A stretch of DNA of 64,000 nt from Methylocystis heyeri (lineage in GTDB: Bacteria; Pseudomonadota; Alphaproteobacteria; Rhizobiales; Beijerinckiaceae): positions 3,100,001-3,164,000 of the forward strand of contig NZ_CP046052.1 in assembly GCF_004802635.2 (NCBI RefSeq), in the 5' to 3' direction. Position 1 is the first letter of the stretch. Each line of letters starts with the position of its first letter. The translations under genes and the position numbers were made by a program. Positions 1 to 64,000 of this stretch are shown piece by piece. The notes under the pieces are model-generated. The model was not told the origin of the DNA. It saw only the letters and a program-made list of their open reading frames with translations, and did no database searches.

Positions 1-909
1 GGGCTTTATCGGCGGGTGTGTCTTCGCACCGGCGAGGAATGGACGCTGGAAGGCGAAGCGGCGTGGCGCGCAGGGATCGTGCGCGAATATGGCGACGCGG
101 CCGACGAAGAACTCTTTTGCATCCCGCGCGAGGGCGACGGATCGTGGCTCACCGCGCCGCTAATCGAAGCGCGCGCAAAGAAGGGCATTCCTGTAATTCG
201 CGTCGCGCGACCCTCGGAATTCACGTTTTGGCCCAAGCATCTGCGCGAGGTGGACATCAAGGAATGGTGCGATCGTGAATTGAAACCGCTGCTCGACCAA
301 TGCGACCGCAGGGTCTCGCATCACCTCGGCGGCGACTATGCCCGCGTCTCCGACCTCACAGTGCTCTGGCCCTTGGCTACGACACGCGGCCTTAAACGTG
401 TCACGCCTTTTGTCGTCGAGATACGGAGCATGCCTTTCGATCAGCAAAAGCAGATTTTGCAATATGTCTGCGATCGCCTCCCTAATTTCGCGGGCTCCAA
501 GCATGACGCCACCGGCCTCGGCATGTCGATCGCCGAATTCGCGATGCAGCAATATGGCGCGTTGCGCACCGAAGCCGTCAGCCTGAACATCCCTTGGTAT
601 CGGGAAAATACGGAGCCTCTAAAAAAGGCCTTCGAAGACGACATGATCGAGATCCCGATGGACGCCGACATCCATTCCGATCTCCGCCTCGTCGCGGTGA
701 AAGCGGGCGTGCCCCATGTGCCGGCGCTGAAGTCGGGCGTCGCCAAGGATCGCCACGGCGATTCCGCCGTCGCACTGATGCTGGCCTATGCCGCATGCCG
801 CACCGCCTTCATCGAATATGACTACGAGTCCGCCTCGACCCTGCGCGAATCCCGCGGCGGCGAGGACGAGGCCGACGATCTGAGATTGCCGCAGGGAGGG
901 CTCTATTGA
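1..909 (+). CDS. Phage terminase large subunit, C-terminal part (Mu gp28-like), cut by window edge
   Basis: The frame is open from the first base, so the N-terminal ATPase domain lies outside the window. What remains is the RNase H-like nuclease that cuts concatemeric or integrated phage DNA during packaging. Three acidic stretches expected of this fold are visible: GGDYARVSDLTVLW, then DATGLG, then RHGDSAVA. The next gene is a DUF935 portal protein that overlaps this stop by one base, the usual order in Mu-like head modules. I infer a FluMu gp28-type terminase. The apparent GTG at 16 is not a real start. Confidence 0.88.
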   Translation, partial: GLYRRVCLRTGEEWTLEGEAAWRAGIVREYGDAADEELFCIPREGDGSWLTAPLIEARAKKGIPVIRVARPSEFTFWPKHLREVDIKEWCDRELKPLLDQCDRRVSHHLGGDYARVSDLTVLWPLATTRGLKRVTPFVVEIRSMPFDQQKQILQYVCDRLPNFAGSKHDATGLGMSIAEFAMQQYGALRTEAVSLNIPWYRENTEPLKKAFEDDMIEIPMDADIHSDLRLVAVKAGVPHVPALKSGVAKDRHGDSAVALMLAYAACRTAFIEYDYESASTLRESRGGEDEADDLRLPQGGLY

Positions 910-2579
910 TGGACGATCTCACGGCGGACCAGGACGCCATCGGTATGCACGGGCCGCGGCCGATCCTCGGGCCGGACGGACGCCCTGTCCGCCGCGAGCT
1001 TTCGCCCTCCGATCGCCGCAAGGCTTCGGAAGAGATCGCGGCCCCCGAGCTCGTCGGCGTGCGCACGCTGTGGGATCAGTCCGTCGCCTCGGGCCTCAAG
1101 CCGGAACGCCTGGCTGCGCTGTTGCGCGGCGCGATCCGGGGCGATCATCGCCCCTACCTCGAACTCGCCGAAGAGATGGAGGAGCGCGACAACCATTACG
1201 CTTCGGTGCTCCGCACCCGCAAGCTGGCGCTCGCCGAGATCCGGCCGTCCGTAATCGATGGGCCGAAGGATGACCCGAAGATCGTCGCCGCCGTGCAGCA
1301 GCTGCTCGACGATCCCCTGCTGCCTGACATGATCGAGGATCTGATGGACGGGCTCGGCAAGGGCTATTCCGTCGTCGAAATCCTGTGGGGCCAGGGGCCG
1401 CAGCCCTGGCTCAAGCCCTATTATGTCTGGCGCGACCCCAAATATTTCACTTTCGACTTCATCTCGCGCAGCGAAGTGCGGCTGCAGGCGCTGGGCACGA
1501 TCGATGGACTTGAGCTGCCGCCGTCGCGCTTCATCGTCCATGCGCCGAAGATCAAGAGCGGCATTCCGATCCGCGGCGGCTTCGCCCGCGCCTGCGCCTG
1601 GGCCTTTTTGTTCAAGAACTATGCCCTCAAGGATTGGGCGAGCTTTTTGGACATCTACGGCATGCCGATCCGCCTCGGCAAATACAACCCGGCCGCCACG
1701 CCGGAGGATCGCCGCAAGCTGCTGCAGGCGGTCACGCAGATCGCGGCCGACGCCGCTGCGATCATCCCCGAGAGCATGATCATCGAGCTGCTGGAGACCA
1801 AGAGCGCGGGCTTCGGCGCTTCGACGCCTTTCGAGAGCCTGTGCCGATTCCTCGATCAGCAAATGTCCAAGGCGATCCTCGGCCAGACCATGACGTCCGA
1901 GAACGGCGGATCGCTCGCCCAGGCGCAGGTCCATAACCAGATCAGGATCGACCTGAAGCAGGCCGACGCCCGCCAGCTCGCCGCGACGCTCAACCGCGAT
2001 CTCATCGCGCCATTCGTGGCCTTCAACTTCGGCGACGGCGCGCCGGTCCCGCGTGTCGTGATCCCGGTCGCCGAGCCGCAGGACGTCGCGGCGATCTCCA
2101 ACGCCCTCGCCATCCTCGTGCCGCTCGGGCTCAAGGTGAAGGCGGATGAAGTCCGCGAGAAGATCGGGCTCAGCAAGCCCGAGGACGGCGACGAGGTTCT
2201 GGCGCCGGCTAAACCAAAGGAGCCCGCGCCCAAGGCCCCCGGCGATCGCGAGCTGGCGGATGCCGCGACCAATAGCCAGCGGCTGCGTGGCGGCTGCCCC
2301 TGCTGCGGCGAGACCCGCGTCTCCCTCAACGCCGAATCCGCCGAGCCCGACGCCGTGGACGCCATCGGCGCCGAGGAGGCCGCGGACTGGGAGGAGCAGC
2401 TCGGCCCGCTCAAGGATGCGATCCAAGACGCGCTCAAGGCGAGCAGCTCTTACGAGGAGTTTCAAGCCCGTTTGAACGAGCTTCTCAGCGACCTTCCTAC
2501 CGAGGAGCTGGAGCAGCGGCTGGCGATCTCGGCGCTGAAGGCCCGCGGCTTCGGCCTCGCCGGGGGCAAGCGTGACTGA
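909..2579 (+). CDS. Phage portal protein, DUF935 family (Mu gp29-like)
   Basis: This 556-residue protein has the DUF935 layout of Mu-type portals. It forms the dodecameric ring at the capsid vertex through which DNA enters and to which the tail is joined. An N-terminal region with ELAEEMEERDNHYASVLRTR is typical of the family, followed by KGYSVVEILWG and the central region KNYALKDWASFLDIYGMP. A CPCCGET-like stretch (CPCCGE) near residue 455 looks like a small metal-binding knuckle. The ATG overlaps the terminase stop by one base. The F-like gene begins 8 bases before its stop, so translation is probably coupled. Confidence 0.9.
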   Translation: MDDLTADQDAIGMHGPRPILGPDGRPVRRELSPSDRRKASEEIAAPELVGVRTLWDQSVASGLKPERLAALLRGAIRGDHRPYLELAEEMEERDNHYASVLRTRKLALAEIRPSVIDGPKDDPKIVAAVQQLLDDPLLPDMIEDLMDGLGKGYSVVEILWGQGPQPWLKPYYVWRDPKYFTFDFISRSEVRLQALGTIDGLELPPSRFIVHAPKIKSGIPIRGGFARACAWAFLFKNYALKDWASFLDIYGMPIRLGKYNPAATPEDRRKLLQAVTQIAADAAAIIPESMIIELLETKSAGFGASTPFESLCRFLDQQMSKAILGQTMTSENGGSLAQAQVHNQIRIDLKQADARQLAATLNRDLIAPFVAFNFGDGAPVPRVVIPVAEPQDVAAISNALAILVPLGLKVKADEVREKIGLSKPEDGDEVLAPAKPKEPAPKAPGDRELADAATNSQRLRGGCPCCGETRVSLNAESAEPDAVDAIGAEEAADWEEQLGPLKDAIQDALKASSSYEEFQARLNELLSDLPTEELEQRLAISALKARGFGLAGGKRD

Positions 2580-3732
2580 CCCCTTCGCTCCCGAGGCCTT
2601 CAAGCACGCGCCGAAAGAGGTCACGCGCTATTTCGACGAGAAGGGCTTGGCGCCGTCCTGGCACTGGCAGGACGTCATGGGCGACGAACACGCCCGCGCC
2701 TTCACCGTGGCGCGGACGGCCGGCTATGATGTGCTGGGCGACGTCAAGGACGCCCTCTCCAAGGCCATCCGTGAGCGCCAGGACTTCGAGGATTTCAAAA
2801 AGGAGCTGGAGCCGGTCCTGAAGGCTAAGGGCTGGTGGGGCAAGCAGGAAGCGATCGACCCGCTCACCGGCAAGGCCCAGACCGTGCAGCTCGGCTCCTC
2901 GCGGCGGCTCAAGACCATCTATTGGGCCAATGTCAATTCGGCCTATGCCGCCGGCGAATGGGAGCGCACATGGCGCACCCGCCGCGTGCTGCCCTATCTC
3001 GAATATCTGATCTCGACCGCAGGCCATAAGAGACTCGAGCATTTGGCGTGGGTCGGCACGGTGCTCCCGGTCGAAGATCCGTGGTGGGACACGCACTATC
3101 CGCCGAGCGCGTGGCTGTGCCAGTGCCGCACGGGCCAGCTCTCCGAAGACGACGCCAAAACCAAAATTCGCTTCGGCCAGCAGCCCGAGGATTTCGGCTC
3201 GCGGACCTTCGTCAACAAGCGCACCGGCGAGGTGTCGCGCGTGCCCAATGGCATCGATCCGGGCTGGGATCACAATCCGGGCAAGTTCCGCATGCAATCG
3301 GCGGCCGATCTGATCGCCGGCCGGCTGGACGGCATGGACGAAGAAGCCCGCCGCATCGCGGCGGCCGATCTCGCCGGCTCCTCGCTGTTTCGCCATATCG
3401 CCGGCGGCGGGGTCAATTTCGATCCGACCTCGACCGATCCCGAACAGGTCTCGCGCGGCCAGATCGCGATCCCGATGGCCGAGATCCCCGAGGCGACCGC
3501 CAAAAGGATCGGCGCGACCTCGCGCACGCTGCGGCTCTCGGTGAAGGACGCCCAAAACATCCACCTGGAGCCGGAGCTTTATCAACCCGTGCAGGCCGCG
3601 CTCGACAAGGGCGCCATATCCGAGGACGGGGTGGTGACGGCGACGCTCGCCGGCGTCGAATGGCGGCTGCGGCTGCGGGTCGAGAATGCCGGCGCGGCGG
3701 TCTATCTCGAAGAGCTTGAGAACGACCAATAG
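2572..3732 (+). CDS. Phage head morphogenesis protein, Mu gpF / SPP1 gp7-like
   Basis: A 386-residue minor head protein starting at GTG and overlapping the portal gene by 8 bases. The SPP1 gp7/Mu F domain covers roughly residues 60-260. It has the typical WANVNSAYAAGEWER block and the conserved cysteine/tryptophan segment WLCQCRTG. The last ~110 residues are an extra domain (RTLRLSVKDAQNIHLEPELY, then a beta-rich end). In related phages this position often carries a small nuclease-like domain; I only suggest that here. A strong hairpin follows the stop at 3736-3757, closing this transcription block. Confidence 0.85.
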   Translation: MTDPFAPEAFKHAPKEVTRYFDEKGLAPSWHWQDVMGDEHARAFTVARTAGYDVLGDVKDALSKAIRERQDFEDFKKELEPVLKAKGWWGKQEAIDPLTGKAQTVQLGSSRRLKTIYWANVNSAYAAGEWERTWRTRRVLPYLEYLISTAGHKRLEHLAWVGTVLPVEDPWWDTHYPPSAWLCQCRTGQLSEDDAKTKIRFGQQPEDFGSRTFVNKRTGEVSRVPNGIDPGWDHNPGKFRMQSAADLIAGRLDGMDEEARRIAAADLAGSSLFRHIAGGGVNFDPTSTDPEQVSRGQIAIPMAEIPEATAKRIGATSRTLRLSVKDAQNIHLEPELYQPVQAALDKGAISEDGVVTATLAGVEWRLRLRVENAGAAVYLEELENDQ

Positions 3733-3735
3733 AAA

Positions 3736-3757
3736 CGCCCAGGGAGGGCCCTGGGCG
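3736..3757 (+). terminator. Strong hairpin between convergent phage genes
   Basis: CGCCCAGGG and CCCTGGGCG form a perfect 9-bp stem with a 4-base loop directly after the F stop codon. It is not followed by a T-run, so it may be a non-canonical or Rho-assisted terminator. It sits between the convergent F gene (plus) and the beta-helix gene (minus). Confidence 0.55.
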
Positions 3758-3862
3758 CTTCGAGGCTCCAACCGGAGCCGTTTATGAGAAACACGCGCCC
3801 AGAGCCTTCAATGGGCCTTTAACGCGCGCGCTGGAAGCGCCGATTGCTTCCACTTCGGCCGA

Positions 3863-5800
3863 TCAGTAAGCCAGCGACGGATTGCTCATGAGATGACGGG
3901 AGCCAGTCGCCGTTCCCTGGCCAAAAATCAGCCCCGCTACGCCGAGCGTTCCGAGCGCCGGGTTGGTATTGTAAAAATACTCCCCATCCGCTCGTGTGAT
4001 TATCGAGGCGTCCGCCCTGATGTCCATGCCGTATAGGGACATGACCTCCGTCCCGGTCACCAGGGTCAGCCAGATCGAACCACCCGACAGAATATTGCCT
4101 CCGCCGGAACGGACAGACACGTTGGGGATATCCGCGCCGGATTTGTAAGCTCGGACCAATCCCAACGAAATTCCCGAGAAACTATTCCCCTCAAAATATG
4201 CGTCGGCGCTTTCCGAGATTGCGAGGCCTTGGGCAGCCGAACCGTAATTGCCGGTTACGACGAATAGGGGATTTCCCGTCGATCCCGCTACGAGATATGC
4301 CAGTCTCGAAATTCCGTTCAGCCTGCACCGGGAAATCGTCATGTTGGACAGTGACGCACCAGAGGCGGACTGCAAAATGGACGCATTCGCTCCGGCGATG
4401 TAAAGCCCATCCACGGTCAAACTTTCCAGCGCTCCGCTGAGGTAGATGTATTGGTTCGCGGCTGGAGGGTTTTTAAATGACCCGCCGAGAACGTTCAGTT
4501 TTTTTACCGTCGTGTTGGGACCGACGTTGATCGGGCCGACGGATATCGACGCAGTATTCGCATCGTTTATGTTCCGCAGAAGAAGATTTTCTATCGTCAG
4601 TCCAGTTGGGAGATTTGCGATAAGAGAGACGGCCACGTGCGTTCCGTCGGTCTCCACATTGGCAATTTCGGTCGAGCCTATCGTGCTCGCGGTCGGGCCT
4701 CCGGACGTATTGGCGCCACCGTTCTGGTAGGAGACGATGTTGCCCGCCTCTCCGGAGATGCCGTCAAATACGATGTTGTCGACGACAAAATTCGGCTGGG
4801 CGTAAATCCCCGCGACCATCCCCGTCAGCACATATTTAGTCGACGACACGTTGCGCACATGTCCGTTCAGGATATCTCCGCCGCGGTTGAGATTCCAGCC
4901 AGGATAGGCGTACGGTTGTATCGGTTGCACAGTGACCCCATCGTCGCCGTTGGAGCGGATGGAGACGCGATCGACTGTAAAGTTGGTCGCCGGTCCCTGA
5001 ATTTTCAGGGCGTCGGACGGCATGTTGACGACATCGAGCCCGCGGACCTCGACATCGGCGACAGACAACAGAAAGAGAGCATATTTGGCGCTGTTTGTGA
5101 CCGAAACGTTTTCCACTTTCAGTCGGTGCACGCCGAACATGACCAACGAAACCTTGTTGACGCCCACAGGCGCCCCCGCGTTGTTGGCCTGATCAAAGTC
5201 CCAGAGGCCTCCCTCTATCCATACGTTCTGGTCAGCCAGCTTCCCCTGGATAGTTCCGGTCGCCGCTGCTGCGGGCGTCCGGCGTAGCGAGATGACGACA
5301 TTGTTCGCGTCGATCACGCTCTGCACGATGCATACACAGCTGTAGGCGCTATCGGTCACATCCGTCTGGCCGTCGACGACAACCGGGCTCCCGACCGAGT
5401 AGCCATGCGCGGTCTGGGTCAATGTGGCCGTCAGCCCTGACGTCCACGTGATCGTGGCGCTCTGCCACGCGCGGTTGGCCGCCTTGGTGCTGATCAGATT
5501 TCCATTGGACCCAGGCGCCTGCCGAATTGTCATGGCCGGGTCGACATGCAGATGCGTGTTGCTGCCGATCCAAAGCTTGGACACATAGGCGACGCCGGAG
5601 CCCCGGAGGAAAATCTCTCCGCCGGCGTCAAAGGCGGCTTGAATGAGGGCCGTATTATATGCCGCAGATCCTACGCTGTTCAGCGCCGGGGCGATCGTCG
5701 TCTGAGTGAGCGCGGGCGGAGCGGAAAAGCCGCTCTGGAAAGCCGCAGCGGGAACCGCTACGGACCAAAGCGCGAGAAGAAACGCAAAGAAAAACCTCAT
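3863..5800 (-). CDS. Secreted right-handed beta-helix protein (phage cargo)
   Basis: This 645-residue protein begins with a clear Sec signal peptide (MRFFFAFLLALWSVAVPAAA, cut near residue 20). From about residue 180 it shows the repeating short strands of a pectate-lyase-like parallel beta helix, e.g. VENVSVTNSAKYALFLLS, VEVRGLDVVN and DGVTVQP. Such folds bind or cut polysaccharides, either in phage tailspikes or as exported enzymes. The signal peptide argues for an exported product made by the lysogen rather than a virion part. It lies 11 bases downstream of another secreted gene on the minus strand, inside a plus-strand head operon, so it is probably a moron. No catalytic residues could be assigned. 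Confidence 0.7.
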   Translation of the reverse strand: MRFFFAFLLALWSVAVPAAAFQSGFSAPPALTQTTIAPALNSVGSAAYNTALIQAAFDAGGEIFLRGSGVAYVSKLWIGSNTHLHVDPAMTIRQAPGSNGNLISTKAANRAWQSATITWTSGLTATLTQTAHGYSVGSPVVVDGQTDVTDSAYSCVCIVQSVIDANNVVISLRRTPAAAATGTIQGKLADQNVWIEGGLWDFDQANNAGAPVGVNKVSLVMFGVHRLKVENVSVTNSAKYALFLLSVADVEVRGLDVVNMPSDALKIQGPATNFTVDRVSIRSNGDDGVTVQPIQPYAYPGWNLNRGGDILNGHVRNVSSTKYVLTGMVAGIYAQPNFVVDNIVFDGISGEAGNIVSYQNGGANTSGGPTASTIGSTEIANVETDGTHVAVSLIANLPTGLTIENLLLRNINDANTASISVGPINVGPNTTVKKLNVLGGSFKNPPAANQYIYLSGALESLTVDGLYIAGANASILQSASGASLSNMTISRCRLNGISRLAYLVAGSTGNPLFVVTGNYGSAAQGLAISESADAYFEGNSFSGISLGLVRAYKSGADIPNVSVRSGGGNILSGGSIWLTLVTGTEVMSLYGMDIRADASIITRADGEYFYNTNPALGTLGVAGLIFGQGTATGSRHLMSNPSLAY

Positions 5801-5811
5801 CGTCTCGCTCC

Positions 5812-6603
5812 TCAGTTGCGCGCCGTGGCGACGAAAGTCGCTGTGCTGCCGGTGACAAAAATCTGGTTCACGCCGTCATCGAAGGTCCACGGCCCCGTGG
5901 CGTTGAGGATGATCGTGCGCGTATAGCCGTTCGGCCAGCCGAGCTTGATCGCGCCGGTCGCGCTGACGTCTAGCGCGATGCCGTATTTCGGCGGCGGAAA
6001 GGTCACGCTGTCCGAGGGAGTGATGAGGGACGGGATGCCGCTGACCGGCGTCACGGACAGGGGCGCGACGGCCGTGCCGGCGAGTATCTGATAGATCCCG
6101 CTCAGCCAGCCCAATAGCCCGGTCCCGCCCGACGGCGGCGAGACGCCCGTCGCCGCAGCCCCAATGTCGTTATGCAACTGCGTCACGCCGAGACTGGTGG
6201 CGTGGAAATCGTTCTGGCTGGTGTCGGGCGTCACGCTGCGCGGATTGACCACCGTCACCGGCGTCGCCGGCGTCGCCATCGCGGAGGCGAGGATGGTCGC
6301 GCCGGTCGGGCCGGAGGCCTGCGCCCAGACATGCGCCGCGCTGGAGAAATAGGCGACGCCGCCCGGTCCGAGATAGGTCGTGGGCGTCCCGGACGGCGCC
6401 GCGGCCAGCGTCGAATCCGTGCTGACGGCGAGCTGGGCCTGGAACAGGCCGGTGTTGTTCACCTGCAAGGGGCCCGCGCCGAGATCGGTCCAGGTCCCTT
6501 GAGTGAGCGAACAGGACGCGCCGGGCGCGCAGGTGATCGCGAGCGCCGGGCTCGCGAAGCCGAGGGCTGCGAGCAGCGCCAGCCCTCTCAGATATCGAAA
6601 CAT
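5812..6603 (-). CDS. Secreted protein of unknown function (phage cargo)
   Basis: A 263-residue protein with a signal peptide (MFRYLRGLALLAALGFASPALA) and a Cys pair just after cleavage (CAPGASC). The rest is Gly/Ser/Thr/Pro-rich and predicted beta-rich, ending in a compact strand region (WTFDDGVNQIFVTGSTATF) reminiscent of fibre or coat-like folds. I do not recognise a family. It is the first gene of a two-gene minus-strand unit with the beta-helix protein. Its ribosome binding site is partly inside a hairpin (6614-6634). The start ATG at 6603 is supported by GAGGGAG 8 bases upstream. Confidence 0.62.
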   Translation of the reverse strand: MFRYLRGLALLAALGFASPALAITCAPGASCSLTQGTWTDLGAGPLQVNNTGLFQAQLAVSTDSTLAAAPSGTPTTYLGPGGVAYFSSAAHVWAQASGPTGATILASAMATPATPVTVVNPRSVTPDTSQNDFHATSLGVTQLHNDIGAAATGVSPPSGGTGLLGWLSGIYQILAGTAVAPLSVTPVSGIPSLITPSDSVTFPPPKYGIALDVSATGAIKLGWPNGYTRTIILNATGPWTFDDGVNQIFVTGSTATFVATARN

Positions 6604-6613
6604 GGTGGGAACT

Positions 6614-6634
6614 CCCTCGGCGAAAAGCCGAGGG
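6614..6634 (-). promoter_or_regulatory. Leader hairpin overlapping the ribosome binding site of the secreted pair
   Basis: CCCTCGGC, a 5-base loop and GCCGAGGG form a perfect 8-bp stem. Read on the minus strand, its 3' arm contains the GAGGG part of the Shine-Dalgarno sequence for the gene starting at 6603. Folding would hide that site, which suggests translational control or an mRNA stability element. Confidence 0.5.
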
Positions 6635-6667
6635 CAGGTTAGGCGGCTGATTTTCGGGAGACGCCTA

Positions 6668-6682
6668 CGACAGCTGTCGCAG
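6668..6682. promoter_or_regulatory. Palindromic operator-like site, copy 1
   Basis: CGACAGCTGTCG is a 12-bp perfect palindrome followed by CAG. The 15 bases CGACAGCTGTCGCAG are identical to those at 18887-18901. Both copies lie in rare intergenic gaps of the phage late region, here between the divergent secreted pair and the protease/scaffold gene. It is probably a binding site for a phage late regulator. Confidence 0.5.
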
Positions 6683-6718
6683 TCGAGACAGGCTGGCGGG
6701 CCGGGCTAGTGTGCTCAC

Positions 6719-7711
6719 ATGAACAGCCCGACGCAAACTCTTTCTCTCAACGCCGCCTTGGACCTTCCGGGGCTCGGGGCCGGCGTCGCGCTCAATTTCG
6801 AGGGCGACGCGCCGCCGGAATGGGTCCAGCTCGTGCCGGCCGGCGAGAAGGTCGTGGGCAATGACAGTCGCGTCTTTCTCAACCGCGATCCGCAGGGCGT
6901 CGTCGACGTCTTCAAGGCGCGCGGGCTCGATCTGCCGATCGACATCAACCACGCGGAATTCCACCGCGCGCCGCGGGGCGAAGAGGCTCCCGCCGCGGGA
7001 TGGATCAAGGAACTCGAGTTGCGCGCGGGCGCGATCTGGGGCCGCGTCGAATGGACGCCCTCGGGCGCCGCGGCGCTCAATGCGAAATCCTATCGCTACA
7101 TTTCGCCGGCGCTGATCACCGACAAAGCCGGGGCGGTTCTTTCGATCGCCGGCGCGGGGCTCGTCAACCGGCCGAACTTCGTCATGCCCGCCCTCAACTC
7201 CCATGGAGCTTCCATGAAGAACCTTCTCGCCAAACTCGGTCTCGCGGAAACCGCAACCGAGAACGACGCCATCGCCGCCGTCGAGACGCTGCAGACCAGC
7301 CTCAACGCCGCCAAGGCCGGACAGGTCTCGCTCGCCCTTTACGTGCCGCGCGCGGATTACGACGTCGCGCTCAACCGTGCGAAAGCGGCCGAAACGGCGC
7401 TGGAGACGCATCGTTCCAACGAGCGCGCCGCCAAGGTCGCAAGCCTCGTCGACGGCGCCTTGAAGGCCGGCAAGATCACGCCCGCGACCAAGGATTTCTA
7501 TGTCCGCCTCTGCTCGAACGACGAAGGCGTCAAGCAGTTCGAGGGCTTCCTCGCCGCCGCGCCTTCCTTCTTCACCTCCGTCGTCGATCTCGCGCAGCAG
7601 CAGGACGCAAACAAGGTCGCGCTGAACGCGGATCAACTCGCAGCGGCCAAGGTCATGGGGATCGACCCCAAGAAATTCGCCGAACATCTCGCCGCTCAGA
7701 CGACGGCCTGA
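6719..7711 (+). CDS. Phage head maturation protease with C-terminal scaffold (Mu gpI-like)
   Basis: A 330-residue protein of the Mu I (gp32) type. The N-terminal half is the protease that trims the prohead (DLPIDINHAEFHRAPRGEE and the AAGWIKELELR block). The C-terminal half is a charged, helical scaffold domain. An internal ATG at 7214 has its own Shine-Dalgarno site and would give a scaffold-only product, as gpZ does in Mu. It is the first gene of the capsid block after the 6604-6718 control region and is followed by the cement and major capsid genes. Confidence 0.85.
   Translation: MNSPTQTLSLNAALDLPGLGAGVALNFEGDAPPEWVQLVPAGEKVVGNDSRVFLNRDPQGVVDVFKARGLDLPIDINHAEFHRAPRGEEAPAAGWIKELELRAGAIWGRVEWTPSGAAALNAKSYRYISPALITDKAGAVLSIAGAGLVNRPNFVMPALNSHGASMKNLLAKLGLAETATENDAIAAVETLQTSLNAAKAGQVSLALYVPRADYDVALNRAKAAETALETHRSNERAAKVASLVDGALKAGKITPATKDFYVRLCSNDEGVKQFEGFLAAAPSFFTSVVDLAQQQDANKVALNADQLAAAKVMGIDPKKFAEHLAAQTTA
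7214..7711 (+). CDS. Nested scaffold protein (Mu gpZ-like internal start)
   Basis: An in-frame ATG inside the protease gene begins MKNLLAKLGLAETATEND. GGAG lies 5 bases upstream (7205-7208). The 165-residue product would be the helical scaffold domain alone. A nested scaffold gene at this place is known from Mu and lambda. Expression here is inferred only from the start signals. Confidence 0.5.
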   Translation: MKNLLAKLGLAETATENDAIAAVETLQTSLNAAKAGQVSLALYVPRADYDVALNRAKAAETALETHRSNERAAKVASLVDGALKAGKITPATKDFYVRLCSNDEGVKQFEGFLAAAPSFFTSVVDLAQQQDANKVALNADQLAAAKVMGIDPKKFAEHLAAQTTA

Positions 7712-7733
7712 GGCACGCTTTTAGGAGGCTTTG

Positions 7734-8156
7734 ATGACCGCTTTGCAGGCCGCATATCGGCTCAAGGAACGCGAACAGGCGCGCACGCGCTTTCCGCCGG
7801 TCGCCGCGGCGACGGTGTGCTGGGAGGGCGGCATGGTGGCGCTCTCGGGCGCCGGGGCCGCCGCGGTCGCCGTGCCGGCCTCGGCCAATGCCGCGCTGCG
7901 CGTGATCGGGGTCGCCGACGCCACCGCCGACAATCGCCTCGGCGTCGCCAACGCGATGACGGCGGAGGTGAGAACCGGCGTCTTCGCCATGAACAATTCC
8001 GCGACCGATCCGGTCACCGTCGGCGACATCGGGGCCAATTGCTACGCCGCCGACGACAACACCGTCTCGCACTCCAATGGCGGCAATACGCAGCCGGTCG
8101 CGGGCGTCGTCTTCGACATCGATCCGTCCGGCCTGGTCTGGGTCAAATTCAGCTGA
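7734..8156 (+). CDS. Phage capsid cement/decoration protein
   Basis: A 140-residue protein between scaffold and major capsid genes, where Mu-like and other phages encode a small head-stabilising decoration protein. The sequence is Ala/Val/Gly-rich and beta-rich, with RVIGVADATADNRLG and the end block AGVVFDIDPSGLVWVKF, a pattern typical of capsid cement proteins. The start ATG at 7734 follows AGGAGG closely. The family assignment rests on position and sequence style. Confidence 0.65.
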   Translation: MTALQAAYRLKEREQARTRFPPVAAATVCWEGGMVALSGAGAAAVAVPASANAALRVIGVADATADNRLGVANAMTAEVRTGVFAMNNSATDPVTVGDIGANCYAADDNTVSHSNGGNTQPVAGVVFDIDPSGLVWVKFS

Positions 8157-8173
8157 CAAAGGGCTCTTAGAAC

Positions 8174-9130
8174 ATGGCTGGCACGATCATCACGCCGAGC
8201 GTATTGCAGGCGATCTTCCAGGGCTTCTCTTTCATCTTCAACGATGCGCTGAAGGGCGTCGACCCGACCTGGAACAAGGTCGCGATGTCGGTGCCGTCCA
8301 GCGCCTCGGCCCAGAACTACGGCTGGCTCGGCCAGATGCCGAGGTTCCGCGAATGGCTGGGCGATCGCGTCGTCAATTCGCTCGACGCCTTCGGCTATCA
8401 GATCCGCAACAAGACTTACGAGACCACGATCGGGGTCAAGCGCGAGCAGATCGAGGACGATCAATACGGCCTCTTCAACCCGATGTTCGCCGAGCTCGGG
8501 CGTTCGGTCGCGCTGTTCCCCGACGAGCTGGTCTACGGCCTGCTCAAAACCGGGCATACCTCGCCCTGCTACGACGGCCAGAACTTCTTCGACACCAATC
8601 ATCCCATCAAGGACGCGCTGGGCAATGTCACCGTTTTCGCCTCCAATTATCAGGCGGGGGCAGCGGGCTATAATTGGTATCTGCTCGACACCACGCGCGC
8701 CGTCAAACCGATGATCTACCAGACCCGGCGCGCATTCGAATTTGTTTCCAAGACCAATCCGCAGCAGTCGGACATGGTCTGGCTCCGGAACGAATATGAA
8801 TATGGCGTCGACGGCCGTTGCAACGCCGGCTTCGGCCTGTGGCAGCTCGCCTTCATGAGCAGCGCCCCGCTCAACCGCACCAATTTCCGCGCCGCCCGCG
8901 CGGCGATGCGCGCGCTGACCGCAGACTATGGCCGCCCGCTTGGGATCGAGCCCAATCTGCTCGTCGTCGGCACCAATCAGAAAGACCTCGCGACCGACCT
9001 CATTAAGGCGAAGTTCCTGCCCACCGACGGCTCGCCGGGCATGCAGGTGCCGGCGCCGGGCGTCCCGGCGGTCATCGACAACACCGACATGAACTCGATC
9101 GAAGTCTTCGCCACGCCGTGGCTGAACTAA
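8174..9130 (+). CDS. Phage major capsid protein, Mu gpT-like
   Basis: A 318-residue major head subunit of the Mu T type. Family features include the N-terminal helix ITPSVLQAIFQGFSFIFNDAL, the segment YGWLGQMPRFREWLGDRV, the KREQIEDDQYGLF motif and FFDTNHP in the middle. The C-terminal LVVGTNQKDLATDLIKA block is also typical. It assembles on the gpZ-like scaffold and is trimmed by the gpI-like protease encoded upstream. Confidence 0.92.
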   Translation: MAGTIITPSVLQAIFQGFSFIFNDALKGVDPTWNKVAMSVPSSASAQNYGWLGQMPRFREWLGDRVVNSLDAFGYQIRNKTYETTIGVKREQIEDDQYGLFNPMFAELGRSVALFPDELVYGLLKTGHTSPCYDGQNFFDTNHPIKDALGNVTVFASNYQAGAAGYNWYLLDTTRAVKPMIYQTRRAFEFVSKTNPQQSDMVWLRNEYEYGVDGRCNAGFGLWQLAFMSSAPLNRTNFRAARAAMRALTADYGRPLGIEPNLLVVGTNQKDLATDLIKAKFLPTDGSPGMQVPAPGVPAVIDNTDMNSIEVFATPWLN

Positions 9131-9141
9131 AGGAGGCGGCA

Positions 9142-9375
9142 TTGGCGAAAGCTGCGATCAAGAACCCGGCCGGCAAGAAGGGCGAGATCATCAAGGTGCG
9201 CGGTCCCGAGGACGGCCGCTGGCGCGGCGGCCTGTGGTTCGGGCCGAGCGAGGTCGAGGTGGACCTTTCGACGCTCAGCACGGAGCAGCTCGCAGAGATC
9301 GAGGGCGACCCATACCTTTCGATCCGAAAGCCAGCCCCGCCGGCCGATCCTCCCGCAGGCGGGGCCGCCGCCTGA
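9142..9375 (+). CDS. HI1506-related phage head protein
   Basis: A 77-residue protein starting at TTG. I chose this start because AGGAGG lies 5 bases upstream (9131-9136); an in-frame GTG at 9118 overlaps the capsid gene and lacks such a site. The core IIKVRGPEDGRWRGGLWFG and the segment STEQLAEIEGDPYLSI match the small HI1506-type proteins that follow the capsid gene in Mu-like prophages. Its exact role in head completion is not known. Confidence 0.7.
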   Translation: MAKAAIKNPAGKKGEIIKVRGPEDGRWRGGLWFGPSEVEVDLSTLSTEQLAEIEGDPYLSIRKPAPPADPPAGGAAA

Positions 9376-9383
9376 TCCTTTGA

Positions 9384-9460
9384 TGCGGGGTAGAGCAGTC
9401 CGGCAGCTCGTCAGGTTCATACCCTGAAGGTCGCGAGTTCAAATCTCGCCCCCGCTACCA
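9384..9460 (+). tRNA. Phage-encoded tRNA-Met (CAT), initiator-like
   Basis: A complete 77-nt cloverleaf with encoded CCA. The acceptor stem TGCGGGG/CCCCGCT leaves a T1-T72 mismatch. The D stem is GAGC/GCTC with A11-T24, the anticodon CAT is at 9418-9420, and the T arm is GCGAG/CTCGC. The 1-72 mismatch and the A11-T24 pair are hallmarks of initiator tRNA-fMet rather than elongator. It lies inside the late head operon and is read in the same direction. The host elongator tRNA-Met at 26170 pairs G1-T72 instead. Confidence 0.9.
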
Positions 9461-9710
9461 AATTCCTCCGGCAAAGGCAGAAGGCTCCAACGCCTCGCGG
9501 ATCAAAAACGCGGGGATGGCCGGAGGAAGCACCATCCCGAAGCGAAACGAACCATGGGCAAAGCCCGCCACCAGCTCACGGAGGAGCCGGCGGGACGGGG
9601 TTCGGAGTAGGCGAGCGCTACGCGGATAGCGACGCAGGCCCGGCGTGCAGGGCTCAAGGGGGAAGGCTTGCGCCTTCCCTCGCGAATTTCACGAGGGAGC
9701 GCTTTATCCG
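9461..9710 (+). other. Structured non-coding segment after the phage tRNA
   Basis: No convincing reading frame fills these 250 bases, which is unusual in the packed late operon. Several stems are visible: CCTCCGGC (9465-9472) with GCCGGAGG (9519-9526) enclosing a CGCG hairpin; CCCGCC with GGCGGG around 9564-9594; GGAAGGC/GCCTTCC at 9661-9678; and TCCCTCG/CGAGGGA just before the next start. It may be a functional RNA, a tRNA processing region or an mRNA leader. No known RNA family was recognised. Confidence 0.4.
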
Positions 9711-10148
9711 ATGGCCTACGCCACTTCCGATGATCTCACCGCGAAATGGGGCAGCGATCTCGTCGCGCTCGCCTCGATCGACCCGGAGACGGGCGTTTCG
9801 AGCCCGCTGCGGATCACCACCGCCCTCGACGCCGCCGCGGCCCAGATCAACGGCTATCTGGTGCAGCGTTACAATTTGCCGGTCGACGCTTCGCCCGATG
9901 GCGCGACGCTGCTCAAGGGCCTGTGCTGCGATCTCGCCATGGGGCAGCTCTCGAACACGCCCGGCGTGCGCAACGAGATCGTCAAGGAGGCGATCAAGGA
10001 CGCGAAGGATTTCCTCGCACTCGTCGCCGCCGGCAAGGCGGGCGTTCCGCAAAACCCGGCGCCCGGTGCGCCGGCGCCCTCGCCGCAGGAAGCGGTGATG
10101 ATCTCCGACCCGCGCCAATTCTCGCGCCACCGCTTGAGGGGCATGTGA
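9711..10148 (+). CDS. Phage gp36-like protein, DUF1320
   Basis: A 145-residue protein of the Mu gp36 family, a head-tail connector region protein. The N-terminus AYATSDDLTAKWGSDLVALA and the DAAAAQINGYLVQRYNLPV block are typical of DUF1320. A Pro/Ala-rich tail follows. The start at 9711 was chosen over an upstream in-frame TTG that would extend into the hairpins. Its stop overlaps the next start. Confidence 0.85.
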   Translation: MAYATSDDLTAKWGSDLVALASIDPETGVSSPLRITTALDAAAAQINGYLVQRYNLPVDASPDGATLLKGLCCDLAMGQLSNTPGVRNEIVKEAIKDAKDFLALVAAGKAGVPQNPAPGAPAPSPQEAVMISDPRQFSRHRLRGM

Positions 10149-10636
10149 TGGCGGACGGCGTCTCCTTCGAGGTCAAGGTCACCGGGCTGGAGGGCGTCAT
10201 CACGCGCTTCAATGCGCTCGGCGCGCTCGACAAGCACGAGCTGATGGAAGGGCTCGGGCGCCTCGGCCAGATGCAGACCCCCCGCCGACTCGAGGTGGAA
10301 AAGACCACGCCCGGCGGCGCGGCATGGAAGCCGACCCGCGACGGCCGCGGCGCGCTGTTCGTCACCGGAACCCATCTCGCCCGCTCGATCGACTATCAGG
10401 CCTCCGAGACCGAGGCGCGCTGGGGCACGGGCTGGATCGGCGCGCGCGTGCATCAATATGGCGCGACGATTACGCCCAAGAACGCCAAGGCGCTGTGCTT
10501 CATGGCCGGCGGCAAGAAGGTGTTCAGCAAGCGCGTGACGATCCCCGCGCGCGAATATGTCGGCCTGTCCGAGGCCAATAAGGCCGAGATGATCCGCGTC
10601 GCCGAACGCTTCATCGGGGAGGTCGCAGGCCAATGA
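10148..10636 (+). CDS. Phage virion morphogenesis protein (Mu gpG-like)
   Basis: A 162-residue protein of the virion morphogenesis family (Mu G / P2 S-like tail completion). Family marks are the loop KTTPGGAAWKPTRDGRGALF, ARVHQYGATITPKN and, near the end, TIPAREYVGLSE. It helps finish or join the tail to the head. The ATG overlaps the previous stop (ATGA-type). In Mu this gene follows F; here it has moved behind gp36, as in several Mu-like prophages. Confidence 0.87.
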   Translation: MADGVSFEVKVTGLEGVITRFNALGALDKHELMEGLGRLGQMQTPRRLEVEKTTPGGAAWKPTRDGRGALFVTGTHLARSIDYQASETEARWGTGWIGARVHQYGATITPKNAKALCFMAGGKKVFSKRVTIPAREYVGLSEANKAEMIRVAERFIGEVAGQ

Positions 10637-11250
10637 GTTTTGCCTCCTCCCTCGCCAATCTGCGCGACGCCGTGGTGGCGAGCCTCAAGGCGAAGATCCC
10701 CGGCGTGCCCTCGATCGAGCCGCATCTCGGCGCGTTTCGCGAGCAGGATATCGCCGCCTTCGCGACCCGCACGCCGGCGATCCGCGTCGCCATGCTCGGC
10801 TTCCAGGAGCTGCAGCGCAATAATTACGGGCTGCAGGTCCCGGTCGAATTTTCCGCCGTCATCGTCACGCGCGACACCAAGAACACCGACGGGACCGCCA
10901 ATCCACGCGACGTCTCCGCCATGTTGATCGCCAACGCCGTGACGCTGGCTGTGGCGAGCAATCGCTTCGGCCTCGACGGCGTGTTCTCGCCGGAAAAGCT
11001 CCGCGCCCAGAACCAGTATCACGAGGCTTTCATCGACGCGGGCCTCGCGCTGTGGGAGGTGACCTGGACGTCTCCCGTGACCCTGGTGCCGCCTGGACAG
11101 CCGACCGATCAAGTCATCACGGCGCTGGCGCAGCTCTACATCAACGGGGTCGAATTCATCGCGCCGCCTTCGGCCGGCGCGGCCCCGGCGCCCGTGCCCG
11201 GCGCCGACCCGATGACGGACGCCCCCAATCTGCCGGGGTATCGGCCATGA
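10633..11250 (+). CDS. Phage gp37-like protein, DUF1834
   Basis: A 205-residue protein matching the Mu gp37 (DUF1834) pattern: an N-terminal helix with a LKAKIPGVPSIEPHLG segment, then QVPVEFSAVIVTRD and ALAQLYINGVEF. It probably acts at the head-tail joint or as a tail terminator. It overlaps both neighbours by 4 bases (ATGA), so the genes are translationally coupled. The last ~40 residues are Pro/Ala-rich. Confidence 0.75.
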   Translation: MSFASSLANLRDAVVASLKAKIPGVPSIEPHLGAFREQDIAAFATRTPAIRVAMLGFQELQRNNYGLQVPVEFSAVIVTRDTKNTDGTANPRDVSAMLIANAVTLAVASNRFGLDGVFSPEKLRAQNQYHEAFIDAGLALWEVTWTSPVTLVPPGQPTDQVITALAQLYINGVEFIAPPSAGAAPAPVPGADPMTDAPNLPGYRP

Positions 11251-11813
11251 GCCATTCTGCGCTGTTCAAGCGCCTCGACGATCTTTCCTTTCAGGTCGCC
11301 GAGCTGCATCGCCGTCTCGCCGCCGTAGTCCAGGTCGGCACGGTGAAAAGCTTCGACCCCAAAAGCGGCGCGGTTCTGGACGTGGGCTACGACACCCACA
11401 GCGTGCCGGTGGGCTGGCACGCGGGCTCGGGGGCCGACTGGGCGCCGCTCAAAGTCGGCCAGCAGATCACGTTCCTTTGCCCCTCGGGCGATCCCGCCAA
11501 CGGCTTCGTTATTCCAGGCGGCTTTCACGACGCCAACCCCGCGCCGTCGCAATCGAGCGACGAGGACCTTCGCGCTCAGCGCAACGGCAATCGGCTGCGC
11601 ACCACGGACGCGCAGGCCTCGCTCGAAAACGCGAACAACAAGACCGCGGTCAACGCGGCGAAAAACGCCGAACTCACCCATGCCGACGGCGCCGCGGTGC
11701 GGGCGATGCCGGGGCAGCTCGTGCATCTCGAAGTCTCTTCGCTCGCCAATCTGAAAATCATCATCGGCGGCCAGTCCTATGTGCTGGTCCCGACCGCCGT
11801 AACGCCCGGTTAA
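11247..11813 (+). CDS. Phage baseplate assembly protein V (spike)
   Basis: A 188-residue P2 gpV / Mu gp45-like baseplate spike protein. An N-terminal helix precedes an OB-fold (VVQVGTVKSFDPKSGAVLDV through LKVGQQITFLCPSGD). The C-terminal part would form the trimeric beta helix of the membrane-piercing tip. It begins the baseplate block V-hypothetical-W-J-I. Confidence 0.85.
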   Translation: MSHSALFKRLDDLSFQVAELHRRLAAVVQVGTVKSFDPKSGAVLDVGYDTHSVPVGWHAGSGADWAPLKVGQQITFLCPSGDPANGFVIPGGFHDANPAPSQSSDEDLRAQRNGNRLRTTDAQASLENANNKTAVNAAKNAELTHADGAAVRAMPGQLVHLEVSSLANLKIIIGGQSYVLVPTAVTPG

Positions 11814-11824
11814 AGGAGGTTTGA

Positions 11825-12109
11825 ATGGCCGTTAGAACGCCCGTGCGCAGCGCCGCCATGGATGCGCCGACAGAGCTCTATGTGGTGACCAAGGAGCCCA
11901 GCAATGCCGGGCGCATCCATGGCGCCCGCCGCGCGCTGGGGGAGGTCTTCGCCGCGCCGCCCACGGCGATGACGCATCTGCTGCTGGAGCAGATCGTGGC
12001 GCCGGCGCCGGCGGACGCGAAGGCGGGCGACAGCATCAAGGTTGAGCAGCCCGTGGCCCCGAGCTTCACGCCGCCCGAGCAGCCCGCGCCGCCGGCGGCC
12101 GAGGGCTGA
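11825..12109 (+). CDS. Small phage protein of unknown function
   Basis: A 94-residue protein with a good Shine-Dalgarno site (AGGAGG) before ATG 11825, placed between the spike and wedge genes. The middle (ELYVVTKEPSNAGRIHGARR) looks folded. The last third is Ala/Pro-rich and probably disordered. No family was recognised. Its place in the baseplate operon suggests a structural or assembly role. Confidence 0.6.
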   Translation: MAVRTPVRSAAMDAPTELYVVTKEPSNAGRIHGARRALGEVFAAPPTAMTHLLLEQIVAPAPADAKAGDSIKVEQPVAPSFTPPEQPAPPAAEG

Positions 12110-12112
12110 TCC

Positions 12113-12493
12113 ATGCGCGTGGGGCTCGACGCCAACACCGGAGCGGTTCTGACCGGCTGGGCCGAGTGCCAGCAGTCGATCGGCCTCATCGCGCGCACGG
12201 CGATCGGCTCGCTCGCGCTCGGCCGTTCCTTCGGCTCCGACGCCCCCGCGCTCCAGGACGCGCCCCAGAATGCGCTCACCATCATGGACCACTTCATGGC
12301 CATCGCCGAAGCGCTGAGAAAATGGGAGCCCGGCTATCGGCTCAAGAACATCCAGGCCAAGCAGCTCGGCGCCGACGGGCGCGTCGGTTTCGCGCTCACC
12401 GGCGACTTCTACCCCAATGCCCTGCAGGGAGATTACTCGGTGGTTGAAACCAACGCCGGCCTGCAGGTCGTGGTGGGAGGCTTTGCGCAATGA
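12113..12493 (+). CDS. Phage baseplate wedge protein W (gp25-like)
   Basis: A 126-residue protein of the GPW/gp25 family with the typical opening DANTGAVLTGWAECQQSIG and a middle IARTAIGSLALGRSFGSD, close to the TRxGERVMRPxFG position of the family. It forms the inner baseplate wedge and nucleates sheath polymerisation. It overlaps the J gene by 4 bases. Confidence 0.85.
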   Translation: MRVGLDANTGAVLTGWAECQQSIGLIARTAIGSLALGRSFGSDAPALQDAPQNALTIMDHFMAIAEALRKWEPGYRLKNIQAKQLGADGRVGFALTGDFYPNALQGDYSVVETNAGLQVVVGGFAQ

Positions 12494-13437
12494 GCCGGTT
12501 CCAGACCATCAATCTCGCCAATCTGCCGGCGCCGACGGCGCTGGAGAACTGGACCTTCGACGCCATTATCGCGGCGCGGTTCCAGCAGTTCCTGATCTAT
12601 TGGCAACAGGCGGTGGTCCAGGACCCGTCGCTGCCGACCTATGACGTTACCTCGCTCACCAGCAACCCCGGCTCGATGCTGCAGTTCACCGACGCCTATC
12701 GTGAGGGGCTGGTCAGGCAGCGCGTCAATGAGGCGGTTCTGGCGACGATGCTGGCCAAGGCGGTCGGGACCGATCTCGATCAGCTCGCCGCCAATGTCGG
12801 CACGGCGCGCGCCTCCGGAGAGAGCGACGACAGTCTGCGCACCCGCGCCCAGCTCGCCTGGGAGAACCTCAGCAAAGGGGGCTCTTATGGCGGCTATCAA
12901 TATCAGGCCCTCTCGGCCGCGCCGGCCGATCTCGCCCAGGCCGCGGTCTATGGCCACGAGGTTCCGGGCGTCGCGCTGGGAGAGGTGCGCATCGTGCTGC
13001 TCGGGGCTCACGCCTCGGGGGCCGTGCCCGCTGCGGCGCTTGCGGCGGTCAAGGCGCAGTTCCTCGGGGCCGCCGGGCGCGCGGACCGCAAGGTCAATGA
13101 CCTCATTAACGTCGTGCCGGCGGAGCTGTTGCAATATCAGATCAAGGCCAATCTGCTGCTCGGACAGGGCGCGGACGGACCCTCGGTCCAGGCGGCGCAA
13201 TGGGCCGCCGCCGCGGCCTATGCTTCCGCGGTCCAGACCATCGGCGGCGAGGTCACGCTCGGCGGGCTGATGGCGGCGATCGGCTACAACAACCAGCCCG
13301 GCCTCGTGAAGGGCGTGGAGCTGTTCCTGCCCTTCTCGGGCGCGATCGACATGAACAACCCGCCCTCGATCGGCGGCGCGCCCTTCTCGGCCCCGGTCTG
13401 CACCGCCATCAACATCACATGGAGCCCCGCGCCATGA
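12490..13437 (+). CDS. Phage baseplate protein J
   Basis: A 315-residue baseplate wedge protein of the P2 J / Mu gp47 family. It includes the family-typical segment SDDSLRTRAQLAWENLSKGGSYGGYQYQAL (residues ~113-142, key residues D, LR, R, W, GS, Y) and GEVRIVLLG. It links the inner wedge to the tail fibres. It overlaps W and I by 4 bases each. Confidence 0.88.
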   Translation: MSRFQTINLANLPAPTALENWTFDAIIAARFQQFLIYWQQAVVQDPSLPTYDVTSLTSNPGSMLQFTDAYREGLVRQRVNEAVLATMLAKAVGTDLDQLAANVGTARASGESDDSLRTRAQLAWENLSKGGSYGGYQYQALSAAPADLAQAAVYGHEVPGVALGEVRIVLLGAHASGAVPAAALAAVKAQFLGAAGRADRKVNDLINVVPAELLQYQIKANLLLGQGADGPSVQAAQWAAAAAYASAVQTIGGEVTLGGLMAAIGYNNQPGLVKGVELFLPFSGAIDMNNPPSIGGAPFSAPVCTAINITWSPAP

Positions 13438-14087
13438 GCCAGCCGGGCGATACCGACGATCTGCTCCCCACCAGCGCGACGCCGTGGATGCGGGTCAATT
13501 CCACGGTTTCGGCGCGCATCCTCGACACCGATACGGACGTCATCCGGAGAGAACGCAACCCCTCGCGCTGCGACGCTCAATTCGTCCCCTTCCTCGCCTG
13601 GGAGCGCTCGATCCATTTTTACGACCCCACCGACGAAGCCGGAAACCGTTCTCGAGTCGCTTCGTCGTTCCAGGACCACGTCGATTACGGCTCGCCGCCG
13701 GCGCTGGAGGCGGAGATCGCGCTCGACACCGGCTACCGGATCGAGATCGTCGAATTCTTCCAGGACGCCTCGCTGGTCTGGCCGTGGTTCTTCGTGCAGG
13801 CGGTCATCAACCCCGGCGATCCGCTGCCCGACATGAAGGGCGCGGTGATGAAGAGCGCGCTCAACCGCAAGAATGTGCGCGACATGCCGGCGGTGCGCAT
13901 CAGGGTGCAGCATCCCGCGGGCGCGCTCTATGTGGGCGCCGCCTGCAATTTCTCGGTGCAGGCCAAAATCTATCCCCAGGCCGCGCCGCCTCCGCCCCCG
14001 CAAATCCGCGTCGGCGCGGGCTCGCGCTGCTTGCCGCTCAATAAAATCCTGCCGCAGAAATTCGCGCCGCTCACGAGGGCCGCATGA
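13434..14087 (+). CDS. Phage tail protein I
   Basis: A 217-residue P2 gpI-like protein found between J and the tail fibre gene. Supporting blocks are DAQFVPFLAWERSIHFYDP and EIALDTGYRIEIVEFFQD. It forms the outer part of the baseplate where fibres attach. The C-terminal 40 residues contain a run of prolines. It is coupled to J and the fibre gene by ATGA overlaps. Confidence 0.82.
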   Translation: MSQPGDTDDLLPTSATPWMRVNSTVSARILDTDTDVIRRERNPSRCDAQFVPFLAWERSIHFYDPTDEAGNRSRVASSFQDHVDYGSPPALEAEIALDTGYRIEIVEFFQDASLVWPWFFVQAVINPGDPLPDMKGAVMKSALNRKNVRDMPAVRIRVQHPAGALYVGAACNFSVQAKIYPQAAPPPPPQIRVGAGSRCLPLNKILPQKFAPLTRAA

Positions 14088-15676
14088 CCACACTCTACGC
14101 CACCGAAGTCACGCAGGCTTTTCTCAACCGGCAGGCGGCGATCGACGCCAGCGGCTCCTCGCCCAATCCGCTGCCGCCGTTCAATTTCGTCGGCGGCACG
14201 CTGGCGGTCGGCGACGGCAATGGCGCCGTGCCGATGCTCTCGACGCTGGTGGCCCAGAATGGCCTCACCCATCAGGTGTGGTCGGGGCAGACCATCACGG
14301 GGGTCAATCAGGACGATCAGGCCGCCAATCAGATCGACATTCAATGCGTCATCCCCGATGTGGTCAACGGCGTCGAGGTCGGTGGCTTCACCATCCGGGA
14401 ATTCGCGATCTGGGACGAGCAAGGCAATCTCTGCGTCCTCGGCATCACCAACATCGAGAAAACGACCTCTCAACAGGGCCAGATCAACACGGTGATGTTC
14501 GTAGCGGCGATTGTGGTCTCGAACACGGCCAATGTCGTCATCACGCCGCCGAGCGCGAATTTCGTGACCATGGTCGAGGTCGAGAACGCCTTCAACGCCA
14601 ATTTGCCGACGGCCGCGGCCCCGCTCACCCAGACCGATACGCAAACGCCCACGGGCTGGATTCGGCGCGTGTTCGGACTGCGGCCGGCCTCCCAGCCCGC
14701 GGCTCCGGCTCAGGGCCAACCCGTCGTCGACGGCGGCAACACCGGCTATGGCCGCCCGGCCACCGATGCTGAGTTCGTAGCCGGCGCGTCGCTCGGAGGC
14801 TTCGCGTTGCCCTGGCCGACGTTGGCGCAGGTGCGGGCCGGTTTCACAGCGCTGGTCTATGGCTCCGGAAACGCGGTCACGGTCAAAGGGGACCGCTCGA
14901 TCAATATGGATTATTCGACGCTGGGCGCGGGCGCGGCGCAGCTGTCCGATCTCGTCGCTTTGATGCGGCCGGGCAATCCGGCCTCCTATCTCACCTCGAC
15001 GCTCGCCAATCTGCTCAGCCTCAAGACCTCATTTCTCGGGGTCCAGGGCTTTTGGTCCTCGGGGACCTATACGCCAAACGCCAACGCCAAATTCTGCTGG
15101 GTGATACTCACCGGCCCGGGCGGTCCGGGCGGGGCTTCCTCCGGGGCGTCCAATCTCGTGGGCGGCGGCGGCGAGGCCGGTTGCACGGTGTGGAAATTCT
15201 TCGATCCGCGCGCGACCGGACCCCTCGCCGTCACGCTCGCGGCGGCCACGGCGCCATCGCCCGCGGGCGCCTCGCCCAACAGCCAGGCGGCAGCGCCGTC
15301 GCTCTCCTCGGTGGGCTCGATCGCGGTAGCGCCCGGAGGACAGGCCGGGCTCAATTCGGTGGGCTATGGCGGCGCACCGCCGCCGACGGACATCAGCGTC
15401 GCCGTCGGCGACGTCATCCTGCCGGGCAATCCCGGCGAGGGCCGGCAGGGCGACAATTACGATTACCGCGCCGGAAACGGCGGCGCGAGCTTCTGGGGCG
15501 GGGCCGGCGTCGGGGCCGACGGCCAGTCGCCCTGGGCTCCCGGCTATGCGCCGGGCGGCGCCGGTAGGGGCTTCGGCTCGGGCGGCGGCGGCGGCGATTC
15601 CGGGGGCTATGGCGGGCAGGCTCAGCAGGGCGGAGCCGGCGGCCGGGCTGCGGCCCTTATCTTCGAATTCGGGTGA
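14084..15676 (+). CDS. Phage tail fibre with glycine-rich tip
   Basis: A 530-residue fibre. The first ~160 residues match the conserved attachment domain of P2-like fibres (TLYATEVTQAFLNRQAAIDA and GGFTIREFAIWDEQGNL). The middle is variable. The last ~180 residues are glycine-rich with patches such as GRGFGSGGGGGDSGGYGGQA, like the polyglycine loops of receptor-binding phage adhesins. It probably determines host range. It is followed by a DUF4376 protein, a usual neighbour of tail fibres. Confidence 0.82.
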   Translation: MTTLYATEVTQAFLNRQAAIDASGSSPNPLPPFNFVGGTLAVGDGNGAVPMLSTLVAQNGLTHQVWSGQTITGVNQDDQAANQIDIQCVIPDVVNGVEVGGFTIREFAIWDEQGNLCVLGITNIEKTTSQQGQINTVMFVAAIVVSNTANVVITPPSANFVTMVEVENAFNANLPTAAAPLTQTDTQTPTGWIRRVFGLRPASQPAAPAQGQPVVDGGNTGYGRPATDAEFVAGASLGGFALPWPTLAQVRAGFTALVYGSGNAVTVKGDRSINMDYSTLGAGAAQLSDLVALMRPGNPASYLTSTLANLLSLKTSFLGVQGFWSSGTYTPNANAKFCWVILTGPGGPGGASSGASNLVGGGGEAGCTVWKFFDPRATGPLAVTLAAATAPSPAGASPNSQAAAPSLSSVGSIAVAPGGQAGLNSVGYGGAPPPTDISVAVGDVILPGNPGEGRQGDNYDYRAGNGGASFWGGAGVGADGQSPWAPGYAPGGAGRGFGSGGGGGDSGGYGGQAQQGGAGGRAAALIFEFG

Positions 15677-15681
15677 GGATC

Positions 15682-16221
15682 ATGACCAGAACAGCGCTGA
15701 TCAAAGGGGCCAAGGGCCCGGTCGAACATGTGGTCCTCGCCGGTAAGGACTGGGTGTTCCCCGAGGGCTATACGGCAGTTGCGTCCGAGACGGCGAATGT
15801 CGGGGACGTGTACGACGGCGCCGGCTTCACGGCGCCGCCATCTCCCGCGCCCACAGCGACCGAGCTCGCGGCCTATGCGAGGAGCAAGCAGGCCGCGATC
15901 GCGGGCGGCATGATCCTCGTCCATATCGGCGCGCAGAGCGTCGAGGTCAGCCTCGATCCGCAAAGCCTTGCCGCGCTCAATGGCGCGGCGGCGCTGGCGA
16001 GCGGCAATCCAGGAGCCGTGTTCACATGGGTCGGGAGCGTCGGCGGGACCCAGCTCACCTCGGCGCAGATCTTGACGATCTACGGCGTGGCCCACGCCTT
16101 CGTTCAAAACAGCTTCACGACGCTGGGGGCGGTGCTCGCGGCGATCGCCGCAGGCGCCATCACGACTTTTGCTCAGGTGGACAACCCGCCAACGCCCCTC
16201 CCGTCCTGGCCGCAATCATGA
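15682..16221 (+). CDS. DUF4376 phage tail-fibre-associated protein
   Basis: A 179-residue protein whose second half fits DUF4376: AYARSKQAAIAGGMILVHIG, a middle rich in L/A, then a helical end with ITTFAQVDNPP. Such proteins lie next to tail fibres and act in fibre assembly or as part of the fibre. ATG 15682 is preferred because GAGG lies a few bases upstream; an in-frame GTG at 15673 would add three residues. Confidence 0.72.
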   Translation: MTRTALIKGAKGPVEHVVLAGKDWVFPEGYTAVASETANVGDVYDGAGFTAPPSPAPTATELAAYARSKQAAIAGGMILVHIGAQSVEVSLDPQSLAALNGAAALASGNPGAVFTWVGSVGGTQLTSAQILTIYGVAHAFVQNSFTTLGAVLAAIAAGAITTFAQVDNPPTPLPSWPQS

Positions 16222-16595
16222 GCGCGCCTCCGACTGACGGCTGGGGCGTGATGCTCGGCGAGAGCCTCGATCTCCCCATCAATTACGCCTATGCATGCCC
16301 CAACGATCCGCGGCTCGACGGCAGCATTTTCACGCTCTGCATCGTCGATCCGAACACCCCCCAGAACGCCTATCTGATCTTCTCGACCGCCGACGCGCAG
16401 CGCAGCTGCGAGATCATCGACTGGGTCTCGAACACATCGCTGGAACTCGGGTTCCGCGCCAGCGCCCAGCAGGTCTTGCAGATCCCGCCGGGGGTCTATT
16501 CCGGCGCCATCCTTCACAATCATCCGCGCGACGGCGTCTTCGGGCCGCGCGTGACCTGCGTCGCAGTCGTCACTCTCACGGTGATCTCGCCATGA
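16218..16595 (+). CDS. Hypothetical phage protein near tail fibres
   Basis: A 125-residue protein coupled by short overlaps to both neighbours. It looks like one compact beta-rich domain (FTLCIVDPNTPQNAYLIFS, VYSGAILHNHPRDGVFG). No family was recognised. Its position between the DUF4376 gene and a second fibre-like gene suggests a fibre or baseplate accessory. Confidence 0.6.
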   Translation: MSAPPTDGWGVMLGESLDLPINYAYACPNDPRLDGSIFTLCIVDPNTPQNAYLIFSTADAQRSCEIIDWVSNTSLELGFRASAQQVLQIPPGVYSGAILHNHPRDGVFGPRVTCVAVVTLTVISP

Positions 16596-18199
16596 TCCGT
16601 CGCCTTCTCCTTTTGCTCGCGCTGCTCTGCGCCACGCCGGCTTTCGCCGGGGCCTGGGACCCCATGGGCCCCACAGGCGGCGCGCCCTCGCCGGTGGGCC
16701 CGCAGGGCGATCCCGGCTGCTCGGTGCTGCCCACCTCGGGCGCCCCGTCGCCCGCGCTCGGGCAGCTCTGCGACTGGGCCTTCGACGCCTCGCAGGGCGC
16801 GGTCTATGGCCCCAAGTCGACTTCAGGCTGGGGAACGCCGGTGATCATGACGCCGGTGCAGGTGGCGCAGACCGCCGCCGCCCAGGCGCAGCAGGCCGCG
16901 AGCGTCGCCCAGGCCGCCGCCGCCAGCGCAGCGGCCTCGGCCGCGAGCATCGGCAACAGCGCGGCCAATGCGGCGGCCTCTGCGGCGGCGGCCCTCGCCA
17001 GCGCCAATTCTGCGGCTGCGAGCGCGTCGAGCGCCGCGTCGGCCGCCAGCACGGCGATCGCCAATCTCCTCGCCGGCGCCAACATCTTCGTCGCGCCGCA
17101 GGCCATCATCGCTTCGGCGACGCCGGGGGCGATCATCGCGCCGGGAGCGATGCTGACGGTCCAGAACGACCCGGCGGTATCCAATACGATGCTTTACAAT
17201 CCAGGCACTCCGCCAGGATGGTTTACATTCGACCTCGCTAAACTGACCTTGCATGTGCCATCGGGTTCGTTGATGACGAACGCCGACGCGCTGGGGATTT
17301 TTCTCCTCAACGATGCTGCTGTCGTATCGGGCTCGACTTGTCCCGGTGGAGACGTCGGGGTGTCCTGCAGCAACGCGGTCGCCACCTACTGGATGGCGAT
17401 TGGCGACGTCGACGGCTCAGCGACATGGGCGCTCAATCCGACGATCTCGGATTGCCTCGCCGGCGGATGCGTCATCACGACCGATGTGATCGGCCGAACT
17501 TTGGTCATCGACGAAGCAGACGTGTCGGTTCACGCAAACAAGACCACTTTCCAGGGTTACGCCATTATGGGCTCGTCGACGCAGCAGCCTGTCGGCGCCG
17601 ACGGCTACACCTGCGGCAATCTCGGGGCCCCGGGAATTGTCTTTTCACATTGTTTCGTCGTGGACGACGCGACGAGCGTCATTGGCCTCTATCTCGGTTC
17701 TCAGGCGCGCACGGCCAACAGCCCGTCCTCTGTGCTGGACCTCGTCTATTACAATGCCGCCGGCGTCGGACAGGCGATTTCGATCCAGTCAATCAATTCG
17801 GCCATCAACATCACCTCTTCCGAATATGTCGGCGGCGAAGCGCCCAACGGCATGGCTCTCGCGGTCGCTCCCCACCAAGCCTATGTGCTCGCGACCGGCG
17901 CGGGCGACGCCAACCTCGTCCTCGGGGCGCTCGGAGCGGGGATGATCATAGTCAACAACAGCATTCTCCCCTCGGTGAGCGGAGCCGAAAGCCTGGGCGA
18001 TTCAGCCTATGTGTTCGGAGCCCTCTATACCCGCGCGGTCGTTTTCGACTCCACTGCAGCGCAGATCTCCGGCGCGGGCGACCCCAGTGGGATCGTCCAG
18101 CCGGCGGGGACGATCTATCAGCGCGCGGGCGCCGCCGCCGGATCGCGTCTCTGCGTCTCCGCCGGCGGCGGAGTCTGGAACTGCATTTCCGGAGTTTGA
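16592..18199 (+). CDS. Fibre-like protein with an N-terminal signal peptide
   Basis: A 535-residue protein. It starts with a strong signal peptide (MIRRLLLLLALLCATPAFAG). A Gly/Pro segment follows, then an alanine/serine coiled-coil repeat (about residues 90-155, AQAAAASAAASAAS style) of the kind seen in phage fibre shafts. The C-terminus is beta-rich with a fibre-like motif SLGDSAYVFGALYTRAVVFD. Fibres are normally assembled in the cytoplasm, so an export signal is unexpected. It could be an exported receptor mimic or blocker, or a lysogen surface protein. ATG 16592 overlaps the previous stop. Confidence 0.68.
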   Translation: MIRRLLLLLALLCATPAFAGAWDPMGPTGGAPSPVGPQGDPGCSVLPTSGAPSPALGQLCDWAFDASQGAVYGPKSTSGWGTPVIMTPVQVAQTAAAQAQQAASVAQAAAASAAASAASIGNSAANAAASAAAALASANSAAASASSAASAASTAIANLLAGANIFVAPQAIIASATPGAIIAPGAMLTVQNDPAVSNTMLYNPGTPPGWFTFDLAKLTLHVPSGSLMTNADALGIFLLNDAAVVSGSTCPGGDVGVSCSNAVATYWMAIGDVDGSATWALNPTISDCLAGGCVITTDVIGRTLVIDEADVSVHANKTTFQGYAIMGSSTQQPVGADGYTCGNLGAPGIVFSHCFVVDDATSVIGLYLGSQARTANSPSSVLDLVYYNAAGVGQAISIQSINSAINITSSEYVGGEAPNGMALAVAPHQAYVLATGAGDANLVLGALGAGMIIVNNSILPSVSGAESLGDSAYVFGALYTRAVVFDSTAAQISGAGDPSGIVQPAGTIYQRAGAAAGSRLCVSAGGGVWNCISGV

Positions 18200-18200
18200 C

Positions 18201-18392
18201 ATGACCAAATTGCTTTTGGCGCTGGCTCTCGCCTGCGTGCCTCTCCTGGCTGCGGCTCAAACCGTGGCCATTCCCTCCGTCATCGTGATCCAATCACGCC
18301 AGACCGCGCTGCGGCCTCCTCACCCCACAATGACCCCGTGTCAGATCCGGCGCAAAGCCGCGCGCAATCCGCAAAGCATCCCCAACTGCTGA
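18201..18392 (+). CDS. Very small secreted protein (phage cargo)
   Basis: A 63-residue protein with a signal peptide (MTKLLLALALACVPLLAAAQ) and a short basic, Pro-rich mature part containing two cysteines (TPCQIRRKAA and the C-terminal Cys). It follows the fibre-like gene by one base and precedes another exported protein. No family was recognised. Confidence 0.5.
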   Translation: MTKLLLALALACVPLLAAAQTVAIPSVIVIQSRQTALRPPHPTMTPCQIRRKAARNPQSIPNC

Positions 18393-18403
18393 AGGGCCTA
18401 TCC

Positions 18404-18874
18404 ATGAGAAAGTTTCTGATCGTCGCTGCGATCTTCGCTTCCTGCGCCGCCGCACGGGCCGATGAAATCGCCATCACCGTCGGCGAGGGGTTTGTCGTTC
18501 TCGACGCGCTCAAGGGCGTCCAGGCGGTAAAGCGAAAGGTCAAGGACGGCGACCGCTGGACCGAAACCGAGCTGGCGCTTTCGGACCCCGTGCGCATCGC
18601 GATCATCAAGGACAAGAACCGCCTGACCGCGGCGCTGGAGCCCTATCAGAAGGACGTCGCGGCGGCCCTCGCCGGGCGCTGCGGCCCAGTGCGGCAGGCC
18701 ACGGAATGCGCCGCCGATAAGCTCGCCGAGTTCAATAAGGACTATGCGGCGATCGCGGCGAAAAGCCTGAAGTTGGATCTCATTCCGCTCACGCGCGAGG
18801 ATCTGCAGGAGGGCAAGGACATCCCCATGCCGATCGTCGGCGCGCTGGCGCCGATCGCGCCCTGGGTGCGCTGA
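18404..18874 (+). CDS. Secreted protein of unknown function (phage cargo)
   Basis: A 156-residue exported protein (signal MRKFLIVAAIFASCAAARA). The mature part is helical, with CGPVRQATECAADKLAEF giving a likely disulphide, and a C-terminal ITREDL-like segment. No family was recognised. It is the last gene before the second operator-like palindrome and the tail sheath, and the third signal-peptide protein in a row. Confidence 0.6.
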   Translation: MRKFLIVAAIFASCAAARADEIAITVGEGFVVLDALKGVQAVKRKVKDGDRWTETELALSDPVRIAIIKDKNRLTAALEPYQKDVAAALAGRCGPVRQATECAADKLAEFNKDYAAIAAKSLKLDLIPLTREDLQEGKDIPMPIVGALAPIAPWVR

Positions 18875-18883
18875 CAAAAACGT

Positions 18884-18901
18884 CTGCGACAGCTGTCGCA
18901 G
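18884..18901. promoter_or_regulatory. Palindromic operator-like site, copy 2
   Basis: CTGCGACAGCTGTCGCAG is an 18-bp perfect palindrome in the 100-base gap before the tail sheath gene, centred about 84 bases upstream of its ATG. It shares 15 bases with the site at 6668-6682. It probably marks the promoter of the sheath-to-D tail operon. Confidence 0.55.
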
Positions 18902-18975
18902 GCGCAATTCCTTGGGGGCGTCCTCAGATTGAGGCCCTGAAACGGGCGCGTCAAGCGCTCTTGAAAGGGCCTCAA

Positions 18976-20235
18976 ATGACGGCGACCCCGCTCCAATTCT
19001 TCCACGGCTCCCAGGTCGTCGAGGGCACGCAGGCGATCCAGTCGCCGGTTCTCGGCGATCAGGCCGCCGTCGGCCTCGTCGGCACCGCGGATGGCGCCGA
19101 CAACGCCAAATTCCCGTTCAACGAGCCGATCCTGATCCAGAACCCCACGGCCGCCGCGGGGCTGGGGACCGCCGGCACGCTGCCGCAGGCAATCGCCGAC
19201 ATCTATGCGCAGGCGGGCTGCAATGTGGTGATGATCCGCGTTCCCTCCGCCGTCGACCTCGACACTCAGCTCGCCAATGTCATCGGCTCGGCTTCGGCCC
19301 AGACCGGCGTGTATGGGCTGCTCTCGGCCGCGCCTGTGGTGGGGGTCAAGCCCAAGACCCTCATCGCGCCGGGCTTTACGCCCCAGCGCGTCGCCTCCGT
19401 TTCCGCTCCGGGCGTCCTCGGGGCCAATCCGGTGGTCGCGGCGCTGCTCCCGATCGCGGAAAGCCTGCGCGGCCGGGTCTATGCCTCGACGCCCTCGACC
19501 AATTTCACCGACGCCTTTTACTGGGCCGCCGACTGGGGCTCGGACCGCGTGGTGGCGTTCTATCCCAATGTCCTCACCTGGGCGGAGAGCCTCGCGGCCT
19601 ACATAAATGCGCCGGCCGACGCCACCATGGCGGGGCTTCTCGCCAAGGTGCAAAACACCAAAGGCTTCTGGTGGTCGTCCTCAAACCAGCTGATCGATAT
19701 CGGCGGCACGTCGAGCCCGATCAATTTCGACAACAGCTATGCCTGCCTCGCCAACCTGCTCAACGAGAACAAGATCGCGACGATCATCAATATCCAGAAG
19801 AGCATGGGGAACGGGATCGGCGGCTGGCGGCGCTGGGGCAACACCAACCTCTCGGCCAACACCGCGACGCAGTTCGAATGCGTCCGCACCACGATGGACG
19901 CGATCTTCGACGCGCTCGATGTCGTCTCGCTGCAATGGGTCGACGCCGATCCGACGCCTCAGACGCTGGCCGACATGACCTTCGCCGCCCAGCAGTTCTT
20001 CAACAGCCTGAAGAACCAGGGCGTCATCATCGGCGGCAAGGTGTGGCTCGACGCCAACGACAACAACGCCCAGCAAATGAGCCAGGGCATCTACTGCTGG
20101 CGCATCGACCCGACTCCGGCCGCGCCGATGCAGACCATTACCTACTACTCCCAGCTCAACAACCAGTACTACACCGACGAGCTGACCTCGCTGGCCTCGA
20201 TCATCAACGCCGGCACTCTGACGACGGGGGCTTAA
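18976..20235 (+). CDS. Phage contractile tail sheath protein (P2 FI-like)
   Basis: A 419-residue sheath protein. Its N-terminus (FFHGSQVVEGTQAIQSPVLG) and domain order match P2 FI. The C-terminal conserved domain shows ENKIATIINIQKSMGNGIGG and WVDADPTPQTL before the final TITYYSQLNNQYYTDEL. I chose ATG 18976 over an in-frame TTG at 18961 because AAAGGG lies at the right distance. It contracts to drive the tube through the cell envelope. Confidence 0.9.
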   Translation: MTATPLQFFHGSQVVEGTQAIQSPVLGDQAAVGLVGTADGADNAKFPFNEPILIQNPTAAAGLGTAGTLPQAIADIYAQAGCNVVMIRVPSAVDLDTQLANVIGSASAQTGVYGLLSAAPVVGVKPKTLIAPGFTPQRVASVSAPGVLGANPVVAALLPIAESLRGRVYASTPSTNFTDAFYWAADWGSDRVVAFYPNVLTWAESLAAYINAPADATMAGLLAKVQNTKGFWWSSSNQLIDIGGTSSPINFDNSYACLANLLNENKIATIINIQKSMGNGIGGWRRWGNTNLSANTATQFECVRTTMDAIFDALDVVSLQWVDADPTPQTLADMTFAAQQFFNSLKNQGVIIGGKVWLDANDNNAQQMSQGIYCWRIDPTPAAPMQTITYYSQLNNQYYTDELTSLASIINAGTLTTGA

Positions 20236-20757
20236 ATGGCGGGCGGAACCCAGCTCGATTACACGCTGCAGGCGTTTTCTGTGGCCGTCGCCGGGACGAT
20301 GTATGCCGGCGCCGCCGACAAATGCACGCTCCCGAAAATGAAGAAGAAGATGGAGGAGCATCGCGGCGGCGGCATGCTGATGGGCCGCAAGATATCGCTC
20401 GGCTATGAGGCGATGGAGTTCGGAACCAGCATCATCGCGGCCGATCCCAATCTGCTCGCCCAGGGCGGTCTCTATCTCGGCAACCGGGATCTCGTCTTCT
20501 CGGTGCGCGGCTACCTGGACGGCGACAACAACGCCCAGCACACCGCGATCTGTCAGATGGCGGGCGAGGTCTCCGATCTCGATTTCGGCGATTGGTCTCC
20601 GGGCAAGCTCGCCAAGGTCGATTTCAAGGCCTCGCTCTACGCCGTCGCGCTGCAGATCGACAGCAATACGATCTGGCGGATCGACGCCAAGAACGGGATC
20701 TACAACGTCGGCGGCAACGATTTCTACGCGGCCATCAAGACCGCGCTCGGGCTCTAA
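20236..20757 (+). CDS. Phage major tail tube protein (P2 FII-like)
   Basis: A 173-residue P2 FII-type tube protein that follows the sheath stop directly. Typical features are KCTLPKMKKKMEEHRGGGM, the beta-sandwich core and VSDLDFGDWSPGKLAKVDF near the C-terminus. It polymerises into the inner tube on the tape measure protein. Confidence 0.88.
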   Translation: MAGGTQLDYTLQAFSVAVAGTMYAGAADKCTLPKMKKKMEEHRGGGMLMGRKISLGYEAMEFGTSIIAADPNLLAQGGLYLGNRDLVFSVRGYLDGDNNAQHTAICQMAGEVSDLDFGDWSPGKLAKVDFKASLYAVALQIDSNTIWRIDAKNGIYNVGGNDFYAAIKTALGL

Positions 20758-20772
20758 AAGGAGGTTTCTCAA

Positions 20773-21153
20773 ATGACGGACGCACCCGCTGCTGCTGCTC
20801 CCATCCCCGCGATCGCGCCGATCGTCGTCGTCCCCGCGGACCCGCAGGCTCCGGCCGGCGGCGCTCCAGACGCTGGCGCCGCGGGTCCGGCCGTGGTGGA
20901 TTTCGACGCCGGGCAGAACTGGCAGTCCGAAGTCTACCCGCTCAAGCATCCGTTCAAATTCGCGGGTGTGACTTACACGAGCGTCACCATCCGAACCCCT
21001 TCCGGGGCGGACATCGCCAACTACGTCTCCGGGAAGGCCACACCGCTCGATTTCGCGATACAGCTGACCGGGCTCGACTCTACGATCCTGCTGAAACTGC
21101 ACGCGGCGGACTATAAGGCGATCACCAAGGCGGCCCTGGGTTTTTTGGCCTAA
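20773..21153 (+). CDS. Phage tail assembly chaperone E
   Basis: A 126-residue P2 gpE-like chaperone with an Ala/Pro-rich N-terminus and a conserved C-terminal half (YTSVTIRTPSGADIANYV). It prevents premature aggregation of the tape measure protein. The gene ends right after a T TTT TTG slippery heptamer (21141-21147), so a longer frameshifted form is expected. Position between tube and tape measure is diagnostic. Confidence 0.8.
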   Translation: MTDAPAAAAPIPAIAPIVVVPADPQAPAGGAPDAGAAGPAVVDFDAGQNWQSEVYPLKHPFKFAGVTYTSVTIRTPSGADIANYVSGKATPLDFAIQLTGLDSTILLKLHAADYKAITKAALGFLA

Positions 21154-21302
21154 GCCCCGACATCGAGAACGTCCTCGACGACATCGGGCTGTGCTTCCAC
21201 TATTCGCGCCGGGAAGTCGCCGCCATGCCGCTTCCCGCCATACAGCGCCTGCATATCCGCGCGCTTCGGCATCTCGCCATGATTTACGGGGTTAGCCCAT
21301 GA
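21141..21302 (+). CDS. E' frameshift extension of the tail assembly chaperone
   Basis: A -1 shift on T TTT TTG (in phase with the E frame) opens a frame of 53 codons, starting FFGLSPDIENVLDD and ending HLAMIYGVSP. Its TGA at 21300-21302 overlaps the tape measure ATG. P2 and relatives make E+E' with the same heptamer. The extension has no start codon of its own, is helical and is protein-like. I infer programmed frameshifting. Confidence 0.72.
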   Translation, partial: FFGLSPDIENVLDDIGLCFHYSRREVAAMPLPAIQRLHIRALRHLAMIYGVSP

Positions 21303-23479
21303 GCGCGATGACCGTCGAAATGCTGCTTCGGCTGGTGGATCAGTTCACCGCGCCGATGCGCGCCGCGGAGAGCGAACTCAAGAACTTCGACAAGGCCGCC
21401 AAGGATCTCGGCAAAAGCTCTGGCGCCGGCGGCGCCGGACCGGCTGTCGCCTGGATCGAACAGCAACGTCAGATCGAAAAGGCGGCCAAGGAACTCGACT
21501 CCTATCGCAAGGAGGTCGAGAAATCCGAGTCGGCGATGCGCGCCATGGCGGACGCCGCCATCGCCCGCAAGCTGGCGCATGAATCGGTCGATCTCGCCAT
21601 GGCCGGGGTGAAGGCTGGCGTCGAGGGCGCCCATACCGAGGTCTCTCTCGAAACCCAGGGCAACAGCGCCGCCGACATTCGCGAGATACAGGCCAAGGCG
21701 GCCGAGCTGTCGCGCCAGTTCCGCGCCTTCGACAAGACCTCGATCGAGAACATGATCGCCGACGCCAAGACTTTCGTCGGCTCGCTGGAACACGCCTATG
21801 AGGCGATGCCGGAGCTGCTCAAGCTGCGGACCATCCAGCAGGGCATGCACGGCCATTCGAGCGACAAGGATTTCGCCTATCTCGCCAAGGCGCTCGAACA
21901 GGGCGGCGTCGCAAATGATCCCGCCAAGCGCGCGGCCCGCGTCGACACCTTCGCCCGCTGGATGGATGTTTATCGCGACACCTTTTCGGTCGACGCGATC
22001 AATGAGTTTTATTCGGGCCTGAAGGGGCCGATCGCCCGCACGCTCTCCGAGGACTTCCTTCGCGGCGCCGGCGGTCATTTCATTCAGGAAATGGGAGGCC
22101 ATCAGGCCGGCAATGCGCTGAGCCAGATGTACATGGCCATTGTCGCGGGTCGGGCGCAGCCGCGCGCTTTGGCCTCGCTGAATGATCTCGGACTTCTCGA
22201 CAAGGACAAGATCGTCGAAGGCGGCCCGTTCGGCGTAAGGGCGGCGCAACCGGGCGCGGTCCAGGGGTGGCGTCTGTTCCAAAGCGACCCGGACAAGTGG
22301 ATTACACAGGTCCTCGGTCCCGCGTTGGAAAAGCTTTCCGCTGAGAGGCGAGAGGAAGTCGAGGCGTCGCTCTTTTCCGACGCGACCGCCCGCAACATCG
22401 CCGACAAGCTGCTTAACCAGCAGCAGATCATCCAGAAGGATCGCAATCAGATCGCGGCTTCTCCGGGACTCGCCGCTGCGGAGAGCTGGGCCAACAAGGC
22501 CCCCTCCATGGCGGTTCACGCCGTGACGTCCCAGTTCGAGAACATGCTGCGCGACGCCAACAAGGGGGTGATGCCGGCGGCGACCGGCTTCATGAACTGG
22601 CTCGCGCAGATCGAAAGCGCCCTTAGTTCTGTGACCGAGAGATATCCCGCCGGGGCTGCGATCGCGGAGCTTTCGGCTGCTGCGGCGGGTCTTACCGCGT
22701 CGCTCAAAATCTCCATGGCCGCCATGACCAAGGCGCGCTCCTGGTGGACCGGCGAGTCGGCCGCCGGGGCTCCGGCCGGCGTGCAGGCCGGCTCGGAATA
22801 TGCCGAGATGGTCAAGGAGGTCGCAAAGGGCAACGGGCGCATCCCAGCCAAGCTCGCCGCCAAGATCCTGCAGGGCGGTCCCGAGGCTCAATCCCAGCTG
22901 ATCAAGGACGCCGAAGCCTATGCCAAGGGAGAAGGCCCGATCGCGGCCGAGGCGGCCAGCGTTGGCCGGAACCTGCTCAAGGGCCTGGGCAAAGGACTGC
23001 TGATGGGCGTGGTTTCGGCGGCGGCCGAGGCCGGTATGGAGAAGGTCGAGGAAAAAGCCTTCGGCTGGACGCCCGAGTCCAACGCCAAGGCGCGCGCGGC
23101 GATCGAGGGCAAGGCCCATGCATTCTGGCGCAGCCATGGCGTCGAGATGCCCTGGTGGGAAAAAGAGCAGCCCGCTGGGCCGGCGGGCGGCGGCGGCGCT
23201 TCGGCTGGGGCTGCGGCTCCCAAGGTCGACACCGGCGAAATCGACCAAGCCAAGGCCAAAGCCGAAGAGGCCGGCCCTCAGATCAAGGCGGCGCTCGACG
23301 TCACCGCCAAGCCCACAGTCGACATCTCCTCGATCGAGGCCGCGATCGGCGCGGCCGACTCGCTCATCGCCAAATTGGAGCGGGCGAAGACGGCCGCGCG
23401 CGGCGCCGCGCTGGAGATCAACCGATCGGCCGGCTCCTCGGGCCTCGGTTCCCTGCATGACGGCACGGAGACCCACTGA
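21299..23479 (+). CDS. Phage tail tape measure protein
   Basis: A 726-residue, strongly helical protein with an N-terminal domain typical of P2 T/Mu tape measures (EMLLRLVDQFTAPMRAAESEL). Long coiled coils follow, with a hydrophobic stretch (LLKGLGKGLLMGVVSAAAEA, about residues 559-578) that may act in membrane passage. It sets tail length; at this size the tail would be about 100 nm by the usual rule. It overlaps E' and U by short ATGA/TGATG joints. Confidence 0.88.
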   Translation: MSAMTVEMLLRLVDQFTAPMRAAESELKNFDKAAKDLGKSSGAGGAGPAVAWIEQQRQIEKAAKELDSYRKEVEKSESAMRAMADAAIARKLAHESVDLAMAGVKAGVEGAHTEVSLETQGNSAADIREIQAKAAELSRQFRAFDKTSIENMIADAKTFVGSLEHAYEAMPELLKLRTIQQGMHGHSSDKDFAYLAKALEQGGVANDPAKRAARVDTFARWMDVYRDTFSVDAINEFYSGLKGPIARTLSEDFLRGAGGHFIQEMGGHQAGNALSQMYMAIVAGRAQPRALASLNDLGLLDKDKIVEGGPFGVRAAQPGAVQGWRLFQSDPDKWITQVLGPALEKLSAERREEVEASLFSDATARNIADKLLNQQQIIQKDRNQIAASPGLAAAESWANKAPSMAVHAVTSQFENMLRDANKGVMPAATGFMNWLAQIESALSSVTERYPAGAAIAELSAAAAGLTASLKISMAAMTKARSWWTGESAAGAPAGVQAGSEYAEMVKEVAKGNGRIPAKLAAKILQGGPEAQSQLIKDAEAYAKGEGPIAAEAASVGRNLLKGLGKGLLMGVVSAAAEAGMEKVEEKAFGWTPESNAKARAAIEGKAHAFWRSHGVEMPWWEKEQPAGPAGGGGASAGAAAPKVDTGEIDQAKAKAEEAGPQIKAALDVTAKPTVDISSIEAAIGAADSLIAKLERAKTAARGAALEINRSAGSSGLGSLHDGTETH

Positions 23480-23901
23480 TGGCCCGCGTGCTCATGGGCT
23501 GGGGGCCGCATCGCTTCACCGTGGGCTCGATGGCCTATGAGGAGCTACGCCAGCGCGCCGAAGGTCGCTGGGGCAAGCACGAGATCATCGGGCGGCGTCC
23601 GGCCGGGCAATATCTGGGGCCCGGCGACGAGTCCGTGACGCTGCGCGGCGTGGTCTATCCGCTCGACATGATGGGCGGCGAGGACGCCCAGGTGCAGGCG
23701 CTGCTGTCGGACTGCACGACGGGCCAAGTCTACACGCTCCTATCCGCCAATGGCGACATCCAGGGGCCGTATCGGCTGGAACGCGCCGAGGCGATCGGGA
23801 CCTATCTCGACCCCGCCGGCAACGCCCAGCGGATCGAATACGAACTCCACTTCCACCCCCACGACGACGGCGACGGCGGGATTTTCTCGATCTGGCCTTG
23901 A
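23479..23901 (+). CDS. Phage tail protein U
   Basis: A 140-residue P2 gpU-like tail completion protein. Family signs are YEELRQRAEGRWGKHEIIGR, the motif PGDESVTLRGVVYP and the C-terminal YELHFHPH. It caps the distal tube. The ATG overlaps the tape measure stop. Confidence 0.87.
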   Translation: MARVLMGWGPHRFTVGSMAYEELRQRAEGRWGKHEIIGRRPAGQYLGPGDESVTLRGVVYPLDMMGGEDAQVQALLSDCTTGQVYTLLSANGDIQGPYRLERAEAIGTYLDPAGNAQRIEYELHFHPHDDGDGGIFSIWP

Positions 23902-23910
23902 GGAGGACTC

Positions 23911-24129
23911 GTGCCCCAGACCTACGTCACCAAGCAAAACGACATGGTCGACGCCATCGCGTCACGCTTTTACAGCTCGGAGCACGGCGGCGCCACCGAG
24001 GCGATCCTGAACGCCAACGACGGGCTCGCCTCCTATGGCCCGCTGCTGCCCGAGGGCCTGAAGATCATCATCCCCGACCTGCCGCCGGCGCAGCCCGCGC
24101 AGCTCGCGACCGTGAGCCTGTGGTCATGA
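23911..24129 (+). CDS. Phage tail protein X
   Basis: A 72-residue P2 gpX-like protein with a LysM-type fold: TYVTKQNDMVDAIASRFY and a final LPEGLKIIIPDLP. It starts at GTG 23911 with GAGGA upstream. It sits between U and D exactly as in P2 and overlaps D by 4 bases. Confidence 0.82.
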   Translation: MPQTYVTKQNDMVDAIASRFYSSEHGGATEAILNANDGLASYGPLLPEGLKIIIPDLPPAQPAQLATVSLWS

Positions 24130-25118
24130 TCCCCGTCGTCACGGTCTCGATCGACGGCAATCCGCTCACCCAGGTCCGGAAGCGTGCGATCTCGGGGGCG
24201 ATCATCGAAAGCGACGGAGAGAAGGCAGACTCGCTCAACCTCGAAATCTCGAACTACGACGGCCGCCTCAAGAAACCGACGCGAGGGCAGACCGTCGTCG
24301 TCGCAGTGGGTTGGGAGGAAATCGGCACGGTGAAGGTGGGCCAGTTCATCATTTCGACCGTGAGCAAGAAGGGGCCCGAGGCCGTGTTTCACGTCACCGG
24401 CGAGGCGGCGGACCTAAAAAAGACCCTCAAGGGCCAGAAGACCCGCAGCTGGACCGCCCCCAAGACGCTCGGCGACGTGTTCAAACAGGTCGCCAAGGAC
24501 AACGGGCTGAGCGCGGCGGTGGACCAGACCATCGCGAGCATCAAGATCGAGAAGATCGTGGCCCAGACGGCCGAGAGCGACATGCATCTCGTGACCCGTC
24601 TCGCCCGCCATTATGGGGCGCTCGCAACCGTGAAAGACGGCAATCTGGTGGTCGTGCCCCTGGGCAATGGCACGACGGCCAGCGGCGGGGCGGCGGCGAG
24701 CTGCCAGATCACGCCCAACGACTGCGAGTCGTTCAGCTTCGACGAGAACGACCGCAACGCCCGCGATAAGAGCCACGGGACCCACTACGACCGCAGTAAA
24801 GCCAAGCGGAGCGACGTCGCCAGCCAGAAGGGCCAGCCCCAGGACGGCGCTCCCGATTTCACCCACGTCCATCTTTTCGGGACCCAGACCGAAGCCCAGA
24901 ACCACGCCGACGGCCGCAAGCAGAAGTTCGATCGAGATTCGCGGCAGGCCCATTTCGCGTTGCGGCCGGGCCTGACCGGCGTCCCGCCGGGCGGCGTCGT
25001 CAACGCCAGCGGCTTCGGCGACGACGACGACACCGCCTGGACCGTCAAATCGCGGGAGTTCAGGTGGAACAAGGAGGGCCTCGCCGTCACGACGACGGCG
25101 CAGCCGCAACAGGGGTAG
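24126..25118 (+). CDS. Phage late control protein D / tail hub
   Basis: A 330-residue P2 gpD / Mu gp44-like protein that forms the baseplate hub under the spike. Typical features are SDGEKADSLNLEISNYDGRL, the TLGDVFKQVAKDNGL block and AESDMHLVTRLARHYG. It is the last structural gene. The name 'late control' is historical for P2 D and does not imply regulation here. Confidence 0.88.
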   Translation: MIPVVTVSIDGNPLTQVRKRAISGAIIESDGEKADSLNLEISNYDGRLKKPTRGQTVVVAVGWEEIGTVKVGQFIISTVSKKGPEAVFHVTGEAADLKKTLKGQKTRSWTAPKTLGDVFKQVAKDNGLSAAVDQTIASIKIEKIVAQTAESDMHLVTRLARHYGALATVKDGNLVVVPLGNGTTASGGAAASCQITPNDCESFSFDENDRNARDKSHGTHYDRSKAKRSDVASQKGQPQDGAPDFTHVHLFGTQTEAQNHADGRKQKFDRDSRQAHFALRPGLTGVPPGGVVNASGFGDDDDTAWTVKSREFRWNKEGLAVTTTAQPQQG

Positions 25119-25230
25119 CGGGGCCGGGAGACCCCGGACGCGGGCAGGCCGTAGGAAGCAACCCGCGCAGCGCGACAAACCGTAACGCTCCCCGCCGCCG
25201 GCGAGGATGCATGAGCGGGTTTAATTAAAA
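25119..25230 (+). other. Structured gap after the tail operon
   Basis: Two hairpins can be drawn: CGGGG/CCCCG (25119-25136) and CGCGGG/CCCGCG (25139-25167), followed by AT-rich TTTAATTAAAAA before the methylase ATG. It probably holds the end of the tail operon and a promoter or leader for the methylase. Confidence 0.3.
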
Positions 25231-26049
25231 ATGGAGACGGATTTCCGTGAGGTTTCGCCGGTTTCGACCGCGACAGGCTGGATCGGCGGCAAGCGCCAGC
25301 TCGCAAAGCGGCTCTGCCCGTTGATCGAGGCCGAGCCGCACAGGGTCTATGCCGAGCCCTTCGTGGGCATGGGCGGGGTGTTCTTCCGCCGGCGGCGCGC
25401 GGCGCGGGTCGAGGCGATCAACGACCGCGACCGCGACGTCGCGACCTTTTTCCGCATCCTGCAAAGGCACTATCAGGCCTTCATGGACATGCTCAAATGG
25501 CAGTTGACGAGTAGGTCGGAGTTCGAGCGGCTCGCCGGGACCGATCCGGAGCGACTCACCGACCTGGAGCGCGCAGCCCGATTCCTCTACCTCCAGAAAC
25601 TCTCGTTCGGGGCCAAGGTGGCGGGGCGGACCTTTGGGATAGACACCCACGGGCCGGCGCGGTTCGACACCACGAAGCTGGGGCCGATCCTGGAGTCCGT
25701 GCATGAGCGGCTGGCGGGGGTCACGATCGAGTGCCTGGACTGGCGCGATTTCCTCGCCCGCTGGGACCGGCCGGAGACCCTGTTCTATGTCGATCCGCCC
25801 TACTACGGGACGGAGGGCTATTACCGGGCGCCGTTCCCGCGGGCCGATCACGAGGCCTTGGCGGGGCTTTTAAGGGGCCTTAAAGGCCGCTTCATCCTGA
25901 CCATGAACGACTGCCCAGCGACGCGGGAGATATACGGCGGCCTGGGCCGACTCGAGTCGGCCGAGCTGACCTACTGCGCCGGGGGCGGCGGGAAGGCCAA
26001 AGGGGCGCGGGAGATCATCGTGACCAGCTGCGGGGGCGCCCCCATTTGA
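25231..26049 (+). CDS. DNA adenine methylase, D12 class (Dam-like), phage-borne
   Basis: A 272-residue N6-adenine methyltransferase. The SAM-binding motif appears as AEPFVGMGGVFF near residue 41 and the catalytic motif as FYVDPPYYG near residue 188. The N-terminal GWIGGKRQLAKRL is typical of the D12 family. It is the last gene before the phage right end, the place where Mu carries the mom modification gene. It probably protects phage DNA from restriction or marks it. The sequence shows no clear Shine-Dalgarno site before ATG 25231. Confidence 0.88.
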   Translation: METDFREVSPVSTATGWIGGKRQLAKRLCPLIEAEPHRVYAEPFVGMGGVFFRRRRAARVEAINDRDRDVATFFRILQRHYQAFMDMLKWQLTSRSEFERLAGTDPERLTDLERAARFLYLQKLSFGAKVAGRTFGIDTHGPARFDTTKLGPILESVHERLAGVTIECLDWRDFLARWDRPETLFYVDPPYYGTEGYYRAPFPRADHEALAGLLRGLKGRFILTMNDCPATREIYGGLGRLESAELTYCAGGGGKAKGAREIIVTSCGGAPI

Positions 26050-26088
26050 TCCTGCGCGCGACCTCATTTGATTTTGCGCGCTACAACA
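26043..26088. repeat. Probable right end of the transposable phage with paired transposase sites
   Basis: CATTTGATCCTGCGCGC (26043-26059) and CATTTGATTTTGCGCGC (26065-26081) are direct repeats 22 bases apart, 15 of 17 identical. The first overlaps the methylase stop. Paired sites two helical turns apart fit a MuA-like transposase end. The phage boundary is probably a CA dinucleotide just after, near 26084-26088. The left end is not in the window, so the target duplication cannot be checked. Confidence 0.5.
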
Positions 26089-26125
26089 CGAGCGCAGAAA
26101 GAAAGCTGCGACGCAAGACAACTTC

Positions 26126-26155
26126 TTGACACCCGTCGGTGAGGCCCTCTATAGG
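26126..26155 (+). promoter_or_regulatory. Sigma70-type promoter of tRNA-Met
   Basis: TTGACA (26126-26131), an 18-base spacer and TATAGG (26150-26155) lie 15 bases before the tRNA. This is a good housekeeping promoter, positioned right after the phage end, so the insertion has left it intact. Confidence 0.65.
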
Positions 26156-26169
26156 TGTGGCCGCTTTCG

Positions 26170-26246
26170 GGCGGAGTAGCTCAGTCGGCTAGAGCAGAGG
26201 AATCATAATCCTTGTGTCGGGGGTTCGAATCCCTCCTCCGCTACCA
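26170..26246 (+). tRNA. tRNA-Met (CAT), elongator
   Basis: A 77-nt cloverleaf with encoded CCA. The acceptor stem GGCGGAG/CTCCGCT has a G1-T72 wobble, the anticodon loop is ATCATAA with CAT at 26204-26206, and the T arm is GGGGG/CCCTC. It closely resembles alphaproteobacterial elongator tRNA-Met. It is a host gene just outside the prophage. Confidence 0.93.
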
Positions 26247-26386
26247 CCTGCCCCCAATGGTTTTCCTGGCGTTTTCCGCTGGCGCGCCCAAACCGGGCAA
26301 TCCGAGGATTGTCGCCAGTCGCCCCACGATCTTGAGTTACGGCTCCTGTCCGGCCAGCGCAGGATGCACAAGACGCGCTTCACCAG

Positions 26387-27079
26387 ATGGCCGACCAAGG
26401 GACCGACGTGGAGCGCCTTCCCATCGTCTATTTTTCCGACGTGCTCTGCGTCTGGGCCTTTTTCGCCGAATTGCGCCTTGCGGCCGTTCAACGCAATTTC
26501 GGCGAACACGTCCGGTTGGACATGCGATTCTGCTCGATCTTCGGCGATACGCGACAGAAGATCGCCGCGGCCTGGAGCGCCAAGGGCGGCTATGAAGGCT
26601 TCGCCGATCACCTGCAACATGCGGCGCAGCAATTCCCCGAGATCAAGCTCCATCCCGATCTCTGGCGCAGCGTGCGGCCGGCGTCGTCTCTATCGCCCCA
26701 TCTTTATCTCAAGGCCGTTCAACTGAGCGAGGCGGAGGCAGGCGCGCCGGGCGCGTTCGAGCGCGCCCTGCGCATGATGCGCGAAGCTTTCTTCCTCGAA
26801 GGCCTCGACATTGCGCGGCAGGACGTTCAGAGAGAGGTCGGCCGCAGGTCCGGCGTCGACAATGATCTCGTGCTGAAATTCATCGAAGACGGCCGCGCCC
26901 ACGCCTCCCTGGATACAGACTATAAAGAGGCCGAGAACCTGGGGGTGAAGGGCAGCCCGACCATGATCTTGAACCAGGGCCGCCAGAAGCTCTACGGCAA
27001 TGTCGGCTATCGGATCATCGAGGCCAATATCCAGGAATTGCTGCGCGAGCCGAACGCCGATCAGGCCAGCTGGTGCTGA
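26387..27079 (+). CDS. DsbA-family (FrnE/HCCA isomerase-like) thioredoxin-fold protein
   Basis: A 230-residue cytosolic protein of the DsbA/2-hydroxychromene-2-carboxylate isomerase group. The redox motif near the N-terminus reads CVWA (Cys21), so the usual second cysteine of CxxC is missing. The C-terminal part has the family cis-proline site in NLGVKGSPTMILNQGRQKLYG. Loss of the resolving cysteine points to an isomerase, glutathione-transferase-like or chaperone role rather than disulphide oxidation. GTG 26408 is an alternative start. It stands alone after the tRNA. Confidence 0.78.
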   Translation: MADQGTDVERLPIVYFSDVLCVWAFFAELRLAAVQRNFGEHVRLDMRFCSIFGDTRQKIAAAWSAKGGYEGFADHLQHAAQQFPEIKLHPDLWRSVRPASSLSPHLYLKAVQLSEAEAGAPGAFERALRMMREAFFLEGLDIARQDVQREVGRRSGVDNDLVLKFIEDGRAHASLDTDYKEAENLGVKGSPTMILNQGRQKLYGNVGYRIIEANIQELLREPNADQASWC

Positions 27080-27104
27080 ACCCGCAAGCCTGCCGATAGA
27101 CGGT

Positions 27105-27590
27105 TCAGGCGCCCCCGGCGTAGGCCCGCTCGAGCGTCGCGACGTCGATCTTGCCCATCTGCAGCATGGCTTCCATCGCGCGGCCGGCGCCGGCCCGGTC
27201 GGCGCCGGCGAGCAGTTCCGGCAGGCGCCTGGGAACGATCTGCCACGACAGGCCGTAGCGATCCTCGAGCCAGCCGCATCGGCTGTAGGACCCGCCCGCG
27301 CCGAGCCTCTCCCAAAAATAATCGATCTCCGCCTGATCGTCGCAATCGATCGAAAGCGAAATCGCCCCGGTGAATTTGAAGATGGGGCCGCCGTTCAGCG
27401 CCAGATATTGAGCGCCGGCGAGTTCGAACGTCACCATGAGCGCGGAGCCGGCTTTCCCCGGTCCCGCGTCGCCGCAACGGGCCACGTCGACGATGCGCGA
27501 ACCGGGGATGAGGGAGACATAGAAACCAGCCGCCTCCTCGGCCTCCGTATCGAACCACAGGCAGGGGCGAACCTTTTGTGTGGATGTCAT
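27105..27590 (-). CDS. VOC-family protein, PhnB-like
   Basis: A 161-residue protein of the vicinal oxygen chelate superfamily in its PhnB/3-demethylubiquinone-like form. It has paired beta-alpha-beta-beta-beta units with KVRPCLWFDTEAEEAAGFY, QYLALNGGPIFKF and, near the C-terminus, DRYGLSWQIVP. Such proteins bind small ligands or metals; the exact function is unknown. It is the last gene of the ArsR-led minus-strand operon. ATG 27590 was chosen by family start. Confidence 0.82.
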   Translation of the reverse strand: MTSTQKVRPCLWFDTEAEEAAGFYVSLIPGSRIVDVARCGDAGPGKAGSALMVTFELAGAQYLALNGGPIFKFTGAISLSIDCDDQAEIDYFWERLGAGGSYSRCGWLEDRYGLSWQIVPRRLPELLAGADRAGAGRAMEAMLQMGKIDVATLERAYAGGA

Positions 27591-27610
27591 TGGCCTATGT
27601 CCTTTTTCAA

Positions 27611-28138
27611 TCAGGCTTCGGCCCTGGCTTTGAGGTCTGCGAGGCCGGATTCGAAAGCGCTGCCGACCATTTTTTCGGTATCGACGAAGACCGCGAACAA
27701 CTTTCCCAAAAAAGGCTGTTCGCCGGTCATCTCCCAGGTGACGTCGGCGCCGCCGTCCCTGGGAGAGATCGTGAATTCGACCCGATTCCGACATTTCATC
27801 GGGCGGTCCATGCGCAGCGCCATCACCACTTTCAAAGGCGGCGCGCTTTCGACGATCTCCGCTCGACCCGCGCCTACTCGATTGTCCCCCGCAAAATCAT
27901 TGGCCGCGCCGACGCCGCTCGGCGGGCCGCTGTAGGTGAGGCTGATGGCGGGATCGGATTTTACGAATGGGTTCCACTCGTTCATGGCGCGCGGATTGTC
28001 GATCAGCGGGAAAATTCTTTCCGGCGGCGCCGAGACGTGGATTGAACGCGAGAAGCGACATGAACCCGGCTTCGCCGAAACATAGATCACGAACGCGCCG
28101 AGGAGAGCGATCAAACAAGACAACAATATGAGAGTCAT
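27611..28138 (-). CDS. Membrane-anchored SRPBCC (START-like) protein
   Basis: A 175-residue protein with one N-terminal membrane helix (LILLSCLIALLGAFVIYV) followed by a polyketide-cyclase/START-like domain (SIHVSAPPERIFPLIDNPRAMNEWNPF, key residues P, F, I, W, P; about residues 31-57). These domains hold hydrophobic ligands in a deep cavity. It lies in the ArsR operon, 17 bases after the preceding gene. Confidence 0.78.
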   Translation of the reverse strand: MTLILLSCLIALLGAFVIYVSAKPGSCRFSRSIHVSAPPERIFPLIDNPRAMNEWNPFVKSDPAISLTYSGPPSGVGAANDFAGDNRVGAGRAEIVESAPPLKVVMALRMDRPMKCRNRVEFTISPRDGGADVTWEMTGEQPFLGKLFAVFVDTEKMVGSAFESGLADLKARAEA

Positions 28139-28155
28139 AAATCAAACTCCTATTC

Positions 28156-28560
28156 TTAAGATCTTTCGACATGACGGGAGAAATTGTCGAGAATCGCCTG
28201 CCAGCCGCCGCGCTGCTGCTCGATCGAATGCGACGCCTCCGCGTCGAATGTCACCCGCACAATGACGCCGCCTGGGGCGTCGGTGAATTCGACCCGGGCC
28301 ATTCGATCGCCGAAGCGGTATTCGATGAGCCTCGGCGCAACGATTTTGGTATAGACCCCGGCGAAATCGAAACCCATCCCGCCGTCCTTGGCCTCCATGC
28401 GGGAGGAAAACGTCCCTCCCTCACGCAGATCCACGGTCGCAGCCGTCGTATGCCAATCGTCCGACGCGGCGTTCCATTGTTTGATGTCGTCGGGGGTGGT
28501 GTAAGCGCGCCAGACCCGATCGATCGGCGCCGCGACCGTTGCTTCGACCGTGATTTTCAT
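28156..28560 (-). CDS. SRPBCC/AHSA1-family protein
   Basis: A 134-residue single-domain START-like protein. The opening MKITVEATVAAPIDRVWRAY and the following WNAASDDWHTTAATVDLREG are typical of the AHSA1/YndB type that binds lipid-like ligands. It is part of the ArsR-led operon with two other SRPBCC proteins. Confidence 0.82.
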   Translation of the reverse strand: MKITVEATVAAPIDRVWRAYTTPDDIKQWNAASDDWHTTAATVDLREGGTFSSRMEAKDGGMGFDFAGVYTKIVAPRLIEYRFGDRMARVEFTDAPGGVIVRVTFDAEASHSIEQQRGGWQAILDNFSRHVERS

Positions 28561-28595
28561 CGCATTGGCTTCCTGCTTCGGCGATCAAAAAGCGA

Positions 28596-28961
28596 TCAGG
28601 CTCCCGGTATCGGCAGCACGGGCATCACCTCGATTGATTCCCCCGGAAAATGCGTGAAGTGCGGATGATTTTCGAAGAGCTTCGCAGCGGCTTCGTGCGA
28701 ATCGGCGTTGACGACGGTGAAGGCGCACATTGCGTTGACGACGTCCTCGATTCCATTCGGGGAGATTTTCTTCGTTTTGCCGAGCGGACCGCCCATGGCG
28801 ACAATGGCGGACTGATGTTTCTCGACCCATGATTTCCAGGCGGCCATGCCCTCCTCCCCCTTTTTTTGTCTTTCAGCTTCGGAGAGAGCGTTCCATGCCT
28901 CCATTTTGGGGTTGGTCTTGCCGCCGAGGAAAATAGCGAGATAGGCGTTGTTCGCAGTCAT
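28596..28961 (-). CDS. YCII-related protein (DGPF-like)
   Basis: A 121-residue protein with a ferredoxin-like YCII fold: the start NNAYLAIFLGG, the segment WVEKHQSAIVAMGGPLGKTK, and an end with AAAKLFENHPHFTHFPGESIEVMPV carrying the conserved His residues (about residues 89-113). Such proteins often appear beside AHSA1 and ArsR genes. The biochemical role is unknown. Confidence 0.8.
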   Translation of the reverse strand: MTANNAYLAIFLGGKTNPKMEAWNALSEAERQKKGEEGMAAWKSWVEKHQSAIVAMGGPLGKTKKISPNGIEDVVNAMCAFTVVNADSHEAAAKLFENHPHFTHFPGESIEVMPVLPIPGA

Positions 28962-28987
28962 GACGTCTCCTTTGGTTTACGGGGCGA

Positions 28988-29890
28988 TCAGTAGTTTTTC
29001 GGGGCGAGCTCGCCCGCGAGCCGGGCGAGATTTTCGAAGGCGCCTGTCCAGCCCTCCCGATGCGAACAAGCGGAGGTTTCGGTGGCGAGGCCCGCATGGA
29101 CGAAGATCATTCGGGTCTTGCCGCCGATTTCGTCGAGAACGACGGTGATCCTCGTATCGGCCGCCGGTTCGAGATGGTTTCTTTCCCATCCATGGCTGAA
29201 GACCAGACGCGAGGGTTTTTCTATTTCGAGATATTCGCCGCAATGAACGAAGTCCTCGCCTTCCGGCGAGCGCATTCCCGAGCGCCATCGTCCGCCGATG
29301 CGCAAATCATTTTCGGCGAATGTCACATTGAAATTCGCCGGGCACATCCAGCGCATCAGATGGTCGGATTCGGTCCAGGCCTTCCAGACGAGAATGCGCG
29401 GGGCGTCGAAAGTCCGGCGCATCACGAGCGTATGGCCATGGCCTTCTTCGCCCGTCGCGCGCGCGAGACCTTCCAATATGCTTTCCCATCCGGCGTTCGC
29501 GCTGATGTCGAGCGCTCCCCATTCAGGCGGCGGCGCGTGCGTGAGCGTGAGAAGACTTCCGTCGCCATCTGGTTTGATCTCCACCGCGACGATGCCGAAC
29601 GGGCCCGCCTTGTCTGTTCCGAATGTGAAAACAATGCGCTTAGGGCGGAGGATTTCGCGGTATTCGCCAAAATGCGTTGCGACGATTTCGCCGCGCCGCT
29701 CGTGAATTGCAAAGCCGCCGCCGACCCGCGCATCGATTTCCATCTCTTCCGAAACTCCGCCGGGAGTTGCGAACAGCCATTTTCCCAGCGCCTTTGGCTC
29801 GAACCAGGCGTCGAAGACGAGTTCCGGCGGCGCGGCGAAGCGACGAAAAACGATGAGCGGCGGAGAGGCGGGATCAGTTGCGAGGCTCAT
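28988..29890 (-). CDS. Tandem SRPBCC/AHSA1 protein (two START-like domains)
   Basis: A 300-residue protein made of two AHSA1-type domains. The first begins PLIVFRRFAAPPELVFDAWF (residues ~12-31); the second begins TLVMRRTFDAPRILVWKAW (residues ~153-171). Each has the W-x-x-P/G and GG-x-F/W patterns of the family. Single-domain relatives are common; tandem fusions are less so. It overlaps the ArsR gene by 17 bases, so it is co-regulated with it. Confidence 0.84.
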   Translation of the reverse strand: MSLATDPASPPLIVFRRFAAPPELVFDAWFEPKALGKWLFATPGGVSEEMEIDARVGGGFAIHERRGEIVATHFGEYREILRPKRIVFTFGTDKAGPFGIVAVEIKPDGDGSLLTLTHAPPPEWGALDISANAGWESILEGLARATGEEGHGHTLVMRRTFDAPRILVWKAWTESDHLMRWMCPANFNVTFAENDLRIGGRWRSGMRSPEGEDFVHCGEYLEIEKPSRLVFSHGWERNHLEPAADTRITVVLDEIGGKTRMIFVHAGLATETSACSHREGWTGAFENLARLAGELAPKNY

Positions 29891-30218
29891 CGGGATTCCC
29901 TTTTTGCAATTCTTTCAAATAGGCGTCGAGGCGATCGAAGTTCTGATCCCAGAATTGGCGATAGCCTTCGAGCCAGCCGGCCAGGTCGCGCAGCGGCGCG
30001 GCCTCCAGCCGGCAGGGGCGGGACTGCGCCACGCGGCCCCGGCTGATCAGCCCCGCCTGCTCGAGCACCTTGAGATGCTTGGATATCGCCGGCTGGCTGA
30101 TGGAAAACGGCGCCGAAAGTTCGTTGACGGACGCGTCGCCTCGGGCCAGCCGGGCGAGGATGGCGCGCCGGGTCGGGTCCGCCAGGGCGGAAAGAGTGGC
30201 GCTCAGTGGATCGAGCAT
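29874..30218 (-). CDS. ArsR-family winged-helix repressor
   Basis: A 114-residue transcription factor with the helix-turn-helix of the ArsR type (LADPTRRAILARLARG, then SQPAISKHLKVLEQAGLISR). No metal-binding ELCVCDL motif is present. It therefore belongs to the SdpR-like/non-metal group often found with AHSA1 genes. It is the first gene of the six-gene minus-strand operon and probably represses it by binding the AT-rich repeats just upstream (30232-30251). Confidence 0.88.
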   Translation of the reverse strand: MLDPLSATLSALADPTRRAILARLARGDASVNELSAPFSISQPAISKHLKVLEQAGLISRGRVAQSRPCRLEAAPLRDLAGWLEGYRQFWDQNFDRLDAYLKELQKGNPDEPRN

Positions 30219-30231
30219 TATTTCCTGTTTA

Positions 30232-30251
30232 GTTATATAACCTATTAGTTA
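30232..30251 (-). promoter_or_regulatory. Probable operator/promoter of the ArsR operon
   Basis: GTTATATAAC (30232-30241) is a perfect palindrome. TAAC/GTTA (30238-30241 and 30248-30251) form a second dyad around CTATTA. This AT-rich patch starts 13 bases before the ArsR start, where autorepressor sites of this family usually lie. Confidence 0.5.
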
Positions 30252-30473
30252 TTTATAGGATGGGTTCATTCGCGTCAAGCCTTCCTCATTCAGCCCCGCA
30301 CCGCTCGGGTTTCTTAAAATTGACAGGCTTTCTTCGTTAAATTGTGTTCGAGTCCTAAAATCCTGCCGGTTTCTCGCTTGCGCGATTTAAACCCGGCGGA
30401 AAGCGCGCTACGTAATCCAACGTGGATTTCAGGACGGATCGCGCCCAGGACACTCTCGAAGCGGGACAAAAAA

Positions 30474-30977
30474 GTGATCGTGAAACCAATTTCGTCCCTT
30501 GCTCGTCTCGCGCGGTCGCAGGCCCCGGCGATGGCTGTGCTCCTTATGGCGGTGTGCCTTCCGACCGCCGCGCCGGCCGGAATCAAGATCGAGGGCGACG
30601 CCAGCGCCGTGAAGGTCGAGGCCAGCGACGCGCCGCTCAGTGAATTGCTCGAGGCCTTGAAGAAATCCTTCGGCCTGGAGTTTCGTTCCTCCGCGCCGCT
30701 CAACATGCCGATCAACGGATCATTTTCGGGATCGCTGCAGGAAGTCGTCACCTCGGTGCTGTTCCTCAAGGACTTCAACTTCGTCTACGCCGCCTCCAAG
30801 ACCGGTCCCGTGGTCGATATCTTCAATCCTTCCGGGGAGGGCGCGGATTCGCCGGGCGTGCCCCGCAATACGCCCATGGCGACGGCGGCGCTTCCTCCTC
30901 CCAACGGCGGCGCACGCCCGCTCCCGCCCGGAGGCCCGCATCTCGCCGGCCGCGGTCCGGGAAAACGCGAGGATTAG
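30474..30977 (+). CDS. Exported protein with STN (secretin/TonB N-terminal) domain
   Basis: A ~167-residue protein starting at GTG 30474 (GTG 30480 is equally possible). A signal peptide with the hydrophobic core PAMAVLLMAVCLPTAAPAG is followed by an STN-like domain: VKVEASDAPLSELLEALKKS, LNMPINGSFSGSLQEVVTSV and LKDFNFVYAASKTGPVVDIF (about residues 45-120). The tail is Pro/Gly-rich and ends in a basic patch. STN domains contact outer-membrane secretins or receptors. No secretin gene is nearby, so the partner is unknown. Confidence 0.65.
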   Translation: MIVKPISSLARLARSQAPAMAVLLMAVCLPTAAPAGIKIEGDASAVKVEASDAPLSELLEALKKSFGLEFRSSAPLNMPINGSFSGSLQEVVTSVLFLKDFNFVYAASKTGPVVDIFNPSGEGADSPGVPRNTPMATAALPPPNGGARPLPPGGPHLAGRGPGKRED

Positions 30978-31044
30978 TCAAAACTTCTTCCCCCTTGCCC
31001 GCAGAGGCGATGCGGGCTAGGCCGTAAGCGTCGGGAGGGGGAGC

Positions 31045-31836
31045 ATGACGCGGGCTCAGAGCTATCGCAGCATCGGCGTCGCCGAGGCGCGCGTGATCAT
31101 CGGGCGGGGCGATGCGCTCGTGCTCGACATCCGAGACGCCGATTCGTTTCGGCGCGGGCATATCGATGGCGCCGAGCATGCCGGCGCCGAGGACATCGCC
31201 CGATATCTCTCCGTTACGCCGAAGGACAGGCCGATCCTCGTCTGCTGCTACAGCGGCGAGTCGAGCCGGGCCTGCGCCAGGACCTTCGCCGACAGCGGGT
31301 TTTCCAACCTATTCAGCCTCGAGGGCGGCTATGCGGCCTGGGAGGCCGCGCTGCGGCCCGCGCCGCCGGCGCCCTTTGCGCCGAGCGAGAGGCTCCGCGC
31401 CTTTCTCGCCGAGCACGGATTTGACGCCGGCGACGTCAACGCCCCCGACAAAAGCCGGGCGACGCCGCTGATGTTGGCGGCGAGGCTGGCGCCGCCTGAG
31501 CTGGTGAGCGAGCTTCTTCAAGCCGGCGCGGATATTTGCGCCGTGAACGCCGACGGCAATCAGGCGCTCTGGCTCGCCTGCGTCGGCGAAGCGGTGGAAA
31601 ACATCCGCCTTCTGGCCGAGGCGGGGATCGAGGTCCAGCATGTCAACTTCAGCGGCGCGACGCCCTTGATGTTCGCCGCGTCCTCCGGCCGCGCCAGGGC
31701 CGTCGCCGCGCTTCTTGCGGTCGGCGCCGATCCGACCCTTGAAACCGATCTCGGCTTGAGTGCGCTGGACATGGCCTCGACCAGAGAATGCCTCGACCTG
31801 ATGCGCGCAGCCGCCCGCAGAAACAAGGCGAACTGA
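31045..31836 (+). CDS. Rhodanese-ankyrin repeat fusion protein
   Basis: A 263-residue cytosolic protein. Residues ~1-105 form a rhodanese domain with the active-site loop CCYSGES (second Cys catalytic) and the end GGYAAWE. Residues ~110-260 hold ankyrin repeats (ATPLMLAARLAPPELVSELL, GNQALWLACVGEAVENIRLL, GATPLMFAASSGRARAVAAL). It probably transfers or carries sulfane sulfur to a partner bound by the ankyrin part. GGGAGGGGGAG is a strong ribosome binding site. Confidence 0.85.
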   Translation: MTRAQSYRSIGVAEARVIIGRGDALVLDIRDADSFRRGHIDGAEHAGAEDIARYLSVTPKDRPILVCCYSGESSRACARTFADSGFSNLFSLEGGYAAWEAALRPAPPAPFAPSERLRAFLAEHGFDAGDVNAPDKSRATPLMLAARLAPPELVSELLQAGADICAVNADGNQALWLACVGEAVENIRLLAEAGIEVQHVNFSGATPLMFAASSGRARAVAALLAVGADPTLETDLGLSALDMASTRECLDLMRAAARRNKAN

Positions 31837-31957
31837 GCTCCGGGGCCTCCGCCTCTCCGACAGGAGCGAGAGCGACGCTAGACGTGCCCGGGCTCCGTCA
31901 GCCCCGAAACAGACGCGGGTCGGCCGGGTTCGCCGGGCGGGCGCAAAGGAAGGCCCC

Positions 31958-32467
31958 ATGCCGCAGCGCTTCATCACCGTAGGCGACAAGATGCAGCGGT
32001 TTTATCGCTACGCCTTGTCGGCGCCGGCGGGCCGGGACTTCGATCCGCAGTTCCTGCCCGAGCTGACGCCGGCGCAGATGCTGGAGCTCGGCGTGTTCTG
32101 CGGCAAATATCTGACCGACTGCCGGGATGAGTTTCCCGCGAGCTGGTTCGAGCGGGCGCGGCTCTCGTTCTCGGGGCGCGACTGCTCCCTGAACTATTTC
32201 GGCGTCGACGCCAGCCAGCCCTTGTCGGAATGGCGCAGGAAGGGCTGGATTCATCCCGACGATCCGCGCGGCTGGTTCCAATGGTATTGCCGCTACTACA
32301 TGGGCCGGCGCATGCCGCAGGAGGATGCGCGCCAGATCGGGCGATGGAAGGCGATGAAACGCCATGTCTCCCAGATCAGGAAAAATTGCGCGCCGGGAGA
32401 TCTGACGTGCCGCCGGCGCCAGCGCCAGGCGCTGCTGCACTGGGCCTACGACAGCCGCAAGATCTGA
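31958..32467 (+). CDS. Conserved hypothetical protein
   Basis: A 169-residue soluble protein, rich in Trp, Tyr and Arg: LSEWRRKGWIHPDDPRGWFQ, YCRYYMGRRMPQEDARQIGR and, at the end, CRRRQRQALLHWAYDSRKI. It has the look of the widespread small proteins that bind nucleic acids, but I recognise no named family. A good AAGGAAGG site precedes ATG 31958. It is followed by a cluster of hairpins. Confidence 0.65.
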   Translation: MPQRFITVGDKMQRFYRYALSAPAGRDFDPQFLPELTPAQMLELGVFCGKYLTDCRDEFPASWFERARLSFSGRDCSLNYFGVDASQPLSEWRRKGWIHPDDPRGWFQWYCRYYMGRRMPQEDARQIGRWKAMKRHVSQIRKNCAPGDLTCRRRQRQALLHWAYDSRKI

Positions 32468-32575
32468 GGTGAAAGCCGCTCGGCTTCGCTTCCTCCTCTC
32501 GAGGAGCGTAAGCTCCGCGGCGATCCAGGAGCACTGGCGCGGTCCGGGATCGCTTCTTGGTTCCCGCAGGTCATA

Positions 32576-32689
32576 CGAAATCCGCTCGATTGGAGCGGCA
32601 TTTCGCTTTCGTTCGCCGCAAAAATCGATGCCGATCAGCGATTTTTGCGGCAGTTGCTTCCGCGAGATCGCAAAGCGATCTCGCGGAAG
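32576..32689. repeat. Three consecutive perfect hairpins between convergent genes
   Basis: Hairpin A is CGAAATCCGCTC with GAGCGG-C-ATTTCG (32576-32605, one bulge). Hairpin B is GCCGCAAAAATCG with CGATTTTTGCGGC (32615-32627 and 32639-32651). Hairpin C is CTTCCGCGAGATCG with CGATCTCGCGGAAG (32657-32670 and 32676-32689). They fill the gap between two convergent genes and may serve as a bidirectional terminator or be a repeat element. Confidence 0.5.
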
Positions 32690-32694
32690 CCGTA

Positions 32695-34401
32695 TCAGAG
32701 CTGCGAAGTCGTCGTCGCGTTGAACTGCATTCCCACCGATTTTTCGAGGCTCGAGAGAGCCGTGTCGATGACCGCAAAGATCACCGCGCGGGAAGAAGCG
32801 CTGCTCAGATCGAGATTAGCCGTCGACGACACCGCGTTCTTCGCCAGACTGGCGCTGAAAGCCGCGCTCGCCTGACTGGCGGTGAAGAACTGCGCGGCGG
32901 CGGTTCCGCTCGAATAGGACAGCGTCTGCGCCACATTGGAGAACACCGCCGACAATGCGGCGACGCTGAATCCCACGTGATTCTGCGGCGTCACGACGCT
33001 CGACGGGCTCGTGGTCGGTATCGGGTTGTCATAGAGCTGATCGAGATAATAGTGCACCTGATACGGATATTGCGCGTAAGAGTCCTGGCTTCCCCACACT
33101 TGTGCGTAGGAATTGACCGAGGCGATCGTCGCAGCCGTCGCCGTTGCGCCCAGCGTGCTGTATTTGCCGACCAGAGTTCCGTAATAGCCCTGATTATACG
33201 CGACGTTCAGAATCACATCGAGGAAGCTGTTCGGCAGCTTCACGAAATTGGCGAGCGCATTGTCATAGGCTGGCTCCCAGGGCGTGGTCCAGCCGCCGGC
33301 GCCCTTCCCCGTGACATTGAGGGCGACCATGTCGTTGTAGTGGAAATAGGCCGGCAGCATCGGGCCGTAATATTTGTTGTTGAAGGAGGCCGGGGTAGCG
33401 CGCGCATATTGGGTCGCCGCCGTCGCCATTGTGTAGCCGATGTTCTTCTGGATCGCGACATAATTGATGAGCGAATGGCCGGAAGGCGCATAAGTGCCGG
33501 AGACCATGTCGACCGCATAATTGTTGATCTGGTAGGGCCCGCCCTGGCCCATGCCCATCACCGCCTGCTGCAGCGACGACGGGTCGATCAGGTTCGAACT
33601 CGCCTGATAGAGCTGGGTTTCGATATTCTCCTGCAGCAGCTGCGCGAATATCGATCCGACGAGATAATCATTGTTGAATTGAATGCCCGGAAAACCCTCT
33701 TTCACCAGATGGGCGTACATCACTCCGGCGATGACGTTCGACATGATCAGATCGTCGTAATTGCCGCCGGTGAGCGTCATCGAGTCCTGGGCGGTTCCTG
33801 CGCCGAGCAGCAGGTGGAAATTGATCGTTCCGGAGCTTTGGCTGGAGCCGCCGCCCCCGCCGCCACCGCCGGAACTCGACGTCGTCACCGTGATGGGCTG
33901 CGTCTGCGCCGAAGCGCCGAAGGAATCGACAGCCGCGACCGCGAAGTTGTAATTGGTCGAGGGCGAGAGATTGGAGATCGCCACGCTCGCGCCGGGCACG
34001 TTTCCGATCAGCGTTCCGTTCTCATAGACATTGTAGCCGGTCACCGTGCAGGAGGCGACCGTGACCGGCCCCCAGCTCAGGGTCGTGGAGGCGCTCGTCG
34101 TTCCCGACGCCGCGAGGCCGGTGGGCGTCGGCGGAGCCGTGGAACAGCCCGAGCAGGAGCCGACAAGGGTCCACGGTTCGCCCGAACCAGGATAAACGCC
34201 GTTGTTGGTCGCGGGGTCCTGGCCCTGGGTCCACCAGTTGTTGCGATAGATGAGTCCGTTCTCGCTCACCTGGCTTCCGGGCGCGGCATATACGGCCGAC
34301 GCACTCCACGGAGCCGGACATGAGAACGCCAGCGTCGACGCGCCGGCCCAGCTTCCAAAGATCGTCGCGGCCAAAAGAGCCGTGGAGGATATCCTGCTCA
34401 T
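32695..34401 (-). CDS. Secreted carbohydrate-binding protein with fibronectin type III domain
   Basis: A 568-residue exported protein (signal peptide to about residue 25). Residues ~28-80 look like a CBM5/12 chitin/cellulose-binding module (PWSASAVYAAPGSQV, then YRNNWWTQGQDPATNNG). Residues ~88-180 are a fibronectin III domain, followed by a Gly/Ser linker. The ~380-residue C-terminal domain contains FHLLLGAGTAQDSMTLTGGN and NSFLDVILNVAYNQGYYG; I do not recognise it, and it may be a hydrolase with a lysozyme-like helical fold. ATG 34401 has GAGG 8 bases upstream. Confidence 0.7.
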   Translation of the reverse strand: MSRISSTALLAATIFGSWAGASTLAFSCPAPWSASAVYAAPGSQVSENGLIYRNNWWTQGQDPATNNGVYPGSGEPWTLVGSCSGCSTAPPTPTGLAASGTTSASTTLSWGPVTVASCTVTGYNVYENGTLIGNVPGASVAISNLSPSTNYNFAVAAVDSFGASAQTQPITVTTSSSGGGGGGGGSSQSSGTINFHLLLGAGTAQDSMTLTGGNYDDLIMSNVIAGVMYAHLVKEGFPGIQFNNDYLVGSIFAQLLQENIETQLYQASSNLIDPSSLQQAVMGMGQGGPYQINNYAVDMVSGTYAPSGHSLINYVAIQKNIGYTMATAATQYARATPASFNNKYYGPMLPAYFHYNDMVALNVTGKGAGGWTTPWEPAYDNALANFVKLPNSFLDVILNVAYNQGYYGTLVGKYSTLGATATAATIASVNSYAQVWGSQDSYAQYPYQVHYYLDQLYDNPIPTTSPSSVVTPQNHVGFSVAALSAVFSNVAQTLSYSSGTAAAQFFTASQASAAFSASLAKNAVSSTANLDLSSASSRAVIFAVIDTALSSLEKSVGMQFNATTTSQL

Positions 34402-34550
34402 TGAAACCTCAAATAAAGGGGATGGAGTTCTGCGCCGGCTGTATGGGATTTCCTGTCTGTCCTCGGACGCAGGGCCAGGGTTAGAAATCTCCTGTTTAAA
34501 AAGCCTGAACGGAAGCCCATCAAATTTACATGCCTGGAAAACGCCCCATT

Positions 34551-35015
34551 TCAGCCGGGAGTTCGCCAAGAATCCCAGCGCCGTTTGTTCCGATCTCTCT
34601 GCGGCAGCAGCGCGCCAATGTTATCGGCCCACACTTCCAGCGAACCGTCGCCGGGAACGCGCAGATCATATTGCGCGGGCGGCGTAAAAAGGGCGACTGC
34701 GTCTTCGTCTTGATCCGGTTCGACTCGGTCGACCCAGATCAGAAAATCAGGCTGGACGGCCGCGCGCGTCTCCTCGGTGGGACAGACCAAATCCGCGACG
34801 GCCGCGCCGCCCGCTTCCGAGACGCAGTTGCACAGCCATCCGATGCGGCGGGCCTGCTCGACTTGATCTTCCAGCGAGAGGCCGAGCCCTCTCGCGATGT
34901 TGGCGCGAAACTCGTCTCCGTTGAAATAGACCGCATCGAGTCTTTGGCTGAGCGCTCGCGCCAGCGACGTTCTGCCTGCTCCAGGCAAGCCCATGATGAG
35001 CACTTTCAAAAACAT
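34551..35015 (-). CDS. Small P-loop kinase, adenylylsulfate-kinase-like
   Basis: A 154-residue nucleotide-binding protein with a Walker A motif GLPGAGRTSLA at residues 9-19 and FNGDEFRANIARGLGLSLED, which resembles the DGDxxR...GLGFS region of APS kinases. The C-terminal half (ADLVCPTEETRAAV, PDFLIWVDRVEPDQDED) also fits. The usual Lys of GKT is Arg here (GAGRTS). The substrate could be APS or another small phosphoryl acceptor. Confidence 0.72.
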   Translation of the reverse strand: MFLKVLIMGLPGAGRTSLARALSQRLDAVYFNGDEFRANIARGLGLSLEDQVEQARRIGWLCNCVSEAGGAAVADLVCPTEETRAAVQPDFLIWVDRVEPDQDEDAVALFTPPAQYDLRVPGDGSLEVWADNIGALLPQRDRNKRRWDSWRTPG

Positions 35016-35207
35016 TCTCCCGAAGATCTCATCGCTTGGGAAAGAATCTTAATCGCAGCGACCGCCGCACGTATTTCCCATACATTTCCAGATTGCGCTG
35101 TCTTTTTGTTCTCTCGGGAGAGGCGGGAGCCGCATCATCGAGAGAAAAGCGCCCGCGATCAATCGACACAGCGGCGGCGCTTTGCCGAAGACGGAAAGGA
35201 GGATAGA

Positions 35208-35300
35208 TTGAGACGTCGCGTCCCTCCGGCGGAGAACCTGCTCGCATGGAGCGCTGAGCGCCGGCGACGAAGGGGACGGAAAAGAGGAGGATGCCTATGA
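35208..35300 (+). CDS. Arginine-rich leader peptide (putative)
   Basis: A 30-codon frame starting at TTG 35208 with a perfect AGGAGG 5 bases upstream (35197-35202). It encodes two arginine clusters (RRR at residues 2-4, RRRRRGRKR at 18-26). Its TGA overlaps the ATG of the next gene (ATGA), and its last codons carry the next gene's AGGAGG. This looks like a translationally coupled leader. No relative was recognised. Confidence 0.45.
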   Translation: MRRRVPPAENLLAWSAERRRRRGRKRGGCL

Positions 35301-35512
35301 AACCTACGAAACTCCTTGGATTCTTGATCGCTTCTTCGCTTCTTGTCGGATTCGAGCCTGTCGCCGAAGCTGCGCCGGCTTCAACTCCCGGATCCGCTAC
35401 GGAACTCGTCGCTTCCGACGGGCTCGTCGTTAAAACCGTGACTCGCGCCGGCGTCGCGCACAGATCTGCGCGGCGGACTTCGCGCCGGGTCAGTCGCCGG
35501 CACGGCTATTGA
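35297..35512 (+). CDS. Small secreted basic peptide 1
   Basis: A 71-residue precursor with a signal peptide (MKPTKLLGFLIASSLLVGFEPVAEA) and a mature part ending in a basic tail (RSARRTSRRVSRRHGY). ATG 35297 is chosen because AGGAGG (35285-35290) lies 6 bases upstream; ATG 35291 would be too close. It resembles the next peptide gene in size and layout. Function unknown. Confidence 0.55.
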   Translation: MKPTKLLGFLIASSLLVGFEPVAEAAPASTPGSATELVASDGLVVKTVTRAGVAHRSARRTSRRVSRRHGY

Positions 35513-35795
35513 TTCATTTCAACGACGCATGAGGAACAGGCCGCCGCAGGACGGTCTGTTCTTGCAAAGCGCACTTCGGTGATCTCGAGCGGCTGCTTAT
35601 CGGACGGATGGCTCCATGCGCTCGAAAACGCTCGACGGGTCCGCTTGTTTTCCACGTTTGAAATTGATGCTGGCGCGACTTTCGATCCTATGGAATCATT
35701 CGACATCCGCGAGGCGAGGCAGGCGCGCGATCGGCGTTTCCACGGTTTGCGTTTACAAATTTGAGCAAAGCATAGAGCTGCGAAGGGGGACGCCA

Positions 35796-36008
35796 ATGCG
35801 CTATATTCTTGCTGCGGTCGTTGTTTTTGCGATCGGCGCGCCCACAGCTCAGGCCCTGCCGAGCGTCGCTTCGACGTCGGTTTCCGCATCGCGGGCGGCA
35901 TTCATTTCCCCGATCGCCAAACGCGCTCCGGCCAGGTCGCATTCCTCCCGCCGCAGCAGGAGCAGCGCCGGCGGGATACATCCGCTGGTCGGCAGCGGCG
36001 ATTATTGA
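35796..36008 (+). CDS. Small secreted basic peptide 2
   Basis: A 70-residue precursor (signal MRYILAAVVVFAIGAPTAQA) with a mature part rich in Ser and Arg (RSHSSRRSRSSAGG) ending in a short acidic GDY. AAGGGGGA precedes ATG 35796. Layout is like peptide 1: signal, Ser/Ala stretch, Arg/Ser cluster, C-terminal Tyr. The stop lies directly against the end of pbpC on the other strand. Confidence 0.55.
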   Translation: MRYILAAVVVFAIGAPTAQALPSVASTSVSASRAAFISPIAKRAPARSHSSRRSRSSAGGIHPLVGSGDY

Positions 36009-38237
36009 TCAATCTATCGTCACGGTGATCGGCTTCGACGCCACAGGCGCGAGAGAAAGACGCGCCTCTATGCGATGAGCGCCGGTCTTCATGGGCCAGA
36101 ATACGGTCTCGTCGCTTCTCGCCAGCGCGAAAGGCTCTCCGTCGACCATCCACAGGATCTCGACATCGGGCGCGCCGGCCTGGAGTTTCAACGCCAGCTT
36201 GTTGAGCCGCGCCGGCTGCTCGGGATTGCGCCAGACATGCATATTGTGCTCGGGCGTCGCGATGTCGAGCGATATCGCGCGGGTTGCTGCGGCGGCCGGG
36301 CGCTGCGGGACCAACGCCGCCTCGCCGCCGATCGCTGAGCTTTGCCGCCCGAGTTCCTGCGGCGTCGCCCATTCGCGCAGCGTTTGCGCGCACAGCACGC
36401 CGGCGTCGCTCTGGCAGAGCTCGACCGAAACCCGTCCCGGCGGCGGCGCGAAACTCTCCTGCGTGATTTCGCCGGGCTTGGCGCCGTGCAAATGGCCCAG
36501 AACCGCATGGGCGAGGCGTGCGGCGGAAGCCGCGCCGCCGACGCCGCGCATGCCGCCGGCGTCGCCGCGGCCCATCCACACCCCGACGATGAAACGTTGC
36601 GAAAAGGCCAGCGTCCAGGCGTCGCGATAGTTCTGCGACGTGCCCGTCTTCACTGCGACGGCGAAAGGATATTCGAGCGGCCCGTAGCGCGGAAAGGAGG
36701 GCAACCGCGCCTGCGGGTCGGACAGGAACGACGTGATCAGCCTTGCGCTGTCCTGCGACAGCAGTCGCCGCGGCGCATGCGAGACTTGCTCGCGCGCAAA
36801 GGAAAGATCGCGCATCACGCCGTCGTCTGCGAGCATCGCATAGGCCCGCATGAGATCCTCGAGCCGCGTCGGCAACGCGCCGATCGCCATCGACACGCCG
36901 AAACTATCCGCCGGCGTTTCGAGATTATGCAGGCCGAGCTCGTGCAGAAATTCGAAATTGGCCTCCAGCCCGGTGCGGCGCAGCAGATTGGTGGCGGGCA
37001 CATTGCGCGAATTGGCGAGCGCCTGGCGCGGCGTCAGCGGCCCGAGGAACTGCCCGTCCGCGTTGTTTACGCCGGAGGCGCCTTCCGGAACGTCGTCGAG
37101 AAGATCGGTCGCCTTCAAGGCGCCGCGTTCGAAAGCCAGCGCATAGATGAAGGGCTTCAGCGTCGATCCCGGAGAACGCGCGATCCGGGTGAAATCGAAG
37201 GCGCCGGCCTGCGGGTCATCGTAGCCGACCGAGCCGACGTCGGCGATGACGGCGTTTGCGCCGCGTTCGGCGACCATCACCGCCGCCTGTCTTGCTCCGG
37301 CGCCGCGAAAGAGCGCGAGATAACGCCGCGCGAGCTGCGCGACATGTTCCTCGACGCCGAGATCTATCGTCGCATTGATGCGCGGCTCGAAAGAAGAAGC
37401 CGCGCGCAGACGCCCTTCGCGCACCAGATGTTCATAGCGCAGCGCGAGGTGCAGCATGTCCGGGCGGCGCTTGAGCGTCGGCGGCCGCATCGCGGCGAGT
37501 TCGCGAAAGGCGAGCGTCGCCTGCGCTTCGTCGAGCGCGCCCTCCTTCGCCAGTCTTTCGATGGCGCGGCGCGCGCGCGACGCAGCGAGCCTCAAGCCTT
37601 CCTGCCGCGCGATGTTCATGCGCCCCGGGGCTTTCGGAATCGCCGCCAGCAAGGCGGCCTGCGCCCATGAGAGATCGTCGAGCGGCTTGTCGAAATAAAA
37701 ACGCGCGGCATGGGCGACGCCGTGGCTGCCATTGCCGTAGGGCGCGATGCGCAAATAATGTTTCAGCGTGGCGTCATGGCCGTTGTGTGCGAGAATGGCG
37801 AGGCCCGTCGACGCTTCCCGGATCTTGTTCGCAAAGCTTCGCGGCCCCGGCGCCTGCATGCGGGCGACCTGCATGGCGATGCTGGAGGCGCCCTCCAACC
37901 GGCTGCGCCGCGTAGCGTTGGTCCAGACGGCGCGCAGCACGGCGCGCCAGTCGACGCCGGGATGGGCGTAGAAGCGGCGATCTTCAAGAGCCAGCGTCGC
38001 GCGCATGACCCGCTCGGGGATCGCCTGCAGCGGCCAGAAACCGTAATCGACCTCGCCGTTCTCGCGTCGCCCGTGCGCGATCTGGGTGATGAAAGCGCCA
38101 TTGCGGTCATAGACGATTTCAGTCGCGCGAGGCGCGGCGAGAGCGGCCCGGGAAAGCGCGTCCCACGCCAGAAAGGCGCCGCCGCCGATTATGGCGGCAA
38201 GCGAAACAAGTCCGAACGCGGCCAGCGCCCTGCGCAT
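36009..38237 (-). CDS. pbpC: Penicillin-binding protein 1C
   Basis: A 742-residue bifunctional peptidoglycan synthase. It has an N-terminal membrane helix, then a GT51 glycosyltransferase (ALEDRRFYAHPGVDWRAVLR, EGASSIAMQVAR). The transpeptidase follows with SxxK at Ser358-Lys361 (SPGSTLKPF), an SRN motif (ANSRNVPATNL) and KTG at 530-532. A C-terminal BiPBP_C beta domain ends the protein. I chose ATG 38237, not the longer start at 38321, because the extra 28 codons lie in an intergenic repeat. It is third in the operon with alpha-2-macroglobulin, the classic partner of PBP1C. Confidence 0.93.
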   Translation of the reverse strand: MRRALAAFGLVSLAAIIGGGAFLAWDALSRAALAAPRATEIVYDRNGAFITQIAHGRRENGEVDYGFWPLQAIPERVMRATLALEDRRFYAHPGVDWRAVLRAVWTNATRRSRLEGASSIAMQVARMQAPGPRSFANKIREASTGLAILAHNGHDATLKHYLRIAPYGNGSHGVAHAARFYFDKPLDDLSWAQAALLAAIPKAPGRMNIARQEGLRLAASRARRAIERLAKEGALDEAQATLAFRELAAMRPPTLKRRPDMLHLALRYEHLVREGRLRAASSFEPRINATIDLGVEEHVAQLARRYLALFRGAGARQAAVMVAERGANAVIADVGSVGYDDPQAGAFDFTRIARSPGSTLKPFIYALAFERGALKATDLLDDVPEGASGVNNADGQFLGPLTPRQALANSRNVPATNLLRRTGLEANFEFLHELGLHNLETPADSFGVSMAIGALPTRLEDLMRAYAMLADDGVMRDLSFAREQVSHAPRRLLSQDSARLITSFLSDPQARLPSFPRYGPLEYPFAVAVKTGTSQNYRDAWTLAFSQRFIVGVWMGRGDAGGMRGVGGAASAARLAHAVLGHLHGAKPGEITQESFAPPPGRVSVELCQSDAGVLCAQTLREWATPQELGRQSSAIGGEAALVPQRPAAAATRAISLDIATPEHNMHVWRNPEQPARLNKLALKLQAGAPDVEILWMVDGEPFALARSDETVFWPMKTGAHRIEARLSLAPVASKPITVTID

Positions 38238-38280
38238 GGCTGGAGGAACTCCAGTTGGAATTGAACCGGAAATTCTCCAC

Positions 38281-38337
38281 GCTTCCTTGTTTGATCGTGT
38301 TTTCTTCACGCGAACCGGCATCCACTTCGCTCGAAAA
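38281..38337 (-). repeat. Hyphomicrobiales-type intergenic repeat, copy 1
   Basis: Read on the minus strand, this holds GCGAAGTGGATGCCGGTTCG, then CGTGAAGAAAAC and a short AT-rich part. It is the familiar repeat type seen between genes in this order. It fills most of the gap between the macroglobulin gene and pbpC. A diverged copy is at 57681-57776. Confidence 0.55.
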
Positions 38338-38341
38338 CCCT

Positions 38342-41300
38342 CTATTTCGAGATTTCGATGCGCGCGCCGGCGCTCGATCCGCGCACGCCTTTTCGGTACA
38401 TGGTCTCGACCAGCGCCGGGGGCTCGGTATAGACCCCTGCGGTCTGGGCTTTCAGCCTAAAGGCGAAACGATAGGTTCCCTTCGGCAGGAAGTCATAGGC
38501 GTAGAACACCCGGTCGTCGCCGAAGCTGACCCAGGTCGGCGCAAGAGTCGGCGCGCTGGAGGGCTGCGCCTCGGCCGGTGCCGTCGCAATATTGGGGTTG
38601 AGCGGTTCGTAGCCCGCGGCGAGCGGCAGAGAAATCGCGACATGGGTGCGATCCTGCGGATTGACGACCTCGGCGATTTCCTCGATCACGTCGCCGACCG
38701 ACGCTCGGATTGCGGCGTTCTGCGCTTCGAGTTTTTCGGGAGCGGCCCCGCTCTTGATGCGCCAGCTCCCCCGCGTGATCGCAAACCCTTCCGAAACCGG
38801 CTCCGCCAGCGCGCCGGGCTGCTGCGGAACATAGCTGGTTTCGATCAGGGCGATCAGCGGCGCATTGGAGCTGTTGGCGATGGCGAGCGGCGCGGCGCTG
38901 GCGTCGACATGACGCGCGACCGGCTGGTTGGCCTCGATGATCGCCTCCTTCGACGCCTCTCCCGAGGCGAAGGTCACTTTGATCGGGTTCGCAGGCCGCC
39001 GCCAGTATTGCGCCAGCGCCGTGATGGCGGCGCTGTCCGCACGGGTCTCGCCCCAGCCGTCGCCCTCGCCGAGCCGCAGCAGGGCCTCGCGCAAAACGGC
39101 GGCGCGCGGATCGGAAGGCGCGGCGAGCGCCGCTGCGCGCAGGATTTCCGCGAGGCTGCGGGTCTCGGAAGGCAGAATGATCGGCGCCCCGGAGTCGGCC
39201 GCCTGGCCGACGTAGACCTGCGCGCCGTTGCGCATCGCGAATTTCACCCGGCCCCACATGGTCTCGGCGAGCGAAGAGACGACGCGCGGATCGACTTTCG
39301 GCAGAGACGCCGCCGCAGCGGCAAGCTGCGCGACGCTGGCATTGGGGAGGAAATCGGCCCGCCGCACGAATTCCGCCACGTAGGAATCGTCGAGCCGGCC
39401 GCCTTCCGCGAGCGCCGCCAGCGCCTCGGCGCGCTCGCGCATCTCCTGGCCGTCGAGCAGCCGGGGATAGTCTGAGCGCAGCGAAAGTTTGAGAATATTC
39501 GCCAGCCGGTCCATCAGCGTTTTATCGACCGGCTCGCCCGCGCGGTCGGCCTCGGTGAGAAAAGCGTAGGACCAGGCGGTGAGCGACACGTTTCCGCGCG
39601 CGCGCGGCCAGAAGGCGACGAGGCCGTCGTGGTCGACCGCCTGATCGATCTGTTGCGCCGTCGATTTGACATTGGCGGAAAGACGATCCTCCAGTCCGGC
39701 GGCGGCGAGAATGGGGGCGAAGCTTTTCAACGCCAGTCCCGCGCGCGCCAGCGACAGGCGCTGCTCGGTGCAGCCATAAGGATAAGCGACCAGGGCGTTG
39801 AGCCCCGCGATCAATTTGACCAGCGCCGGATCGGCGGCGACGACGGCCGTTCGCGACAATGTCCCGGGCCGCGCCGCCTCGCCGAGGGCCGCGACCGTTT
39901 TGGTTTCGCCGGGCGCGATTTCGACGATCTCGTAGCGGCGGGTGGGCTCGCGATCCGGCTTTACGGCCAGGTCGACCTCGACCGCGTCCTTAGCGTGGTC
40001 GGCGTCGCGCTCGATGCGGAAGCGAAGCTTGGCTTCCTGTTGCGCATCTTGTGGAACCTCGGCGCGAAGATCGACGCGCACGGGCTTGTTCTGCGCCCAT
40101 TCTATTTTGCGGCTCGCCTCGCCCTGCAGCTTCAGCCCATTCGCCGCGATCGCCGCCTTGCCCGAGCCCCCCGGCCCTTCGACGATGCGCGCGACGAGAC
40201 CGACATCGAATGAATCCCCCGCGCGGGCGAAGCGCGGCAGGGCGGGCTGCGCCACCAGCGCCTGGCGGATGAACATTTCACCGCCCGCGGCGCCGAAGCG
40301 ATCCGGCCCGCTCACCGCCTTGGCCCGCAGCTTGAAAACGGTCAGCGTATCGGGCAGCCGGACCTTTATCTTCGCCGCGCCATCGGCCCCGACCTTCACG
40401 CTCGGCAGATAGATCGGAACGGGCGTGAAATTCTTGCGCACGGAGATGTTGTTCTCCGCGCCCCATTCCTGCAGATCGCCGTCGCCACCGGCGATCTCCT
40501 CCAGCGGGATCACTCCGAAAGCCATGTTGCGGGTGTCTCGCGCCGCCATCTTGGTCTCGCGCGCGACGATGAAATCCGGCAGCGGATCGAGCGGGCGCTC
40601 TTTTGCGAGCGACAGCACCGCCTGATCCACCATCCAGAAGGTCGCTTCCCCGGCGAGGGGTTTTCCGGCGTCGTCGGAAAGCCGCAGCGTCACCTCCACC
40701 TCGTCGCCCGGACGCGCCTGGGAGGGATGCTCCAGCTTGACGTTGACGATGTTTTTCACCGGCGTCACCTCGATCCATTTGGTGGCGGCGATGGTGACGG
40801 GCTTGCCCTGGTCGAAATTGGCTGCGGGCTGGGGCGGACTGTCCTTGAGCCTTCCGCGCATGATCAGGAAATGCACCGCGAGCTTCGGCGTCTGCTCCTT
40901 CTTCAGCGGAACCGCCAAACGGCCGAAGCCGTTGGCGATGTCGACGAAGCTGTAATCATAGAGTCCGTTCGGCTGCTCGATGATGGCGAGCGCGCGCGCA
41001 GTCTGGAACGGCGATTGAACGATCAGCGTCGCGACTTCGCCGGGAGCATATCTATCCTTGTCGGAAGTCACCGTGGCCGAGGCCGCCGGCGGGCGCGAGA
41101 AAGTGACGGGCGTATCGCCGCCGACGAAGAAATCGACGCTCACCTGCTGGCGGCGCTTCAGGCGGTCATAGGCTTCGAGCTGCACGATATAGACGCCGGC
41201 CTCTTTGGCCTGGAGCTCGATCTTCTGCGCCTCTTTGGCGCTCGCGATTTTCCGCTCGAAGATGATGTCGTCCTGCGCCTGTGTGACATATTTGGCGGCT

Positions 41301-44206
41301 CCCAGCGCGAAATCGCTGGCCTGCAGAGTGGATATCCAATTGCGGCGCATGAAGCGCAAGGTCATCTCCAGGCCTTCGACGGCCTCGCCCTTGCCGTTGA
41401 CCGCGATCAGCTCCGGCGTCACGACGCCGGGCCGCTCGACATAGCGCGGCGTCTTGACCCCGAGCACGAAGGGAGGCAACGCAATGACGTTCTGCACATT
41501 GCGGACTTCTATGCCGTCGTCGCCCGTCACCGTCGCCTCGATCGAATATCTGCGCGGCTGGGCGGTCGGTTCGATCGTCGCGTCGAAGGTCATGCGCGCG
41601 GCGCCGCCCGCGTCGGTGCGCTGGTCGCGCTCCAGCACGGCGCTGGATTTGAACTTGCCTTCGCCCGAGAAACGGGCGTCGGTCGAGAACAAAAACCCCT
41701 CGCGATTGGGCGGCGTGAAAATATGGGGAAATTGCGCGGCGCGCCATTTCACCGGACGGTCCGCGGCGAGGCCGCCGGCAAAATATCTCGCGAGCAGATC
41801 GACGTCGAAAGTTCCGTCCAGAGCCGCCGTCTGAGGCGCGTTGAGCACGACCTCGAAGGTCGGCAGGCGATAGGCTTCCTTCTTGAAGGAGAAACGTCCG
41901 CAGGAAATGTCCTGGTCGGGCCCGGCGTCCGCGGTCTCTTCGTCGTCGGAAGGCTTTTCGCTTTCTTCCGTTTTGGCGTCTTTGGCTTTGGGCTTGGCTT
42001 TCGGCGCGTCGGGCTCGAAACGCACGGCGTAATCGCCCGTCGCCGGGGTCTGCGCGTCGAATTTGTGATAGAAGCCGCCGCTCGAATCGAGCTTCACCGG
42101 AATCCGCCATTCCTGATTGCTCGGACCCGAGACGACGAGGGTTCCGCCTTTCTTGGGAAGGCTCAGGGAGCCGCCGCGGTAGATCCGCACGAAGCCCTTG
42201 ATATGAGCGGCCTCTTCGGGACGGTAGATCGGCCGCTCCGAAAACAGATGGCACAGCGTCCGCGGCTTTTCCGCCCGCGGCGCATCGGCCTCGCCGGTCC
42301 AGGAGAGCCAGGGCGACTCCGGCCTGGACCAGTTTTCCTTGGCGTATTCGGACGGCGCGCTGTCGGGATCGATGACGAGGACGTCGAGACCCTTGCTGAC
42401 GACCACCCGCCGCAGCTCGCCTGCGCCGCGGGCGCCGGGGCTCCATGAGAAGAACCCTGAATCGTCGGTGATGCCGCTCGCGAGCGAAACGAATTTGTCG
42501 TCCTTCACGCCCTCGATGCGGATCTGGGCGCCGCCGACCGGCTGCGCCGCGCTGAGCGAGGTGACGGCGAAGCGCACCCGCGTCGGCTCCTCGACGGCGG
42601 AAAGGGTCAGGTCGGTGACCTGCACGCGAATCCAGCGGCGCACGTCCTTGTCCACGGCGCGCAGGCCGACGAGATAGGCCCCCGGCTGATCCCGCCCGGC
42701 GATGCGCGCGAAATCCTCGCGCAGATCGAGCCCGAATTTGGCGTCGCCGCCATTGCGGCGGATCGGCAGATCGGCCAGCCGCGAGACGGCGGGCGAGCCC
42801 AGGGTCTTGATCCTCTCCTTGATTGCCTCGGCTTCGATATTGCCGCTCTCCGACCATCGCTTGGGCTCGGCGCCCGGCAAAGGCGGCGCCTGATCGTCCT
42901 GCGTCTCCACGCCCTGCGCCGGGAAGGGCCAGAAGTCGCGCGCCAGCGGATCTATCGCGTGGATGCGAATGTCGGCATGGTCGTAGCCGCGCCCGCGCAA
43001 GGGCAGGAGCTGAGGGCCGAAGCGTTCGACTACGCCATATCCGGCGTCCCATTGGATCGCCGGCACGTCGCGCGTAAAGGCGAAACGCTGGACGAAAGCG
43101 GGACCGAGCGCGCGGCCGCGCTCGTCATGCAGCGCGCCGGGCGCCAAAGCGAGCTCATAGACCTTGTCGGAGAGAAATCTTCCGCTGATCTTCAGATGCG
43201 CGCGATCGGCTTCGACCGCGAGATCGTCTACCGGCGGCGTGAAGCGCAGGGCGTTGCGCGCGCGCTGGATGTCGAGTTCTTCCGGCGGCGCCGAAAAGCT
43301 CAGCGTGATCCGCCTTCTCGCCGCAGGGGCATAATCTGGCGCTTTTACGGCGCTGTCTTCGTCCTCGCCGCGGGAAACAGGCTCGGGCGCGTTGGCGGCG
43401 CAGCGCAGCACATCCGGATTTTTGTCGTCGCTCCAGCCGCGGCCGCAAGTCGCCTCGGTCACGGCGAAGGGCGGCGCCGTGCGCAAGCGCAATTCATAGG
43501 TCTCGTCGTCGAGCCCCGGCTCGTCCGAGAGCTTGAGGCGCAGGACGGCGACCCGTCCATCGGCGACGGGTTCGTGGAAACGCAGGACATAGCTTTGCTG
43601 CTTGTCGCGTTCGGCGCGCTCGAGCGGGCGGATGTCGTAGGCTGAAGGACTGAGGAGCTGTCCCCCCTGCGGCGAAACCCCGGGAGAGGGCCGCAGCTCG
43701 ATCGTCAGCAGCCGCGCCAGGGAGGCGGCGTCGACCGGCTGCGCGAAGACGAGAGCGATCTGCGTCAGCTCGGCCGGCGGATCGGCGTCGGCCGTGGGCT
43801 GCGTCGAGACAGGCGTCGGCAACAGGGCGACGAGCCTGGTTTCGGCGCCGCCCGATTTCACGCTGTAGCGGGCGAGCGGCGTCCAGGGTTCGGCCGGCCG
43901 GAATTGCAGGGCGCGCGGCCCGAGCCAGCGCCATTCGCCCGGCGGCGGCGGCGTAATCGTCGCGAATTTGTCGGGCGCGTCCTCCGGGCCGCCCGCCTTG
44001 GGGCCGGCGTCGGAAGAAAAGAAGATCGTCAGCGGGTCATAGCCGCGCAAGAATCTGTCGGGAGCGAGTCTGGCGCCGTCGGAGCGCTGAACGCGGTCGA
44101 ACACCGGCGGCGTTTCGGCCCGCAAGGGTTGCGCGAAGCCGAGCGCCGCGCAGAAGGCGAGCAGCAGGATCTTTCTCATCGCGGAGCCCGTCGGTTTCTG
44201 GGTCAT
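38342..44206 (-). CDS. yfhM: Bacterial alpha-2-macroglobulin
   Basis: A 1954-residue periplasmic protein with a signal peptide (MRKILLLAFCAALGFAQPLRA) and no lipobox. It is therefore probably soluble, unlike the E. coli lipoprotein. Macroglobulin MG domains fill the first ~1200 residues. The thioester motif GCTEQ is at residues 1478-1482 in an alpha/alpha thioester domain, followed by a C-terminal receptor-like beta domain. It traps attacking proteases by thioester linkage and works with PBP1C in envelope defence. ATG 44206 overlaps the stop of the upstream giant gene by 4 bases; ATG 44179 is an alternative start. Confidence 0.92.
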   Translation of the reverse strand: MTQKPTGSAMRKILLLAFCAALGFAQPLRAETPPVFDRVQRSDGARLAPDRFLRGYDPLTIFFSSDAGPKAGGPEDAPDKFATITPPPPGEWRWLGPRALQFRPAEPWTPLARYSVKSGGAETRLVALLPTPVSTQPTADADPPAELTQIALVFAQPVDAASLARLLTIELRPSPGVSPQGGQLLSPSAYDIRPLERAERDKQQSYVLRFHEPVADGRVAVLRLKLSDEPGLDDETYELRLRTAPPFAVTEATCGRGWSDDKNPDVLRCAANAPEPVSRGEDEDSAVKAPDYAPAARRRITLSFSAPPEELDIQRARNALRFTPPVDDLAVEADRAHLKISGRFLSDKVYELALAPGALHDERGRALGPAFVQRFAFTRDVPAIQWDAGYGVVERFGPQLLPLRGRGYDHADIRIHAIDPLARDFWPFPAQGVETQDDQAPPLPGAEPKRWSESGNIEAEAIKERIKTLGSPAVSRLADLPIRRNGGDAKFGLDLREDFARIAGRDQPGAYLVGLRAVDKDVRRWIRVQVTDLTLSAVEEPTRVRFAVTSLSAAQPVGGAQIRIEGVKDDKFVSLASGITDDSGFFSWSPGARGAGELRRVVVSKGLDVLVIDPDSAPSEYAKENWSRPESPWLSWTGEADAPRAEKPRTLCHLFSERPIYRPEEAAHIKGFVRIYRGGSLSLPKKGGTLVVSGPSNQEWRIPVKLDSSGGFYHKFDAQTPATGDYAVRFEPDAPKAKPKAKDAKTEESEKPSDDEETADAGPDQDISCGRFSFKKEAYRLPTFEVVLNAPQTAALDGTFDVDLLARYFAGGLAADRPVKWRAAQFPHIFTPPNREGFLFSTDARFSGEGKFKSSAVLERDQRTDAGGAARMTFDATIEPTAQPRRYSIEATVTGDDGIEVRNVQNVIALPPFVLGVKTPRYVERPGVVTPELIAVNGKGEAVEGLEMTLRFMRRNWISTLQASDFALGAAKYVTQAQDDIIFERKIASAKEAQKIELQAKEAGVYIVQLEAYDRLKRRQQVSVDFFVGGDTPVTFSRPPAASATVTSDKDRYAPGEVATLIVQSPFQTARALAIIEQPNGLYDYSFVDIANGFGRLAVPLKKEQTPKLAVHFLIMRGRLKDSPPQPAANFDQGKPVTIAATKWIEVTPVKNIVNVKLEHPSQARPGDEVEVTLRLSDDAGKPLAGEATFWMVDQAVLSLAKERPLDPLPDFIVARETKMAARDTRNMAFGVIPLEEIAGGDGDLQEWGAENNISVRKNFTPVPIYLPSVKVGADGAAKIKVRLPDTLTVFKLRAKAVSGPDRFGAAGGEMFIRQALVAQPALPRFARAGDSFDVGLVARIVEGPGGSGKAAIAANGLKLQGEASRKIEWAQNKPVRVDLRAEVPQDAQQEAKLRFRIERDADHAKDAVEVDLAVKPDREPTRRYEIVEIAPGETKTVAALGEAARPGTLSRTAVVAADPALVKLIAGLNALVAYPYGCTEQRLSLARAGLALKSFAPILAAAGLEDRLSANVKSTAQQIDQAVDHDGLVAFWPRARGNVSLTAWSYAFLTEADRAGEPVDKTLMDRLANILKLSLRSDYPRLLDGQEMRERAEALAALAEGGRLDDSYVAEFVRRADFLPNASVAQLAAAAASLPKVDPRVVSSLAETMWGRVKFAMRNGAQVYVGQAADSGAPIILPSETRSLAEILRAAALAAPSDPRAAVLREALLRLGEGDGWGETRADSAAITALAQYWRRPANPIKVTFASGEASKEAIIEANQPVARHVDASAAPLAIANSSNAPLIALIETSYVPQQPGALAEPVSEGFAITRGSWRIKSGAAPEKLEAQNAAIRASVGDVIEEIAEVVNPQDRTHVAISLPLAAGYEPLNPNIATAPAEAQPSSAPTLAPTWVSFGDDRVFYAYDFLPKGTYRFAFRLKAQTAGVYTEPPALVETMYRKGVRGSSAGARIEISK

Positions 44207-47200
44207 TTCCTGCCGCCTTTTTTCATGCCGGCTTTTTCGAGAAGCGCCGCCACCACCTCGTCCGGAGGCGCGGCCGGAGGGGGCGACAGGCCGAGGATCG
44301 CCGCGCGGATCGTGGTCGCGCCGGCGTCGGAGGGAGCGCGGGCCTCCAGGAACCAGCGTCCCGGCGGGAGCTTTTTCATCATCGCCACCCCTTCGGCGAC
44401 GGTTTTGCCCTCGGCGTCGAGCAACCGCGCGAAGATGCGGTCGGGCTCGGCGCGCAGGCCGACGCCGATGTCCCCGTCCCGTTTGGTCACGAAGGTGAAG
44501 AGGGCGCTCGAGCCCGGCGAAACGGCGACCGGATCGTTGACGCCCTCATGCGCCTCGATCGCCGGCTGAGCCGAGATTTCGAGCGTCCCCGAAAGCGCCC
44601 CGCCGTCATGGGCGGCGGCGATTTCGAGCGTCGTCTCGCCCGCGGCGGCATAATGATGCAGGTCCACGCCCGACGCGAAGGCGAAAGTCTCGCGCCTGCC
44701 ATTCTGGGTGAGCGCCGCAAGAGCGGGCGCGCCGCCGGTGGCGCTGATGAGCGCGGGCGTGTCGAGCTTGACGGAAAAGCGCATGGCGGCGCCTTCCAGC
44801 CTGACCCGCTGGGGCGGCGTCAGCGCGACCGTCTGCGCTTGCGGCCAGGGCGTCTTGCCGTCACGTTCGATCCAGGCGACGACAAGTCCGGGAGAAAAGG
44901 CGAGCACGGCCTCCCCGGGTCCGTCGAGCGCAATGTCGCGCCCGCGCGCGATGCGCCCGCTCTGCGAAACGAAAGTCGCCTCCGCGCCCAGGACCACGAG
45001 ACGATCGCCGGGCTTGGCCTCCAGCAAGAGCGCGCGTTCGCCGGCCGCCGGGAAAAAGCGGCGCAGCAGAGCGCCCGGCGCGAGCTTGGTCGTTTCGCCG
45101 GTGGCGCGGGCGATGCGCGCCGGCGCCGGCTCGGCGGAAAGATTGGCGAGCCAGACCCGGTCCGCGCCCGCCGCCACGCGCGAGACAGCCGCGCCGTCGC
45201 CGAAGACGCCGGTCCCGCCGGCGAAAGCGGCGAGGCCGGGGCCGAGATCGAGGGCGAGCGCTGTTTGCGATTTTTCGAGATCGACCGGCTGCACGCTCAT
45301 CGGCGGGATGACGCCCGCATAGAGCGCGCCGGCGGAGACGGGCTCGCGCGTATCGAGATCGATGGCGCGCAAGGCCGCGCGCATGGACGCGCCAGGGTCG
45401 GCGTTCCAGAGCAGCGGCTCCTTGCCGGCGGCAAAGGCCAGCGCCGCGCCCTTTGCGACGCCCATCCCCGCGCCGGCGTCCAGCGCGGGCTGCGCTAGGG
45501 AAGACCGCGCCAGCCAGAGCCGGGTTTTATTCTTCGGGGGAGCCAGCGCCGGCAGTCGTACGCGCTCGCCTTCCTGAAGATCGAGCGCGACTTCCTCGCC
45601 GCGCCAGGCGAAGGCGTCGATCCGGAGAGGCGCCTTGCAGTCGCCGCGCGCGACCAGCCACAGCGACTGGGATTGCGGCGCCAGCGGCCCTCTCTCCCGC
45701 CAGCGCAGCGCTTCGCCCGGCGTCGAGCCGGCCGCGAATTTGCCGGCGAAGGCGGCCGTGACCAGCGCTGCGTCGGGGGTCGCGACCTTGGCTGCGCAAA
45801 GGGAGGTTCCTTCGACCGGCTCCATAGCGACCTCGCCGGGGGCCCGTCCGCGCCCTTCGACGACGCGGGCCACGACGTCGATTTGCGCCTGGGCGTCCCC
45901 CAGCGGCCACAGCAGCACGCGGAGCTCGGCTTTGTCCCTGCCGGCGGGCCAGGCGACCGCCGGAGCGCGTCCGCGGTCCATGCCGATCAAGCGCCACGCG
46001 TCGCCCTCGCGGCGCTCCACCGCGAGCGCCACGTCGGCCTCCGAGCGCGCGGCGACCAGCGCAAGCGATCCTTCGGGCGTCGGGGCGAGACGCAGCGCAT
46101 GGGCGCTCGCGCCGGAAAGGCGCGTTCCGCCCTTCGCCTCCAGCGCGCCTTCGTCTTTTTCGGCGGGCAGAGCGAGGCGGATTTCGACGCCGGAGGGCTC
46201 GGTCTCGCCGTCGGCGCCTTCGCCGTCCTGCGCCTCGGACTGATCCGAGGATTCTTCGCTGCTCGCCTCCTCCTGCGCGGACGATCCCAGGCCTGCGCCG
46301 AGCTCCTCCAGCTCGAGCCGATAGGCTCCGGCGGGGAGACGCCGCGACAGCGCGAGGTTCCAGTCGTCGGGTCGGGGCTCCAGGCGCTCGACCGCTTCGC
46401 CCGACGCGGTCTTCAGGACGCCGATGGTCTCGATGTCGCCGAAGCCGGAAATATCGACGATCCCGTCCGCAGCAAGCGAAAATTCGAGCTGCGCCGGGAG
46501 GTCGACGCGGCGCGTGGCGCCCGGCTGCAATTGTTTGGAAGACAGGGAAATCTCATAATCGAGCCGGTCGTCATGGGCGAGACTGCGCGCTTCGACCCGG
46601 TAATCCCCGGCGCCGAGCTTGCCCTTGAAAGGCCGGTCCCCGGCGGTCCTGCCGACGCTTTCGTCGCCTTTGAAAATCTCGCCGATCATGCCTTCGCCGA
46701 TCGACAGCTCGACGTCGGCGTCGCCGTGGAGCGCGAAACGCCAGACATCGGGCGCGCGGGGGGCGTCTTTTCCCTGCGGTTCGCGCCATTGCAGCTTTTG
46801 CGCCGCCTCGAAAGGAAGGGCGTGAGGCCCATGACCCTCGAGCGCCGGCGGCGCCGGGACCGGCGCGAGCCGCGCCACCACCCGCCCCTCGACATCTTCC
46901 GGGCTGACGACGAGACGATAGGCGCCGGGGTCGAAATGCTGCGTGAGGGTCTTCAGCGTTCCCGGCGCGGCGAGAGGCCAGCCTTCCGCGTCTTCGAGAC
47001 GGGCGCGCCAATCATGCGCGAGGCCGAGAAGATCGAGCCGGTATTCGCCTGCCCGCGTGATGTCGAATGGTATCGCCGCGCCCTCGCCGGGCCGCAGCGT
47101 CGCGCGCGCCACGCCTTCATCGACGATCTTCGCCGCCGCCGCGAGGGCCGCCGGCGCAACGCTGAGGCCGAGATGGCCGGCCGACTCCTCCGCCGTCACC

Positions 47201-49314
47201 GCCGCGCGGTAGGCGCCGGCCCGCAGGAAGGTGGTTACGAGGCCGTTGGCGCCGGGGCCGTTGGCGTCGCCTTGTCCGAGATTGGGCGAGACCACGGCCC
47301 CGATCCGCAGCGCCGTCTTCATGCGGCCCAGAGTCTCCACCCGATAAAGCCCGCCCTGCGCGACCTCGAACCGCGCTCGCCGGGTCTCGTCCCGCGCGAG
47401 ATCGAAAAAGGCTGGACGCCCGACCGCGAAAGCGAGCGGCTTGCCCTTCTGCGTCGTCTCCGCTTCGTTTTTTTCCTCCGGCGCGGCCTCTGGAACGAAA
47501 ACGAGGCCGATGGCGCGGGAGGCCGTCGGGGCCGCGATCTTCAAGGTCGCAAGACGCTGCTCGGCTTCAATTTTTTCGTCGAGGAGCGTCGTCCCGATCA
47601 CGGCGTTCCCGTCGTCGCGCGCGACGATGCGGCCTTTCTGCGGGATTCGCACCGGCAAAGCGATCTCCCGCCCCGCGTCCTGCCGCAGGGCGAGCGGGGC
47701 TTTGGCGAGTTCCGCCGGCAGCGCGACCACGCGGGGGCCCGTCAGCAATTGCGGCGCGACATTGGCGAGGATCAGATAGGCGCCGTCCCCTTCGAGGTTT
47801 TGGGCGCCGAAGGATATTTGCGCGCGGGCCGGAGCTGGGGCGGGCGGCGGCGCGCCGAGGCCCGGCGGGCCGAGCTGCACGTCGACGACGCCCGCGGCGC
47901 CTTCCTTGGGCGTGAGTTTCAGAAAGTAGAAGCCGGCCTGAAGATCATAACGGGTCTTATCCTTGCCGTCGGCCGTGGGGGCGAGCTGGCCGAGCGCGGG
48001 TTCGATGGCGGCGTCGAGCGCGACGCCTTTGGCCTCGATCGCGACAGGCCCGTCCTGCGCCGCCTCGAAAAGGATCGAAGTCGGCCCGAACAGATTGAAC
48101 TTGCCGCGCCAGGGGGCGCCCGCGCCGATGCGGGGCGCGTCCGAAGCGATGACGCGGGCCTTGCCGTCGGTGTCGAGGCGGGCGAACAAAGCGGTCGCCG
48201 GCGCCTCGTCGCCGCCTTCGCCGGCGAGGTCGAGGAAGACCAGATGCGGTCCCGCGCCGCGGAAAGTTTCGTAATTCGATTGGCGCAGGGCGCTGAGCGC
48301 GAAGGCCTGGCCTTCATAGCCCGTCACTTCCAGCTGCGCGGCGGTCTTGCCGTCCCCGCCGAGGCGCAGAACGACCGCGGGTTGACGGCTTTTCTTGTCG
48401 ATCGCCGCCATTTGCCGCGAAGCGCCCCGCCTCGCCTCGATCGCGGCCGACGCCTGCTGCGGCAGATCGAGCCGGAAGGAATCATAGCTCGCCGGCGCCT
48501 CGAAACGCGCGATCCCGAAAGCGTCGATCACGCCTTGCGCCGCTCCCGCGGCGAGCAAGGCCGGAGTATCGAGCCGGATCAGGAAAGGCTGGGCTTTGGC
48601 GCCGTCGCCCCAGGTCAGCGGCTCGCCTCCATAGGCGGTGACGACATAGCGCCCCGGCGCCAGCGCGCCCTGAAGCCGCAGCCTGGTCATGAAGCGACCG
48701 GGCCTCGTCTCTGCGGCCGCACGCTCGAAAGCGAGGTCGACCAGCTCGCCTTCGGCGTTCCAGACCCGCAGATCCTGCAGGGCGCGGCCGATCGCTTCGA
48801 TCGCTACGGGGCCCTCTGCGGCGGTCTCGAGCGCATAGGAGCGCCGCTGGAGGTCGCCGAGCTCGCCGCTCAAAACCTTGCCGGCGGCCAGAGTCGGGGC
48901 GCCCGGCTCGGCTTCGACGAAGGGCAGCGCGGAAAGCGCGGTTTTTCCCGAGGCGTTTTTCCGCGCTTTGACGCGCAGCTTGTAGACGCCCTTGTCCAGC
49001 AGCGCGTCGATGCGGCTGTCGCGGACGCCGTCCGAATCCGAGGAGTCGAGCGGGCCGGCGATCATGTCGACGAGCTCGATGCGCGCGCCGGACGCGTTTT
49101 TGGCGCGGATCGAATAACGGCCGGGAGTGGGAATGGAGATCAGACTGTCGCCGTCCTGCCCGCCGGCCAATTCGCGCGGCGCAATGTCGACCGCTTTCGG
49201 CGCGGCTGTCCCGGCCGGAGGTTTCGCGGCCTGGTCGCGGGCCGCGCCCAGCGCGCCGGAAAAGGAAAAAAACGCAATCGCCGCCGCACAGGCGCTAAAA
49301 ACAGGACGGCGCAT
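44203..49314 (-). CDS. Giant exported multi-domain protein, partner of alpha-2-macroglobulin
   Basis: A 1703-residue protein with a signal peptide (MRRPVFSACAAAIAFFSFSG). It consists of many repeated beta-sandwich units with patterns such as PGRYVVTAYGG, AGFYFLKLTPKEGA, GAYRLVVSPEDVEG and GAYRLELEELGAG, resembling PPC-type or MG-like domains. An acidic Ser/Glu-rich linker lies near residues 1005-1050. A C-terminal MKKGGRK ends it. No enzyme motif is seen. It is translationally coupled to the macroglobulin gene by ATGA, so the two are probably made together. I infer a periplasmic scaffold or bait/inhibitor. ATG 49314 has GGGGGG upstream. Confidence 0.7.
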   Translation of the reverse strand: MRRPVFSACAAAIAFFSFSGALGAARDQAAKPPAGTAAPKAVDIAPRELAGGQDGDSLISIPTPGRYSIRAKNASGARIELVDMIAGPLDSSDSDGVRDSRIDALLDKGVYKLRVKARKNASGKTALSALPFVEAEPGAPTLAAGKVLSGELGDLQRRSYALETAAEGPVAIEAIGRALQDLRVWNAEGELVDLAFERAAAETRPGRFMTRLRLQGALAPGRYVVTAYGGEPLTWGDGAKAQPFLIRLDTPALLAAGAAQGVIDAFGIARFEAPASYDSFRLDLPQQASAAIEARRGASRQMAAIDKKSRQPAVVLRLGGDGKTAAQLEVTGYEGQAFALSALRQSNYETFRGAGPHLVFLDLAGEGGDEAPATALFARLDTDGKARVIASDAPRIGAGAPWRGKFNLFGPTSILFEAAQDGPVAIEAKGVALDAAIEPALGQLAPTADGKDKTRYDLQAGFYFLKLTPKEGAAGVVDVQLGPPGLGAPPPAPAPARAQISFGAQNLEGDGAYLILANVAPQLLTGPRVVALPAELAKAPLALRQDAGREIALPVRIPQKGRIVARDDGNAVIGTTLLDEKIEAEQRLATLKIAAPTASRAIGLVFVPEAAPEEKNEAETTQKGKPLAFAVGRPAFFDLARDETRRARFEVAQGGLYRVETLGRMKTALRIGAVVSPNLGQGDANGPGANGLVTTFLRAGAYRAAVTAEESAGHLGLSVAPAALAAAAKIVDEGVARATLRPGEGAAIPFDITRAGEYRLDLLGLAHDWRARLEDAEGWPLAAPGTLKTLTQHFDPGAYRLVVSPEDVEGRVVARLAPVPAPPALEGHGPHALPFEAAQKLQWREPQGKDAPRAPDVWRFALHGDADVELSIGEGMIGEIFKGDESVGRTAGDRPFKGKLGAGDYRVEARSLAHDDRLDYEISLSSKQLQPGATRRVDLPAQLEFSLAADGIVDISGFGDIETIGVLKTASGEAVERLEPRPDDWNLALSRRLPAGAYRLELEELGAGLGSSAQEEASSEESSDQSEAQDGEGADGETEPSGVEIRLALPAEKDEGALEAKGGTRLSGASAHALRLAPTPEGSLALVAARSEADVALAVERREGDAWRLIGMDRGRAPAVAWPAGRDKAELRVLLWPLGDAQAQIDVVARVVEGRGRAPGEVAMEPVEGTSLCAAKVATPDAALVTAAFAGKFAAGSTPGEALRWRERGPLAPQSQSLWLVARGDCKAPLRIDAFAWRGEEVALDLQEGERVRLPALAPPKNKTRLWLARSSLAQPALDAGAGMGVAKGAALAFAAGKEPLLWNADPGASMRAALRAIDLDTREPVSAGALYAGVIPPMSVQPVDLEKSQTALALDLGPGLAAFAGGTGVFGDGAAVSRVAAGADRVWLANLSAEPAPARIARATGETTKLAPGALLRRFFPAAGERALLLEAKPGDRLVVLGAEATFVSQSGRIARGRDIALDGPGEAVLAFSPGLVVAWIERDGKTPWPQAQTVALTPPQRVRLEGAAMRFSVKLDTPALISATGGAPALAALTQNGRRETFAFASGVDLHHYAAAGETTLEIAAAHDGGALSGTLEISAQPAIEAHEGVNDPVAVSPGSSALFTFVTKRDGDIGVGLRAEPDRIFARLLDAEGKTVAEGVAMMKKLPPGRWFLEARAPSDAGATTIRAAILGLSPPPAAPPDEVVAALLEKAGMKKGGRK

Positions 49315-49571
49315 CGAGCCCCCCAAAGTCGCCAAATAAAAAGAGCGGTTTGCGTCCCGCGCCCGGGGCAAGCTTAATCTGAAATCGGCGCGATGAAAGC
49401 TCTATTCGTCGGATCCGAGCGGTTTTCCTTCTCAAAAATCGGCGCCGCTCGCGCGTTGTGCTGGACGACAAGCTCGACCGCATTACCTAACCGTTATCGC
49501 CGCAGCCGCGGTTCTTTCGCCGGGACGCCGCGACGCCGAAATTAAACATGGAATTTCAATAGGAGGGGACG

Positions 49572-50171
49572 CTGTCGGAAGATCCCATTCCCGGACCGGG
49601 CGTCGATATCGATCGCCAGCAACTGGGGCGCGACCAGCTGATCGCGCTTTTGCGCGATGTGACCGAGCAGCGCGACAAAGTGGTTTCCCAATTTGAGGCG
49701 ATGGCTCTTCAGGTGAACGAGGCCACCCGGGAAATCGACGACGCCATGCTGGTTGCGGAGCATAACGCCAGGAAGGCGGAAGAGTGCGAGCATCGGACGC
49801 AACAGGAGACCGCGCGCGCCAACGCCCTCGCGGCCGAGCTCGAGGAAGAACGCCGCACGCGCGTCAAGATCGCCGCCGAATTCGCTCATTATCGCGATGT
49901 CGTGCAACATGCGCCGGTCGATGACCCGTGGGGCCAATTGGGGCGCGCCGCCTCTCAGATCGTCAACGATCGGGTGGCCTGGGCGCGGGCGAAGATTCCG
50001 CCCGACAGCCCTCTATTGCCCTGGTTCGACCGGGCGGTCGAACTCGCCAAAACCGCCGGGCGCCAGGCCTGGAAATGGGGAAAGGCCTTTTATCTCTGGG
50101 CGAAGCCGCGCGTGATCGAAGCGTGGAAATGGCTGCGCAGCGAAATAGCTCGAAGGATGAGCCGGGAATAG
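49572..50171 (+). CDS. Coiled-coil protein, probable CTG start
   Basis: About 199 residues if started at CTG 49572, which has a perfect AGGAGG 5 bases upstream (49561-49566). An in-frame TAG at 49560-49562 excludes longer forms, and there is no ATG or GTG in the first 30 codons. TTG 49650 is a weaker alternative without such a site. Residues ~30-100 form a coiled coil (EQRDKVVSQFEAMALQVNEA), then a Trp-rich amphipathic C-terminus (AWKWGKAFYLWAKPRVIEAW) that may bind membranes. No family was recognised. Confidence 0.6.
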   Translation: MSEDPIPGPGVDIDRQQLGRDQLIALLRDVTEQRDKVVSQFEAMALQVNEATREIDDAMLVAEHNARKAEECEHRTQQETARANALAAELEEERRTRVKIAAEFAHYRDVVQHAPVDDPWGQLGRAASQIVNDRVAWARAKIPPDSPLLPWFDRAVELAKTAGRQAWKWGKAFYLWAKPRVIEAWKWLRSEIARRMSRE

Positions 50172-50313
50172 AACGCCCTCTCCATTCGGCCTCCGGCCCG
50201 CGCGCGTCAGAGCGAGGCCGCGTCTTTTGGTCGCGCCGCCGCAACCGAAAGCGTCGCCGGACGTTTACGCGATAGGCTCGCTGCGAGCCGGACGCGTTTA
50301 TAGAGGGGGCCAT

Positions 50314-50880
50314 ATGCAAAGGCATTTCGAAATTTTCGTCGCGGAAGCGCCTGACGTGCTGGCGGTTCATTGGGGATGGCCGATCGCGCTCGGGCTGATC
50401 GTGGCCGCGCTCGGTTTCGCGTGCCTCTGGCGCGCTCGGGCGGCGACCCTGATCTATGTGAGTTTTCTGGGGGCGCTGCTGCTCGTGAGCGCCCTCGCGG
50501 TGCTGCTCTTCGCCATTCTGCTCGCCGGCTACTGGACCGATTTCTTCATTCACGTGCTGTGGGCGGCCATGCTGGCGGTGGTCGGGCTCATCCTCGTCAC
50601 GCGCCCGGCCATCAGCGCCGAAGCGATGACGCTGGTGATCGGGTTCTATCTCGTCACGACAGGCGTCCTATCGATCGGCTTCGCGCTTTCCGCCCATATC
50701 GAGGGGCAATGGGCCTATGCGCTCCAGGGCCTCGTCAGCGCGCTGCTCGGAGGAATGCTGCTCGCGGGCTGGCCGCTGTCCGGAGTGTGGGCGATCGGAC
50801 TGTTCATCGGGGTCGATCTGATCCTCAAGGGCGCCGCGATCGTCGCACTCGGATTGCAGCTTCGGGCGATTTCGGAATGA
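50314..50880 (+). CDS. HdeD/DUF308-family membrane protein
   Basis: A 188-residue inner-membrane protein with six predicted helices in three pairs, e.g. WPIALGLIVAALGFACLW, LIYVSFLGALLLVSALAVL and LVIGFYLVTTGVLSIGFAL. This is the pattern of HdeD (DUF308), linked to acid or envelope stress in enterobacteria. GAGGGGG precedes ATG 50314. A terminator-like hairpin follows at 50933-50960. Confidence 0.82.
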   Translation: MQRHFEIFVAEAPDVLAVHWGWPIALGLIVAALGFACLWRARAATLIYVSFLGALLLVSALAVLLFAILLAGYWTDFFIHVLWAAMLAVVGLILVTRPAISAEAMTLVIGFYLVTTGVLSIGFALSAHIEGQWAYALQGLVSALLGGMLLAGWPLSGVWAIGLFIGVDLILKGAAIVALGLQLRAISE

Positions 50881-50932
50881 ACCGGCGAACCGCCGCCGTC
50901 GTCTTCGCAGGACGATCGCGATGAACCGACAA

Positions 50933-50960
50933 AACGGCCGCCGCGCTTCGGGCGGCCGTT
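50933..50960 (+). terminator. Intrinsic terminator-like hairpin
   Basis: AACGGCCGCC and GGCGGCCGTT form a 10-bp stem with an 8-base loop, followed by TTACC. It isolates the hydrogenase operon from the upstream HdeD gene. Confidence 0.65.
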
Positions 50961-51163
50961 TACCGATCCGTAACCATGCGCCGCGAGCCGCAACGCATTT
51001 TCGCCGCGCCGGTTCGCCGGTCTGAAGCCATCGCGCCCCGCCGGGGCGGACCGCTCACCGCGTCGCGCAATCTCCCCCGCAGAGGCTTTCGAGCACAAAG
51101 TTTCAAGAATTTTAAAGCTTTGCACGGTCCTATGGCAGACATGCAAATATGAGAGGGACGCAG

Positions 51164-52105
51164 GTGAAAACCTTGTTCTGGCTCCAGACCGGGGCTTGCG
51201 GCGGCGATTCACTCGCGATCCTCAGCGCCGAGGCGCCCAGCTTCGAGCAACTGCTTCTTTCTTACGGGATCGAGCTTCTCTGGCATCCTTCGCTCTCGCA
51301 TGCGCCGGCCAAACGCTTCGACGCGCTGATCGAAGACATCGCATCGGGCTCGCAGAAACTGGACATTCTGTGCGTCGAAGGCAGCATCATCACCGCGCCG
51401 CGCGGCACCGGGCTGTTCGACAGCTACAAGGGCCGCGCGCGGATGGATATCGCTCGCAGCCTCGCGGAGCGCGCCGAATTCGTCGTCGCCATGGGAACCT
51501 GCGCCAGTTTCGGCGGAGTCCACGCGGCCAGCCCCAACCCCGGCGATTGCACGGGCATGCAGTTCAATCGGGCCAATCCGGGGGGCCTGCTGCCCGCCGG
51601 CTGGCGCTCGCGATCCGGGGCGCCCGTCATCAATATCGCCGGCTGTCCGGCGCATCCCCACGCCATGACGCAGACCCTGGCGGCGCTCGCCGAGGACATG
51701 CCGATCGCTCTCGATCCGCTCAATCGTCCGAGCGCTTTCTTCAGCATGCTGGTGCATCAGGGCTGCACGCGCAGCGAGTACCACGAATACGACATCGAGG
51801 ACGCGCAGCTCGGCGGCCATGCCTGCCTGTTCTTCAATCTGGGATGTCAGGGACCGCTGACGCAGGCGGTGTGCAACGACGATCTTTGGAACGGCGTAAG
51901 CAGCAAGACCAGGGCGGGCGTGCCCTGCTTCGGCTGCACGGCGCCCAACTTCCCGCGCGAGGCCGATCTCTTTACCACCGCGAAGATCGGCGACGTCCCG
52001 CTTCGTCTCCCCATGGGGGTCGAGCGAGCCCGCTACATGGCCTACAAGAACCTCGCCCGCGCCGCCGCGCCCCAGCGCGTGAAGGACAAGGAGATGGACG
52101 TCTGA
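51164..52105 (+). CDS. [NiFe] hydrogenase small subunit, cytosolic group 2 (HupU/HoxB-like)
   Basis: A 313-residue iron-sulphur subunit without Tat signal, so cytosolic. It relays electrons from the NiFe site through three clusters. The proximal site reads C12-G-G-D15 instead of CxxC, with further ligands in GTCASFGG and AGCPAHPHA. Distal and medial clusters use HQGCTRSEY, NLGCQG, AVCNDD and VPCFGCTAPNFP. WHPSL, CVEGSIITAPRGTG and the overall length match the H2-sensor HupU/HoxB type. GTG 51164 is preferred: AGAGGGA lies 5 bases upstream, while ATG 51149 has no such site. It is the first gene of the operon. Confidence 0.87.
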   Translation: MKTLFWLQTGACGGDSLAILSAEAPSFEQLLLSYGIELLWHPSLSHAPAKRFDALIEDIASGSQKLDILCVEGSIITAPRGTGLFDSYKGRARMDIARSLAERAEFVVAMGTCASFGGVHAASPNPGDCTGMQFNRANPGGLLPAGWRSRSGAPVINIAGCPAHPHAMTQTLAALAEDMPIALDPLNRPSAFFSMLVHQGCTRSEYHEYDIEDAQLGGHACLFFNLGCQGPLTQAVCNDDLWNGVSSKTRAGVPCFGCTAPNFPREADLFTTAKIGDVPLRLPMGVERARYMAYKNLARAAAPQRVKDKEMDV

Positions 52106-52106
52106 C

Positions 52107-53636
52107 ATGGCGCGCCTCGAACTCAACGTCAGCCTCAATCGGGTCGAGGGCGATCTCGAAATCGCCGTCGCGCTGGAGGACGGCGTCGTGGCGGAAGCCC
52201 GCACGATCGGCACGATGTATCGCGGCTTCGAGCAGATCATGATCGGCCGCGCCCCGCGCGACTCGCTGGTGATCACGCCGCGCGTCTGCGGCATTTGCGG
52301 CACAGCGCATCTTTATTCCGCCGTCCTGGCGCTCGAGAACGCCTGGCGCCTGTCGCCGCCGCCCAACGCCACGCGCATCCGCAATCTGTGCCTGATGGCG
52401 GAAGGCCTCCAGAACGACCTGCGGCAGACCTTTCTGTTCTTCTCGCCCGACTTCTGCACTTCGCGCTACGCCGGCGAGCCCTGGTTCGACGAAATGACGG
52501 CGATGTTCGAGCCGTTCCGCGGCGCGATCTATCTCGAAACTCTGGCCATGACGCGGCGGCTGGTCGAGATCGTGGCTCATTTCGGCGGACAATGGCCGCA
52601 TTCCAGCTATATGGCTCCCGGCGGCGTCACCCTGCCGGCCGATTTGCGGCGCATCTCGGCGTGCCGCGCCGTGCTGCAGGAGGCCCAGCGCTGGTACGAG
52701 CAGCGCATCGTCGGCGCGCCGCTCGACCGCTGGCTGGCGCTGGACAGGGCGGAAGATTACCTCGCCTGGCTGGACGAGCCCCTCCATGCGGCGAGCGCTC
52801 TCGGCGCCCTCACCCGCTGCGCTCGTGCGCTCGGACTGCATCGCGCCGCCGCCGGGACCGGACATATGCTGAGCTACGGCTCCTGGCGCGATCCGCTGGA
52901 ATCCTCGCCCGGAGCCGGCGCGTCTTTGCTTCGCTCCGGTTTTTACGACGGCGACGCCGGATCGGTCGCCCAGCTCGACCAGGAGCTGATCAACGAGCAT
53001 GTGCGCCATTCCTGGTTCCGGCATTACGACGGCGGCAGACATCCCTGGCGCGGAGAAACCGTCCCGAACTACCAGCCGGGCGGCGATCGCTACAGCTGGG
53101 CCAAGGCGCCCCGCTATGGCGATAAGGCCGTCCAGACCGGGCCGCTCGCCGAACTGCTGATCGGCGGCGACGCCCTGATCGCGTCGCTCCACGCAATGGA
53201 GGGCGGCGGCGCCTGGCTGCGTCAGTTCGCGCGGGTGAGGCGCATCGCCTATGAGTTCTTTTACGCCCAGCGCATGCTCGACGAACTCGCGGCCGAGCCG
53301 CATGGCGAGCATTTCACCCCGCCCGCCGGGAGCAGCGAGGCCGACGGCGACGGATTCGGCCTCGTCATGGCGGCGCGCGGCGCGCTCGGCCACTGGATCG
53401 CGATTCGGAACGGCGTCATCGAGCGTTACCAGATCATTACGCCGACAGCCTGGAACGCCTCGCCGCGCGACAGCGCGGGCCTGCCCGGCCATTGGGAGCA
53501 GAGCCTCGTCGGCGTCACGGTGAAGGATCCCGACGATCCCATCGAAATCGGCCATATCATCCGTTCTCACGATCCCTGCCTGGTTTGCACGGTCCATATG
53601 CTGGACACCGGCGGCAAGGTCCATTTTGGCGCATAA
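52107..53636 (+). CDS. [NiFe] hydrogenase large subunit, group 2 (HupV/HoxC-like)
   Basis: A 509-residue catalytic subunit. Motif L1 is RVCGICGTAH (Cys61, Cys64) and L2 is DPCLVCTVH (Cys491, Cys494), so all four NiFe-binding cysteines are present. LNRVEGDLEI near the N-terminus resembles sensor-type subunits. After His497 there is a 12-residue tail (MLDTGGKVHFGA), which would be removed by a maturation endopeptidase such as the one encoded next. It oxidises or senses H2 in the cytosol. It begins one base after the small subunit stop. Confidence 0.9.
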   Translation: MARLELNVSLNRVEGDLEIAVALEDGVVAEARTIGTMYRGFEQIMIGRAPRDSLVITPRVCGICGTAHLYSAVLALENAWRLSPPPNATRIRNLCLMAEGLQNDLRQTFLFFSPDFCTSRYAGEPWFDEMTAMFEPFRGAIYLETLAMTRRLVEIVAHFGGQWPHSSYMAPGGVTLPADLRRISACRAVLQEAQRWYEQRIVGAPLDRWLALDRAEDYLAWLDEPLHAASALGALTRCARALGLHRAAAGTGHMLSYGSWRDPLESSPGAGASLLRSGFYDGDAGSVAQLDQELINEHVRHSWFRHYDGGRHPWRGETVPNYQPGGDRYSWAKAPRYGDKAVQTGPLAELLIGGDALIASLHAMEGGGAWLRQFARVRRIAYEFFYAQRMLDELAAEPHGEHFTPPAGSSEADGDGFGLVMAARGALGHWIAIRNGVIERYQIITPTAWNASPRDSAGLPGHWEQSLVGVTVKDPDDPIEIGHIIRSHDPCLVCTVHMLDTGGKVHFGA

Positions 53637-53648
53637 GGGAACCGCTTC

Positions 53649-54113
53649 GTGATCGAGCGCCATATCATCTGCTTCGGCAACCCGCTGCACGGCGACGACG
53701 GCTTCGGCCCGGCGGTCTACCAACGGCTGGCGCCGCACGCGCGGCCCGCCGGCCTGCGCCTCACGGAGGCCGGCGCGCCGGGACCGGCTGCGCTGGCGCT
53801 GTTCCAGGACTGCGCCGAAATCGTCATCGTCGATGCGCTGGCGCCCGCCGGAACTCCGGGGCGGATCGGACGACCCTCTCCGGCCGCCGTCATGCAGGAA
53901 GCGACGCCCGCCGGGCATGGCGTCGGACTGGGCTATGTCCTGCGCGCCCTCGCGGCGCTTTCCGAGCGCCCGCCGGCCATCGAGATCATCGGAGCGGAGG
54001 CCGGGACCGTCGCGCCGTTTCGCCCGGGGCTCTCGGAGCCGGTGGCGCGCGCCGCCGATGAAGTTGCGGCGCTGCTCCTTCGTTCCTATTTCGACTCCGA
54101 ACGCCATGTCTGA
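53649..54113 (+). CDS. Hydrogenase maturation endopeptidase (HyaD/HycI family)
   Basis: A 154-residue protease starting at GTG 53649, with the family opening IICFGNPLHGDDGFGPAVY and the second metal site IVIVDAL. It cuts the C-terminal tail of the large subunit after nickel insertion. It is encoded directly after that subunit and overlaps the next gene by 8 bases. The general Hyp assembly genes are not in the window and must be elsewhere. Confidence 0.88.
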   Translation: MIERHIICFGNPLHGDDGFGPAVYQRLAPHARPAGLRLTEAGAPGPAALALFQDCAEIVIVDALAPAGTPGRIGRPSPAAVMQEATPAGHGVGLGYVLRALAALSERPPAIEIIGAEAGTVAPFRPGLSEPVARAADEVAALLLRSYFDSERHV

Positions 54114-56814
54114 TCCGGAACTCGCGCAAGAAATCATCCGCCTGCGCGCGGAGGTGGAGACGCTTCGTCTCGCCAACGCGGCCATACAAAGGCAATTGGG
54201 CGTCGACGCCGGCGAGGCGGACAGGATGCTGCGCACGATGGAGCTGCAGGCCGAGGCCCTGCAGGAAGCCAATCAGCGCCAGACCAGCCAGGCCAATTTC
54301 ATCCAGCGGGTGATGGACACCTCCTCCGCTCTGATGATCGTTCTCGGGCCGGAAGGTTTCATACGCCAGGTCAACCGCCGCTTCGGCGTCGCCCTGGGCG
54401 AGCCGGAAGCGCCGGCGGCCCGGCGCGTCCTGGACGAATGGCTGCCGCCGGAAGAAAAAGCCCGGCTGGAGCTGTCGCTCGGCGCCCTGCCGTGGCCGGT
54501 CTATTCGCCGCTGTTCGAACTGGCGCGCAGCGCCGGCTCCTACTGCGCGGAACACCGCCTGCTGGGCAGGGACGGGCGATATCGCGTCTATTGGCTCGAA
54601 GCCAGCGTCCAGCACGATCCCCAGGGCAAGGAGGAAGGCGCCGTCGTCTGCGCGACGGACATAACCGCGATCAAGAACCAGCGCGACGCCCTCATCGAGA
54701 GCGAAAGGCAACTCAAGGAGGCTCAGCGCATCGCCCAGATCGGTCGCTGGGAGCTCGACCCGACCACCGGCGAGGTCGTCCAATGGTCGGACGAGTTGCT
54801 GCAAATCTGCGAACTCGGGCGCCCCCCGGCGCGAACCGAGGATTTTTTGGCCATCGTCCATCCGAACGACCGCCAGCAAATCGCCGAGGCTTTCAGCGCC
54901 GCGATCGCCGGTCATCGCCTTTTTTCGTGCAACTGCCGACTGTTGCTGGCCAACGGCGGAACGAAATGCATCCAATTGCGCGGGCTGATCCATTACGACG
55001 AGGGCGGGAAGCCGTTGCGCGCGACCGGAACCCTCCAGGACGTCACCGCCCAGCGTCTGGCGGACGAGCAGCTCGGCCTCGCCGCCAGCGTGTTCGACAG
55101 CAGCCTCAACGGCGTGATCATCACCGACTCCGAAACCCGGATCATCAAGGCCAACCCCGCCTTCAGCCGCATTCTCGGCTATGAGCCGGAGGAAGTCGTC
55201 GGAAAAAGGACCAGCATCTTCAAGTCGAAGCGCCACGATGCGTCATTCTACGAGCAGATATGGGCGAGGCTGATCCGGGAAGGCGAGTGGCAGGGCGAAA
55301 TCTGGGACCGCCGCAAGGACGGCAAGGTCGTCCCGCTGTGGCAGAATATCTCGGCCGTGCGCGACGAGCACGGCAAGGTGAAGAACTATATCGGGGTTTT
55401 CTACGACCTCAGCGAGCAGAAGCGCTCGGCCGCGCATATCCATCACCTCGCCTATTACGACACGCTGACCGACCTGCCCAACCGACAGCTTTTCAACGAC
55501 CGCTGCGCCCAGGCCATCAAAATGTCGCAGCGCACCGGCCGCAAGCTCTGCCTGCTTTTTCTCGATCTCGACCGCTTCAAATACATCAACGACAGCCTGG
55601 GACACCCGGTCGGAGACGAGCTTTTGCGGGCTGTCGCGGCGCGGCTGACGCAGAACCTGCGCCAGAGCGACACGATCGCGCGTCTCGGGGGCGACGAATT
55701 CATCGTGCTGCTGCAGAACGTCCACGGCCCCGAGGACGCCGAGCGAGTCGCGCAGAAAATCCTGGCGGCGCTTTCAAGGCCGTTCGTCATCCAGGGCCAT
55801 CGGCTCGAGGTTCGCACTTCCATCGGCGTCAGCAGCTATCCCGGCGACGGCGAAGACGCCGCCACGCTGATCAAGAACGCCGACCTCGCCATGTATCAGG
55901 CCAAGGAGGAAGGACGCGGCAAGTTCATGTTCTACACGGCGCAGCTGACGGATCGGGCCCAGGAACGGCTGTTTCTGGAAGGCGAGCTGTGCAAGGCGAT
56001 GGACAAGGACGAACTGTTCCTTGAATACCAGCCGCAGTTCGAGCTCGCCAACGGCCGGCTTCTCGGCTCGGAGGCGCTGATGCGCTGGCGCCACGCCGAG
56101 CGCGGCGACATCCCGCCCGCCAGTTTCATCGCCATCGCAGAGGAGACCGGCCTGATCCTGCGCCTCGGCGAATGGGCCCTGCGGACCGCCTGCGGCCAGG
56201 CGATGGAATGGGCGCGCAAGGGGTGCGGCCTGCGCCGCATCGCCGTGAACATATCCGGCGTCCAGATCGAGCGCTCGGATATCGTCGGCATGGTCGGGGA
56301 TGTGCTGGCCGAGACCGGCTTGCCGCCCGAGTTTCTCGAGCTGGAGATCACCGAGACCTATGTCATGCGCCAGGCGCAGCAGAACATACAGGTTCTCGAC
56401 GCCCTCCGCGCTTTCGGCCTTTCCCTGGCGATCGACGATTTCGGCACGGGTCAGTCGTCCCTCGCCTATCTCAAGCGTCTGCCCGTGAACAAGCTGAAGA
56501 TCGACCGCTCCTTCGTCGCGGACCTTCCGAGCGGAGAGAATGAAGCCGCGATCGCCCGCGCCATCGTGGCGCTCGGCCACAGCCTGCATCTGAATGTTCT
56601 CGCGGAAGGGATCGAGACGCCCGCTCAGGCCCAATGCCTCGCGGAAATGGGCTGCGAGGAAGCCCAGGGCTTCCTGTTCAGCCGCCCGCTCGCCGCCTCG
56701 GCCATGGAGGACATGCTTCTGAGCCATGCTTCACGCGCCATGCCGGCCAAGCTGACGCAGAGAACGGAGTTCGGGAACGAAAAAGACAATGGCGGCCTTC
56801 TTCGCCGGGCATGA
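54106..56814 (+). CDS. PAS-PAS-PAS-GGDEF-EAL c-di-GMP signalling protein
   Basis: A 902-residue cytosolic protein. An N-terminal coiled coil (residues ~1-65) is followed by three PAS domains (~66-190, ~195-310, ~315-430), a diguanylate cyclase with intact GGDEF at 528-532, an RxxD inhibition site five residues before it (RQSD), and an EAL phosphodiesterase with E656-A-L, LEITET and DDFGTG. Both enzyme activities look possible. There is no membrane helix. It overlaps the hydrogenase protease gene by 8 bases, so it is part of that operon. I infer that its PAS region receives the H2 signal, as HoxJ kinase does in the known H2 sensor. Confidence 0.92.
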   Translation: MSDPELAQEIIRLRAEVETLRLANAAIQRQLGVDAGEADRMLRTMELQAEALQEANQRQTSQANFIQRVMDTSSALMIVLGPEGFIRQVNRRFGVALGEPEAPAARRVLDEWLPPEEKARLELSLGALPWPVYSPLFELARSAGSYCAEHRLLGRDGRYRVYWLEASVQHDPQGKEEGAVVCATDITAIKNQRDALIESERQLKEAQRIAQIGRWELDPTTGEVVQWSDELLQICELGRPPARTEDFLAIVHPNDRQQIAEAFSAAIAGHRLFSCNCRLLLANGGTKCIQLRGLIHYDEGGKPLRATGTLQDVTAQRLADEQLGLAASVFDSSLNGVIITDSETRIIKANPAFSRILGYEPEEVVGKRTSIFKSKRHDASFYEQIWARLIREGEWQGEIWDRRKDGKVVPLWQNISAVRDEHGKVKNYIGVFYDLSEQKRSAAHIHHLAYYDTLTDLPNRQLFNDRCAQAIKMSQRTGRKLCLLFLDLDRFKYINDSLGHPVGDELLRAVAARLTQNLRQSDTIARLGGDEFIVLLQNVHGPEDAERVAQKILAALSRPFVIQGHRLEVRTSIGVSSYPGDGEDAATLIKNADLAMYQAKEEGRGKFMFYTAQLTDRAQERLFLEGELCKAMDKDELFLEYQPQFELANGRLLGSEALMRWRHAERGDIPPASFIAIAEETGLILRLGEWALRTACGQAMEWARKGCGLRRIAVNISGVQIERSDIVGMVGDVLAETGLPPEFLELEITETYVMRQAQQNIQVLDALRAFGLSLAIDDFGTGQSSLAYLKRLPVNKLKIDRSFVADLPSGENEAAIARAIVALGHSLHLNVLAEGIETPAQAQCLAEMGCEEAQGFLFSRPLAASAMEDMLLSHASRAMPAKLTQRTEFGNEKDNGGLLRRA

Positions 56815-56843
56815 AGCCACATCAAAGAACGGCGCCGGGTTTT

Positions 56844-56869
56844 CGCGCCCGCCCGCAAGGCCGGGCGCG
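56844..56869. terminator. Terminator-like hairpin between convergent genes
   Basis: CGCGCCCG (56844-56851) pairs with CGGGCGCG (56862-56869), giving an 8-bp GC stem with a 10-base loop. It lies between the end of the GGDEF-EAL gene and the end of the opposing SMR gene. No T-run is visible on either side. Confidence 0.45.
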
Positions 56870-56877
56870 GCGCGGCG

Positions 56878-57207
56878 TCAATGCGAAGCGGTTTTGGAAA
56901 CCAGATTGATCACGGCGACGCCGGCTATGATGAGGGCGATTCCGGCGATGGCGGGCGCGTCCAGGTTCTGACCAAAGCTCAGCCAGCCGATGAGGGAGAT
57001 CAGGACGATTCCGACTCCAGACCATATCGCATAGGAGATGCCTACCGGAATGGTGTCGAGCGTCAACGACAGGAAATAGAATGCGACGCAATATCCGATC
57101 ACGACGGCGACGGAAGGGACGAGCCTCGTAAACCCCGCCGAAGCCTTCAGCGCGGAAGTCGCAGCGACTTCCGCGCAAATGGCGACCAGCAGATATGCCC
57201 ATTTCAT
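56878..57207 (-). CDS. Small multidrug resistance (SMR/EmrE-family) transporter
   Basis: A 109-residue inner-membrane protein with four helices. The essential Glu is in the first helix (AICAEVAATSALKAS), and YAIWSGVGIVLISLIGWLSF is the family signature in helix 3. Works as a dimer exchanging cationic drugs or guanidinium-like compounds for protons. Substrate type (EmrE or Gdx) cannot be told with certainty; the AEVAATSALKAS motif favours the multidrug type. Confidence 0.88.
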   Translation of the reverse strand: MKWAYLLVAICAEVAATSALKASAGFTRLVPSVAVVIGYCVAFYFLSLTLDTIPVGISYAIWSGVGIVLISLIGWLSFGQNLDAPAIAGIALIIAGVAVINLVSKTASH

Positions 57208-57356
57208 TTGCAGCCCCTCCTGAGAAACAGTCGAACGCGCTTCAAATTTTATCGCCCGAGCATGTTCTTTTCCAAAAGCCGCTTCGCCGGTTCGGGAACA
57301 TGCACAGCACGCGGCTTTGCGCCGGCTGCGTGAGCGCCGACTCTAACTGTGTAAAG

Positions 57357-57527
57357 CTAACGGTTGGTTCCGCAGGGGCGCATCCAATCGATGAACAGCC
57401 GCGGGATCACAAGGAGATAGACCAGCCTGCCGCCGACCCAGATGACGAGGCCCGCGTAATGCTGGTCTTCGAGAGCGAAAGGCCGCGTGACGCCGACGAG
57501 GCCGCAACCGACCGGCGGGCCCATCAT
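57357..57527 (-). pseudogene. Remnant of a CtaG-like cytochrome oxidase assembly protein
   Basis: The minus-strand frame ends with FALEDQHYAGLVIWVGGRLV. This resembles the LxDQQLAGLIMWVPGGLVY end of caa3-type CtaG membrane proteins. Only about 56 codons are open, and nothing upstream continues the protein in any frame I could join. I read it as the decayed 3' end of a once larger gene in an otherwise empty 57208-57892 gap. Confidence 0.4.
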
Positions 57528-57680
57528 CAGTCGCGTTTTTGCGCCTCGAGCATATTGCGAGCGAAGCCGCGCCGCTGCGTTCGACCCTTGCAGCGCCTCG
57601 CCGCGAAAGGCCTCTAGGAGTTCAGCGCGCGTCGAGACAATTGCATCTCAAGAGACTTTCTTGTTCGAGATGCTCGAGCG

Positions 57681-57776
57681 TTTCCAGTCGAAGTGGATGC
57701 CGCCGGTTCGGCATGGGAAACGCGTTAAAAAAGTTTAGAGCGCGTCCATGTTTCCACGAAACAAGAACGCGCTCTA
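57681..57776 (+). repeat. Intergenic repeat, copy 2, with strong terminal hairpin
   Basis: TTTCCAGTCGAAGTGGATGC, then a GGTTCG and AAACGCGTTAAAA part, corresponds to the repeat at 38281-38337. It continues into TAGAGCGCGT (57736-57745) pairing perfectly with ACGCGCTCTA (57767-57776). The rest of the 57528-57892 stretch shows no convincing gene. Confidence 0.55.
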
Positions 57777-57892
57777 GAGGCGCCCTCGCGCGAGCGCTTC
57801 GGCGGTTTGAACCGCGCCGAGGGCTGAAGCGAATGTGGCTCAACAAGATTCGCACGCGCTTCAAACGCCGGGAACTCGGTCCTGTCGCGGGG

Positions 57893-58147
57893 TCAACGAG
57901 GCTTCCACCATGGGACGAACAGGCCGAAAATGCCTGACAGAACCCCGAAAACGATCGTCGTCGCGAAGACGATCGGGATCTCGGACGTCGCCCACATGGC
58001 GAGGATGAATCCGAGGACCGCGCCAGCTAGCCCGCATACGATCACGCTGGGGCTGATGGCGAAGTCGATTTCGGCCATGCCGGTGTAACGGTCCGCCTCC
58101 TTTTTGGAGACCTGGGGATCGTGGCTGTGCGAATTGTCCTGGGTCAT
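57893..58147 (-). CDS. Small inner-membrane protein
   Basis: An 84-residue protein with a hydrophilic, His/Asp-containing N-terminus (TQDNSHSHDPQVSKKEADRY) and two membrane helices (VIVCGLAGAVLGFILAMWAT and IVFATTIVFGVLSGIFGLFV) before a basic end. No family was recognised. A GGAGG-like CAGGGGA precedes ATG 58147. It appears to be a single-gene unit. Confidence 0.65.
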   Translation of the reverse strand: MTQDNSHSHDPQVSKKEADRYTGMAEIDFAISPSVIVCGLAGAVLGFILAMWATSEIPIVFATTIVFGVLSGIFGLFVPWWKPR

Positions 58148-58657
58148 GTCGAATTCCCCTGCGCCGCAGGAGGTGATTTAGAGCGCGCGCGGCGAAAGTT
58201 GACAGGCTTCACGGTCAATCTTTGGCGCGCGCTCAGCGCCGGTCGGAGACGCCCGCGCTTTGGGCGGCAGCCGCCCCGATGGTTGCGCCTTTGGCGCATC
58301 CGCTCGCCATAGCCGCTTCGCTCGGCGCCAGAAAGCTCAGAGAGAGGAGCAAAACGCCGCGGTTTTTTCATGGCGTCTTCCTTCGAGGGAGAAGGGAAAG
58401 CCCCTGAAAGAGAGACTGTAAAACGCCTGATGCAACGAAATATTCGATAGATCATGAACCTATGGCGATCGGTATTTCAGTTGAAACAAATGCGATCCCA
58501 CTATTTGTTCGCGGATCACATTTGGTTAACCATGTCAACTCGTTTAATTGTCAACATTGCAAAATGTTGTCATATACAATTGCCGTATTACATAAGATAA
58601 TGACGAGCAACGATAATTTAGTTTAGATCCGATAAATCAGACCCGAGGAGTCTTTGC
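58148..58657. other. 510-base non-coding region, AT-rich in its second half
   Basis: I see no credible gene. The first half is GC-rich with inverted GCGCGCGC patches. From about 58440 the sequence becomes strikingly AT-rich and holds CAACATT-GCAA-AATGTTG (58552-58569), a palindrome that may be an operator. It is probably the promoter region of the secreted protein that starts at 58658 after GAGGAG. Confidence 0.4.
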
Positions 58658-59809
58658 ATGACGGCCAAAATCCTTTTGGCGGCCATCGCTCTTGCCTTCA
58701 GCGCCGGTTCGGCCGTTGCTCAGATCCCGCCCTCGACCTCCACAGTCTCCGTGACCAATACGTCCAAGAAAGGGAGTCTGCTGATCTTCCCCATGATAAA
58801 TATAGATCCGGGGGCGAGCGCCGACACGATCATCGAAATCTCGAACGATCAGGTCACGCCGGTTCAGGTCGAATGCTATTATGTGAACGAGCAAAAAGGC
58901 AGAGTCGGCTTCGGCTTCGAGATGTCGGGAAAAGCAACCGTATCCTGGGATGTTCGAACCAGGACCGGCGATCAGATCAGGCCTCCGCCGTTCCCGAGCT
59001 ACGGCGATTATCCCGTCTTTGGCGGCATTTACCGGGGCGAGCTGGTTTGCTTTGCGGTCGACCAGGGCGCGACGCAGCAAATCGCGTTCAACCATCTGCA
59101 TGGCGCAGCATCGGTTCTGGGCGTCGGCGGCGCGCTCAAATACAGCGCCTGGTCCTTTTGGGCGTTGAACGCCTTTGGAAGCGGACCGGCGGCGGATAAT
59201 ACCGTAATGGGACCGCCCGGCGCCATTCGCCTGGACGGCCGGCCGAACGATTACGATGCATGTCCATCGTACAATGCGGCTTCATTCATGCCTAACGGCG
59301 CAACCCTCGGCCGGCTCGGCGCCGGCGGGAACTATCTTGCGGTGGCCAGCTGCAACCAGGATCTGCGGCAAGATTATCAGCTGCACACGACCAAGCTGCT
59401 GTTCACGGTGTGGAACGCACTCGAGCAATCCTATGGCGGCAGCTATTATTGCGTGGACAGCGCCAACTTTGTGCCGCTGATCGACAATGACGCCCACCTC
59501 ATCAATCCTACGAACTTCGACTACAAAACCCTCGGCACGTCGGGCGCCAGCGTCGTCATGCAGGGCGTCGCCAGCGCCGAATGCCCGACAAGCGTTTACG
59601 GCGTCACCCAAAACGCCGGGCTGCTCGGCGTAATAGCCTCCTACGTCCGGATCGAGGGCGGCAATCCCGCTCTGATAGGCGGCGATATTCATTCGGCCGG
59701 AACGCAGCCGGGTTTCGTTTATTGGGATCCGGCCAGTGTCGTATCCTTGAAGCCCGCGGCCTTCTGCTCTTTTGCGAACAGCATCGCGTCTTCGTGCAGC
59801 GTTCCCTGA
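58658..59809 (+). CDS. Secreted protein, 3' end replaced by an IS remnant
   Basis: A 383-residue exported protein (signal MTAKILLAAIALAFSAGSAVA). The body is beta-rich with several cysteines (VECYYVNEQKG, ELVCFAVDQGA, SYYCVDSANF, SAECPTS). It opens with a SVTNTSKKGSLLIFPMINID segment that looks like an immunoglobulin-type fold. No family was recognised. From about residue 360 the frame reads antisense into an ISAs1 transposase fragment, so the original C-terminus is lost. Its AT-rich upstream region suggests separate acquisition or strong regulation. Confidence 0.6.
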   Translation: MTAKILLAAIALAFSAGSAVAQIPPSTSTVSVTNTSKKGSLLIFPMINIDPGASADTIIEISNDQVTPVQVECYYVNEQKGRVGFGFEMSGKATVSWDVRTRTGDQIRPPPFPSYGDYPVFGGIYRGELVCFAVDQGATQQIAFNHLHGAASVLGVGGALKYSAWSFWALNAFGSGPAADNTVMGPPGAIRLDGRPNDYDACPSYNAASFMPNGATLGRLGAGGNYLAVASCNQDLRQDYQLHTTKLLFTVWNALEQSYGGSYYCVDSANFVPLIDNDAHLINPTNFDYKTLGTSGASVVMQGVASAECPTSVYGVTQNAGLLGVIASYVRIEGGNPALIGGDIHSAGTQPGFVYWDPASVVSLKPAAFCSFANSIASSCSVP

Positions 59810-59990
59810 TTGCCCTTGAGCGCGATGTTGTAATCGGCCTTCTTGTCTTTGATCTTTTTGGCGATGGCGCGCTGGCATCCCATGGCGTCGATCGTCACGA
59901 CGGCGCCTTCGATCGCCATCATCTCTTAAAGCGCGGGAATCGCGACGATCTCGTTGGACTTTTGCGCCACGTCGACCTGTCCATTCAGAC
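59739..59990 (-). mobile_element. ISAs1-family transposase remnant
   Basis: The minus-strand frame reads QKSNEIVAIPAL, a TAA stop, then EMMAIEGAVVTIDAMGCQRA and IALKGNQGTLHEDAMLF. This is the DDE-region signature of ISAs1 transposases (VTIDAMGCQ with catalytic Asp; LKGNQ). Only about 80 of the expected ~370 residues remain, with an in-frame stop. No terminal repeats were found, so it is a dead fragment. Confidence 0.75.
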
Positions 59991-60293
59991 ATTTAACCCT
60001 TTGTCAGCTACTTCTTCACCCGATTGCCCTGGAAAGGCCAAGTTCGTGTTGCGGCCCGATAAAGCTTGGGTTACCTTTTGCTCGACAGCGCAAGCAAGAT
60101 TTTATTCCGCCGTCTGTCTTCATCTTCAGGCATGAACATCGATAAAAGGTTGTAGATCTCGCCAAAACGCGCGTCGCCGATACGAGCAAGGGTCTCGATG
60201 CAGGAGAAGCGCAGAACCGGCTGATCCGTTCAGACCCGTGCCCGTCGAGGAGAAAGCGGAGAGCCCGCAAAAGCCAGCCTGCCGGAGGTTCTC
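59991..60293. other. Non-coding stretch with possible gene debris
   Basis: No intact gene. On the minus strand about 57 codons ending near 60060 read like a repeat-type protein tail (RFSCIETLARIGDARFGEIY) but start just after a stop codon. This may be debris linked to the adjacent IS. GGAGG at the end serves the UbiD start at 60294. Confidence 0.3.
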
Positions 60294-61925
60294 GTGAGCG
60301 ACAGCCCAGAAACCGATGCGCTCGACGCCCATTTGCAAAAGCTGGCCGCCGCCGGCCTGCTCCATGTCATAGACCGCCCCATCGACAAGGATCGCGAGAT
60401 GCACCCGCTGGTGCGCTGGCAGTATCGCGGCGGCATTCCGGAAAGCCGGCGCAAGGCATTTCTTTTCACGAATGTTACCGACGCCAAGGGACGCTCCTAT
60501 CCCGGCGCGCGCGTCGCTATCGGCGCCCTTGCTGCGAACCCTGAAATATATGCGGTCGGACTCGGCAAGCCCGTGGCCGACATCGGTCGGGCTTGGCTCG
60601 CCGCCATGGCCGCGCCGATCGCCCCCCGCCTCGTGGACAGCGCGCCTTGCCAGGAGATCGTCCTGACGGGCGACGATCTCCTCGGGGAGGGAAAGGGGCT
60701 CGACGCGCTGCCGATCCCGATCTCGACGCCGGGCTACGACACCGCGCCTTATTTCACCGCGGGGCTTTGGGCCACGCGCGACCCTGACACCGGCGTTCAG
60801 AATCTCGGCCTCTACCGGGGCAATCTCAAGGCCCCCAACCGGGTGGCCGTGATGATGGAGCGCTCGACGCTCGCCGGCGGCGGCGTGCATTGGCTCAAAT
60901 ACAAGGCCCGGGGCGAGAAAATGCCCGTGGCCGTCGTGCTGGGCGCGCCGCCCCTGGTGGCCTTCACCGGCCCACAGAAGCTGCCGCTCGATTGCGACGA
61001 GCTCACCGTGGCCGGCGGGCTGGGCGGTCGTCCCGTCGAGGTGGTGCGCTGCAAGACGGTAGACCTGCTGGCGCCGGCCCACGCGCAAGTGATCGTGGAA
61101 GGCCTCATCGACACCGACAGTCTGGAGCCCGAAGGCCCCTTCGGCGAATCCCACGGATATATGGCGCTGGAGGAATATAACTTCTCCATGACGGTTACGG
61201 CCATCACCCGCCGGACCAATTACACCATCACCTCCATCATCTCCCAGGTCACGCCGAGTGAATCGAGCGTGATCAAGAAAGTGGCCTATGAGCCGCTCTA
61301 CCTCGACCACCTGCGCAATGCGCTGAACATCAAAGGCGTCAAGCGGGTCTCGATGCACGAGCCTCTGACCAATCTGCGGCGCTTTCTCTTCATCACCATC
61401 GCCAAAGGCACGCCCAACACCGAAGTGTGGCGGGCGCTTCTCGGCGCCGCCAGCTTCACTCCGGCGATCGGGAAATTCTGCGTCGCCATCGACGAAGACA
61501 TCGACCCTGAAAACGCCGACCATGTGCTTTGGGCCATCGCCTACCGCTCCAATCCCCTGGTCGACACCCATGTCGTGCCCAACCGGGGCAAGGGACACGG
61601 ACCTGAGCTGCCCGGCGGAGGGACCGATTCCACCATGCTCGTCGACGCCACCGCCAAGGGGAATTTTCCGCCTGTGGCCCTGCCGAAAAAGGAGTTCATG
61701 GACCGGGCGCGGGTCATCTGGGAGGAACTCAAACTTCCCCAGCTGGCGCCGGAATCTCCGTGGAGCGGCTATTCGCTGGGGGACTGGTCGGATGAATGGG
61801 ACGCCTGCGCCGCCCGCGCCGCCAAGGGCGACTGGATCGCCAATGGCCGGCGCTCGGCGGCGCACCGCAGCGCGACGGCGGAGCCGCAAGACCCTGCGCG
61901 CGGGATCGTCTTCCGCGCCGAATAG
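60294..61925 (+). CDS. UbiD-family prenylated-FMN decarboxylase 1
   Basis: A 543-residue UbiD-type (de)carboxylase. The active-site Glu residues are in EPEGPFGESHGY (about residues 282-293). The cofactor region shows the family-typical TGVQNLGLYRGNLK with Arg, and FTGPQKLPLDCDELTVAGGL. It needs prFMN made by UbiX, which is not in the window. It starts at GTG 60294 with GGAGG 6 bases upstream. A close paralogue follows on the same strand. The substrate is probably an aromatic or other unsaturated acid, but not deducible. Confidence 0.85.
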   Translation: MSDSPETDALDAHLQKLAAAGLLHVIDRPIDKDREMHPLVRWQYRGGIPESRRKAFLFTNVTDAKGRSYPGARVAIGALAANPEIYAVGLGKPVADIGRAWLAAMAAPIAPRLVDSAPCQEIVLTGDDLLGEGKGLDALPIPISTPGYDTAPYFTAGLWATRDPDTGVQNLGLYRGNLKAPNRVAVMMERSTLAGGGVHWLKYKARGEKMPVAVVLGAPPLVAFTGPQKLPLDCDELTVAGGLGGRPVEVVRCKTVDLLAPAHAQVIVEGLIDTDSLEPEGPFGESHGYMALEEYNFSMTVTAITRRTNYTITSIISQVTPSESSVIKKVAYEPLYLDHLRNALNIKGVKRVSMHEPLTNLRRFLFITIAKGTPNTEVWRALLGAASFTPAIGKFCVAIDEDIDPENADHVLWAIAYRSNPLVDTHVVPNRGKGHGPELPGGGTDSTMLVDATAKGNFPPVALPKKEFMDRARVIWEELKLPQLAPESPWSGYSLGDWSDEWDACAARAAKGDWIANGRRSAAHRSATAEPQDPARGIVFRAE

Positions 61926-62164
61926 GAGGTTCCGAGCACGGGCGCCCACAAAGCCTTCGTGCGACAATGCCTCGCATCTCGAAACGCTTGCGCAAAGATG
62001 AAGTTGGAGCGAATACTGAACGCGGAACGACTTCAAGGGAACGACTTATCTATATTCAAACGATCACAAAAGTTCATGAAAGCTTAAGTCGCTCCAGTCG
62101 CTTTTGGTCTCAAATTTCCAGAAATAATCACACCAAAGTCGCAACGTGTACAAGAGGGACGCCC

Positions 62165-63928
62165 ATGCAAAAGGGATTTCCACGTCATTACGACGACTTG
62201 AACGACCACCTGGAAAAACTGGACAAGGCCGGTCTGCTGTGGACCGTCGATCACGAAATCAACAAAGACAGACACCTGCATCCCTTCGTGCGCTGGGGCT
62301 ATGTCGGCGACGTCGGCACGGTGGTCAGCACCAACCCCAAACGGGCCTTTCTCTTCACTAACGTCACCGACAGCAAGGGCCGCAAATATAAGGGCGACTG
62401 CGATGTAATGGTCGGCGGCACAGCCGGCTCCCCGCGGATATACGCCGCTTCGCTCGGCATCGACGATGCCGGCGACGACTTCACGGCGCTGTCGCAAAAA
62501 GTCTACGAGAAATGGGTCCACGCTTTCAGTAATCCCATTCCGGCCGTGGAGATACCCTCCGAGGAAGCTCCGGTCCACGAAGTGATCATCACGGGCGACG
62601 AGCTTAAAGGAGGCGAAGGCAAAGGGCTGGCCGCGCTGCCCGTGCCCAACAACACCCCCGGGTGGGATACGGCCCCCTATTTCTCCGCCGGGCTGTGGAT
62701 CACCAAGGACCTCGACACCGGCGTCGAGAACATCAGCCAGAATCGGTGCAGCCTCAAGGCGTCGGATCGCATGACCGCCATGTGGTTGATCCAGACCAAC
62801 GGCGGCGCCCACAACAACTGGGTGAAATACAAAGAGCGCGGCGAGAAGATGCCCGTGGCCCTGATTGTCGGGGCGCCGCCCGCGCTCCAGGTCATCGGCC
62901 CGCAGAAGACGCCCGAGAACCTGAACGATCTGGACGTGGCCGGCGGCCTCGTCGGCGCGCCCTATCGCAAGGTCCGCTGCAAGACCGTGCCGCTGTGGGC
63001 TCCGGCGGACGCACAAATCATCATCGAAGGCTGGATCGATCCCGCCAAGCTAGAAATGGAGGCGCCTTTCGGCGAATCCTACGGCAATATGAGCGTGGAG
63101 GAATACAACCACTCGATCACGGTCACCGCCATCACGAGGCGCAGGCAAGCCATCATCACCTCGATGATTTCCCAGATGGCCCCTTCGGAATCCGGCGTCA
63201 TCAAGCAGCTCAACTACAGCGCGGTGATGCTGAACCACCTGAAGGACACGCTTTACATCCGACAGGTGAAGGACGTGGCGCTCCACGGCCCCATGATCGG
63301 CGTGTCGCGACTGACCGTCATCGTGCTGGAGAAAAACACTCCGCGCACGGAAGTCTGGCGGGCGCTCTCAGGCGCCACCACCTTCATGCGTTCGGTGGGC
63401 AAGATCACCGTGGCCGTCGACGAGGACGTCAATCCCAACAATGTCGAGGAAGTGCTCTGGGCCATCGCCTATCGCACCGACCTCATGAAATCGGTGAAGA
63501 TCGAGGACTACCAGGCCAACGGCCATGCGCCCAAGCTGCGCGACCGCGAATGGGAGGCCAAGATCATGATCGACGCCACCATGCACTATCCCATGCCGCC
63601 GGTGGCGCTGCCGACCAAGGAGATCATGGAGGAAGCCCGCGATCTGTGGCTCGAGGCGGGCCTTCCGCCGGTCGCCCCGCGCTGGAAATGGTATGGCTAC
63701 AACCTCGGCGACTGGACCGACGAATGGACCAAATGCGCCGAGCGCGCCGTCGCCGGCGATTGGCTGCTGAACGGAATTCGCACCGCCTCTCTCGTCGACG
63801 CCGACGCTGTGGGCGGGCCCACCGCCGGCGTGCCCCGCAAAGGCGTGGTCCAATACAACGAAAAGACCGGCGAAGTGGAATATCCCCCGGGCTTCCCGCT
63901 GCGGGACGATTTCTCCACCGACGTGTAG
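62165..63928 (+). CDS. UbiD-family prenylated-FMN decarboxylase 2
   Basis: A 587-residue paralogue of the previous gene (shared FLFTNVTD, GEKMPVA, GPQK, PFGES, ISQxxPSES and GDWxDEW blocks). The active-site region is EMEAPFGESYGN. It is about 40 residues longer, with an extended C-terminus (KGVVQYNEKTGEVEYPPGFP). GAGGGA precedes ATG 62165. The 239-base gap before it includes AT-rich stretches that may hold its own promoter. The pair may form a hetero-oligomer or act on related substrates. Confidence 0.85.
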   Translation: MQKGFPRHYDDLNDHLEKLDKAGLLWTVDHEINKDRHLHPFVRWGYVGDVGTVVSTNPKRAFLFTNVTDSKGRKYKGDCDVMVGGTAGSPRIYAASLGIDDAGDDFTALSQKVYEKWVHAFSNPIPAVEIPSEEAPVHEVIITGDELKGGEGKGLAALPVPNNTPGWDTAPYFSAGLWITKDLDTGVENISQNRCSLKASDRMTAMWLIQTNGGAHNNWVKYKERGEKMPVALIVGAPPALQVIGPQKTPENLNDLDVAGGLVGAPYRKVRCKTVPLWAPADAQIIIEGWIDPAKLEMEAPFGESYGNMSVEEYNHSITVTAITRRRQAIITSMISQMAPSESGVIKQLNYSAVMLNHLKDTLYIRQVKDVALHGPMIGVSRLTVIVLEKNTPRTEVWRALSGATTFMRSVGKITVAVDEDVNPNNVEEVLWAIAYRTDLMKSVKIEDYQANGHAPKLRDREWEAKIMIDATMHYPMPPVALPTKEIMEEARDLWLEAGLPPVAPRWKWYGYNLGDWTDEWTKCAERAVAGDWLLNGIRTASLVDADAVGGPTAGVPRKGVVQYNEKTGEVEYPPGFPLRDDFSTDV

Positions 63929-64000
63929 GGCGCAAGACGTCTCTACGCCATAAGAACAACGGGGGTTCGGCCGGCGAGTCCGGCTGGCCTCCGATCCAAA

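Follow-up and report, generated by a model that had tools for sequence, protein, structure and literature searches.

The window analysed here is a 64,000-nucleotide stretch of the Methylocystis heyeri genome. Within it, four genes lie head to tail on the plus strand: a [NiFe]-hydrogenase small subunit, the large subunit, a maturation protease and a protein with three PAS domains followed by GGDEF and EAL domains (Table 1). The first three genes are spaced by 1 nt and 12 nt and the last two overlap by 8 nt, in agreement with the original prediction of four tightly packed genes with gaps or overlaps of 1 to 12 bases. For the small subunit, an in-frame GTG at 51164 (codon 6) is as possible a start as the ATG at 51149. 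No gene for a membrane or cytochrome partner was found in the operon. Compared with the congener G030, third codon positions were the richest in differences in all four genes (positions 1/2/3: small subunit 40/25/111, large subunit 67/40/158, protease 26/17/61, PAS-GGDEF-EAL 159/123/369). The unit is patchily distributed: of 37 genomes sampled from the genus, four have it, and its chromosomal surroundings differ between congeners. Loose sigma-54 promoter matches in the window numbered 52 versus 61 expected; one site with a single mismatch lies at 50843-50857, inside the upstream ORF, and a promoter of this type was not adopted for the operon.

Table 1. Features of the hydrogenase operon, in window positions
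Feature	Position	Strand	Remarks
[NiFe]-hydrogenase small subunit	51149..52105	+	ATG start; Pfam PF01058 (Oxidored_q6) 4.5e-26, PF14720 (NiFe_hyd_SSU_C) 3.4e-23; signal peptide absent
Asp20 codon, CGGD	51206..51208	+	Aligns with the second Cys of the proximal-cluster CxxC
[NiFe]-hydrogenase large subunit	52107..53636	+	RVCGIC...H and DPCLVCTVH motifs; Pfam PF00374 (NiFeSe_Hases) 1.2e-83
Large-subunit C-terminal tail	53598..53633	+	12 residues after DPCLVCTVH; probably cleaved in maturation
HycI/HupD-type hydrogenase maturation protease	53649..54113	+	GTG start; Pfam PF01750 5.9e-11, TIGR00072 6.6e-27
Helix-PAS-PAS-PAS-GGDEF-EAL protein	54106..56814	+	902 aa; overlaps protease gene by 8 nt
N-terminal input module	54106..54672	+	Long helix, residues 4-72; PAS fold, about 72-189
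Second PAS domain (PAS_3)	54781..55032	+	Pfam
Third PAS domain	55090..55407	+	Pfam
GGDEF domain	55450..55920	+	Pfam 5.1e-52; RxxD and GGDEF intact
EAL domain	55987..56688	+	Pfam 1.7e-70; EAL, NxS, ExTE, DDFGTG and QG motifs intact

In the large-subunit tree, a check suggested with the original prediction, the window enzyme falls in a separate clade (support 99/96), apart from the 2b sensors HupUV/HoxBC and from 2a Huc. Groups 2b (15 rows) and 2a (5 rows) are each monophyletic at 100/100 and exclude it. The 2b rows were drawn from 13 of 51 HupV-like loci, the C. necator HoxBC and the enzyme of the own genome. Six peptide patterns found 32 clade members, which is a lower bound because such patterns can miss divergent ones. 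Loci L039 and L032 share a genome and were merged, as was L040, which is G011's second contig; the split or frameshifted G011, L064, L066 and L118 were kept outside the large-subunit trees and the ligand alignment and counted by motif only. A Methylobacter enzyme shares the clade of the window enzyme and was the only group-2-level match in all four Methylobacter genomes searched; in the available text of the source, Methylobacter is reported with hydrogenases 1d, 1e, 2c and 3d. Through this enzyme the clade can be equated, indirectly, with HydDB group 2c, a subclass that the original prediction had named as a possibility. The HydDB entry, in its available part, labels the group 'Diguanylate cyclase-linked (putative)', states that it 'may' sense H2 through c-di-GMP and enters its role as undetermined. 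A link to a gene with a diguanylate cyclase domain is found here, the PAS-GGDEF-EAL gene overlapping that of the protease. The Methylocystis hydrogenase thus adds a member to a known hydrogenase class and is no HupUV variant. No second 2c-like large subunit was found in 385 genomes of the taxonomic class. HypD is encoded in the own genome, and the 2c unit and HupUV coexist there, because a separate HupUV set is also encoded, accompanied by a PAS kinase and a response regulator of the sigma-54 type, which we take to be HupT and HupR.

The subunits carry several traits that separate the clade from group 2b. All 32 members have CxxD/E in place of the proximal CxxC; in the alignment, all 28 clade rows have Asp or Glu at this position, all 15 group 2b rows have Cys and all five group 2a rows have Asn. 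The window small subunit has Asp20 and Lys253, versus Cys at both positions in all 15 of the 2b rows. A cluster with three Cys and one Asp has a precedent in the actinobacterial-type hydrogenase of R. eutropha. By the usual assignment of each Cys to its cluster, the medial cluster has three-Cys ligation in the clade and four-Cys ligation in 2b. The small-subunit C-terminus is about 15 residues shorter in 2c than in 2b (25/28 rows measured), and the best solved relative of the window small subunit is that of Huc (7utd_B, 1.4e-83). HoxC position 110, which we take to lie in the gas channel, holds Phe (15) or Met (13) in the 28 clade rows, Phe in all 15 of 2b and Leu or Ile in 2a; HoxC position 62 does not discriminate, its Ile being common to 2a too. 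A large-subunit C-terminal tail and an adjacent maturation protease are present in 32/32 clade members, and the tail is absent from 53/53 2b loci, which end at His. HoxC is described, in the available text, as ending at the last ligand His without proteolytic maturation (PMC10073562).

Membership of HupUV/HoxBC was rejected, with the tree, CxxD/E, the three-Cys medial cluster, the tail and the protease all contrary to it. The original prediction of cytosolic sensor-type subunits stands in that they belong to group 2 and lack a signal peptide, but the likeness to HupUV/HoxBC does not. What 2c does share with 2b HoxBC/HupUV and HoxJ/HupT is the small-large pair, a PAS-containing partner and Phe (or Met) at HoxC 110; besides the subunit and protease traits given above, it differs in its outputs, which are GGDEF-EAL proteins or other kinases. 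Group 2a Huc, the cyanobacterial/mycobacterial type, resembles 2c in its non-Cys proximal residue, its tail and a protease gene in the operon (two of two annotated cases), and a Rieske-motif protein lies nearby in three of five 2a cases. It differs in its separate clade, in having Asn versus the Asp/Glu of 2c, and in having Gln for His at the distal cluster.

Partners were counted at the 30 loci with readable downstream sequence, leaving out L042 and L046, where the contig ends just after the protease. At 29 of these a signalling protein comes next, namely a GGDEF-EAL protein at 16 and a histidine kinase at 13; L059 has no partner within the 2.9 kb remaining on its contig. With kinases at 13/30 loci, the clade departs from the HydDB description in not being cyclase-linked throughout. 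The window itself fits that description as a group-2 hydrogenase adjoining a PAS-GGDEF-EAL gene. Within the 16 GGDEF-EAL partners, GGDEF is kept in 16, RxxD in 12 and EAL in 15; RxxD is replaced by RQGA in the congeners G002 and G030 and by SITD and SEND in two Neptuniibacter, and L045 has EVL in place of EAL. Pfam and motifs confirm that the window partner has GGDEF, RxxD (RQSD) and EAL intact, as first claimed, and the catalytic motifs of this putative bifunctional enzyme are thus complete. Among 53 HupUV (2b) loci, a GGDEF protein occurs anywhere in the fetched flanks in only two, both on the opposite strand. The pairing of hydrogenase and GGDEF-EAL protein is more than chance, because the hydrogenase-protease pair recurs at 32/32 loci and GGDEF-EAL at 16/30, versus 2/53 among 2b. 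The order hydrogenase-protease-partner is the same across several phyla. Mapped on the hydrogenase tree, output requires at least two changes and Rieske presence at least three (the outputs of L050 and L063 were assigned manually; L042, L046 and L059 were left out); the module tree, in which the SAR324 kinase sits on a long branch, does not settle the number of output changes.

The first 189 residues of the partner form a conserved module of a long helix and a PAS fold. It is present in 28 of 29 partners, with GGDEF-EAL in 16 and with histidine kinases in 12; the planctomycete kinase L063 has no module detectable by profile search. A profile with rows from 10 partners recovers the partner in 18 of the 19 remaining loci. 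Of 61 related genomes, the own one among them, exactly the four with this hydrogenase have a module match above 250 bits, two of these four having supplied profile rows; the other 57 have none. Eight other clade genomes, of which four supplied rows, each have a single module match above 200 bits, adjacent to the hydrogenase, with the next match at 45 bits or less. No second module at the >250-bit level was found in 385 genomes of the class, and at E <= 1e-8 the module was not matched in the three 2a-bearing relatives, a further difference from Huc. The window partner has the output architecture and motifs of generic PAS-GGDEF-EAL proteins (DibA, DosP type), from which the hydrogenase-linked helix-PAS module distinguishes it. 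The predicted structure of 54106-54672 has PAS topology, with a fold like that of PAS domains that bind cofactors, for example in DosP and NifL; across partners, the module was found to lack any invariant Cys or His for cofactor ligation. A Rieske domain occurs at 7 of 30 loci, fused in six and as a separate gene in one, in the lineages Methylobacter, Neptuniibacter and SAR324; a search of the Methylocystis operon for a Rieske motif found none. Judged from sequence, the conserved input module, its two output types and the Rieske addition at these loci appear to be new here.

A distant relationship between the module and the input region of HupT/HoxJ is possible. Apart from the 2c partner itself, the module matches the HupT-like kinase best in the own genome (43.7 bits; next 24.3), and matches at E <= 1e-8 beyond the 2c partner occur in 12/12 HupV genomes (own included) and 2/49 others. 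Profile comparison of the module with the HupT/HoxJ region gave 108.6, versus 76.6 and 53.8 for other PAS domains of the same proteins. HupT-level scores alone are no proof of a shared partner, because the unrelated G323 kinase (HAMP-PAS, domains assigned by eye) scores as high, at 50.6 bits with the module profile, and has no match to hydrogenase queries within 20 kb. In G103, G229 and G326, whose HupV-like match is ended by TGA, there was no module match at 1e-12 among the best eight candidates per genome. The predicted link of the hydrogenase to a c-di-GMP protein is upheld, by way of a PAS-containing module that may be distant kin of the HupT/HoxJ input.

We consider it probable that the group 2c unit passes H2 turnover through the helix-PAS module to c-di-GMP. 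Sequence establishes the operon, the enzyme motifs, the pairing throughout the clade and the conserved module; the turnover itself, physical docking, an electron or conformational signal and the sign of that signal are what we infer. The cytoplasmic heterodimer, matured by the co-encoded protease, would oxidise H2 and dock at the partner's N-terminal helix-PAS module, which would read H2 turnover as electron arrival and/or conformational change; two further PAS domains would relay the signal to GGDEF-EAL, altering c-di-GMP synthesis or breakdown. We guess, with only a slight preference, that regulation acts mainly on the EAL phosphodiesterase, given that the product-inhibition site RxxD of the cyclase is lost in 4/16 partners. 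The tail, protease, three-Cys medial cluster and Huc relative count against this reading, as they point to working uptake enzymes and not to 2b sensors. They are equally what would be expected if electrons went to metabolism, with the GGDEF-EAL protein merely co-transcribed or reading metabolic state, and the nearest solved structure is indeed that of an uptake hydrogenase. We nevertheless regard this as unlikely: the operon lacks a membrane or cytochrome partner, HoxC 110 is Phe or Met, as in sensors or near, strong module matches are limited to the 4/61 relatives with the hydrogenase, and the input module is kept while outputs vary by lineage.

It is possible, though we lean against it, that the hydrogenase is an electron source and no conformational sensor, its small-subunit clusters feeding a redox cofactor of the partner. 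This would be the Rieske [2Fe-2S] in the three lineages named above, and a PAS-bound or unrecognised cofactor in Methylocystis. Such a route is suggested by the fused and separate Rieske domains, by the DosP- and NifL-like module fold and by ligands for a three-cluster chain, provided that Asp/Glu20 serves as one; however, the Methylocystis operon has no Rieske motif that was found, the module has no invariant Cys/His, and likeness to a flavin or heme PAS fold is silent on binding. PAS domains are generally known as common redox and O2 sensors, and the proximal Asp/Glu is unusual, so that O2 or cellular redox state might be sensed via the hydrogenase clusters in place of H2. This seems quite improbable: the [NiFe] active-site motifs, the maturation protease and HypD are all kept, and H2 chemistry is presumably used because keeping them would otherwise be costly. 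A non-functional or chance neighbourhood, to which the presence in 4/37 genus genomes and the differing congener surroundings might point, is hardly credible given the third-position excess in all four genes and the same gene order across several phyla. Returning to the reading of an H2-to-c-di-GMP unit, we tentatively extend it, with confidence just short of even. Group 2c may be a plug-in H2-input device of hydrogenase, own protease and helix-PAS adaptor that feeds c-di-GMP or histidine-kinase phosphorelays; in some cases a Rieske electron wire fused before the adaptor would let H2 electrons directly set the signalling enzyme. On this view the adaptor and the HupT/HoxJ input region would share an old ancestry.

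No experimental study of group 2c was among the literature matches listed, and reports on Azotobacter and Dechloromonas concern other hydrogenases in their available text. A table of a neighbourhood survey, seen in part, includes an EAL/GGDEF/PAS cluster, 50 genes in size, in the vicinity of its [NiFe]-hydrogenases (PMC12727194). The way in which a hydrogenase reports H2 to a signalling protein is described, in the accessible part of one paper, as still under investigation even for HoxBC-HoxJ (PMC6978683). One module with varied outputs, sometimes with a Rieske domain in the same polypeptide, offers natural variants with which to map the docking surface and probe an electron signal. Methanotrophs encounter H2 and make use of it, and if the proposed link is true this gas would be a candidate cue for behaviour controlled by c-di-GMP.

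The window occupies C1:3100001-3164000 of the 4.73 Mb M. heyeri genome, and the close packing of four genes claimed in the original prediction was borne out, with intergenic spacers of 1 nt and 12 nt followed by an 8-nt overlap (see table). The last gene encodes a PAS-PAS-PAS-GGDEF-EAL protein of 902 residues. Relative to G030, another genome carrying the operon, substitutions fell mostly at third codon positions in each of the four genes, which at the sequence level is the pattern of purifying selection.

Coordinates of the operon and of other loci described in the text
Feature	Location	Strand	Content
Four-gene cluster	window 51149-56814	+	small subunit, large subunit, HycI/HupD-type protease, PAS-PAS-PAS-GGDEF-EAL protein
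Two adjoining very large ORFs	window 38342-49371	-	about 1,950 and 1,722 aa
Separate M. heyeri cluster (L029, L030)	G000:C1:210137-222000		HypD, sigma-54 response regulator, PAS kinase, HupUV, full-length group-1-like large subunit
Further M. heyeri large subunit	G000:C1:4042229-4043461		NiFeSe_Hases family, 98.9 bits; maturation-protease-like ORF alongside (by eye)
Second ORF just upstream of a Methylobacter operon	L048:753-4584	opposite	1277 residues; PAS, GGDEF and EAL matches
Ideonella dechloratans operon (L119)	NZ_CP088082.1 461691-475187		on a 709-kb plasmid; c-type cytochrome gene adjoining

The hydrogenase was classified with a large-subunit tree of 49 sequences, in which 28 members of its near group, the window enzyme included, formed a single clade with support of 99/96. 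Group 2b, the HupUV/HoxBC sensors (15 rows), and group 2a, Huc (5 rows), were each a single clade at 100/100, and the order among the three clades (77/35) was not settled by the tree. According to the available text of a Methylobacter paper, members of that genus carry varying combinations of groups 1d, 1e, 2c and 3d. All four Methylobacter genomes searched held one group-2-level match each, namely the near-group enzyme, together with a full-length group-1-like enzyme in three of the four and weaker family members. Because 2c is reported in Methylobacter and the sole group-2-level match there belongs to the near group, we infer that the near-group clade corresponds to 2c of HydDB. The class of the window unit is thus already known; its HydDB entry, as far as available, reads 'Diguanylate cyclase-linked (putative)' and lists the role as undetermined. 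Elsewhere in the M. heyeri genome, the HupUV of the separate cluster is 2b and its large subunit terminates at the His, and the further large subunit is possibly of the bidirectional type.

Of 286 stretches matched in a pattern scan over 84,980 species genomes, 274 encoded a relative. We kept the best 80 of these; 29 showed 46-82% identity and the other 51, at ≤40%, were HupV-like. These 29, the window, G002 and the I. dechloratans plasmid, on which the fourth gene is annotated as a bifunctional diguanylate cyclase/phosphodiesterase, make up a near group of 32 genomes, which include several orders of Pseudomonadota, SAR324, a planctomycete and an acidobacterium. The closest named relative among the best 80 of 274 was Methylocystis sp. 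Sn-Cys (L039; large subunit 82% identical). Three of 36 other congeneric genomes encode a large subunit at 82-83% identity with the same protease and PAS-GGDEF-EAL genes alongside, and in the congener G011 the operon is divided between two contigs. By eye, the window operon is flanked by DUF308/HdeD-like and SMR-transporter genes, and that of G002 and G030 (L031, L032) has an adenylosuccinate-synthetase-like gene alongside; differing surroundings among Methylocystis congeners suggest transfer or movement. At nine Vibrionaceae loci (L050, L051, L055-L058, L064, L066, L118), HypE-, HupE/UreJ- and HypF-like genes were seen by eye upstream of the 2c operon, which at some is then followed by a second response-regulator-kinase gene. 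Hydrogenase, protease or kinase frames are split in the draft assemblies of L050, L064, L066 and L118, through assembly error or decay.

The subunits of 2c differ from those of 2b in several respects. A tail of 12-16 residues follows the last ligand His of the large subunit in all 32 collected 2c members, whereas HoxBC/HupUV end at this His at 53/53 loci; in the available part of PMC10073562, HoxC is described as lacking such a tail and as undergoing no proteolysis. A protease gene accompanies 32/32 of the 2c units, in contrast to protease matches at 2/53 of the 2b loci, about 5 kb off. Small-subunit position 20, the Cys of a CxxC, is Asp/Glu in 28/28 aligned 2c rows (and, by motif, in 4 further members), Cys in 15/15 of 2b and Asn in 5/5 of 2a, and an additional Cys at window position 253 is found in 15/15 of 2b but 0/28 of 2c. 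Of the 2c rows, 27/28 retain the distal His and three Cys, and the remaining row is gapped there; Cys residues were assigned to clusters by the usual scheme. HoxC positions 62 and 110 presumably line the gas channel. Position 62 is Ile in 28/28 of 2c, 15/15 of 2b and 5/5 of 2a, and is therefore non-discriminating, whereas position 110 is Phe (15/28) or Met (13/28) in 2c, Phe in 15/15 of 2b, and Leu or Ile in 2a. The nearest solved structures are of the uptake enzyme Huc. Tail, protease, ligand residues and position 110 together make 2c, as read from sequence, a blend: its maturation and wiring are of the uptake type, its gas channel in part of the sensor type. The HupUV analogy drawn originally thus fails for the subunits (tail, protease, ligands and clade) but may hold for the input region of the partner.

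This input module comprises the first 189 residues (helix and PAS fold) of the partner. Among 61 genomes (own and relatives), it scored >250 bits in just the four with a 2c hydrogenase. Each of eight further 2c genomes, four of which contributed rows to the profile, gave a single match >200 bits (203-254) adjoining the hydrogenase, with runners-up at ≤45 bits. Of 385 genomes sampled from the class, just two passed 1e-12, namely the own genome and G323, the latter with an unrelated membrane kinase (50.6 bits) scoring level with HupT-type matches; no second large subunit of 2c level besides that of the window was found in this sample, and three of its HupV-bearing genomes gave no module match at 1e-12. 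Within the own genome, the protein scoring highest after the partner itself (43.7 bits) was the PAS kinase clustered with HupUV and the sigma-54 response regulator. Among the 61 genomes, module matches occurred in 12/12 with HupV (own included), eight of them ≤5 kb from it, and in 2/49 of the remainder, which lack HupV. At 2b loci, the first module profile matched the kinase in 43/53 at E up to 10, 24 of these at <0.01. In profile comparison the module was closer to the HupT/HoxJ-type input region than to PAS2 and PAS3 of the same proteins. The score of the G323 kinase and the three HupV-bearing genomes with no match at 1e-12 speak against a relationship between the module and the HupT/HoxJ input region; overall the data are supportive of one, though not proof.

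As a mechanism, we propose that the [NiFe] site would oxidise H2 and thereby alter the state of the heterodimer or hand on electrons, that the helix-PAS module would sense either change, and that the GGDEF-EAL end would then alter c-di-GMP. Among 16 GGDEF-EAL partners, GGDEF and DDFGxG are intact in 16/16 and EAL in 15/16 (EVL in one), RxxD is absent from 4/16, and some further EAL-domain motifs in a few partners escaped the motif patterns. Beyond the partner, GGDEF was matched 19 times in the M. heyeri genome and PilZ 4 times, which makes a c-di-GMP network likely there. In 4/4 Methylobacter and 2/2 Neptuniibacter, the partner has a CxH...CxxH Rieske domain at its N-terminus, whereas in SAR324 the Rieske protein has its own gene, located between those for the protease and the kinase (called with Pfam PF00355 for L047, L048 and L061, by motif for the other four). 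Electron-transfer signalling is therefore a serious option.

The novel part is the comparative anatomy of the clade: ligand, tail and protease traits throughout 2c, a conserved input module whose outputs are exchanged between partners, and variants bearing Rieske domains.
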